NCBI GenBank assembly: GCA_947651225.1
Contig: CANSYK010000036.1
Location: 1 to 33,751, forward strand
From: an uncultured bacterium
GTDB taxonomy: Bacteria > Bacillota > Clostridia > Lachnospirales > Lachnospiraceae
DNA: 33,751 nt
Direction of reading: 5' to 3'
The first letter of the stretch is position 1. Each line of letters opens with the position of its first letter. Shown one piece after another: positions 1-33,751 of the stretch. The position numbers and the translations under genes are program-made. The notes below the pieces were generated by a model that did not search any database, had not been told where the DNA came from, and saw only the letters and a program-made list of their open reading frames with translations.

Positions 1-100
1 ATGTAGAGTAAAATCTTGTTATTTTTGTCTGATTTTTGAAGGTAATAGCATAAAATGGTACTGTTTTCCAGAAAAAGCAGAGCTGAAAAACAGAGGAAAA

Positions 101-130
101 ACTGCTGAAAACGGGAAGATTTTCAGCAGT
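101..130 (-). terminator. hairpin downstream of tnpB
   Basis: ACTGCTGAAAA and TTTTCAGCAGT form a perfect 11-bp stem around an 8-base loop. On the minus strand the stem is followed by TTTTCCTCTGTTTTT, so it can act as an intrinsic terminator for tnpA-tnpB. The 100 bases on its far side hold no recognisable gene. Confidence 0.5.
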
Positions 131-157
131 TTGCGTATTGACAGAAGCTGTTTTGGA

Positions 158-511
158 CTACACAACAATTTTGGGATGATGTTCCCGGAAAGCGACTTCC
201 GGCTCTAAGGATAACCCATCACATAACCAGTGGATTTCCTTCAGTGTGACCTTTTTAAGCTCATCCGGTGTGTCCGGCCAATGAAAAGAATTACGGTCCA
301 GCCGTTTCATTAAAATCCAAAATACTGACCCGTCCCACTGGAGAATTTTAATGGATGTGCGTCTGCGGTTGCAGAAGGCAAACATGCAGCGGGAATACGG
401 ATCCAGATGGAATTTCAGTTTTACGACAGCGGCCAGTCCCTGATAACTTTTTCTTAAATCAGTGGCACCACAGGCAAGGTTTACGGTTGTTCCACCTGCA
501 AGATCAAGCAT
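158..511 (-). CDS. tnpB: IS66-family accessory protein TnpB
   Basis: A 117-aa protein of normal length for the IS66 Orf2/TnpB family, needed together with TnpA and TnpC for transposition, with no known catalytic site. It carries family features: an early CGATDLRKSYQGLA stretch (about residues 14-27), FCNRRRTSIKILQWDGSVFW (about 47-66) and a C-terminal W-DG region. The start overlaps the tnpA stop by 8 bases (ATGCTTGA), the usual translational coupling in this family. The frame is intact, so this copy may be functional if tnpC exists beyond the window edge. Confidence 0.93.
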   Translation of the reverse strand: MLDLAGGTTVNLACGATDLRKSYQGLAAVVKLKFHLDPYSRCMFAFCNRRRTSIKILQWDGSVFWILMKRLDRNSFHWPDTPDELKKVTLKEIHWLCDGLSLEPEVAFREHHPKIVV

Positions 512-848
512 AAGTTTTGAGTGTATGGATTAAAGACGCCAGCAGTTCGCAAGGGCAGTCTTTACCAACTTCAATCCGGACATTTTCTGACAAATGGATC
601 ATTACAGGAGAATGCCCTGATAAAAAGTCAGAGGAAATTTCCTGTTTGGAAGGAAGTCTGGCAAAAACCGGATCTGCTGTTTGGGCTGGCTCGGTTGGTT
701 TCTTCGTCTGCTTTCTTATCCAATAGCCGAAAGTTGATAGTGAGACCTGATGCTTCTGGCACCATTCTTTTCGTGATAAACCACTTGCATAAAAATCCTT
801 AATACGTTCTATCCAAAGTTCTGTCTTTGTAAGTTCATTTTCATCCAT
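504..848 (-). CDS. tnpA: IS66-family accessory protein TnpA (HTH)
   Basis: A 114-aa protein of the IS66 Orf1/TnpA family. Residues about 12-45 form a helix-turn-helix of the type WIERIKDFYASGLSRKEWCQ followed by a W-I-R recognition end, presumably contacting the element termini. I place the start at the ATG at 848 because GGAGG lies 8 bases upstream; a TTG two codons earlier is also open. The C-terminal half (VMIHLSENVRIEVG) is typical of the family. It lies about 78 bases inside the proposed IS end and is coupled to tnpB. Confidence 0.9.
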   Translation of the reverse strand: MDENELTKTELWIERIKDFYASGLSRKEWCQKHQVSLSTFGYWIRKQTKKPTEPAQTADPVFARLPSKQEISSDFLSGHSPVMIHLSENVRIEVGKDCPCELLASLIHTLKTYA

Positions 849-926
849 ATACAATACCTCCGTGATTTGAGGCTATTGTAACAAAAATAATACTGGATTG
901 ACAGGTACGGATTATTTCCTGCTTAC

Positions 927-1842
927 CTTCTTTCCCCGTGTTTCCTTGACACCCTCCAGTTCTGCAAGGGCGGCTTCTTCGGTCGGGGCATTGTATACTG
1001 CCTTGAAATTTGATGAAAATTTCTTGAGGCCCCTATAATTCACATATTGAAAAGAATTGCGCAGCATGTGGATGACGCACCGCTGTATCTGGGCCTGTGG
1101 ATGCACTGCCTGTATGGCTTCCTTGAAGCCGGGAAGGCCATCCACGCAGAAGAACAGAACATCTTTTACACCGCAGTTTTTCAGGTCATTTAACATCCCA
1201 AGCCAGAACTTGCTGCTCTCATTGGCTCCTACAGTAATACTGAGTATTTCTTTATATCCGTCAACCGTTACGCCAAGCACTACATAGGCAGAGCGGCTTA
1301 AGATTCTTCCATCCTCCCGTACCTTATAGTGTATGCAGTCCATGAACACAAACGGGTAAACCGGGTTTAACGGGCGTGTCTGCCATTCTTTGACCTGGGG
1401 CAGGATCTTATCTGTAATTTTGCTGACCATTTCGGCTGACAGCTCGATTCCATAGAGGTCAAGGAGCTGGTCATGGATGTCCTGCGTGCTCATCCCCCTG
1501 GCATAAAGGGAAATCACTTTTTCCTCTATGCCAGATATATCCCTCTGGTATTTAGGGATTAATTTCGGCTCAAATTCCCCATTACGGTCTCTTGGCACGT
1601 CAACCTGGAATTCTCCATACTGGCTTTTTAGATTTTTTGGGGAATGCCCATTTCTTTTGTTATCTGTGTGTATGCCCCCTTTCTGGTTCTTTTGATATCC
1701 CAGGGTGGCATCCAGTTCTGCCTCCATAAGTTCCTGCAGGATAATCCTTAAAACTGTCTTTGAGCAGGGTATAAACATCGGCAACGCTGCTAATGTCGTT
1801 TTCTGCAATTATCTGTCGAATTTGTTGCTTTGCTGCTGGCAT
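927..1842 (-). pseudogene. IS256/Mutator-family transposase, frameshifted and interrupted by IS66
   Basis: The first 33 or so codons (MPAAKQQIRQIIAEND...) are in one frame. The rest, from ILQELMEAELDATLGY onward, is in another, so one extra base near 1743-1746 (GGATTATCC where GGATATCC would keep frame) breaks the gene. The catalytic core is recognisable: the first Asp in FVFMDCIHYKVRE and the second in VLFFCVDGLPGF, followed by the conserved C-IHMLRNSF block. The third acidic residue and about 100 C-terminal residues are absent because coding stops at the IS66 end at 926. The start has AAGGAG 7 bases upstream, inside a hairpin. The element's own outer end probably lies near 1,930-1,960, but I cannot fix it. 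Confidence 0.9.
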
Positions 1843-1848
1843 AATAAT

Positions 1849-1898
1849 ACTCCTTTTTGATAAGATTTGTTATATCTTAATTCTTACCAAAAAGGAGT
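1849..1898 (-). promoter_or_regulatory. hairpin sequestering the transposase ribosome site; terminator on the plus strand
   Basis: ACTCCTTTTTGATAAG (1849-1864) pairs with CTTACCAAAAAGGAGT (1883-1898) in a 16-bp stem with one wobble and an 18-base loop. On the minus-strand transcript the 3' arm contains AAAAAGGAG, the transposase ribosome site, so read-through transcripts would have it masked. On the plus strand the stem is followed by TATTTTTT and would work as a terminator. Masking of transposase translation in impinging transcripts is a known protective device in insertion sequences. Confidence 0.6.
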
Positions 1899-2053
1899 TA
1901 TTTTTTACCAAAGAAACAAACTATTTTACACTACCAAGACTTTACACCTTAGATAATGTTTACTATTTAGTTGTTATTCTTTTATATAATCAATTTCTGT
2001 AAGATTTACGCCCGCTGTTGTTAAAATAATTTTTAAGGCCGAGTAACGTTTTT

Positions 2054-2155
2054 TCATTTTTTGTATACTTCAGAATCTTTATCACAAGATAACATATAAT
2101 CTTGTATTCTATCAAACTCTTCAACTGATATCTTTAACATCTCTTTTTCTGTCAT
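2054..2155 (-). CDS. small hypothetical protein, 33 aa
   Basis: A 33-codon open frame starting MTEKEMLKISVEEFDRIQDY and ending in charged residues (CDKDSEVYKK). I include it because AAAAGGCGGTG sits 5 bases before the ATG and the composition (acidic, helical, no rare residues) is protein-like. No membrane segment or known motif is visible, and I do not recognise a family. It is between the IS256 remains and the 2275-2343 inverted repeat, transcribed toward the IS. It may be a conserved small accessory protein or an N-terminal piece of something larger. Confidence 0.4.
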   Translation of the reverse strand: MTEKEMLKISVEEFDRIQDYMLSCDKDSEVYKK

Positions 2156-2261
2156 ATCATCACCGCCTTTTCATATGATAACTATTATCTGTTACTATAC
2201 TTATTATAACGGATTATGTAAAAGGTGTAAAGCCTTATTCAATTGTTAATGTGCAGTGAGT

Positions 2262-2288
2262 GTTACTATTCACGGCTGATTTCAGAAA
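2262..2288. repeat. dispersed 27-bp repeat, copy 1
   Basis: Twenty-seven bases beginning GTTACTATTCACGGCTGATT are repeated exactly and in the same orientation at 19392-19418. The last part, from GCTGATTTCAG onward, is the left arm of the inverted repeat at 2275-2343. An exact match this long at two unrelated positions indicates an element end or recombination scar rather than chance. Confidence 0.85.
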
Positions 2289-2343
2289 ATAGTCAAACTC
2301 GTTGTGCTTGCACATAAGAGGTTGATTATTTTCTGAAATCAGC
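2275..2343. repeat. 17-bp perfect inverted repeat with 35-base spacer
   Basis: GCTGATTTCAGAAAATA (2275-2291) and its exact complement TATTTTCTGAAATCAGC (2327-2343) enclose a 35-base spacer with no coding content. It could be the fused ends of a small mobile element, or a hairpin at the RNA level. The surrounding 2156-2686 stretch has no intact gene: it holds this repeat, the MITE-like element and a ribbon-helix-helix remnant. Confidence 0.8.
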
Positions 2344-2441
2344 GTGTAGGCTGTTCTAAATATCATAAGAAAAACAAAAGCTGCCGTAAGTAATTTACTT
2401 AATGAAGGACAGCACATAAAAGCTTACCTGATCCCAATTGG

Positions 2442-2533
2442 CTAGAGCGTGTTTGAAAATTCATTCTCACAATCTGCACTCCCACAAAGTGGGAAGCACA
2501 TCTTGCAAAAAGCAATTTTCAAACATGCTCTAG
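2442..2533. mobile_element. 92-bp palindromic MITE-like element
   Basis: The ends CTAGAGCGTGTTTGAAAATT and AATTTTCAAACATGCTCTAG are 20-base inverted repeats with one mismatch. The centre contains a second hairpin (CCCAC-AAA-GTGGG). It has no coding capacity and is fully palindromic, as expected for a non-autonomous element moved by a transposase in trans, or for a REP-like hairpin repeat. The right end abuts a truncated ribbon-helix-helix frame, supplying its in-frame TAG. Confidence 0.75.
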
Positions 2534-2614
2534 AGTGCTAATAGTTATCTTAAAGAATTAATCAAAGCGGATTTAGATAGTAAGGGATTTAGTATTGATG
2601 ATAATAATCATTGA
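2534..2614 (+). pseudogene. C-terminal remnant of a ribbon-helix-helix (CopG/Arc-like) protein
   Basis: Directly after the MITE-like element, a frame reads SANSYLKELIKADLDSKG and ends FSIDDNNH before TGA. The pattern N-S-Y-L-K-E-L-I-K-x-D-L is the second helix of ribbon-helix-helix regulators such as type II antitoxins. There is no start codon; the element's own TAG precedes it. I infer that the N-terminal half was lost by the insertion or by an earlier deletion. The sequence left of the element does not supply it. Confidence 0.5.
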
Positions 2615-2686
2615 CTGTTATCATTATAAATAATACAATATAGTTACAGCTATTAACTCATGAAATTAATAGAAAGGTGTGATAAT

Positions 2687-2830
2687 ATGAATATGACTGA
2701 GGTTGCAAGATTACTTTTAGGATTACGTGCTGCCGGATGGACTGAAAAAGAAATCAATGATTTTGTGCTTTATATTGAATCAGGCGATGAGCAGTATAAG
2801 CCAAAGCCACAGGGTGAAAGAAAAGAATAA
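2687..2830 (+). CDS. small hypothetical protein, 47 aa
   Basis: A 47-aa acidic protein beginning MNMTEVARLLLGLRAAGWTE. Support comes from AGAAAGGTGTGATAAT just before the ATG, a helical first half with a W-T-E-K-E-I-N-D-F turn (18-26) resembling a small DNA-binding or adaptor helix pair, and a strong terminator 5 bases after the stop. There is no membrane segment or cysteine. It forms a single-gene unit upstream of module 1. Function is unknown. Confidence 0.6.
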   Translation: MNMTEVARLLLGLRAAGWTEKEINDFVLYIESGDEQYKPKPQGERKE

Positions 2831-2834
2831 TCTA

Positions 2835-2881
2835 AAAAGGTGTATAGAACAATTATTTAGGAAAATTGCTATACACCTTTT
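2835..2881 (+). terminator. strong intrinsic terminator after the 47-aa gene
   Basis: AAAAGGTGTATAG (2835-2847) pairs perfectly with CTATACACCTTTT (2869-2881). An inner CAATT/AATTG pairing extends the stem. The trailing TTTTATTGTTATA gives a U-rich tail. It separates the small gene from the regulator promoter. Confidence 0.8.
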
Positions 2882-3039
2882 ATTGTTATATATTATTTAC
2901 TTTTTGATTTGTAGTTTAATGTAGCAGTATTTCAGGTAAAGAATGCTTATGGAATTTCCAAGACAGTTAAAAGATTAAATATATAAATTTATTACGAGAA
3001 CCTACACTTTTTTGTCTGGATACAGAAAAAATATTGCAG

Positions 3040-3058
3040 TTGTGAGATTTCTGTGACA
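3040..3058 (+). promoter_or_regulatory. probable regulator-binding direct repeat upstream of module 1
   Basis: TGTGA occurs twice with 11-base spacing (3041 and 3052), the helical spacing bound by OmpR-family dimers. The segment TTGTGAGATTTC recurs with one change before the ABC genes at 4826-4837, and GTGACATT recurs there at 4860-4867. A -35/-10 pair is not convincing, which fits an activator-dependent promoter. Autoregulation by the adjacent response regulator is inferred. Confidence 0.45.
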
Positions 3059-3096
3059 TTCAGATGGTATCCTTATGTGGAAGGGAGTGCGAATAT

Positions 3097-3780
3097 ATGA
3101 GATTATTGATAGTTGAGGATGATAAACTTTTAAACAGTACACTTGTATTTAATCTGTCATCTTTCGGATATATGATTGATTCTGCAATGACAAAGCAGGA
3201 GGCAGAGAATTTTTGCAAAAAGCAAGATTATGATTTGATTGTCATTGATATTAACCTGCCAGATGGTAATGGTTTTGATTTGTGTGTGGAAATTAAGGAA
3301 CGCCGTCCTGATACGGCGGTTATATTTTTAACGGCGAATGATATGGAAAGTGATATGCTGAAGGGTTTTGAACTTGGAGCAGATGATTATGTGACAAAAC
3401 CTTTCCCAATCAGTGTATTCCGCAAAAAAGTTGTTGTTCTTTTGGGGCGTATCAAGAAGCAGTCCTGCGGTGATTTTTATGAAGATGGGAAACTGCGTAT
3501 AAATTTCACGGAAATGACTGCAACGCTTATGAGGGAAACTGTTATTTTCACACCTTTGGAATACAGACTGCTCAAAGTGCTTGTGAAAAATGCGGGTACT
3601 GTACTGACACGCCAGATACTTCTTGAGAAGCTGTGGGATGCTGACGGAAACTTTGTAGATGAACATGCATTGACCGCAGCAATCAGCCGTATCCGTGGTA
3701 AAATCGAAGTGGATGGACTGTCCTATATTAAAACGGTTTATGGTATGGGATATATGTGGATTGGAGGCCTGAAAAAATGA
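3097..3780 (+). CDS. OmpR/PhoB-family response regulator (BceR-like), module 1
   Basis: A 227-aa two-domain regulator. The receiver domain (1-120) has the acidic pair D8/D9, phospho-acceptor D51 in LIVIDINLPDG, T79 and K101. The winged-helix output domain (about 128-225) ends in the characteristic YIKTVYGMGYMW strand. The start at 3097 is chosen because AAGGGAG lies about 9 bases upstream; an upstream in-frame ATG lacks a site and would add 11 residues before the receiver strand. It overlaps the kinase start by ATGA, so the pair is co-translated. By analogy with BceRS-type systems it should activate the ABC genes at 4933-8180 when a membrane-active peptide is sensed. Confidence 0.93.
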   Translation: MRLLIVEDDKLLNSTLVFNLSSFGYMIDSAMTKQEAENFCKKQDYDLIVIDINLPDGNGFDLCVEIKERRPDTAVIFLTANDMESDMLKGFELGADDYVTKPFPISVFRKKVVVLLGRIKKQSCGDFYEDGKLRINFTEMTATLMRETVIFTPLEYRLLKVLVKNAGTVLTRQILLEKLWDADGNFVDEHALTAAISRIRGKIEVDGLSYIKTVYGMGYMWIGGLKK

Positions 3781-4802
3781 AGAAGCTTTCCATTAACAGA
3801 GGTTGCATCTTTGGACTTGTTTTTTTTGGACTGATTTCAGCAGTAATGATTACTGTTTTATATTTTCTTACAGACAGCATAACGGCAGCATGGATTGGTA
3901 TCTTGTTTGTGCTATTTGTATTGGCGTTTAATATGTTTTTTATCCTTTTTCTTCGGCATAAATTAACGTTGTTTTCGGATAGGCTATGTAGCACGATAGA
4001 TGAAATGATGGGTGGGAAAAGTCAATTTCTGCAGGTATCGGAAGAAGAAAGTTTGTTTTATAAAATTAATCACCGCCTTATGCGTTTATATGAGATTATG
4101 CAGGAGAATAAGCAAGGTATAGCGAAAGAGAGGGCAGATTTGCAGGAGTTGGTTTCTGACATCTCCCATCAGGTGAAAACACCAATTGCTAATCTCAAAA
4201 TGATAAATGCGACACTGATAGAACGGGAAATGCCGCAAGAAAAACGGCAGGAGTTTTTGCAGGCAGCGGATGGGCAGCTTGAAAAGTTGAATTTTCTTAT
4301 GCAGTCCATGATTAAGACATCACGTCTTGAAACAGGCGTTATTTCCTTGGAAATGAAAAAGCAGCCGATTTATGATACCCTTGCGGCAGCTTTGGGCGGG
4401 ATATTGTTAGGGGCAGAAAAGAAGCAAATACAGGTTGATGTGGATTGTCCGGAGAAATTGGAAGTTTTGCATGACCGTAAATGGACAGTGGAAGCCTTGT
4501 TCAATATTCTGGATAATGCTGTAAAATATACGCCAGAGGGTGGAACAATAAAAGTGTGTGTTCAAAGCTGGGAGCTATATATGAAAATCGACATTGCGGA
4601 CAGTGGAAAAGGCATTGCGGAAAATCGGCAGGGAAAAATATTCAAACGTTTTTACAGAGAGGAAGAAGTACACAATATCGACGGTATCGGTATTGGTCTG
4701 TATCTTGCCCGTGAAATCGTCACAATGCAGGGCGGTTATATCAAAGTGTCATCAGAAGTTGGAAAAGGTTCTGTCTTTTCAATTTTTATCCCACATGGAT
4801 AA
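3777..4802 (+). CDS. intramembrane-sensing-type histidine kinase (BceS-like), module 1
   Basis: A 341-aa kinase with two membrane helices (about 9-31 and 40-60) joined by a very short outside loop, the architecture of intramembrane-sensing kinases that rely on an ABC permease for detection. The phospho-accepting H131 lies in SDISHQVKTPIANLK. The ATP-binding domain shows the N box (NILDNAVKYTPEGG), DSGKGI and GIGIGLYLAREI. All catalytic motifs are present and the frame is intact. Its ATG overlaps the regulator stop. It is expected to phosphorylate the upstream regulator. The input is probably an antimicrobial peptide, but that is inferred from context. Confidence 0.92.
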   Translation: MKKLSINRGCIFGLVFFGLISAVMITVLYFLTDSITAAWIGILFVLFVLAFNMFFILFLRHKLTLFSDRLCSTIDEMMGGKSQFLQVSEEESLFYKINHRLMRLYEIMQENKQGIAKERADLQELVSDISHQVKTPIANLKMINATLIEREMPQEKRQEFLQAADGQLEKLNFLMQSMIKTSRLETGVISLEMKKQPIYDTLAAALGGILLGAEKKQIQVDVDCPEKLEVLHDRKWTVEALFNILDNAVKYTPEGGTIKVCVQSWELYMKIDIADSGKGIAENRQGKIFKRFYREEEVHNIDGIGIGLYLAREIVTMQGGYIKVSSEVGKGSVFSIFIPHG

Positions 4803-4815
4803 ATAATGATTAAAA

Positions 4816-4891
4816 TGTCACAGGATTGTGAGGTTTCAGGCATAAAAATAGTCTGCTTCGTGACATTTCGATGAGAATTGCCCGTTACAAT
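4816..4891 (+). promoter_or_regulatory. regulated promoter region of the module 1 ABC genes
   Basis: Between kinase and ATPase lies TCACA-GGAT-TGTGA (4818-4831), an inverted repeat. The block TTGTGAGGTTTC (4826-4837) is shared with the regulator promoter, and GTGACATTTC follows at 4860. TACAAT at 4886-4891 could be the -10 element, with no good -35 element. The arrangement suggests that the ABC genes have their own promoter activated by the phosphorylated regulator. Confidence 0.45.
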
Positions 4892-4932
4892 AACACCATC
4901 AAAAATATATTTCAGAAAAGGATGGTATTTAA

Positions 4933-5607
4933 ATGAGCATTTTACAAGTGACTGATTTAAAAAAGTATTATGGAACTGAACCAAATATCACAAAAGCCTT
5001 AGATGGCATTTCCCTATCCATTGATGAGGGTGAATTTGTTGCTATTGTTGGCACTTCCGGCAGTGGAAAGTCCACCTTGCTGAATATGATGGGTGGTTTG
5101 GACATTCCAACTTCTGGTAATGTCAAAGTTCGGGGAAAGGAGTTATCGGGACTAAAAGATGAGCAGCTCACTATTTTCCGTAGGCACAATATTGGTTTTA
5201 TTTTTCAGAATTATAATCTTGTCCCTGTTCTGAATGTTTATGAGAACATAGTGCTGCCTATAGAACTGGACGGCGATACGGTTGATAAATCCTTTATGGA
5301 TGATGTAGTGCGGTTGCTTGTGCTTGGCGACAAATTAGATAATATGCCGAATAATCTTTCTGGTGGACAGCAACAGCGTGTGGCAATTGCCAGAGCTTTA
5401 GTTTCCAAGCCTGCAATTATTTTAGCTGATGAGCCGACTGGAAATCTTGACAGTAAGACGAGCAGCGATGTTTTGGGACTGCTGAAAGTTACAAGCAACC
5501 AGTTTAAGCAGACGCTTGTAATGATTACCCACAATAATGAAGTTGCTCAGCTTGCTGACCGCATTATTCGCATTGAAGATGGCAGGATTTCAGAACAGGG
5601 GGTATGA
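4933..5607 (+). CDS. ABC transporter ATPase (MacB/BceA type), module 1
   Basis: A 224-aa ATPase with every motif: Walker [10 protein letters not shown] (about 39-47), Q-loop FQNYNLVP, signature [15 protein letters not shown], Walker [13 protein letters not shown] and switch His in MITHNN. The LolD/MacB/BceA subfamily pairs with FtsX-type permeases, as here. AAAAGGATGG precedes the ATG. The gene overlaps the first possible start of the permease, so the two are translationally coupled. Such ATPases drive mechanotransmission that frees membrane targets from peptides and also feeds flux information to the kinase. Confidence 0.93.
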
Positions 5608-5609
5608 AA

Positions 5610-8180
5610 ATGAACGACATTCTATTTGGGAATAATAACCGTCCGGTTATAAAAAAATTGTCAAACCGATATTTTAAAGCGAATAGGAGCAGAAATGTCA
5701 TTGCTATTATTGCCATTGTGCTGACAACGATACTCTTTACAACAATATTTACATTAGGTTCGGGTTTGATAGATACAGTACATGACCAGAATATCCGAAA
5801 AGCAGGGGGTGACGGACAGGCAGTATTAAATTATATTAGCGACAATATTTATGAAGATATACAAGGAAGTCCACTTATTGACCGCATTGCTTATACAAAG
5901 GCGGTGTCTTATCGGTTGAAAAATTCCGGATTGGAAAAATGGCGTTCTGATTTGTGGTATATGGATGATACGGCATTAGAATTTGCACGTTATCAGCCTA
6001 CAGCAGGACATAGACCAGAAGCGGAAAATGAGATTATCGCAGATACAAGGACACTAGAGGCATTGGGAATACCAGCAAAAATAGGTGAAACCGTTTCTCT
6101 GGCCTATGATGTGAAAGGCGTGGAATATACTACGGATTTTGTGCTTTGCGGTTTTTGGGAAACAGACAGTCTTAGCAATATTGGGCGGTTGATTGTGTCA
6201 AAAGCATTTGTTGACAGACATTCTGATATTTTATCCTACACATATCCGGCTGATAATGATTATTCCGGCGTTGTAACTGCTTATATTATGTTTCATGGGA
6301 AAGGTGATGTAGAGGCAAAGCTACACCAGATTCTTTCCGACACTGGATATACCTGTGATACAATGGGAGGCAGCCCAAAAGATGATAACTATGTGATTGC
6401 ACGTGTCAGTCCTGCTTATCAGAGTAATGTACTATCCGGGAATCCTGCCATGCTTTTTTCTGGTATTGTTGGTATTTTGCTAATTATTGTGACAGGATAT
6501 TTGATTATTTATAATATTTTTCAGATATCTGTTATTCAGGACATTCAATCTTATGGACAGCTTAAAACATTGGGAACGACAAAACAACAGATTAAAAAGT
6601 TGATAAATAAACAGGTATTAAAACTCTCTTTTATCAGTATTCCGATTGGTCTGCTAATAGGCTTTATTATCGGATGCGCATTGATGCCATTTTTAATGAA
6701 TGGGACAATTTATACAGCGGATGCAGGAATCAAGGTAACTGTGAATCCTGCCATTTTTATAGGTTCAGCCACATTTGCTTTCTTCACTGTGTTTGTAAGT
6801 GTTCGTAAGCCTGCCAAAATTGCGGGGGCAGTTTCAGCGATCGAAGCAGTACGTTACACGGAAAACAGCGTTGGTGCCTTTAATAAGAGAAAAATGAAAA
6901 AGAAAAAGGGAGAACATGGTGCAAAGATATATCAAATGGCATTGGCAAACTTAGGGCGTAACCGCAAACGCACCACATTGGTCATTATGTCTATGGCATT
7001 GAGCATGATTCTATTTAACACTGTATTCACCCTGTCCGATGGCTTTGATATTAACAAATATGTTGAAAAATTTGTAAATACTGATTTTGTTATTTCAACA
7101 GCGGATTATTTTCAATTTCGCTTTGAAGTGAGCGGAATTGATTTGTCGGATTCCTTTGTTGATGCAGTCCGGCAGAATGAGAACTTTGAAGATGGTGGCA
7201 GGCTGTATACTTCCCGTCTGCTGGAGGAATCTTTTTCTACAGACAACAAAGCATTTGGGGGCTATAATACAGATGAAAATGGCAATCCGCTTATTGATTT
7301 ATATGGAGCAGATGATTTTCTGTTAAATGACATGGAAGTAATTGAAGGAAGGATTGATATGGAAGCCCTTAAATCGGGTAAATATATTCTTCTCAGTGTT
7401 GAATGCGATGATGATGGCAGCATAATAGAAAATACTGATGTTCATGTAGGTGATACCGTGCGGATAAACCATATTATTATGGATGGTCTTTCCAGTAAAA
7501 CAGAAGAAAGTTATGATTTTACGATTATGGCAAAAGTGCGTACAAATGAGAACACTACGACAACAAGGAATACAGGAACTACAAGATTTTATCTTCCGAC
7601 TGAAAATTTTCTTCCTCTGTGCGACAATTCACATCTTGTGAGTTTTCCGTTTAATGTAAAAAGCAATACGGTATCAGAAATGGAGGAATTTTTAGATCAT
7701 TACGTGAATGGTATAGAGCCTAATATGGATTTTACTTCAAAGGAAACTTATATTGATTCTTTTCATGATTTGACTTCCCTGATTGTTACAATCGGTGGGG
7801 CATTGAGCATTATTATTGGATTTATTGGTATCGCAAATTTTGTGAATTCTGTTTTGACAAGCATTATTACCCGCAGGAAAGAATTTGCAATGTTGCAAAG
7901 CATAGGAATGACAGGGAAACAGCTTAAACAAATGCTTTCCTATGAGGGATTATACTATGCGGTGGGAACAATCCTTGTTTCCACGATATTAGGCATTATA
8001 TCCTCACTGGTAATTGTAAAAGGCATATCCAATGGAATTTGGTTTTTTACTTATCATTTTGTTATGTATCCTATGCTTGCGGTCTATCCGTTTTTGCTGA
8101 TATTAACAATACTGCTCCCGACAATATTATACCGTCAGACTGCTAAAGTAAGCATTGTGGAACGGTTGCGCCAAAATTAA
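5610..8180 (+). CDS. double-FtsX ABC permease, module 1
   Basis: An 856-aa permease with two FtsX-like halves. A first helix (about 28-50) is followed by an extracellular domain of roughly 230 residues and three helices. A linker rich in K/R leads to a fifth helix, a second extracellular domain of about 240 residues and three final helices: eight helices in total. Classical BceB permeases are about 650 aa with ten helices and one large outer domain, so this is a different, MacB/LolC-duplicated layout. I prefer the ATG at 5610 because AGGGGG is 7 bases upstream; an ATG two codons earlier is too close to it. Substrate is unknown; peptide resistance is inferred from the partner kinase. Confidence 0.9.
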   Translation: MNDILFGNNNRPVIKKLSNRYFKANRSRNVIAIIAIVLTTILFTTIFTLGSGLIDTVHDQNIRKAGGDGQAVLNYISDNIYEDIQGSPLIDRIAYTKAVSYRLKNSGLEKWRSDLWYMDDTALEFARYQPTAGHRPEAENEIIADTRTLEALGIPAKIGETVSLAYDVKGVEYTTDFVLCGFWETDSLSNIGRLIVSKAFVDRHSDILSYTYPADNDYSGVVTAYIMFHGKGDVEAKLHQILSDTGYTCDTMGGSPKDDNYVIARVSPAYQSNVLSGNPAMLFSGIVGILLIIVTGYLIIYNIFQISVIQDIQSYGQLKTLGTTKQQIKKLINKQVLKLSFISIPIGLLIGFIIGCALMPFLMNGTIYTADAGIKVTVNPAIFIGSATFAFFTVFVSVRKPAKIAGAVSAIEAVRYTENSVGAFNKRKMKKKKGEHGAKIYQMALANLGRNRKRTTLVIMSMALSMILFNTVFTLSDGFDINKYVEKFVNTDFVISTADYFQFRFEVSGIDLSDSFVDAVRQNENFEDGGRLYTSRLLEESFSTDNKAFGGYNTDENGNPLIDLYGADDFLLNDMEVIEGRIDMEALKSGKYILLSVECDDDGSIIENTDVHVGDTVRINHIIMDGLSSKTEESYDFTIMAKVRTNENTTTTRNTGTTRFYLPTENFLPLCDNSHLVSFPFNVKSNTVSEMEEFLDHYVNGIEPNMDFTSKETYIDSFHDLTSLIVTIGGALSIIIGFIGIANFVNSVLTSIITRRKEFAMLQSIGMTGKQLKQMLSYEGLYYAVGTILVSTILGIISSLVIVKGISNGIWFFTYHFVMYPMLAVYPFLLILTILLPTILYRQTAKVSIVERLRQN

Positions 8181-8664
8181 AACTTCTGATGGGACAATGC
8201 AGATTTCAGAGTAAACAGCCACTTCCAAAGCTGTGATTTTATTACAATTTTTCACTGTCTGAAGATACTCACAAGGAAATGAAGCAGGATTATCTTGCTA
8301 TGGCAATTACGGTAGTGGATATTGTCAATGGAGTAGCGTATCTGTTTGATAAAATATCCAACACAGATACTCAACATTGGAAAGCAGATTTGGAGTTAGA
8401 GCAGTTTCGGAATGTGTTATAGTAAACGCATAAAATACATGCGTTAACTATAATGGATGCGCACGGATACACATAGGAAGTTATGCTGCTTTGCAGCGTG
8501 TATCCGGCGCTGTAAACGAAGCTGTTTGTTTTGTACCAATTTATCTTTGATGCAAACACTTGGATCAAGACGGAGAGGGGAAGAAGCAGCAGACGAAGTG
8601 GAGGATATGGAGGAAGGGGATTGGGTTAATCATATAAGAAAATAAGTTTTTACTTTGTAACAAA
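8181..8664. other. gene-poor remnant stretch with two hairpins
   Basis: No intact gene. A frame at 8279-8422 (MKQDYLAMAITVVDIVNGVA..., 47 codons) reads like the C-terminal end of a helical protein; the frame continues upstream without a start to a TGA near 8233 and has no ribosome site. TATAGTAAACGCAT (8418-8431) pairs with 8439-8452 with one mismatch. CGGATACAC (8464-8472) pairs with GTGTATCCG (8498-8506) around GCTGC-TTT-GCAGC. A frame ending EEGDWVNHIRK at 8645 also looks like a coding tail. I read this as decayed DNA between module 1 and the toxin fragment. Confidence 0.5.
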
Positions 8665-8874
8665 GTGATAGTACAATTTATTGAATGGTTGGAACAGTTT
8701 CCAGATTCTGGTTCTGCTATACCAGATGATTGGCTCAATGAGCAGGGATACCGGATGATAATTTGCAAAAAATATGTTGCCATTTACCAGATTCTTCATG
8801 AAACGGTGTATGCATATCACATCGCTGATACGCAGACGGAATATAAAAAATATTGTCTGGACTATCTAATTTGA
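8665..8874 (+). pseudogene. RelE/ParE-type toxin, N-terminally truncated
   Basis: The frame reads FIEWLEQFPDSGSAIPDDWL, then YRMIICKKYVAIYQI and VYAYHIADTQTEY, the central and C-terminal strands of RelE/ParE family toxins. The family is normally about 95-110 aa; only about 69-76 residues are open here and the first helix pair is missing. The frame can begin at a GTG at 8665, which has no ribosome site. No antitoxin gene is adjacent. It is most likely an inactive remnant of a type II toxin-antitoxin pair. Confidence 0.65.
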
Positions 8875-8911
8875 AAACGGAAAACAGATTTATAGATGCA
8901 AGGAGGGTAAT

Positions 8912-9967
8912 ATGAGTGGAACAAACAGCAGCCAAATATATGTAGGTCTTGCAGGATTTGGAATGTCGGGTCAGATTTTTCAGGCTCCCTTCCTTTCCTG
9001 CGATTCTCGGTTCAGGCTTAAAAAGGTATATGAACGCACTTCCAATAAGGCAAAGCAGGAATATCCGGAAGTGGAAACTGTCAGGAATTTTGAAGCCCTG
9101 TTGACATCCGATATTGACCTTGTTGTAATTTCAACGCCGAACCCGTATCATGTTCCAATGGCGATACAGGCTATGAGAGCCGGAAAACATGTCGTTGTGG
9201 AAAAACCTGTTGCGGCAACAAGCAAAGAAGCAGATGAATTATGCAGAATTGCAAAGAATGAAAAAGTGTTGCTTACTGTTTATCAGAACAGGCGCCTTGA
9301 CGGAGATTTCCTTACTGTGAAAAAAATTATAGATGAAAACCGGATTGGCGAAGTGGTGGATTACGAATGTCATTTTGACCGGTTTGTAATTGGGAAGAGT
9401 ACAAAACAGTGGAAAGCCGATGGCGGAAAAGGAATAGATCTTTTATACGATATAGGGATTCACCTGATTGACCAGGTCTATAGCCTTTTTGGAATGCCAG
9501 ATGAAGTGTATGCTGATTTGAGAAAACAGCGCAAAGAATCTTCTGGCATTGATAATTTGCAGGTGTGTTTATATTACGAAGATAAGAAGATTACCTTGTC
9601 GGCTGGCGAGCTTGTTGCCATGCCCGGACCCCATTTTATGATTCATGGACGGAAAGGGAGCTTTATCAAGTATGGGCAGGATGTACAGGAAAGCCGGTTG
9701 CTCTGTGGCATGCGTCCTGGTAACTCTGAATGGGGGCAGGAGGATGAAACTTCCTTTGGCACGCTTTGTACGGTTACTGGACAGGATTTTTTGCAGGAAA
9801 AGATTCCGACAGAACAAGGGAATTACGGCAAATACTACGACAATCTCTATCATGCGGTCAAGCATGGTTCAGAATTGCTTGTAAAACCGGAAGAAGCTGT
9901 TGATGTTCTGCGGATCATTGAGGCTGCACAAAATAGCAGCATTGAAAAACGGAGAATCAGGATGTGA
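8912..9967 (+). CDS. Gfo/Idh/MocA-family NAD(P)-dependent oxidoreductase
   Basis: A 351-aa protein of full family length. An N-terminal Rossmann fold shows VGLAGFGMSGQIFQAPFL (11-28) with the G-x-G-x-x-G dinucleotide motif. The conserved VVVEKPVA (about 94-101) holds the catalytic Lys of the EKP motif. The second domain has the YDIGIHLIDQVYSLFG segment with the conserved D-x-G-x-H-L-I-D. It is closest in style to YdgJ/YhhX/IolW-type enzymes that oxidise or reduce sugars or inositols, but the substrate cannot be read from sequence. AGGAGGGTAAT precedes the ATG. It is a single-gene unit closed by hairpins at 10011-10071. Confidence 0.9.
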   Translation: MSGTNSSQIYVGLAGFGMSGQIFQAPFLSCDSRFRLKKVYERTSNKAKQEYPEVETVRNFEALLTSDIDLVVISTPNPYHVPMAIQAMRAGKHVVVEKPVAATSKEADELCRIAKNEKVLLTVYQNRRLDGDFLTVKKIIDENRIGEVVDYECHFDRFVIGKSTKQWKADGGKGIDLLYDIGIHLIDQVYSLFGMPDEVYADLRKQRKESSGIDNLQVCLYYEDKKITLSAGELVAMPGPHFMIHGRKGSFIKYGQDVQESRLLCGMRPGNSEWGQEDETSFGTLCTVTGQDFLQEKIPTEQGNYGKYYDNLYHAVKHGSELLVKPEEAVDVLRIIEAAQNSSIEKRRIRM

Positions 9968-10010
9968 AACTGTACTGGATATTTATATAAAGGGAAATTG
10001 AAAAGATATG

Positions 10011-10071
10011 AAGGCAGGAATTAGTAAAAGCAGCAATGTTGAAAATCAAACAGGTACTCCTGCCTTTTACT
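10011..10071 (+). terminator. terminator with two mutually exclusive stems
   Basis: AAGGCAGGA (10011-10019) pairs with TCCTGCCTT (10058-10066), and AGTAAAAG (10023-10030) pairs with CTTTTACT (10064-10071). The right arms overlap, so only one stem can be complete at a time. A run TTTTACTTTTTATT follows. At minimum it terminates the oxidoreductase gene; a switchable role is speculative. Confidence 0.55.
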
Positions 10072-10101
10072 TTTTATTAAAATGATGACATTTAAATACT
10101 T

Positions 10102-10173
10102 ATGGAGCAGGAACGGCATGGAAACGGCAAGGAGTTTTCCGGCGTTGTTCTGCAGTATATGAAAAATATGTAA
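10102..10173 (+). other. 23-codon frame, possible C-terminal remnant
   Basis: The frame starts at ATG 10102 (MEQERHGNGKEF...) and ends at TAA 10171-10173. It has no ribosome site and sits just before the AgrC-like kinase, where a LytTR regulator is often found in agr-type loci. It could be the last codons of such a regulator after deletion, but 23 residues are too few to say. Confidence 0.2.
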
Positions 10174-10200
10174 AAGTTTTTAGATATGGGGGCAGGTAAT

Positions 10201-11540
10201 ATGGCTGAATATTTAGATTTTTTCAATATATATGTTATGGGTGTCATTGAGATGGTTTTCCAGTTTTATTTTTTGGCAAAAATCCTGAAAAAGAAAGTAT
10301 GGCCTCCTTTTTATTTCCTGTTTGCAGTATGCGCAGTGACTGTCAACGGTTTTGTCCCGGCCTGCACGATGGTTGGTTTCGTGGCGCTTGTATTTCTGCT
10401 TACGTTGTGCGGAATTTTGTCTGCCATGCGGAATTTAAGCCTTCCCTTCTGTATGCGGCCTTGACAACGGAAATCATGCTGCTCTGCTATGGGATTGTAA
10501 AATCCCTGTTAGGTCTTTTATGCCCATTGCTGCCAGCTGTTTTTCATGATACGGCTGGTGTTGCGGCCATGCTGGCCAGCGAGGCGGCGTCACTGGCGCC
10601 GGCCGGGTTTTGTTATTATATGGTGTACCGTTATTTTTCCGGGGATGCCCTTTATCCCCTTTATACCGCAGGGGAAATGCAGCAGATGTTTCTGGTTTTC
10701 ATCCCGATACTGATGATATTTATTATGGGTGAGTACATCAATGTGATTGGGGTTCAGTATGAGGTCTTCTTGGAAGAAGGACCCTCCGAATATCTGTTCA
10801 ACCACTGGCAGCTGCTTGCCATGCATCTTTTGGGGCTTGCCAGCCTGTTCTGCATTCTGTTCTCTTATAAGAAATTGCAGCAGAATTTCTGCCTCAGCAC
10901 GGAATTATCACTGCTGGAGCAGTAGGAACATTCCCTGAACCAGTATGTGGAGGAAGCGAAGGCTCGTTATGATGACACAAAATCATTCCGCCATGACATT
11001 AGGAACCACCTCGCAGTGGTAAAAAAACTCCTGCAGAGTGGGAAACTTAAGGAGGCGGTAAGCTATATTGAGGATATGGATGGTATGGCAGAAAAAATGT
11101 CATTCCCCTGTAGTACCAATAACCCGGTAGTAGATATCCTGGTGGGAAATAAACTGGGGATTGCCAAAAGCATGGGGATAGATGTGGACTGTTCTCTCCT
11201 TCTGCCATACCCCTGCAGCCTGCGGGACATTGATATCTGCATTGTCCTGTCAAATGCGCTGGATAACGCAATCCAGGCAGTAAAAAGCCTGGATGCCGGT
11301 ATAGAAAAATATATCCGGGTGTCTGGGCGTATCCAGGGAGACTTCCTTATGATGGAAATCGAAAACAGCTTCCATGGGAAAGGTGCGTTCAAAAAAGGGA
11401 CAGGCCTGTCGAATGTAAATGCGGTGGCTGAAAAATATGGCGGCGCCATGAACATAGAGACAAAGGAGAATGTATTTGTCCTCTATGTGTTGCTGATCAT
11501 TCCACAGCATCCAGAAAGCATCCTGCGGCAAATGGATTAA
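10201..11540 (+). pseudogene. AgrC-like GHKL histidine kinase, frameshifted and with an amber codon
   Basis: The whole span equals about 446 codons, normal for quorum-sensing GHKL kinases. The N-terminal half is very hydrophobic (six or so membrane helices). The C-terminal half has DDTKSFRHDIRNHLAVVKKL with the phospho-acceptor His in F-R-H-D-I-R-N-H, then N-box LSNALDNAIQAV and GTGLSNVNAVAEKYGG. Two lesions break it: a one-base shift near 10420-10440, and TAG at 10923-10925 where CAG (Gln) would continue LSLLEQ-EHSLNQYV. The start at 10201 has GGGGGCAGG upstream. The kinase domain alone (from 10947) is open, but I see no ribosome site for it. Confidence 0.85.
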
Positions 11541-11581
11541 CACATTACTTTCTACAGCCGAAAAAAAAGGCAGGAGGTTCA

Positions 11582-11788
11582 ATGTACGATTTAAAAGAAT
11601 TAGGGAAACTGATGAAAGAGCATCCTATCATTATTGTTGTGACATTGGCAGGGATGGTTGTAGGCGCAATTTTTAGGGCGGTAGCATTTTATCAGGGGTG
11701 CAGAGTCGCAAGCTGTTTGGGGAGGAAGTATGATCGGATTAAAAAGAGGAAGCGTGGAGCTTTTATCCCATCAGGAGGAATGGAATAA
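11582..11788 (+). CDS. small membrane protein downstream of the broken kinase
   Basis: A 68-aa frame with GGCAGGAGG 4 bases before the ATG. It has an N-terminal amphipathic stretch (MYDLKELGKLMKEHP), one membrane helix (about 16-36) and a segment FYQGCRVASCLGRKYD with two cysteines, then a very basic tail. The last 20 codons overlap the GrpB-family gene in another frame, which suggests that its natural stop was lost at a junction. The position after an AgrC-type kinase invites comparison with AgrD, but the acidic C-terminal tail of AgrD precursors is absent. Function unknown. Confidence 0.5.
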   Translation: MYDLKELGKLMKEHPIIIVVTLAGMVVGAIFRAVAFYQGCRVASCLGRKYDRIKKRKRGAFIPSGGME

Positions 11789-12269
11789 AAACGCTGAAAA
11801 TGTAATTTTGGAGTTGAGGCAGCTTTTAGGAAATGCCGCTGCTGATATACAACATATCGGAAGTACTGCGATTGATTCCATATATGCAAAACCAATTATT
11901 GATATTGTGATTGGCGTCCATGATCTGAATGATATTTCGCCTTATAAGAAACTGTTAGAAGAACACGGTTTTGTTTTTCGCAGAGAAGATATTGCCGGAC
12001 AAATGTTATTTGTAATGGGTGATTTTGAGAAAGATATGCGTACACATCATATCCATGCCGTCAAATGGAATGGGACAGAATGGAATAACTATATTAATTT
12101 TCGGGATTATCTGAATTGCCATCCTGATAAAGCAATGCTATACGATGCCTGTAAGAAAAAGCTGGCGTTACAATTTTCAGATGACCGAAGAAGCTATACG
12201 GAAGGCAAGCAGGAATTAATAGAATGCCTGCTAAAAGAAGCGTTTGTATGGAAATCTACGCTTTTCTGA
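11730..12269 (+). CDS. GrpB-family (UPF0157) nucleotidyltransferase-fold protein
   Basis: A 179-aa protein of normal family length. The signature is DIQHIGSTAIDSIYAKPIID (about 38-57), the G-S-T and D-x-D type metal/nucleotide motif of this nucleotidyltransferase-like family, followed by HHIHAV and a conserved NFRDYLNCHPD. GGGGAGGAAGT precedes the ATG. The biochemical role of the family is not well settled; members are often found beside resistance genes and acetyltransferases. It stands alone here. A 26-codon frame after it (12278-12358) has coding-like composition but no known match. Confidence 0.88.
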   Translation: MIGLKRGSVELLSHQEEWNKNAENVILELRQLLGNAAADIQHIGSTAIDSIYAKPIIDIVIGVHDLNDISPYKKLLEEHGFVFRREDIAGQMLFVMGDFEKDMRTHHIHAVKWNGTEWNNYINFRDYLNCHPDKAMLYDACKKKLALQFSDDRRSYTEGKQELIECLLKEAFVWKSTLF

Positions 12270-12418
12270 AATGGGAGATGGACAGAGATATTCTGATTGC
12301 TGCGCACTTTGGATTATTGACAATTGCAAAATCCTGTCTTGCCATGTACAATGGATAGGTACAATCCGTTGGCATATGATTGGGATTTTAGGATATGGTT
12401 AGAGTGTGTTTGATATAG

Positions 12419-12447
12419 CTGACTTTTTTCGAGGCTTATGGTATAAT
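12419..12447 (+). promoter_or_regulatory. sigma-A promoter with extended -10 for module 2
   Basis: CTGACT (12419-12424), a 17-base spacer and TATAAT (12442-12447) preceded by TG-G, an extended -10. Transcription would begin near 12454, leaving about 50 bases before the regulator ATG. This is the clearest constitutive-looking promoter in the window and suggests a steady basal level of the module 2 regulator and kinase. Confidence 0.8.
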
Positions 12448-12504
12448 ACGCAGTAGAATTTTTACGAATAATCGTTGTTTAGAGAGTTTAAGGGATTTTA
12501 TAGA

Positions 12505-13206
12505 ATGCAAAGAACGAAACATAATGAAAAACAGATAATTATGCTATTAGAAGATGATGAAGATTTAGCAGAAGGAATTAGCTTGTCTCTAAGCAGCAAA
12601 GATTTTGAATTTGTGCTCTGCAAGACAATTGCTGATGCGAAAGATATGTTGCAGCAAAAATTATTTGATCTGCTTATTTTTGACATTAACCTGCCAGATG
12701 GAAGTGGTTTAGAGTTTTGCAGAGAGATACGCAGGTCAAGCCGGATACCAATCGCACTATTGACAGCCAAAGACATGGAAATGGATATTGTGAAGGGATT
12801 GGAGTGTGGGGCAGATGATTATATAACAAAACCGTTTAGCCTGATGGTTTTTCGTGCAAGAGTGAGGGCGCTGCTTCGACGGAATGGTGGAGAACAACGG
12901 TCAGAATATAGGGATAATATATTCCAGTTTTATTTTGACACAATGAAATTTTATAAAGACGGAAATTCTCTTGAACTAAGCAAGACAGAACAGAGAATTT
13001 TATATTTACTGGTTTTTAATGCAGGGCAGATTTTAACCAGGGAGCGCCTGCTGGAATGGGTATGGCCGGAAGGAACGGAATATGTTGAAGATAACGCTCT
13101 GTCGGTAGGCATCCGCAGGCTTCGTGATAAATTGGAAGATGTTCCGTCAAAACCTGCTTATATTAAAACGGTATATGGAAAAGGGTATATGTGGGAGAAA
13201 TTTTGA
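12505..13206 (+). CDS. OmpR/PhoB-family response regulator (BceR-like), module 2
   Basis: A 233-aa regulator. Receiver residues: acidic cluster in LLEDDED (14-20), phospho-acceptor D60 in LLIFDINLPDG, T87 and K109. The C-terminal winged helix ends in YIKTVYGKGYMW, nearly the same as module 1. The start at 12505 is chosen because AAGGGA is 9 bases upstream; a TTG ten codons earlier lacks a site. It overlaps the kinase by one base (TGATG). It is the paralogue of the 3097 regulator: the INLPDG and GADDY-TKPF blocks match. It should control the ABC pair at 14264-17456. Confidence 0.93.
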   Translation: MQRTKHNEKQIIMLLEDDEDLAEGISLSLSSKDFEFVLCKTIADAKDMLQQKLFDLLIFDINLPDGSGLEFCREIRRSSRIPIALLTAKDMEMDIVKGLECGADDYITKPFSLMVFRARVRALLRRNGGEQRSEYRDNIFQFYFDTMKFYKDGNSLELSKTEQRILYLLVFNAGQILTRERLLEWVWPEGTEYVEDNALSVGIRRLRDKLEDVPSKPAYIKTVYGKGYMWEKF

Positions 13207-14126
13207 TGGACAGATACATTGTATTAGTGGCAGTTATATTGGCGGGATGCGTTATAGTCTGCGTACTGCTAAAACGGTACTATCAAAACAGGATGGAAGC
13301 GGTTTATCAGGTGATGCTGCAGAAATTGGACAAAGCCATCAGAGGGGAAGTCCAGGATACTGTTTATGATGAGTCTATGGAGGCGGCAGTTGTGGAGCGT
13401 TTGAACAGAGTGGTTCAGATATCTGGAATGAACCAGGGGAGAGCGGAACAGGAAAGAGACATGATAAAATCTTTGATTTCCGATGTTTCTCATCAGGTGA
13501 GAACCCCTGTTACCAACATTATGCTGTATGCCGGGCTTTTGCAGGAGCAGGATTTAGATCGTGATTCTATGCGTTTGGCGGATAAAATTCAAAAGCAGTC
13601 TGACAAATTGGATTTTTTTATGAAAGAATTGGTGAAATCATCCTATGCAGAGCAGGAAATGATTGCGATTCATCCAGAAAAGACATGTGTGGAAGAAATC
13701 CTGAACACAGCTTGCCAAATGGTTGAACTGGCTGCAATAAAAAAGAAAATCAATATTGTTCTGGAAGAAATGGGGGCATATTGCTTTGCGGACAAAAAGT
13801 GGACAACGGAAGCGCTCGGAAATGTTTTGGACAATGCTGTCAAATATTCTCCTGAAAACTCTAATATAACAGTGAGCGTAATCCTATATGAGTCGTTTGT
13901 CTGTATTCAGGTAAAGGATCAGGGAATTGGAATCAGGGAAGAAGAGCAGGGGATGGTTTTTGAAAGGTTTTACCGTTCTAAGGATGTAAGCAGTGAGCCT
14001 GGCTTTGGAATTGGGCTTTATCTGGCAAGGGAAGTCCTTTCTAAACAAAACGGGTATGTAAAGATAAAATCTGAAATTGGAAAAGGCACTACAGTCCAAT
14101 TGTATTTATCACGTTATGAAGTATGA
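13206..14126 (+). CDS. histidine kinase with a single membrane helix, module 2
   Basis: A 306-aa kinase. There is one hydrophobic helix at residues 4-22, then a cytoplasmic coiled region and SDVSHQVRTPVTNIM with H96. The ATPase domain has NVLDNAVKYSPENS, KDQGIGI and GFGIGLYLAREV. The start at 13206 has GGGAG 8 bases before it; an upstream ATG at 13191 adds only five residues and no second helix. With one membrane helix and no outside domain, it has almost no means of sensing by itself, so it probably takes its signal from the partner permease, as in BceS-type systems. Confidence 0.9.
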   Translation: MDRYIVLVAVILAGCVIVCVLLKRYYQNRMEAVYQVMLQKLDKAIRGEVQDTVYDESMEAAVVERLNRVVQISGMNQGRAEQERDMIKSLISDVSHQVRTPVTNIMLYAGLLQEQDLDRDSMRLADKIQKQSDKLDFFMKELVKSSYAEQEMIAIHPEKTCVEEILNTACQMVELAAIKKKINIVLEEMGAYCFADKKWTTEALGNVLDNAVKYSPENSNITVSVILYESFVCIQVKDQGIGIREEEQGMVFERFYRSKDVSSEPGFGIGLYLAREVLSKQNGYVKIKSEIGKGTTVQLYLSRYEV

Positions 14127-14138
14127 ATATATATGAAC

Positions 14139-14166
14139 GCAGCCAGAATATGGCTGCATTTTTGTA
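14139..14166 (+). terminator. terminator between kinase and ABC genes, module 2
   Basis: GCAGCCA-GAATA-TGGCTGC is a perfect 7-bp stem followed by ATTTTTGTATTTT. It ends or attenuates the regulator-kinase transcript, so the ABC genes need their own promoter. Confidence 0.75.
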
Positions 14167-14190
14167 TTTTGGGAATATGTCAAAACTGTC

Positions 14191-14230
14191 ATCTTTCAGA
14201 AAGATTTGAGAAAGAATCTTTTGCTATTCT
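14191..14230 (+). promoter_or_regulatory. candidate operator and promoter of the module 2 ABC genes
   Basis: ATCTTTC-A-GAAAGAT (14191-14205) is a perfect palindrome. GAAAGA also repeats at 11-base spacing (14198 and 14209), as OmpR-family dimers prefer. TATTCT at 14225-14230 could be the -10, with no consensus -35, consistent with activation by the module 2 regulator. Confidence 0.45.
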
Positions 14231-14263
14231 AGAAAACGTAAAATCAAAGAAAGAAGGTGCGAT

Positions 14264-14959
14264 ATGAACATATTAACAACAGAAAATTTAAAGAAACATT
14301 ATGATATGGGTGAGATTCAGGTCAAGGCTCTGGACGGAATCAACCTTTTTGTGAGGGAAGGGGAGTTCCTTGCAATTGTAGGAACCTCCGGCAGCGGAAA
14401 ATCAACACTGCTGCATATGCTTGGAGGGCTGGATATTCCGACTTCCGGGAGAGTTGTGGTAGATGGTAAAGACATTTCTAAAATGGCAAAGGATGAACTG
14501 ACAATATTCCGTAGGCGGAAAATTGGATTTGTATTCCAAAATTATAATTTGCTTCCACTTATGAATGTGTATGAAAATATTGTCCTGCCAATTAAACTGG
14601 ATGGCTTAAAGCCCGACCAGGATTATGTAGAGCAGATCATTACACTGTTGGGGTTAAAAGAAAAGAAATATGCAATGCCTGGACAGCTATCTGGTGGTCA
14701 GCAGCAGAGAGTCGCCCTGGCCAGGGCGCTGGCAACAAAACCGGCTATTATTCTGGCTGATGAGCCGACGGGTAATCTTGACAGCCGTACCAGCCAGGAT
14801 GTTTTGGGACTGATGAAAACTACAGGGCAGCGATTTGGGCAGACGATCGTAATGATTACTCATAATGATGAAATTGCTCAGATGGCGGAAAGAATCATAC
14901 GTCTTGAAGATGGAAAAATTTGTGGAGGGGGAGATAGATATGCTGAAAGTGAAGAATAA
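14264..14959 (+). CDS. ABC transporter ATPase (MacB/BceA type), module 2
   Basis: A 231-aa ATPase with Walker [19 protein letters not shown]-loop, [15 protein letters not shown] signature, ADEPTGNLD Walker B and MITHND switch. It aligns closely with the module 1 ATPase over its whole length; the C-terminus (GGGDRYAESEE) is slightly longer. AAGAAGGTGCGAT precedes the ATG. The end overlaps the permease start by 20 bases, so the two subunits are made together. It powers the FtsX-type permease that follows. Confidence 0.93.
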   Translation: MNILTTENLKKHYDMGEIQVKALDGINLFVREGEFLAIVGTSGSGKSTLLHMLGGLDIPTSGRVVVDGKDISKMAKDELTIFRRRKIGFVFQNYNLLPLMNVYENIVLPIKLDGLKPDQDYVEQIITLLGLKEKKYAMPGQLSGGQQQRVALARALATKPAIILADEPTGNLDSRTSQDVLGLMKTTGQRFGQTIVMITHNDEIAQMAERIIRLEDGKICGGGDRYAESEE

Positions 14960-17456
14960 AAAAGTAGTCAGCGAAATAGCAAGAACCACTTATAGGGCAA
15001 ATAAAAAGAGAAATTTTCTTATGGTTTTTGCAATTTTTTTAACTACCTTTTTGATTGCAATTGTTTTAGCTCTTGGTGTGAGCTATTGGAATACTGTTTC
15101 CGAACGTCAGATTCGTATGCAGGGAATGGATTATGATATCGAGTTAAGCGAGCCAAGAGATGACCAGATAGAAAAAATCCGTTCTATGGACAATGTAGAA
15201 TATGTTGGTGTTGCAGTAAAATGTGCAATGATAGAACAATATCAGGATAAGTCACTGGACAAAACAAGGCTTTACTGGTTGGACGAAACCTGTTGGGAAA
15301 GACAGACAATTCCTGCCCTGGAAGGATACGAGGGAAAATATCCACAGGATGAAAATGAAATTATGCTTTCCAAGTATACACTGAAAGCTATGGGTATCCC
15401 CAAACCGGAAATTGGTATGAAACTTCCAGTCACTTACTTTACTTTGGAAGAAAGTTCGGATGAAGAACTTCTGAAAAAAGAGTTTACCCTTTGTGGATGG
15501 TATACAGATTATAGTGGGAGTCACAGAGGATATGTTTCAAAAGATTTTTTTGGAAAGACAGGTGTAAAGCAGACAGATTTTACGCAGGGTGCCTTGAAGA
15601 TTACGCTGAAAAATCCGTTATACTCTGAAAAGGATATTACTGCCATGCAGAATGAAATCAATATGGACCAGAATCAGTATATTGATGCTGATACAGATAC
15701 GATTTCCAATTTTTGTAAGATTGTAATTGGATTGGTTGTTATGTTACTTATGATTTTTGTGAGCGGATATTTGTTTATCTATAATACCTTATATATTTCT
15801 GTTTCAAAGGATATCCGATATTATGGGCAGCTTAAGACGGTTGGGATGACGTCCGTCCAGTTAAAGAGAATGGTGTATCAGCAAGCAGTCTGGAATGCTG
15901 TGGCTGGAATACCTCTTGGATTGGCTGCAGCATTTATGATTGCTAAAATAGTTATTCCACAGTTATTGCAGATTATAAATCCGGTATTTTCTGCCAGTGA
16001 TGTTGTGTCTGCAAAAATATGGGTATTTTTGACAGCAGGCTGCTTTGCATTTTTTACTAATTGGATTAGCTGTCAGAAGCCTGCTAAAATGGTGGGAGAA
16101 TGTTCTCCCATTGAAGCACTGCGGTATACTGCATGTACATGCAGAAAAAACAATTATAAGAGGGAAGGCGGCGGGGTATATTCTATGGCTTTGCAGAATA
16201 TGTTCCGGGATAAAAAGCAGGCTGTTGTTATTTTAACATCTTTTACGATTGCTATTTCTATATTTTTGGTTGTAAATGTAATTATCCATGAAAATGACGC
16301 AAAACGGATTTTAAACGAAACATATACTTATGATATGCAATTTAAAAATGAGACAACGCTCGATGATGACAAAAAGCAAATCATTACTGAGGATCGGATC
16401 TCCCAGATAGAACAGATAAATGGTGTAAAAAATGTAAGGAAAGTAACTTCCGCTGAAGTGGTAGTTCCTTATCAGGAAGAGGTATATGGAGAATATTATA
16501 AAGAACTCTATCAGTCAAGGTACAGCCCAGGAAATTATGAAGAAGATATGGAGTTATATCAGAAAGAACCGGAGAATGCTTATTTTACTTCACGCTTTAT
16601 TAGTGTGGATGAAGAAGGGTTTGGCCTTTTGAATGAAAGTATTGGGAACACACTGGACAAGAAGGCTTTTGAAGATGGAAAAATTGCTGTGGCGGTAAAG
16701 TTTTTGAGTTTTATGGAGGGGGATTATGGAATTCCTGGAAAGACCATACGCTTTTCGCTTCCAGACGGGAAAGAACCAGCAGAAGAATATAGTATTCAGA
16801 TAGCTGCCGCAGTGGATAACAGGTCAAATCCAGCCGTTTTTGCAGGGGGCATCACTCCTGATTTGATTGTCAGCGAAAAATATGCAAAAAAACTTATGGG
16901 GGAATTATTTACGGAATTGATTGATGTGCAATACGAAGATGCGTTTTCAAAAGGGACAGAAGAAAAAGTGAAAGCCGTTTTTGGAGATGAGCAGCAGATT
17001 TCGCATGAATCAAAATTAGAACGCTATGCTGATATGAAAAACTCGGAAACTACGGTGAAAGTATTAGGAAATAGCATTGGATTTATTATTGCAATGCTGG
17101 CAGTACTAAATTATCTGAATATGATGGCAGCAGGTGTGCAGAACCGTTCCAAGGAATTTGCGACGTTGGAAAGTATCGGGATGACGACAAAGCAGGCAAA
17201 GAAAATGCTGCGCATGGAAGGGATTGGGTATGCGGTAATCTCAACCATCATTTCGTTCATAGTAGGGCTTCCGATTAGTTATGCTGTTTTCGACGCCATG
17301 AATCTTTATCGGATTTCTTTTTCGGTTCCTTGGGGGAGTAATCTTATTTTGTTAGGTGTCACATTGGTTTTGTGCATGGTTGTACCTGTCTTTATTTATC
17401 AAAAGACCCAAAATGCCAGTATCATTAAGCGGCTTCAAAATGGGGATACAATCTGA
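14940..17456 (+). CDS. double-FtsX ABC permease, module 2
   Basis: An 838-aa permease with the same eight-helix plan as module 1: a helix at about 20-43, a first outer domain of about 220 residues, three helices, a helix near 430, a second outer domain of about 240 residues and three final helices. Shared landmarks are ISVSKDIRYYGQLKTVGMT and EFATLESIGMTTKQAKKM, against ISVIQDIQSYGQLKTLGTT and EFAMLQSIGMTGKQLKQM in module 1. The ATG at 14940 is chosen because GGAGGGGGAG is just upstream. The outer domains differ far more than the membrane parts, so the two modules may recognise different peptides. Confidence 0.9.
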   Translation: MLKVKNKKVVSEIARTTYRANKKRNFLMVFAIFLTTFLIAIVLALGVSYWNTVSERQIRMQGMDYDIELSEPRDDQIEKIRSMDNVEYVGVAVKCAMIEQYQDKSLDKTRLYWLDETCWERQTIPALEGYEGKYPQDENEIMLSKYTLKAMGIPKPEIGMKLPVTYFTLEESSDEELLKKEFTLCGWYTDYSGSHRGYVSKDFFGKTGVKQTDFTQGALKITLKNPLYSEKDITAMQNEINMDQNQYIDADTDTISNFCKIVIGLVVMLLMIFVSGYLFIYNTLYISVSKDIRYYGQLKTVGMTSVQLKRMVYQQAVWNAVAGIPLGLAAAFMIAKIVIPQLLQIINPVFSASDVVSAKIWVFLTAGCFAFFTNWISCQKPAKMVGECSPIEALRYTACTCRKNNYKREGGGVYSMALQNMFRDKKQAVVILTSFTIAISIFLVVNVIIHENDAKRILNETYTYDMQFKNETTLDDDKKQIITEDRISQIEQINGVKNVRKVTSAEVVVPYQEEVYGEYYKELYQSRYSPGNYEEDMELYQKEPENAYFTSRFISVDEEGFGLLNESIGNTLDKKAFEDGKIAVAVKFLSFMEGDYGIPGKTIRFSLPDGKEPAEEYSIQIAAAVDNRSNPAVFAGGITPDLIVSEKYAKKLMGELFTELIDVQYEDAFSKGTEEKVKAVFGDEQQISHESKLERYADMKNSETTVKVLGNSIGFIIAMLAVLNYLNMMAAGVQNRSKEFATLESIGMTTKQAKKMLRMEGIGYAVISTIISFIVGLPISYAVFDAMNLYRISFSVPWGSNLILLGVTLVLCMVVPVFIYQKTQNASIIKRLQNGDTI

Positions 17457-17638
17457 TGCAGGGGATACTGGACTTTTCAATGATAGGCATTCTTTCCCGA
17501 TTATCTGGAGTGCTTGCAGAGAATAAAATTGGCATATTTGTTGTATCAACTTTCAACACAGATTATATTCTTGTGAAAGAGGAAAACTTTGAAAGGGCTT
17601 TAAGCGTACTATCTTCAGCTGGATATGATATAGTCTGA
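17456..17638 (+). pseudogene. C-terminal fragment of an ACT-domain protein, coupled to the permease
   Basis: Sixty codons starting MQGILDFSMIGILSRLSGVL and continuing NKIGIFVVSTFNTDYILVKE match the second ACT domain of small ACT/CASTOR-like amino-acid-binding proteins, normally about 120-130 aa. The first domain is missing. Its ATG overlaps the permease TGA (TGATG), so the fragment may still be translated by coupling. I infer that a recombination event fused it directly behind module 2. It could be decay in progress or a retained small protein. Confidence 0.65.
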
Positions 17639-17815
17639 TGAAAACCAGCCCTTTGGTTATTTGAGGATGACAATGGATTATATACACACGTCACGGAAGA
17701 AAAGAAACAGGAACAGTTGGAAGGCTGTATAATAAACAGCGCCGCTATATCTATGGAAAAAAGGCAGTGGCCATGATAAAATAAGTATATCTTATGGATA
17801 AGGAAGTGGTTTGGT
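17639..17815. other. short intergenic stretch with coding remnants
   Basis: One frame reads IYTRHGRKETGTVGRLYNKQ and then YIYGKKAVAMIK before TAA (ending near 17783); it has no start or ribosome site and looks like the tail of a lost gene. The end of the stretch carries AAGGAAGTGG for the LysR-type gene. Confidence 0.35.
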
Positions 17816-18681
17816 ATGATGCTTAGGCAGATGCAATACTTTTATGCAGTTGTGCGGACAGGGAGTTTTACAGAGGCAGCAGAGGAATGTTTTATTTCCC
17901 AGTCTGCAATTTCACAGCAGATAAAAGCATTGGAAAGTGATTTAGGCGTGAAACTTCTTGTCAGAAAGAACCGTAGCTTTCATCTGACAAAGGCCGGAGA
18001 ATACTTATATCAGAAAAGCGGGCAGTTGTTAGAGGATTTTGAACAGGTTAAAAATGAAACAATCCGGATAGGCTGTGGCAGCCAAAATGTGTTAAAACTG
18101 GGATATTTGAAATCTTATTCAGGTGGGGAATTACTAAACGCAGTTTTGGAATATAATGACATTTATCCAGATATGCAGGTACATATTCAAAATGGCAACC
18201 ATGAGGCGCTTTATCATTTGTTAAACAGCAATCAGCTTGATTTGGTATTAAACGACCAGCGGAGGGCATTTTCCGATAAATATGTGAATTTTCATCTGTT
18301 TGAGGCAAGTTATTTTATTGTGGTACATGAAAAACACCCAATGGGCGGCAATCCCTTTTTTGGACCACAGATGTTACATGAAATCCCCATTATCCTGGTT
18401 GCATCAAAAGAGCAGCGGGAGGCGGAACAGGACTATTATCAAAATGCCCTGGGTTTAGGAAATACATATATTTTTGCTGAAAATAATGAGGAGGCAAGGC
18501 TGCTTGTTGCAGGGAACAGGGGTGTTATGATAGAGGAAGAATTTCGGGAAAGCCATTATACGTAGATTTTGCAAAAAAGATTCCACTAGTAAGGTATGGA
18601 AAGCAGATGACAAAGCCTTACTGCCTGTTTTGGAAAGTAGAAAATGACTGCGAAAAGATACAGAGGTTTGCCAGGATTTGA
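17816..18681 (+). pseudogene. LysR-family transcriptional regulator, late frameshift
   Basis: The N-terminal helix-turn-helix is intact and typical: LRQMQYFYAVVRTGSFTEAA, then SQSAISQQIKALESDLGVKL. The effector domain runs to residue 249, where a stop follows EEFRESHYT. The next frame continues VDFAKKIPLVRYGKQMTKPY, which is the normal end of such regulators, so one base is missing near 18555-18562. Total length with the shift is about 288 codons, normal for LysR proteins. The DNA-binding domain would still be made. It probably controlled the SDR and flavodoxin genes downstream. Confidence 0.85.
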
Positions 18682-19366
18682 TGTCGTTCCGATTCGGATG
18701 GACTTATCAGATAAAACATCTATAGTAAACTTCATTGAGGCAGGGAAAACATATGGTGAGGTTTCTATGCTTATCAATGCGGCAGGGGTATCGCCTTCAC
18801 AGGCATCCGTTGAAACAATTTTGAAAGTTGATTTATATGGCACGGCAGTGCTTTTGGAGGAAGTAGGGAAAATTATTAAGGAAGGCGGAGCCGGGGTAAC
18901 AATATCCAGCCAGTCAGGGCACCGTATGCCACAGCTGTCTGCTTTAGAAGATGAATTGTTTGCCTGTACGCCGGCAGAGGAATTACTGTCACTTGAAATT
19001 TTACAGCCTGAAAATATAAAAGATACGCTCTATGCTTATCAGATGGCAAAACGCTGTAATGAAAAGCGGGTAATGTATGAGGCTGTCAGGTGGGGCGAAA
19101 AGGGGGCAAGAATCAATTCCATTTCACCGGGGATTATAGTTACACCGCTTGCACTGGATGAATTTAATGGGTCACGTGGGGATTTTTATAAAAATATGTT
19201 TGCAAAGTGTCCGGCAGGCAGGCCAGGAACAGCCGATGAAGTGGCAAATGTGGCGGAACTTCTGATGGGCGAAAAAGGGGCGTTTATTACAGGGACGGAT
19301 TTTTTGTGTGACGGAGGGGCAACGGCGAGTTATTTTTATGGTCCGTTAAAACCGGTCCAACCATAG
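18644..19366 (+). pseudogene. short-chain dehydrogenase/reductase, N-terminally truncated
   Basis: The open frame (240 codons) has the later SDR landmarks: the N-A-A-G motif in LINAAGVSPSQ, ISSQSG with the catalytic Ser, YAYQMAKR with the Y-x-x-x-K pair, and ISPGIIVTPL. The opening beta strand and glycine-rich T-G-x-x-x-G-x-G cofactor motif are missing; the first real SDR residues are about FDVVPIRMDLSD. The join overlaps the last codons of the LysR gene, so a deletion of roughly 150-200 bases removed the front. A GGAAAG stretch before the ATG may allow translation, but cofactor binding should be lost. Confidence 0.8.
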
Positions 19367-19391
19367 AATATAGGGTTATGTAGAATCAATA

Positions 19392-19418
19392 GTTACTATT
19401 CACGGCTGATTTCAGAAA
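19392..19418. repeat. dispersed 27-bp repeat, copy 2
   Basis: Exact copy, same orientation, of the sequence at 2262-2288, without the second inverted arm. The repeat ends immediately before GGATGAGG, the ribosome site of the flavodoxin gene. Confidence 0.85.
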
Positions 19419-19430
19419 GGATGAGGTTTT

Positions 19431-19733
19431 ATGGCAAAATTAGTAGCATTTTATTCAAGGGCAGATGAAAATTATTTTTGGGAAACCATGCGTTATGTTG
19501 AAGTTGGCAATACGGAAATAATAGCGGAAATGATTGATGATGCGACAGGGGCAGATTTATTTAAGATTGAGCAGAAAGTTCCGTATGCGGCAGATTACAA
19601 TACCTGTATTGAACAGGCAAAAAAAGACTTGAAGGGAAAGGTAAGGCCGGAGCTTGTGCATAATCTGGAAAGCATTGACGGTAATGATGAAATATATGTT
19701 GGTTTTGCTGGTGGTATAATAAGACTAAATTAA
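19431..19733 (+). pseudogene. flavodoxin, C-terminally truncated
   Basis: Starts MAKLVAFYSRADENYFWETM and continues VGNTEIIAEMI...GADLFKIEQKVPYAADYNT, the N-terminal half of long-type flavodoxins of anaerobes (usual length 150-180 aa). After DEIYVGF the family would continue into the FMN-binding loop; here it breaks into AGGIIRLN and stops. Without the second half FMN binding is not expected. AGAAAGGATGAGG gives a good ribosome site. With the damaged LysR and SDR genes it forms a decayed redox cluster. Confidence 0.85.
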
Positions 19734-19765
19734 GAGAAAGCCAATAAAATCAAGGGTTTGCACTG

Positions 19766-19938
19766 ATTTAGTCCTATTATTTTAAGCCCATTTTAGGTCA
19801 AGATTAGGACAGCGCTGATCAAAATCGAAAACCTACATTACGAAAGTCAGACAATGGTCGATTACTGATACGGTCATTCTATGGCTTTAAGGAAATGCGA
19901 GGTGAAACAAAATAGCAAAGATTTAGGTAGGACTAAAT
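19766..19938. repeat. 11-bp inverted repeat bounding 150 non-coding bases
   Basis: ATTTAGTCCTA (19766-19776) and TAGGACTAAAT (19928-19938) are exact complements. No convincing reading frame lies between them. It sits exactly between the truncated flavodoxin and the conjugative-element genes, so it may be a small non-autonomous element or the junction of the conjugative element. A further hairpin AAACGGA-TAT-TCCGTTT follows near 19949. The rest of 19734-20016 holds nothing I recognise. Confidence 0.5.
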
Positions 19939-20016
19939 TGGCTCTCAAAACGGATATTCCGTTTGTGCAATGCTAATCTGGTTCTGCCTTTTTGTTTTGA
20001 AAAGGAGGATTTACAG

Positions 20017-20409
20017 ATGGGCTTTACAAGAAGGGAGCTGATTCAGTTCTTAGACGGACTGGTGGAGTTAGCCAGTGAGGAAAACAAGGTAAAAGCAGTA
20101 TTGGCAAAAGAGAAATTCCTAAGTGACTTTGAAAAGACTTACGGATACGAAAAGGAGGTAATCACAGAAATTTCAAAGCTGCCGCCACATTATATAGCAG
20201 CAATGCCGGATTCCGTGCAGGAAGAAATCAGGCAGAAAGTAATAGCAGCGCTGACAGAGTATGGCGAATGTACCCCTGAAAATGTTGACCGTGCCATGAG
20301 TTCCAAAATCTATGATTTAGAGGATTTAATCGACATTCGTGAGTATGTCAGGAAGATGGAAGCGGAACAGAGGAAGAAAGCGGAGCAGAAAAGGAGGGGC
20401 GGCAGATGA
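20017..20409 (+). CDS. conjugative-element hypothetical protein, 130 aa
   Basis: AAAGGAGGATTTACAG precedes the ATG at 20017; earlier in-frame codons lack a site. The protein begins MGFTRRELIQFLDGLVELAS, is all-helical, acidic in the middle and very basic at the C-terminus (KMEAEQRKKAEQKRRGGR), suggesting a coiled coil or nucleic-acid contact. No catalytic motif is seen. Such proteins occur upstream of the ParM-like gene in Tn1549/CTn-type elements; their function is not established. Its stop overlaps the next start by ATGA. Confidence 0.75.
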   Translation: MGFTRRELIQFLDGLVELASEENKVKAVLAKEKFLSDFEKTYGYEKEVITEISKLPPHYIAAMPDSVQEEIRQKVIAALTEYGECTPENVDRAMSSKIYDLEDLIDIREYVRKMEAEQRKKAEQKRRGGR

Positions 20410-20543
20410 TAACGGCAGGAATTATAACAGCAGTTGTGTTTGTAATTGCACTTTCAAGATCAGCAGGGCTGGCAGACAGGAAGATGGAAGAAATAAATAT
20501 GCTTTCCGCCACAAGAGAGGCGGGTGGCATGGATGGGAATTAA
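20406..20543 (+). CDS. 45-aa single-helix membrane protein
   Basis: The ATG overlaps the preceding TGA. The first 17 residues (MITAGIITAVVFVIALS) form one membrane helix; the remainder (ADRKMEEINMLSATREAG) is a short cytoplasmic tail. Coupling on both sides supports translation. Probably a small accessory protein of the element; function unknown. Confidence 0.6.
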   Translation: MITAGIITAVVFVIALSRSAGLADRKMEEINMLSATREAGGMDGN

Positions 20544-20613
20544 CGTAAGGATGCAGAATGCCCCAAAGCCGGATGGGATTATTGCGGCACAGGTAAATTT
20601 GGAAAAAGATTGA
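20533..20613 (+). CDS. 26-aa micro-ORF in the ParM-upstream chain
   Basis: Starts inside the end of the previous gene (ATGGGAATTAACGTAAGG, 11-base overlap) and encodes MGINVRMQNAPKPDGIIAAQ plus six residues. The G-G-A-T-G-G context serves as a weak ribosome site. It continues the pattern of back-to-back overlapping small genes, which is the main reason to list it. Confidence 0.4.
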   Translation: MGINVRMQNAPKPDGIIAAQVNLEKD

Positions 20614-20622
20614 AAAGACTGT

Positions 20623-20811
20623 ATGCGCTGCAGATTCTTTTACGGAAATAACAGCCAGTGTCTCGCCAGGAAGTGTTTCAGGGAAGAAAGAAAGCCTGAA
20701 ACCACAGAGCAGGACAAGGAAGATATGTGCTTTGGATGTCCGTACAGGCAATCGGAAAGGTATTGTTTTCCCTGCATGAGAAAGATTTTAAGGAGAGATA
20801 AAGCAACATGA
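20623..20811 (+). CDS. cysteine-rich small protein, 62 aa (putative zinc ribbon)
   Basis: Cysteines are arranged in two clusters: MRCRFFYGNNSQCLARKC at the N-terminus and CFGCPYRQSERYCFPCM at about 36-52, the latter giving C-x2-C-x8-C-x2-C, a good zinc-binding spacing. The start lies 9 bases after the previous stop; only GAAAAGA is available as ribosome site. Its TGA overlaps an ATG (20808) that can also open the ParM-like frame. Likely a small zinc protein of the conjugative element; no function known to me. Confidence 0.6.
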   Translation: MRCRFFYGNNSQCLARKCFREERKPETTEQDKEDMCFGCPYRQSERYCFPCMRKILRRDKAT

Positions 20812-20834
20812 AAAAAATATGGAGGAAGAACAGA

Positions 20835-21758
20835 ATGGAAAAACATATTGAAGTAATCGGGATCGACCACGGCTGGTCGAACATGAAAACAGCAACACAG
20901 ATTTTTACGACAGGCGTAAAGGAGATCACAACGGAACCCGCATTTTATGATGATGTGGTGGAACTTGACGGAAAGTATTACAAGGTAGGCGGGAAACGTC
21001 TTGAAGTCAGGGACACGAAAGTTGAGAATGACAACTTCTATCTGCTTACCCTTGCGGCAGTCGCAAAGGAATTGAACAGACGGGGAATGAGAAATGCGGA
21101 TGTCCTTTTATCGGTAGGGCTTCCCCTGACAAGGTTCGGCGCAGAGAAGCAGGACTTCATTGATTACCTGTCAAAGAGGAAAGAGGTCGGTTTCCTCTTT
21201 GAGAAAGAGAAGTATATGGCAAGGATAGCAAGGGTGTCCGTATTCCCACAATGCTATGCGGCAGTTGCAGAGCAGTTGAGAACTTTGCCGGAGCGTGTGG
21301 TAGTGGTGGATATAGGGAGCTGGACCATTGACATCATGTCGATAGAGAATGGCAAGCCGAATGAGGCGGAATGTATCACAAGCCAGCAGGGACTTATCCG
21401 CTGCATGAGAATAATCAATGAGGAATGTAACAGGCAGATCGGGCAGGAACTTGAGGAAAACGTGATACAGCAGGTCATGGCAACCGGAGAGGCGGCGCTG
21501 CCGGATAAGTACATGAACATTGTAAAGGACTGCCTGCGTGATTTTGCACAGAAAGCCTACAATACCCTGAAAGAACAAGGTTATAACCTCGATGTGATAC
21601 CGATTGTGTTCGTAGGCGGCGGGGCGGCAGTCATGAGGCTGTTCGGTTCACATGACAGCGGGAATTTCCGGTACATTGAGGACATCAAAGCAAATGCAAA
21701 GGGGTATGAACAGCTTGGCAAGGTTTTCCTTGCAAAGCATCGTAACCAGATAGGATAG
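20835..21758 (+). CDS. ParM/StbA-like plasmid-segregation actin ATPase
   Basis: A 307-aa actin-like protein. Phosphate-1 motif: VIGIDHGWSNMKTA (7-20). Phosphate-2 region: VVVDIGSWTIDIMS (about 155-168). Adenosine motif: IVFVGGGAAVMRLFG (about 256-270). These are the three nucleotide motifs of the ParM/Alp family. GGAGG lies 8 bases before the ATG at 20835; an upstream in-frame ATG at 20808 is also possible and would add nine basic residues. It is expected to form filaments that segregate the excised element, together with a ParR-type adaptor, which here is the broken gene downstream. Confidence 0.85.
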   Translation: MEKHIEVIGIDHGWSNMKTATQIFTTGVKEITTEPAFYDDVVELDGKYYKVGGKRLEVRDTKVENDNFYLLTLAAVAKELNRRGMRNADVLLSVGLPLTRFGAEKQDFIDYLSKRKEVGFLFEKEKYMARIARVSVFPQCYAAVAEQLRTLPERVVVVDIGSWTIDIMSIENGKPNEAECITSQQGLIRCMRIINEECNRQIGQELEENVIQQVMATGEAALPDKYMNIVKDCLRDFAQKAYNTLKEQGYNLDVIPIVFVGGGAAVMRLFGSHDSGNFRYIEDIKANAKGYEQLGKVFLAKHRNQIG

Positions 21759-21769
21759 GAGTGGGGCAT

Positions 21770-21940
21770 ATGGCAAAGTCGAATATTGTTTTCCGAAGTT
21801 AACGCCTCAATCTTGACAATGAACAGCAGCGCAGCATGGGAAGGACAGTCATGGAAGCCGTGGCAGAGGAAACGGCGGACGATAATACAGAGGAACCCGC
21901 AGATCCAACCATGATGGAACTGGTTGACGGCTGGGGATAG
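21770..21940 (+). pseudogene. ParR-like partner gene, nonsense codon and internal loss
   Basis: AGGAGTGGGGCAT precedes an ATG giving MAKSNIVFRS; codon 11 is TAA, after which the same frame continues RLNLDNEQQRSMGRTVMEAV and ends DPTMMELVDGWG. Position, small size and the RLNLDNEQ start of a ribbon-helix-helix-type protein suit the adaptor that follows ParM-like genes. The family would be about 90-120 aa, so part of the middle also appears to be gone. The assignment to ParR is by position and weak similarity. Confidence 0.55.
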
Positions 21941-21952
21941 GAGGAATGTTTT

Positions 21953-22135
21953 ATGGCAGGGATGGTTTTAAGAAAGACAGGGGTAATACTGCTTACCATA
22001 TTGAAGTGGATACTGCAGGCGGCGCTTATGGCATTGAAGCTGGCGCTTGGGATAGTAAAACTGTTCCTGCTGTTACTCGCCCTTGTTATGAGGATAGTGC
22101 TGACAATGGCAGGCGTTTCGGCAGGCAGGCGGTAA
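21953..22135 (+). CDS. 60-aa hydrophobic membrane protein
   Basis: AGGAGG lies 9 bases before the ATG. The protein (MAGMVLRKTGVILLTILKWI...) is almost entirely hydrophobic with Lys at regular positions and ends MAGVSAGRR; one long or two short membrane helices are possible. Such amphipathic hydrophobic proteins sit after ParM in Tn1549/CTn-type elements. Function unknown. A longer overlapping frame starting at 21946 has no independent support. Confidence 0.65.
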   Translation: MAGMVLRKTGVILLTILKWILQAALMALKLALGIVKLFLLLLALVMRIVLTMAGVSAGRR

Positions 22136-22149
22136 AGGAGGTGGCAGGT

Positions 22150-22233
22150 ATGTGGATGCTGAAATTCTATAAGGCGTATGCAAAGAACAAGAGGCTGAAA
22201 AGAATGCTCGCATACTGGGGCAGAATGAAGTAA
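22150..22233 (+). CDS. 27-aa basic micro-protein
   Basis: AAAGGAGGTGGCAGGT is a near-perfect ribosome site for ATG 22150. The product MWMLKFYKAYAKNKRLKRML plus seven residues is strongly basic and amphipathic. The excellent ribosome site and its place in a chain of small genes argue for real translation. Confidence 0.55.
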   Translation: MWMLKFYKAYAKNKRLKRMLAYWGRMK

Positions 22234-22250
22234 TTTCATAGGAGGGAACA

Positions 22251-22319
22251 ATGTACAGAATACGGGACAGTCCTGAACCAAAATGTGTCCCGTGCAGACG
22301 ATACAGAGTCTTTTCATAA
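22251..22319 (+). CDS. 22-aa micro-protein with C-x2-C
   Basis: AGGAGGGAACA precedes the ATG. The product is MYRIRDSPEPKCVPCRRYRV plus FS, with one C-V-P-C pair. It ends inside the stem of the 22315-22364 hairpin. A regulatory leader peptide for the lipoprotein gene is possible. Confidence 0.45.
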   Translation: MYRIRDSPEPKCVPCRRYRVFS

Positions 22320-22364
22320 GGGAAAGGACAGCGGCACACGGACACAGCCTGCCTTTCCCTTATG
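22315..22364 (+). promoter_or_regulatory. 13-bp hairpin between micro-ORF and lipoprotein gene
   Basis: CATAAGGGAAAGG (22315-22327) pairs perfectly with CCTTTCCCTTATG (22352-22364). There is no U-tract, so it is not a simple terminator. The left arm overlaps the stop of the 22-aa frame and the ribosome site of the lipoprotein lies just after the right arm, so ribosome movement on the micro-ORF could control the stem. Confidence 0.5.
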
Positions 22365-22385
22365 GGGAAAGGAAAGGTGATTCAT

Positions 22386-22772
22386 ATGGAAAAGAGGTTA
22401 TTTCTGATTTTATCCGTAACTGTCATGCTTGCTGCCGGATGCGGCAATAAGGACAATGCAGCTCCTGATATAGAGGCGGGAGCGGCTGAAACAGTAACAG
22501 ACACTGGGGAACAGGATATGGCGGAGGACAAAGAAGCCGCTGATGCGGATCAGGCAGAAAACGGGGATGCCGGAAAAGAGCAGGCAGAAAAGGGAGCGGC
22601 AGAAGAAACGGAGCCGGAAGATGGGGACAAAGAGGCAGGGGGAACGCAGGAACCCAAGCCCGCAGACCAGCCGGGGCAGAAAGAGGAAACGGAACCTGTG
22701 TTTAACATCGAGTATGCAGGGGTGTATAACCTGAACGGGACGGACTTTTATGAGTTTCGCTGTTACAGGTAA
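22386..22772 (+). CDS. acidic lipoprotein of the conjugative element, probably truncated
   Basis: A lipoprotein signal (MEKRLFLILSVTVMLAAGC) with lipobox L-A-A-G-C, Cys at 19, followed by a long Glu/Asp/Ala-rich linker (about 25-105) and a start of a folded part, FNIEYAGVYNLNGTDFYEF. It ends at CYR just where adhesin-type sequence begins in the next frame. I infer that the 3' end was lost in a deletion that joined it to the pilin gene. AAAGGTGATTCAT precedes the ATG at 22386. It should be anchored on the outer face of the membrane. Confidence 0.7.
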   Translation: MEKRLFLILSVTVMLAAGCGNKDNAAPDIEAGAAETVTDTGEQDMAEDKEAADADQAENGDAGKEQAEKGAAEETEPEDGDKEAGGTQEPKPADQPGQKEETEPVFNIEYAGVYNLNGTDFYEFRCYR

Positions 22773-25700
22773 GAGGGCATACCGATGGTATGAACTTTGG
22801 TCTGGCGGCAGACGGAGGGCAGCTCATGAACAGCTATCCCAACTCAAGCACTTCCATGTCGGCACAGCAGGAGAAACTTTTAAGCTACTGCCTGTATTTT
22901 GGGTTTAACAGCAACAGCGCCACACAGCCGTCAAATGACCAGTGCGACCAGTTCATAGCGACGCAGGCAATGGTGTGGGTGATCGTGGGGAACCTGTTCG
23001 GCACTGGCAGCGGGGATTCCGCAGCAAGAAGAAAGCTGTGCGATACGGCTCCGAACCCGTCATCGTCCTATGATTATTATACAAGCCTGAAAAGCAACAT
23101 CAGCAAGTCTTATAATGCGATAAGACCGAGTTTTGCCAGCAGGACACAGAGCGGCGCTGAAACGTATGAGCTGAAATGGAATGAGGGGAACCAGCGTTTC
23201 GAGAAAACCCTTACTGAAAGTAACGGCGTACTTGGCAGTTTTGACATTTCGCTGAGCGGATACAAGGTGGAAAAGGACGGGAACAGCGTCACCATTTCCA
23301 GTAAGGAAGTGAACACGGCGGCAACGATGGCAACCATGAACTCCACGGCAGGCGAGGTAGAGACTACTTCAAGCTGTGTGTTCTGGCTTACGGAAAAAGC
23401 AAATTATCAGGAGTTTGTCTCGGAAAGACCGAGCGCCGATCCGATCCATGCCTATTTCAAGGTAAAGACGGAAAACATCGGCTATGGGGAAATCGTAAAG
23501 ACCGATGAGTCCAGCGGCGTGAAGCTGAAAGGAGCCGTATACGGCATTTATTCTGACAGCGGATGCACCAATAAGGTAGATACCATGACCACTGACGGTA
23601 ACGGTTATGCGAAATCCAGTGCGCTTGTGGCAGGAACCTACTATGTAAAGGAGATCACAGCACCGAAAGGATATGTACTGAGCGGCAAAGTCCACACACT
23701 GACCGTAAAGGCAGGGCAGACAACCGGGATCAGCGCAACGGACAAGGAGCAGCTTGGGGCAATCACCATTTATAAAGAGGGGGAAGTCCTGACCGGATGG
23801 AATGGCAGCAACTTCACTTATGAGAAAAAGAAACTGACGGGGGCTGTTTTCAAAGTGACGGCAGGCGCAGACATTTACAAGGCTGACGGCACGAAAGTCT
23901 ATAACAAAGGGGACTTAATCGCTGAAAACCTTGTGAGCGGAAGCGACGGAAAAGTGCTGTTATCAGACCTTCATCTTGGAACCTATATCGTGACAGAGAC
24001 AAAGAGCATTGACAGATACACTATCAACACCACACCGCAGACCGTAAAAATCGAGTATAAGGATCAGACGGTGGAAGTGCAGTATGAAGGGGCAACCGTC
24101 CTGAATGCCAGACAGAAAGCGGAAGTTTCCGTTACAAAGAAAGATTCTGAAACAACAAACCCGCTGGATGGAGGACGGCAGCGCCGCTTACACGGTAGAC
24201 CTTCCAATCGCAAACAGCTACTATATTTCAGAGACACAGGCTCCTTACGCATATTACAGGAACAGTTCTGACGTCTACAGCTTTGCGTTCAATTATCTGC
24301 CGGAGACAACTGCAAAGGCAGCGTTTACCCACACGTTCAAAAATGACAGGACAACCGCAAAAATCCATATCTACAAGGTGGATAAAGAGACAGGCAAGGC
24401 AGTTCCGCAGGGAGACGCAAAGCTGGAGGGCGCAGTCTATGGTCTGTATGCCCGTGACGATATTGCACACCCGGATGGCGCAACAGGCATTATCTTCCAT
24501 GCAGGGGACCTTGTTGCGACAATGACAACGGATGCGGGCGGCAATGCAGAGGTAAAGAACCTCTATCTCGGCAACTACTATGTAAAGGAAATCACACCGT
24601 CAGAGGGGTATCTCCTCGATGAAGAAGAACATGATGTTGTATGCGATTATGAGGGCGATCTGGTAGCGGAAGTGTCAAGAAGCACAACATCGCCGGAGCA
24701 GGTCATCAAGCAGCCGTTCCAGCTTATCAAGGTGTCAGACAACGGGGACGACACCGAAGCGCCTGTATTGTCCGGCGCAGGCTTTACCGCATACCTGAAA
24801 TCTTCCTTATCCGTACTGGAAGATGGAAGTTATGATTTTGACAGCGCAAAACCTGTTGAAATCGGCAGCAAGGGGGGAAACTACCCTTTTCACGGATGCA
24901 AAGGGGCATATCGTGACACAGCCGATCCCTTACGGGACTTATGTGGTGGTTGAGACAGTCACACCGCATAACATGCGCCAGTAAGACCTTTTGAAGTGAG
25001 GATTGTGGAGAACCACCCGACAGAGCCGCAGGTATGGCGTGTATTCATTGACCGTGAATTTACCGCAAAGCTGCGTGTAATCAAGAAGGACGCTGACACA
25101 ATGCAGACAGTCCTTATCCCGAATACGGAGTTTAAGATTTTCAACCTTGACAAGAACGAGTATGTCAAGATGGTTACAACTTATCCGTCAAAGGTTACGC
25201 ACACTTCTTTCTTCACGGACGAAGATGGCGACTTGATCCTGCCTGATGTTTTGAAGATTGGAAATTACCGCATTGAGGAAGTGAAAGCGCCTTTCGGATA
25301 TGTGCTGAACACAAATTATGTGGAAGTGTCGGTTGATTCCGATACGTTCTATGAGACTGATCCTGACACTTATGATGCAATCATTACTGTGGAATATGAG
25401 GACGAACCAGTTGTCGGGGAACTGACAGTTGAGAAGAAAGGCGAAATCCTTGACGGCTACAAGGGCAGCTTGTTTGCTGATTCTGACGAAAAGGAGTTCA
25501 TTTATAAGGAAGGCTCCCTTGAAGGGGCAGAGTTTGAAGTCTATGCTGCTGAGGATATTTTTACAGCAGACATGCAGAAGGACGAAAACGGAAACAGGAC
25601 AAAGTATTACAGCAAGGGCGATCTTGTTGCAACGCTCACAACCGGGGAAGATGGGAAAGCAAGCATTTCAGGACTTCCGCTCGGACAGTACCGTGTAGTG

Positions 25701-26293
25701 GAAACAGAAGCGCCTTATGGATATGTGCTGAACGGGGAAGAGCAGCTTGTAACATTCGTCTATGTGGACGATAAAACCCCGGTGATCCATGAAAGCGTGA
25801 CATTTACCAATGACAGACAGAAACTGGATATGTCCGTCATTAAGAAAGATGCAGAGGAAGATACCCCGGTTGCAGGTGCAGCATTCGGACTGTATGCGGC
25901 AGAGGACATTGAAAATGCCAGTGGGGAAGTAATCATTGAAGCAGGCACACTTCTTGAAACCGCTGTCTCTGACGAAAACGGCAGGATCACTTTCAAAAAG
26001 GATTACCCGTTTGCAGTTTATGAGGTAAAGGAACTGGAAGCGCCGAAAGGCTATGTTTCCAGTGGGGAAGTCATTACTTTTGAGACGGAGTACCAGGGAC
26101 AGCATGAAGCAGTTGCAGAGTACAGCAGCGAATTTCTGAATGAGCCTACAACCTTTGAATTTACAAAGGAGGATATTGCAAGCGGCGCAGAGCTTTCCGG
26201 TGCGATGCTTACCGTCATTGACAAGGACGGCAGCGTGGTTGACAGATGGACTTCCGTGGCAGAAGAAGCCCATGTGATCAAGAGATGTAGGAC
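22769..26293 (+). pseudogene. Cna-B/SpaA-type pilin or adhesin with thioester domain, multiply disrupted
   Basis: The frame opens inside an N-terminal thioester-type domain: FIATQAMVWVIVGNLFG keeps the TQ glutamine, but the part that would carry the partner Cys is gone. At least five Cna-B repeats follow, each with a Lys near the start (VKTDESSGVKLKGAVYGIY, VEKKGEILDG, VIKKDAEEDTPVAG) and a Y-x-V-x-E-x-x-A-P-x-G-Y end. Breaks: an internal deletion with shift near 24165; an extra G in the six-G run at 24872-24877; a missing base near 24976-24979; and loss of the 3' end near 26285, including any sortase signal and anchor. The intact ancestor would be a surface-anchored adhesin. The pieces 22790-24271 and 24996-26414 are open individually. 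Confidence 0.9.
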
Positions 26294-26341
26294 GGATTTT
26301 GCGGACATTCAAAATAAAAATGAATGTGGAGGAAACAGACA

Positions 26342-26785
26342 ATGGCAAAGACGATTTTTGAGGAACTGGGCGGCAAATATGAACGGCAAGGCGATTACTT
26401 ACTACCGTGCTTGACTGTACCCGCCGAAGAAGAACAGCCGATAGGCACATGGGGACGGCGGCATCTGGACTATCTGAAGCAGTACCACAAAGTTACATAC
26501 ACCAATCTGCTCACAAGCGGCAGGCTGAACACTTACCTTGCCGACATCGACAGGCAGGCGCAGGAACGCTTTGAAAGGCTCATAGAGGGCATGAAACAGG
26601 CGCAGGGCATAACGGAACAGCTAAAGGAAGAAAACGCCTTAGAATGGACAGGGCGACACAATAATGTGTGGGCTTGTGCACGGGAAGTTGTGGAAAGGGA
26701 AATCATATATTCATATATTTATATATTGCAAATAATAATCAGGGGCAAGGATATTTCCTTGCTCCCTCTGTATATAAAATGTTGA
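26342..26785 (+). CDS. tnpV: TnpV-like transposon protein with an unusual C-terminal run-on
   Basis: Begins MAKTIFEELGGKYERQGDYL and continues PIGTWGRRHLDYLKQYHKVT and YTNLLTSGRLNTYLADIDRQ, the signature of TnpV proteins of Tn4451-type and related elements. Family members are about 120-130 aa and end shortly after the AREVVEREI motif; here the frame runs on for about 27 residues (SYIYILQIIIRG...) into AT-rich DNA, so the natural stop was lost at a junction near 26705. GTGGAGG lies about 9 bases before the ATG. The role of TnpV in transposition is not established. Confidence 0.8.
   Translation: MAKTIFEELGGKYERQGDYLLPCLTVPAEEEQPIGTWGRRHLDYLKQYHKVTYTNLLTSGRLNTYLADIDRQAQERFERLIEGMKQAQGITEQLKEENALEWTGRHNNVWACAREVVEREIIYSYIYILQIIIRGKDISLLPLYIKC
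26742..26765 (+). terminator. hairpin inside the tnpV run-on
   Basis: GGGGCAAGGA (26742-26751) pairs with TCCTTGCTCC (26756-26765) around TATT, with one wobble. It lies before the lanF promoter and could insulate it from upstream transcription, though no long U-tract follows. Confidence 0.4.
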
Positions 26786-26797
26786 ATAAAATGGTAT

Positions 26798-26832
26798 ATC
26801 TTTATGAAATCTTCAAAACTGTACAGTACCCT
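26798..26832 (+). promoter_or_regulatory. LanR-type regulated promoter 1 (lanF)
   Basis: ATCTTTATGAA-ATCTTCAAAA: two ATCTT half-sites with 11-base spacing (26798 and 26809), the geometry of OmpR-family activators such as NisR or SpaR at lantibiotic promoters. Eight bases after the box lies TACCCTTTT as a candidate -10. The same 21 bases recur exactly at 31496-31516 with the same spacing to TACTATTTT. Confidence 0.7.
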
Positions 26833-26866
26833 TTTCCTATCAAAATCAAGAAAGGAAATGAACACT

Positions 26867-27562
26867 ATGGATTTCATATTGAAAACAACAAATCTTAGTA
26901 GGAATTTTGGAAAACATTCAGCTGTAACGGATGTATCAATCCACGTACGGGAAAAAAGTGTTTACGGACTATTAGGTCCGAACGGGGCAGGAAAATCTAC
27001 AATCCTAAAGATGGTAACAGGTATGCTCCGTCCAACATCTGGCATGATTGAATTTGCCAGCCATGCATGGAACAGACAGGACTTAAAGCATATTGGGGCT
27101 TTGATAGAAAATCCCCCTTTATATGAAAATTTGACGGCATTTGAAAATTTAAAAGTAAGGACTATTTTGTTAGGTTTACCAGAGCAGCGAATAAATGATG
27201 TATTAAAAATTGTAGATTTGCAAAATACAGGAAAGAAAAAGGCAGGACAATTCTCAATGGGAATGAAACAGCGGTTGGGGATTGCAATAGCATTGCTGAA
27301 TCATCCATCTTTGTTAATTCTGGATGAGCCAACAAACGGATTAGACCCGATTGGTATCGGAGAATTGCGAAACTTAATCCGTTCATTTCCACAGCAAGGG
27401 ATAACAGTTATATTGTCAAGTCATATTCTTTCGGAGGTACAGCTTATTGCAGATGACATAGGCATTATTGCAAACGGTACGCTTGGATATGAAGGTGAAA
27501 TGCAGCGTAGTGGAAATCTTGAGGAACTGTTTCTCAAAGTCGTTGAAGAAAGCAGGAGGTAA
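26867..27562 (+). CDS. lantibiotic immunity ABC ATPase (LanF)
   Basis: A 231-aa ATPase: Walker A LGPNGAGKST (about 38-47), signature FSMGMKQRLGIAIALL, Walker B LLILDEPTNGLDP and switch His in LSSHILSEV. In place of the usual Q-loop Gln it has Glu in GALIENPPLYENL; this E-loop is a known mark of LanF immunity ATPases. The start at 26867 has AAGGA 9 bases upstream; an ATG three codons earlier is also possible. With LanE and LanG it forms an exporter that removes lantibiotic from the membrane, as NisFEG or CprABC do. First gene after promoter 1. Confidence 0.92.
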   Translation: MDFILKTTNLSRNFGKHSAVTDVSIHVREKSVYGLLGPNGAGKSTILKMVTGMLRPTSGMIEFASHAWNRQDLKHIGALIENPPLYENLTAFENLKVRTILLGLPEQRINDVLKIVDLQNTGKKKAGQFSMGMKQRLGIAIALLNHPSLLILDEPTNGLDPIGIGELRNLIRSFPQQGITVILSSHILSEVQLIADDIGIIANGTLGYEGEMQRSGNLEELFLKVVEESRR

Positions 27563-27566
27563 CAGG

Positions 27567-28316
27567 ATGAAAAAATATATACGCTCCGAATGGATGAAAC
27601 ACAGACGGACTTTTGTAATGAAACTTCTTATCCTTGCCCCTGTTATTACGCTGCTTATGAATGTGTTTGCACCAATGTGGTATCAGCAAAATTCATTTAA
27701 CTGGTGGTATATTTTGCTTTTCCCAGGCTGCCTTACTTTGCTTTGTACAATATGCGAGCAGCGGGACGGGGGAAAGATGAAATACAGAAGCCTTATTCCT
27801 CTTTCCATAAAGCTTGAAAATGTCTGGATTGCAAAAGCGACTGTTATATTGCTTTTTGACATTGCAGCAAATTTAGTATTCTTAAGTTTGAATATGCTTG
27901 GCGGCGTGGCAGTTTTCCTTATTTACGAAATTCCAATCAGTATATCGCTGATTCAGGCTACAGCGGGCATCTTTTGTATTATTGTGGCATCTATGTGGGA
28001 AATACCAGTCTGCTTGTGGCTGTCGAAAAAGGTTGGTGCATTTGCAACAGTTGTGATAAATGCAGGAATAGGCTCATTCTTAGGGGTAGCACTGGCGAAT
28101 ACTAAGTTTTGGATTTTTTGCCCGTATAGTTGGATATCCCGTTTAATGGTTCCTGCAATTGGGATATTGCCAAACGGTGTACCTGTTTCTGAAGAAGCAG
28201 GTAATTTACCAGTGCCAGTTGCGATGATTGTTTTAGCATTACTGTTTTCCGTGATACTAAGTTTCACTTTGCTAAGGCTCAGTGCTAAAAGTTTTTCACA
28301 GCAGGAGGTAAAATAG
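27567..28316 (+). CDS. lantibiotic immunity ABC permease (LanE/MutE family)
   Basis: A 249-aa membrane protein with six predicted helices. The opening MKKYIRSEWMKHRRTFVMKL and the WWYILLFPGCLTLLCTICEQ segment are typical of LanE/MutE/EpiE permeases. GCAGGAGGTAACAGG lies before the ATG, four bases after the lanF stop. Its last codon overlaps the lanG GTG. It acts as one half of the membrane channel of the LanFEG immunity exporter. Confidence 0.9.
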   Translation: MKKYIRSEWMKHRRTFVMKLLILAPVITLLMNVFAPMWYQQNSFNWWYILLFPGCLTLLCTICEQRDGGKMKYRSLIPLSIKLENVWIAKATVILLFDIAANLVFLSLNMLGGVAVFLIYEIPISISLIQATAGIFCIIVASMWEIPVCLWLSKKVGAFATVVINAGIGSFLGVALANTKFWIFCPYSWISRLMVPAIGILPNGVPVSEEAGNLPVPVAMIVLALLFSVILSFTLLRLSAKSFSQQEVK

Positions 28317-29059
28317 TGAGAACAATATTAAGGTGTATAAGAGCGAATTGTCTTAAAACGAAGCGTTCTATACTGAATGTTATTTATGTACTTGTCCCTT
28401 TTGTATTGGCTTTGGCATTTGCAGGCTATTTTCATATTTCAAATTGGGACAGGACACTTAAGATAAGTGCTTTTCTTGAAATGATGGGTATCATATATCC
28501 GTTTTTGATTGGAATCACCGTGGGAATCATTGCACAGCAGGAAAGTCGGGCAGGACAGTATCAATTTATATTGAGTGCTGTCCCGTCAAGGGTAAGCGTT
28601 TATATCGGGGAAATATGTTTCTTACTGATAAATTCCTTATTATTTTGTGTAGTTGCTGTTGCCTGTTTTTCACTCCTTTTTCCGTTTGCTTCCATAAATG
28701 GCTGCATTCAGATTATAGGGCTTCTGCTTTTAGGTACTGCCCCTATATATCTGATACATTTCCTGTGTGCTTTCATGTTTGGTAAAAGTGCTTCTATGGG
28801 GCTTGGAATAGCAGGAAGTTTATTGGCGGCAATTATGCTCACGGGTTTAGGGGATATATGTTGGCAATATATTCCGTGGGCGTGGAGCGTCCGCTTTATG
28901 GATTTCTGGTGTCTTTCTGTCACGGACAGGAATGCTTATTTGCAGAGTTGCAATTCATTTTACGGTGGGATTATAATAAATGTAATGGTGGTGCTTGTGT
29001 TGTTTGCTATCGGCATTATTTGGATTAAGTTATGGGACGGAGGAAAAGAAAATGATTAA
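28316..29059 (+). CDS. lantibiotic immunity ABC permease (LanG/MutG family)
   Basis: A 247-aa permease starting with GTG that shares a base with the lanE stop; CAGGAGGTAAAATA is the ribosome site. MRTILRCIRANCLKTKRSIL followed by YPFLIGITVGIIAQQESRAG is characteristic of LanG/MutG. Six membrane helices are predicted. It overlaps the lipoprotein start by 8 bases. Second permease half of the LanFEG exporter; the subfamily specificity (nisin-, gallidermin- or salivaricin-like) cannot be read from sequence. Confidence 0.9.
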   Translation: MRTILRCIRANCLKTKRSILNVIYVLVPFVLALAFAGYFHISNWDRTLKISAFLEMMGIIYPFLIGITVGIIAQQESRAGQYQFILSAVPSRVSVYIGEICFLLINSLLFCVVAVACFSLLFPFASINGCIQIIGLLLLGTAPIYLIHFLCAFMFGKSASMGLGIAGSLLAAIMLTGLGDICWQYIPWAWSVRFMDFWCLSVTDRNAYLQSCNSFYGGIIINVMVVLVLFAIGIIWIKLWDGGKEND

Positions 29060-29420
29060 GAAAATGCTGTTGGTATGTGTATGTCTGATAGCTTTAAGTG
29101 TCTGTTTCACGGGCTGCAATAACAATCAAATATTGGATACGGCTGATAAGAATAATACGCTGAATGACACTCTTCCAAAATATGAGCTGAATACTGCTGA
29201 TTATACGGAGATAAGCTTTGACGGAAAGACATACGCCATTACAGAAAGAACAACAAAAGCTTCTGATTTAGGTGAAGAAATTGGGCAGGTTTCTCAAAAC
29301 ATCACAACGGTTGAAGGAGATAAATTGCGGTATGGATATGTTTATATGCTTGAGGGAACAACGGATATTGCAGTAAATATCAATGAAAAATATTTTATTG
29401 CAGAATTGACAGATAAATAA
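29052..29420 (+). CDS. lantibiotic-immunity-type lipoprotein (NisI/SpaI-like by position)
   Basis: A 122-aa lipoprotein: signal MIKKMLLVCVCLIALSVCFT, lipobox F-T-G-C with the lipidated Cys at about 22. The mature part (LPKYELNTADYTEISFDGKT, then ITTVEGDKLRYGYVYMLEG) is a small beta-rich domain. GGAGG precedes the ATG. Location between lanG and lanR fits an immunity lipoprotein that captures lantibiotic outside the membrane. NisI is about twice as long, so this is a short member; I assign the role by context. Confidence 0.75.
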   Translation: MIKKMLLVCVCLIALSVCFTGCNNNQILDTADKNNTLNDTLPKYELNTADYTEISFDGKTYAITERTTKASDLGEEIGQVSQNITTVEGDKLRYGYVYMLEGTTDIAVNINEKYFIAELTDK

Positions 29421-29433
29421 AGGAGGATTTAAA

Positions 29434-30105
29434 TTGGCACGGTTGTTGGTAATTGACGATGAAAAAGCCATTCTTGACTTAGTTAAGAATGGCTTGGAAA
29501 AAGATGGTCATATTGTTGCTATATGTGGAAGTGCAACGGATGTTGCGGTAGACCGCTTGAAAGATTACGATTTGATTTTGTTAGATATTATGATGCCAGA
29601 TGTTGATGGATTCATGTTTTGCAAAAAAATCCGAGGGCTTGTGGATTGTCCGATTCTGTTTCTTACTGCAAAGGTTTTGGAAACAGACATCATCTACGGG
29701 TTAGGATTAGGGGCTGATGATTATATTACAAAACCTTTTCGAATAGGAGAACTGAGAGCCCGTGTTTCTGCCCATCTGCGGCGGGAAAGGCGGGAGCATC
29801 ATAACACTTTAGGATTTGAGCAGGAAATCAAGTTTGATTTGTCCTCAAAGGAACTATCTGTAAAAGGGGAAAAAATCAGCTTAACCAAAAGTGAATATGA
29901 GATTTGCGAGTATTTAGCCAGAAACAGCGGACAGGTATTCACAAGGGAACAGATTTATGAAGCGGTCTTTGGGTTTGACGGTGACAGTGATGATTTGACA
30001 ATCGCAACACATATAAGAAATATCCGCAGTAAACTGGCGGGATACGGCATTGCTCCGATTAATACAGTCTGGGGGGTTGGATACAGATGGGAAAGGCAAA
30101 ATTGA
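29434..30105 (+). CDS. OmpR-family response regulator of the lantibiotic cluster (LanR)
   Basis: A 223-aa regulator starting with TTG at an excellent AAAGGAGGATTTAAA site. The receiver has D8/D9, phospho-acceptor D51 in LILLDIMMPDVDG, T78 and K100. The winged helix ends INTVWGVGYRWERQN, of the NisR/SpaR/CprR style and distinct from the BceR-type regulators of the two other modules. It overlaps the kinase by 19 bases. The expected targets are the ATCTT-type boxes at 26798 and 31496. Confidence 0.92.
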   Translation: MARLLVIDDEKAILDLVKNGLEKDGHIVAICGSATDVAVDRLKDYDLILLDIMMPDVDGFMFCKKIRGLVDCPILFLTAKVLETDIIYGLGLGADDYITKPFRIGELRARVSAHLRRERREHHNTLGFEQEIKFDLSSKELSVKGEKISLTKSEYEICEYLARNSGQVFTREQIYEAVFGFDGDSDDLTIATHIRNIRSKLAGYGIAPINTVWGVGYRWERQN

Positions 30106-31454
30106 TTTCATTGCAAAAAGTTTTCTGGAGATTTTTAATCATTTTGATATCAGGTCTGTTCCTGTCAGTGGCACTTCCCTTCCTGCTTCTTGCACTGGCT
30201 TCAAGTGCAGGGTATGTGACCTATGCCAATAATGCGGAACATTCCGTGCAAAAAATATCTCCAATCATTGCTGCAGCTCCAGATATTACAAAAGTTGCCA
30301 TCCCATCCTATTGTGAATATTTAATACTTGATACAGATTACAACATCCTTTATACAAATATGGATGTAACAGAACAGAGCAATGCATTAAAATTTGCAAA
30401 AACTGGAGAAAACAGTGACCTCACAAGCAGGACGCAATATCAATTCATACCGAGGGAAGAAGAATATTGTGTATTAAAATATTATGTAGGCTCACAGTAT
30501 AAAAGTGACTGGATGCAGAAATATTTACCCGCCCCCGAAACCCTGTTGTTGATGCTCATAGGAATCAACTGCATTGCCGTTTGCGTTTTTTTGACGCTGC
30601 GATATTCCAAAAAGCTGAAAGTACAGTTAGCACCGTTGACTATGGCTACAGAACAAATTCAGTATCAGAATCTTGACTTTGAAGTGGGAAGTTCCGAAAT
30701 AAGCGAGTATAACGCAGTACTGTACTCCATTTCAAAAATGAAAGACAGTTTAAAATCATCTTTAGAGCAGCAATGGAAAATAGAACAATTACAAAGAGAA
30801 CAGATTGCAGCACTTTCCCATGATTTGAAAACACCTTTGACAGTAATTCAAGGCAATATAGATTTAATAAGCGAAACAAAGCTTGATGATGAACAACAGT
30901 TGTATGCGAAGTATATTACAGAAAGTTCGGAACAGATGCAGTTGTATATTAGAACCTTAATTGATATATCCCAGACGGTTACGGGGTATCAGCTGCATTT
31001 AGAAGATATTGACCTAATTAAATATATGAAGCGGATTGAATCGCAGGCAAATTCATTGTGTATTATAAATGGGATATGTCTGCACATGGAAATAGGAACA
31101 AGTGAAGGATATTTCAAAGCAGATAAATTGTTGTTGGAACGGGCAATTATGAACGTCATTCACAATGCGTTAGACTATTCGCCACAAGGAGGAAACCTTT
31201 ATGTAACAGCACAGAAAGCTGACGGATTTCTGAAAATATCTGTAACCGATGAAGGAGATGGCTTTACTCCCGAAACATTGCATCATGCAAAGGAACAGTT
31301 TTTTATGGGAAACAGAAGCCGAAATTCAAATCTGCATTTTGGTCTGGGACTTTATATTACAAACACTATTGTTACTCAGCATAATGGACAGCTCATATTA
31401 GAAAATTCTTCTGAAACAAAAGGCGGACAAGTCACAATTAAAATTCCATATTAG
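30087..31454 (+). CDS. sensor histidine kinase of the lantibiotic cluster (LanK, NisK-like)
   Basis: A 455-aa kinase with two membrane helices (about 14-38 and 152-171) enclosing an outside sensor domain of about 110 residues, the NisK/CprK layout and unlike the loop-free kinases of modules 1 and 2. The phospho-acceptor is H245 in AALSHDLKTPLTVIQGN. The ATPase domain has NVIHNALDYSPQGG, TDEGDGF and HFGLGLYITNTIV. The start at 30087 lies within the end of lanR. It is intact, so direct sensing of a lantibiotic outside the cell is expected. Confidence 0.92.
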   Translation: MGKAKLISLQKVFWRFLIILISGLFLSVALPFLLLALASSAGYVTYANNAEHSVQKISPIIAAAPDITKVAIPSYCEYLILDTDYNILYTNMDVTEQSNALKFAKTGENSDLTSRTQYQFIPREEEYCVLKYYVGSQYKSDWMQKYLPAPETLLLMLIGINCIAVCVFLTLRYSKKLKVQLAPLTMATEQIQYQNLDFEVGSSEISEYNAVLYSISKMKDSLKSSLEQQWKIEQLQREQIAALSHDLKTPLTVIQGNIDLISETKLDDEQQLYAKYITESSEQMQLYIRTLIDISQTVTGYQLHLEDIDLIKYMKRIESQANSLCIINGICLHMEIGTSEGYFKADKLLLERAIMNVIHNALDYSPQGGNLYVTAQKADGFLKISVTDEGDGFTPETLHHAKEQFFMGNRSRNSNLHFGLGLYITNTIVTQHNGQLILENSSETKGGQVTIKIPY

Positions 31455-31462
31455 AATTTCAT

Positions 31463-31493
31463 GGGCGATGCAAATAGTATCGCTCATTATTTT
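31463..31493 (+). terminator. terminator after lanK
   Basis: GGGCGAT (31463-31469) pairs with ATCGCTC (31479-31485) with one wobble, followed by ATTATTTTTAATC. It closes the lanF-to-lanK operon immediately before promoter 2. Confidence 0.65.
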
Positions 31494-31495
31494 TA

Positions 31496-31530
31496 ATCTT
31501 TATGAAATCTTCAAAAATAGCCTGTACTAT
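31496..31530 (+). promoter_or_regulatory. LanR-type regulated promoter 2, with no lantibiotic gene behind it
   Basis: Exact copy of the 21-base double ATCTT box of promoter 1, then eight bases and TACTATTTT as -10. A ribosome site (GTGAAAGGATG) follows at 31538, yet the reading frames after it are a 20-codon MKCCPPNKKNDVSVSRFAVL (31551-31613) and a longer frame rich in R/F, neither with a lantibiotic leader or Ser/Thr/Cys-rich core. I infer that a structural gene was replaced at a junction near 31550-31560. Confidence 0.7.
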
Positions 31531-31616
31531 TTTGAAAGTGAAAGGATGAAATGAAATGTTGCCCACCAAACAAAAAAAACGATGTTTCGGTGAGCCGATT
31601 TGCCGTGCTTTGAACA

Positions 31617-31654
31617 CTCTCCGACTTCGCTTTTTGGAGTTTGGAGAGATTTTT
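31617..31654 (+). terminator. hairpin and U-tract after promoter 2
   Basis: CTCTCC (31617-31622) pairs with GGAGAG (31643-31648), followed by ATTTTTT. It would stop most transcripts from promoter 2 after about 110 bases. The GGAGAG arm also serves as a possible ribosome site for the 31656 frame. Confidence 0.5.
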
Positions 31655-31655
31655 T

Positions 31656-31784
31656 ATGTCCTTTTTTCGGGCGGTCATCCATCTGCTCATACAAAGTAAA
31701 GTTTATCAATACATAGCATATCGGGGATTAACAGGAAGCCAGTTAAAAAAATCCCTGCCTATGCAACGCTACTTCTCACCATGA
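31656..31784 (+). CDS. 42-aa basic small protein
   Basis: GGAGAG lies 7 bases before the ATG. The product starts MSFFRAVIHLLIQSKVYQYI and continues YRGLTGSQLKKSLPMQRYF; the G-L-T-G-S-Q-L-K-K piece looks like a small recognition helix. The stop overlaps the ATG of the 77-codon frame (ATGA). No known function; it probably belongs to the conjugative-element backbone. Confidence 0.4.
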   Translation: MSFFRAVIHLLIQSKVYQYIAYRGLTGSQLKKSLPMQRYFSP

Positions 31785-32014
31785 AACCAGAAGTAGAATC
31801 TCCACTTAACAGAATATATATCTCCTATAACCGTAGAGGTCACAGAGCCTTTGCGGTTTTTCTTTTGTCGTTTTTTATCGGAATGTGCCGCAGGGCTGTT
31901 TCTGCTGTTGGCTGTCGTTCGCCGCTCTCTCCATCTGGATTAGTTTTACGGCTGTTAAACTGCAATCTTCTTGACTTAAAGGTCAAGAAGCAGCGCAGGC
32001 AGAAGCCTGCTTAA
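31781..32014 (+). CDS. 77-codon frame in the structured leader of the sigma-like gene
   Basis: Coupled by ATGA to the 42-aa frame but without its own ribosome site. The product (MKPEVESPLNRIYISYNRRG...) has one hydrophobic stretch (FAVFLLSFFIGM) and a very basic end (KVKKQRRQKPA). The last third overlaps the two hairpins at 31967-32010. It may be a leader reading frame whose translation affects the hairpins rather than a functional protein. Confidence 0.3.
   Translation: MKPEVESPLNRIYISYNRRGHRAFAVFLLSFFIGMCRRAVSAVGCRSPLSPSGLVLRLLNCNLLDLKVKKQRRQKPA
31967..32010 (+). promoter_or_regulatory. tandem hairpins before the sigma-like gene
   Basis: CTTCTTGAC-TTAAAG-GTCAAGAAG (31967-31990) and GCAGGC-AGAA-GCCTGC (31995-32010) are two adjacent perfect stems ending 11 bases before GGGAGG of the next gene. 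They resemble an attenuator leader: translation of the overlapping 77-codon frame would open them. Confidence 0.5.
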
Positions 32015-32035
32015 TTCAGATGGGAGGTACTTACG

Positions 32036-32551
32036 GTGAAGTATACACCAAGAAAAGTATATATCAAAGAAAATAACGTCTATGTGGAGTTATCCTACAC
32101 GGACTTTTGCCGCCGCAGGCAAGCCGACCAGAGTTACATGGACAAGCTGTTTATCCCCGTGCAGGGTTGCCTGCTTGAAGTCGTGCGGGAACAGTACACG
32201 GATTTCTATCGGGATAAAGAACGGTGGCGTTATCTGAAAAAACTGGACACAAACCACAGCCTTCTGTCATTGGAAAGATTTACGGAAAGTGAGGGAAATG
32301 TGATTGACTTCGTTGTTGATGAAGCGGTGGACGTTGCAGAAACCGTTATCCATGCGGCGATGGTGGACAGGCTGAAATCCGCCCTGCCCTTATTGTCAGG
32401 CAGTGAACAGGCATTGATAAACGCAATCTTCTTTGAGGAACTTTCCGAGAGGGAAGTCGGGTTGCGGTTAGGCGTGACACAGAGCGTTGTGAACAAGCGC
32501 AAAGCCAAAATCCTTGCGAAGCTGAGAAAGATAATGGAAAACAAAATTTAA
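32036..32551 (+). CDS. sigma-70 region-4-like protein 1 (conjugative element)
   Basis: A 171-aa protein starting with GTG; GGGAGG lies 8 bases upstream. The C-terminal 50 residues form a sigma region-4 type helix-turn-helix: LINAIFFEELSEREVGLRLG, then TQSVVNKRKAKILAKLRK. The N-terminal part (MKYTPRKVYIKENNVYVELS, FCRRRQADQSYMDKLF) lacks a recognisable region 2. Such proteins are common in Tn1549/Tn916-like elements, often annotated as sigma factors; their promoter targets are unknown. It is closed by the terminator at 32559. Confidence 0.8.
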   Translation: MKYTPRKVYIKENNVYVELSYTDFCRRRQADQSYMDKLFIPVQGCLLEVVREQYTDFYRDKERWRYLKKLDTNHSLLSLERFTESEGNVIDFVVDEAVDVAETVIHAAMVDRLKSALPLLSGSEQALINAIFFEELSEREVGLRLGVTQSVVNKRKAKILAKLRKIMENKI

Positions 32552-32558
32552 GGCGTTC

Positions 32559-32600
32559 AGCCCCCTTGTTTTTTCCTTTGGGAAAATGAGGGGGCTTTTC
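32559..32600 (+). terminator. terminator after sigma-like gene 1
   Basis: AGCCCCCT (32559-32566) pairs with AGGGGGCT (32589-32596), with an inner TTCC/GGAA pairing, followed by TTTTCCC. A strong GC-rich stem. Confidence 0.75.
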
Positions 32601-32638
32601 CCTGCCCTCTCAATCAATTCTGATTGGAGGAAATAAGG

Positions 32639-33064
32639 ATGGCATACAACCACGGACGGGAGGACAGGAAATGGCGTATCTGGAAAGAAGCCGAGGAAAA
32701 AATTCTGCGTGAGTGCGGCGTTGATGAAGCAACCATTGAGCAAATCCGCACAGACGACAGGGCAGATTTTAATTCCAACAGGCGGTTTTACCGATGGGCG
32801 AGCGACTTCGGCGAATACCTTGAGGGCATGGCGGACAGGGAGAAGCAGGCGGAGGTAAAGTCTGTTTCTGATTTACTGGACGAGATTGAGAACGAAACTC
32901 TGTACCTTGCCTTAATCACGGTGGACAGGCGCACGTTACAAATTGTCCTGCTGAAAATGCAGGGCTATTCCACAAAGGAGATTGCCCCGCTTGTGCATTT
33001 AACGGCAGGGGCTATTTATGCGAGGTTAAACCATCTGCGGAAGAAGCTGCGGAAAATTTTATAA
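32639..33064 (+). CDS. sigma-70 region-4-like protein 2 (conjugative element)
   Basis: A 141-aa protein, MAYNHGREDRKWRIWKEAEE at the start and a C-terminal helix-turn-helix MQGYSTKEIAPLVHLTAGAI followed by YARLNHLRKKLRKIL. The start at 32639 is chosen over a TTG five codons earlier because the GGAGG ribosome site covers the TTG. It has its own terminator at 33103, so each of the three related genes seems to be a separate unit. Probably a regulator of element genes. Confidence 0.78.
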   Translation: MAYNHGREDRKWRIWKEAEEKILRECGVDEATIEQIRTDDRADFNSNRRFYRWASDFGEYLEGMADREKQAEVKSVSDLLDEIENETLYLALITVDRRTLQIVLLKMQGYSTKEIAPLVHLTAGAIYARLNHLRKKLRKIL

Positions 33065-33102
33065 GCGTCTCATATATCCTGCTTTCCTATGGGCTATCGG
33101 GT

Positions 33103-33132
33103 GGGGAGAGAAAAACTCTCTCCTACTTTTTA
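33103..33132 (+). terminator. terminator after sigma-like gene 2
   Basis: GGAGAG (33105-33110) pairs with CTCTCC (33118-33123) around AAAAACT, followed by TACTTTTTAG. Confidence 0.65.
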
Positions 33133-33147
33133 GCAGGAGGAAAGGAA

Positions 33148-33620
33148 ATGGCATACGGGGCAAAGACATACACGCTTCGGGAGGAATCCACGGAAAGCGG
33201 CAAAAGGTATTTTATCAGCTTTAAGGACGGGCAGGGGGAACACCACAAACTGGAAGTGTCAGAACAATTATTCATTGAATTTCGGCAGATGGAACGCAGG
33301 AACAGGAACCTTCAGCAATGGAACCAGCGGCACAGGGAGTTTAACGAGGTGTGGGACGAAACGCTTTACAGACGTGCGTTGCGTGTTCCTAAAACGCTTG
33401 ATGAAAGCATGATTGAAAAAGAACGGAATGAACTGTTTTACAAAGCGGTTGCCCGGCTGCCAGAGATACAAAGGCGGCGTTTCCTGCTCTATACGAGTAT
33501 GATTTCAATTTTTACCAAATCGGCGAAATGCAGCATTGCACCGCTTCCGCTGTCCAGAAGTCTGTTTCGGTTGCAAGGGAGAAAGTCAAGGCAGAAATGA
33601 GGAAGTATCTCCAACCGTGA
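33148..33620 (+). pseudogene. sigma-70 region-4-like protein 3, frameshifted
   Basis: GCAGGAGGAAAGGAA precedes the ATG. The protein runs MAYGAKTYTLREESTESGKR to RLPEIQRRRFLLY in one frame; after about 33491 the family continues in another frame as YEYDFNFYQIGEMQHCTASA, then VQKSVSVAREKVKAEMRKYL and a stop at 33618-33620. One base is missing near 33492. The shift removes the recognition helix of the C-terminal helix-turn-helix, so the uncorrected product should not bind DNA. The unshifted frame ends at 33600 with unrelated residues. Confidence 0.8.
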
Positions 33621-33751
33621 CCGCCACCATCCGAAAAAGAAATCCGTTTTGCGTGGGATTGGCGGCATTACATACTCTCACTTTTTCCGTGGGAGTAGAA
33701 GAAATTGTTCGGACAGTTGAAACTCGATGTACGGGAGATATTAAGTACACT
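33621..33751. other. non-coding tail of the window
   Basis: No start codon with a ribosome site is seen. It contains a near-perfect short hairpin (ACTCTCAC-TTTTTCC-GTGGGAGT, about 33675-33697). In related elements a recombinase gene often follows, but none begins before the window edge. Confidence 0.4.

Follow-up and report, generated by a model that had tools for sequence, protein, structure and literature searches.

The window analysed here, a stretch of DNA of 33,751 nucleotides from a bacterium that is probably a gut commensal, contains a set of lantibiotic immunity and sensing genes that is preceded by a regulator box and promoter (P1) and followed by an exact second copy of that box with a promoter of its own (P2), past which no lantibiotic gene stands. 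What is P2, and why is it there? We consider it very likely that the gene set, FEG-I-R-K, derives from a class I lantibiotic cluster of the nisin type as its immunity-and-sensing part, with the cut just past the lanA promoter, and is now mobile-element cargo in a slot between a TnpV gene and a sigma-like gene. This reading is built on gene content, the regulator sites and their positions, synteny with two lanA-bearing clusters, a cargo border common to other genomes, and searches of the genome that gave no LanB or LanC match.

The cassette and its two regulator boxes

The features of the region are as follows.

26324..26785, + strand: TnpV gene, bordering the cargo slot on its left (PF14198, E 2.3e-44)
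26798..26818, + strand: box 1, promoter P1 (PlanF), a NisR-type TCT-N8-TCT direct repeat; -10 TACCCT at 26827-26832
26867..27562, + strand: lanF, ABC ATPase of the lantibiotic protection family (TIGR03740, E 3.2e-112, 373.6 bits, cut-off 309.75)
27567..28316, + strand: lanE permease (TIGR03732 MutE/EpiE, E 9.1e-63, above cut-off)
28316..29059, + strand: lanG permease (TIGR03733 MutG, E 5.7e-55, above cut-off)
29052..29420, + strand: lanI-like lipoprotein with a SpaI/NisI C-terminal domain (PF18218, E 4.2e-10; NF033433, E 1e-11)
29434..30105, + strand: lanR, OmpR-family response regulator (PF00072 and PF00486)
30087..31454, + strand: lanK, sensor histidine kinase, HisKA/HATPase (PF00512 and PF02518)
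31461..31487, + strand: intrinsic terminator-like stem 3′ of lanK, 11 pairs and a T tail
31496..31516, + strand: box 2, promoter P2, probable PlanA without lanA, an identical TCT-N8-TCT site; -10 TACTAT at 31525-31530
31517..31560, + strand: what is left of a 5′ leader, from box 2 to the cargo border
31561..31941, + strand: backbone adjoining the cargo slot, with a hairpin, two terminator-like stems and a 42-codon frame at 31656-31784
32036..32551, + strand: sigma-70 region-4 gene, the first downstream of P2 (PF04545, above cut-off)
32624..33064, + strand: second sigma-like gene (PF08281, E 2.3e-05, under the curated cut-off)

The first-pass annotation had described all six genes as intact, and the frames from lanF to lanK (26867-31454) are indeed all open and match the expected families. 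The LanF ATPase and the MutE-family and MutG-family permeases lie in one operon and make up a LanFEG immunity transporter; at the Q-loop position of LanF the alignment places a GALIENPP stretch, which we take to be the E-loop. The lipoprotein, with a lipobox (FTGC) read by eye, is of the LanI (SpaI/NisI) type by profile matches that are above cut-off but span just 41-43 profile positions. An OmpR regulator and a histidine kinase adjoin FEG and, with TCT-N8-TCT at the promoters, form a NisRK-type arrangement at the sequence level. The named relatives of LanK come from Lachnospiraceae bacteria, with 96% identity across the full length and 99% across part of it.

The 21-base box, ATCTTTATGAAATCTTCAAAA, is found exactly at 26798-26818 and again at 31496-31516, where the 11-pair stem stands between lanK and the box, so that the double box said to precede lanF and to recur past the lanK terminator is present in both copies. 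Its core, TCT-TTATGAAA-TCT, is a TCT-N8-TCT repeat, the motif reported for NisRK promoters (PMC9958725). The two -10 hexamers, TACCCT in P1 and TACTAT in P2, both begin 14 nt past the second TCT, in agreement with the TAC-type hexamers at equal spacing first described. The ribosome site proposed after the second promoter has its counterpart in a ribosome-site-like AAAGGA 3′ of P2 that is present in the window and at locus L004 and absent in L005, L008 and L010.

None of 100 shuffles contained the box at three or fewer mismatches. The window's whole genome (G000; 4.38 Mb, 167 contigs, 96.7% complete) holds no box within two mismatches beyond these two and one more at three, and a reversed control pattern gives one match there at three or fewer. 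This was the search that the first-pass annotation had suggested as a check, and a box with two copies within two mismatches is no common genome repeat.

Distribution of the box and the cluster

Among 299 genomes of the family, 12 (the window's included) contain the box at one mismatch or fewer, and the reversed control pattern matches once in the same genomes. In all 11 of the others a box ends 45-49 bp upstream of a lanF match. Two boxes at this threshold occur in 4 of the 12 (G000, G138, G202, G243), and G171 has its second box at two mismatches. The second box was not seen in the other seven (G104, G176, G225, G250, G263, G264, G289); among these, the contig of G225 stops short of lanK and G176 has a broken cluster. 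A search with LanK gave nine loci; six contain the lanK 3′ end (L004-L008, L010), and all six carry box 2 at one mismatch or fewer. The remaining three are L009 and L011, in which lanK is interrupted by a cut or a rearrangement, and L012, a distant actinobacterial match. Because the same two positions are occupied in other genomes, the pair of boxes is not due to chance.

Wider searches return a more mixed set. At the level of the order and at up to two mismatches, 25 of 392 genomes match the box and 6 match the reversed control, and many single order-level matches are therefore chance; the same search gave further lan-linked box pairs in G527, G550, G599 and G617. The 51 distinct box-like 60-mers within three mismatches divide into 18 linked to lanF, 12 at the lanK end and 21 linked to neither, two of which (L053, L058) resemble lanF promoters. 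Boxes linked to lanF at 4-5 mismatches, with TCC in the core, occur at L113 and L161. Eleven loci of LanR relatives were compared: the box stands before lanF at three or fewer mismatches in three (G015, G192, G289) and at four in one (G250:C4), three have lanF and no box at five or fewer mismatches (G148, G076, G282), and in four the stretch contains no complete lanF (G166, G164, G057, G237). Viral contigs contain no LanK relative, six LanF relatives, none above 47% identity, one box-bearing cluster fragment (L039) and one unrelated box match (L038), and the 16 phage records (16/16) match the flanks only.

A probable lanA promoter without lanA

The position of P2 becomes clearer in clusters that still have their synthesis genes. 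Two of 397 family genomes match the LanB profile PF04738: G104, in two weak pieces, and G682, at full length. In G682 one strand carries lanB-T-C-R-K, then lanA1-3 (nisin/gallidermin-like, identified by eye), a terminator, a box at two mismatches and lanF-E-G, and between lanK and lanA1 lies TCT-N8-TCT-N14-TATATT, laid out as in P2. LanR and LanK of G682 are 55% and 30% identical to those of the window. The Priestia aryabhattai plasmid NZ_CP129012.1 has the order lanF-E-G-R-K, like the window, and there a 414-base gap leads on to lanA-T-C-B; unlike the window, it has these synthesis genes and shows no TCT-N8-TCT-N14-TANNNT at its two promoters. In the nisin O cluster nsoA presumably comes next after nsoK1. 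Since lanA is next after lanK in both G682 and Priestia, P2 occupies the place of the lanA promoter and, judged by layout and synteny, is most likely a retained PlanA without its lanA.

Synthesis genes were searched for at several levels. The window's genome, 96.7% complete, has no LanC (PF05147) and no LanB (PF04738) match. When two of the three lanA peptides of G682 served as tblastn queries, the window yielded no lanA remnant; the queries matched G682's own copies and otherwise gave chance matches (E 2 or worse). LanC matches occur in 11 of the 56 genomes bearing the box or a LanR relative, and by contig numbers G082 is the only one with such a match on the contig of LanR. G082, with a LanM and a LanR on one contig, was set aside, as its lanM lies 7 kb past lanK, behind genes that look unrelated by eye. 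Nor was a lanA-bearing cluster found that combines the window's LanR-LanK subtype with the identical box. The trio of lanA, lanB and lanC that marks a class I biosynthetic cluster is thus missing here, and FEG with RK in a genome from which synthesis genes are absent constitutes an orphan nisin-type immunity island. Of the two explanations first offered for the locus, loss of lanA to leave an island that answers neighbours' lantibiotics fits best: the lanA synteny and the lack of LanB and LanC matches bear out the orphan island, and the answering of neighbours is a prediction from the sensor genes.

The cargo slot and its borders

P2 also marks an edge. On the left, DNA common to records with other cargo stops at about 26715. 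On the right, a query of 31517-32036 has matches in 36 of the 299 genomes of the family, and among the 53 backbone places listed, 23 begin at 31561-31564, just past the P2 leader, and 5 at 31614; a weak 31-base match in G146 falls within the leader (E 3.8e-4). In the places looked at, the 90 bases ahead of the border are other DNA without P2. In Enterococcus faecalis pE509-3 the TnpV-to-sigma slot is occupied by tet(O). The common border and the tet(O) gene in the same slot indicate that the cargo spans about 26716 to 31560, with P2 as its last feature. By this border and slot the cassette is mobile-element cargo, and its transfer is predicted. The unrelated conjugative-element DNA that had been noted past the second promoter corresponds to this backbone, from about 31561; the relaxase and recombinase are known from locus L005, the window's contig ending at 33751.

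P2 is seen in four right-hand contexts. In G243, G138, G550, G617, L039 and G527 it adjoins another type of backbone, whose hairpin differs. A query with this backbone matches 22 of 200 genomes, where five of the places listed begin at query bases 10-15, the hairpin start, and the others at 26-28 or later, apart from two in G138 that begin at base 1. Two further contexts occur in G202 and G171, and G599 reaches the start of P2 before its contig ends.

What P2 may do and why it is kept

In the proposed mechanism, LanK would sense a nisin-like lantibiotic released by a neighbour, LanR~P would bind the TCT-N8-TCT boxes, P1 would raise FEG, RK and the lipoprotein, and the cell would be shielded by the pump together with the lipoprotein. 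The cassette probably protects against neighbours' lantibiotics, as its gene families suggest. In the window the P2 transcript would probably be a short RNA only, stopped near 31655 or 31858 by the terminators of the backbone; folding places stem 1 at about 31615-31655, and folding and pattern search together place stem 2 at about 31829-31858.

Two candidate products of P2 were rejected. The 42-codon frame at 31656-31784, which the first-pass annotation had offered, beside a 20-codon one, as a frame that P2 might now drive, belongs to the backbone whether or not P2 lies upstream. It has 12 distinct copies, 7 of full length; these 7 have 13, 11 and 12 variable sites at codon positions 1, 2 and 3, and differ by 79 synonymous and 222 non-synonymous codon differences. 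This even variation over codon positions amounts to no coding signal, and for the 42-codon frame the proposal is not supported. A conserved small RNA fares no better, since both the terminators and the hairpin (about 31561-31600) are backbone that is also found without P2. Rfam at gathering thresholds gave no match in 26700-33751.

It could well be that P2 is a functionless relic, decaying slowly after independent losses of lanA, each recent enough to explain its good state; we place this just short of probable. The core TCT-N8-TCT-N14-TANNNT is intact in all 18 distinct lanF-linked P1 60-mers, versus damage to core or spacing in 3 of 12 distinct P2 copies, counting sites within three mismatches: L008 has TCT changed to ACT, L010 has TCT changed to TTT, and L064/L068 have a spacer one base shorter. 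P2 is also absent in the relatives G289, G104, G250 and G264, and on a LanR+LanK tree of 26 rows its label changes at least four times (P2 being scored as box 2 by pattern, so that G682 is coded without it despite the PlanA there), which implies repeated loss of lanA or P2, or recombination between clusters. Against slow decay stands the comparison of the window with L005, which have the same P2-to-backbone border and whose lanA was probably lost before they split. Residues of their LanK are identical at 347 of 455 positions, and lanK looks to be under constraint; four-fold third bases agree at 56 of 121 sites, yet the P2 box and -10 agree at 26 of 27, compared with 25 of 38 in the other spacer positions. 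This argument would weaken if the right end were younger than lanK through recombination.

The better preservation of the P2 core than of its spacer would also suit a re-used promoter, with LanR-controlled transcription directed toward the sigma-like and mobilization genes, such that a foreign lantibiotic would move the element that protects against it. P2 closes the cargo and is aimed at such genes; in L005 the same strand continues with three sigma-like genes, AAA_25, a Mob_Pre relaxase, ParB and a serine recombinase. The + strand from 31380 to 33700 has no sigma-70 promoter-like site, in a consensus scan that misses P2 too. Tetracycline has been used to raise the expression and excision of Tn916, as described in work on that element (PMC11658703), which offers a model for movement induced by a lantibiotic. 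Even so, we regard re-use as unlikely. Two terminator-like stems separate P2 from the first sigma gene, and over nine distinct rows (with the window's copy, L002, labelled among the other backbones) they are of similar stability in lan-carrying and other backbones, with two exceptions: the first stem is weakest in L004, and by the pattern used the second is missing from L004 and L006. The damaged P2 copies count against re-use as well, and the downstream context varies: G243 has one sigma-like frame, G138 no sigma frame of 90 codons, G202 a winged-helix regulator by eye, and G171 a gene on the opposite strand.

Box 2 might instead draw LanR~P off P1, as a decoy or by setting a threshold. In several contexts it is an intact LanR-type site with no conserved product behind it, which would allow this role, but a decoy needs no -10, and a TANNAT hexamer is held at promoter spacing in 11 of the 12 distinct P2 copies, which makes this role very unlikely. 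That the boxes are direct repeats by which the cassette moves through recombination is the least credible reading: upstream DNA does switch abruptly at box 1 between some clusters (16 of 45 bases identical between the window and L005), but 21 bp is short for homologous recombination, no empty site with a single box and no circle turned up among the loci compared, and the two boxes are accounted for as PlanF and PlanA.

If the cassette is cargo as proposed, mobile elements would be spreading a nisin-type unit for sensing and immunity in the slot that tet(O) fills elsewhere, which bears on the resistance of commensals to their neighbours' lantibiotics. The kept lanA promoter offers a simple, testable case of a regulator whose target has lost its gene. 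In the open-licence literature we found no report of a kept lanA promoter or of lantibiotic-induced transfer.

Relation to known systems

The Enterococcus faecium plasmid NZ_CP035221.1 carries pcfF-pcfE-lanG-RK, the same F-E-G-R-K series with a sigma-70 gene adjacent, and no biosynthesis gene is listed in the 14.9-kb stretch examined. It differs from the window in that the sigma gene is upstream, no lipoprotein gene is listed, IS1216 is nearby and LanK is 34% identical.

In Blautia obeum, nisin O is described as having an operon PnsoFEGIR1K1 and a separate PnsoA, and lantibiotic immunity genes without a cluster are reported from Lachnospiraceae in the same account (PMC11811420). By the description of its genes the nisin O operon resembles the window in its FEG-I-R-K content, and the window differs in having no structural, R2K2 or BTC genes. 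In Lactococcus lactis, 59 of 710 strains carry nisRK-FEG without the nisin synthesis genes, and they are reported to tolerate nisin, in general with a mild delay, for which nisin-induced tolerance is proposed (PMC7965974). The window likewise joins a two-component system to an FEG pump without synthesis genes. Unlike those orphans as they are described, it has a lipoprotein gene, the order FEG-I-R-K, an extra PlanA-like promoter, a mobile-element cargo slot and a probable Lachnospiraceae host. Orphan lantibiotic immunity with its own sensor is therefore of a kind already published, and the unusual detail of this locus is the kept lanA promoter without its gene.

The cargo slot

The lantibiotic immunity set (lanF-E-G-lipoprotein-R-K) lies between the TnpV gene and a group of sigma-like genes, and a hairpin with an A-rich loop starts exactly at the cargo border in two differing element backbones:

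Window 31561-31941, border hairpin region of backbone 1
L027 (a locus in another record) about 7790-8300, border hairpin region of backbone 2

In both backbones, a sigma-like gene is found farther downstream of this hairpin. Together, the hairpin border and the sigma-like gene look like a slot whose cargo can be swapped, with tet(O) and the lan set as examples.

Other genes in the window

To the left of TnpV, the gene for a large surface protein with SpaA/thioester domains (22790-26414) is apparently broken into three reading frames, the third of which extends toward TnpV:

22790-24271, first frame
24105-24953, second frame
24996-26414, third frame

Close to the left edge of the contig is a Mutator-type transposase gene, the end of which is apparently truncated:

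912-1808, minus strand, Mutator-type transposase (PF00872, profile positions 26-303 of 379)

The same 34-kb contig that carries the immunity set also holds two modules, separate from each other, in each of which a response regulator and a histidine kinase are accompanied by an ABC ATPase and a long permease of the FtsX type:

3064-8180, module 1 (permease of 858 aa)
12475-17456, module 2 (permease of 840-863 aa)

Pfam matches include response regulator, HisKA/HATPase and FtsX, and the modules are reminiscent of BceRS-BceAB peptide-detoxification modules.

Related clusters

A broken relative is present in the family genome G176 (L034, 9102-10155), where box 1, a partial lanF and the end of lanK are retained, the middle of the cluster is missing, and no recognisable box 2 follows the terminator. 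On the E. faecium plasmid NZ_CP035221.1 (L171, 5427-10455), an F-E-G-R-K set sits beside a sigma-70 gene and IS1216, with no biosynthesis gene among the genes listed in its neighbourhood. This locus, from the class Bacilli, is an orphan set similar to the lan set of the window.
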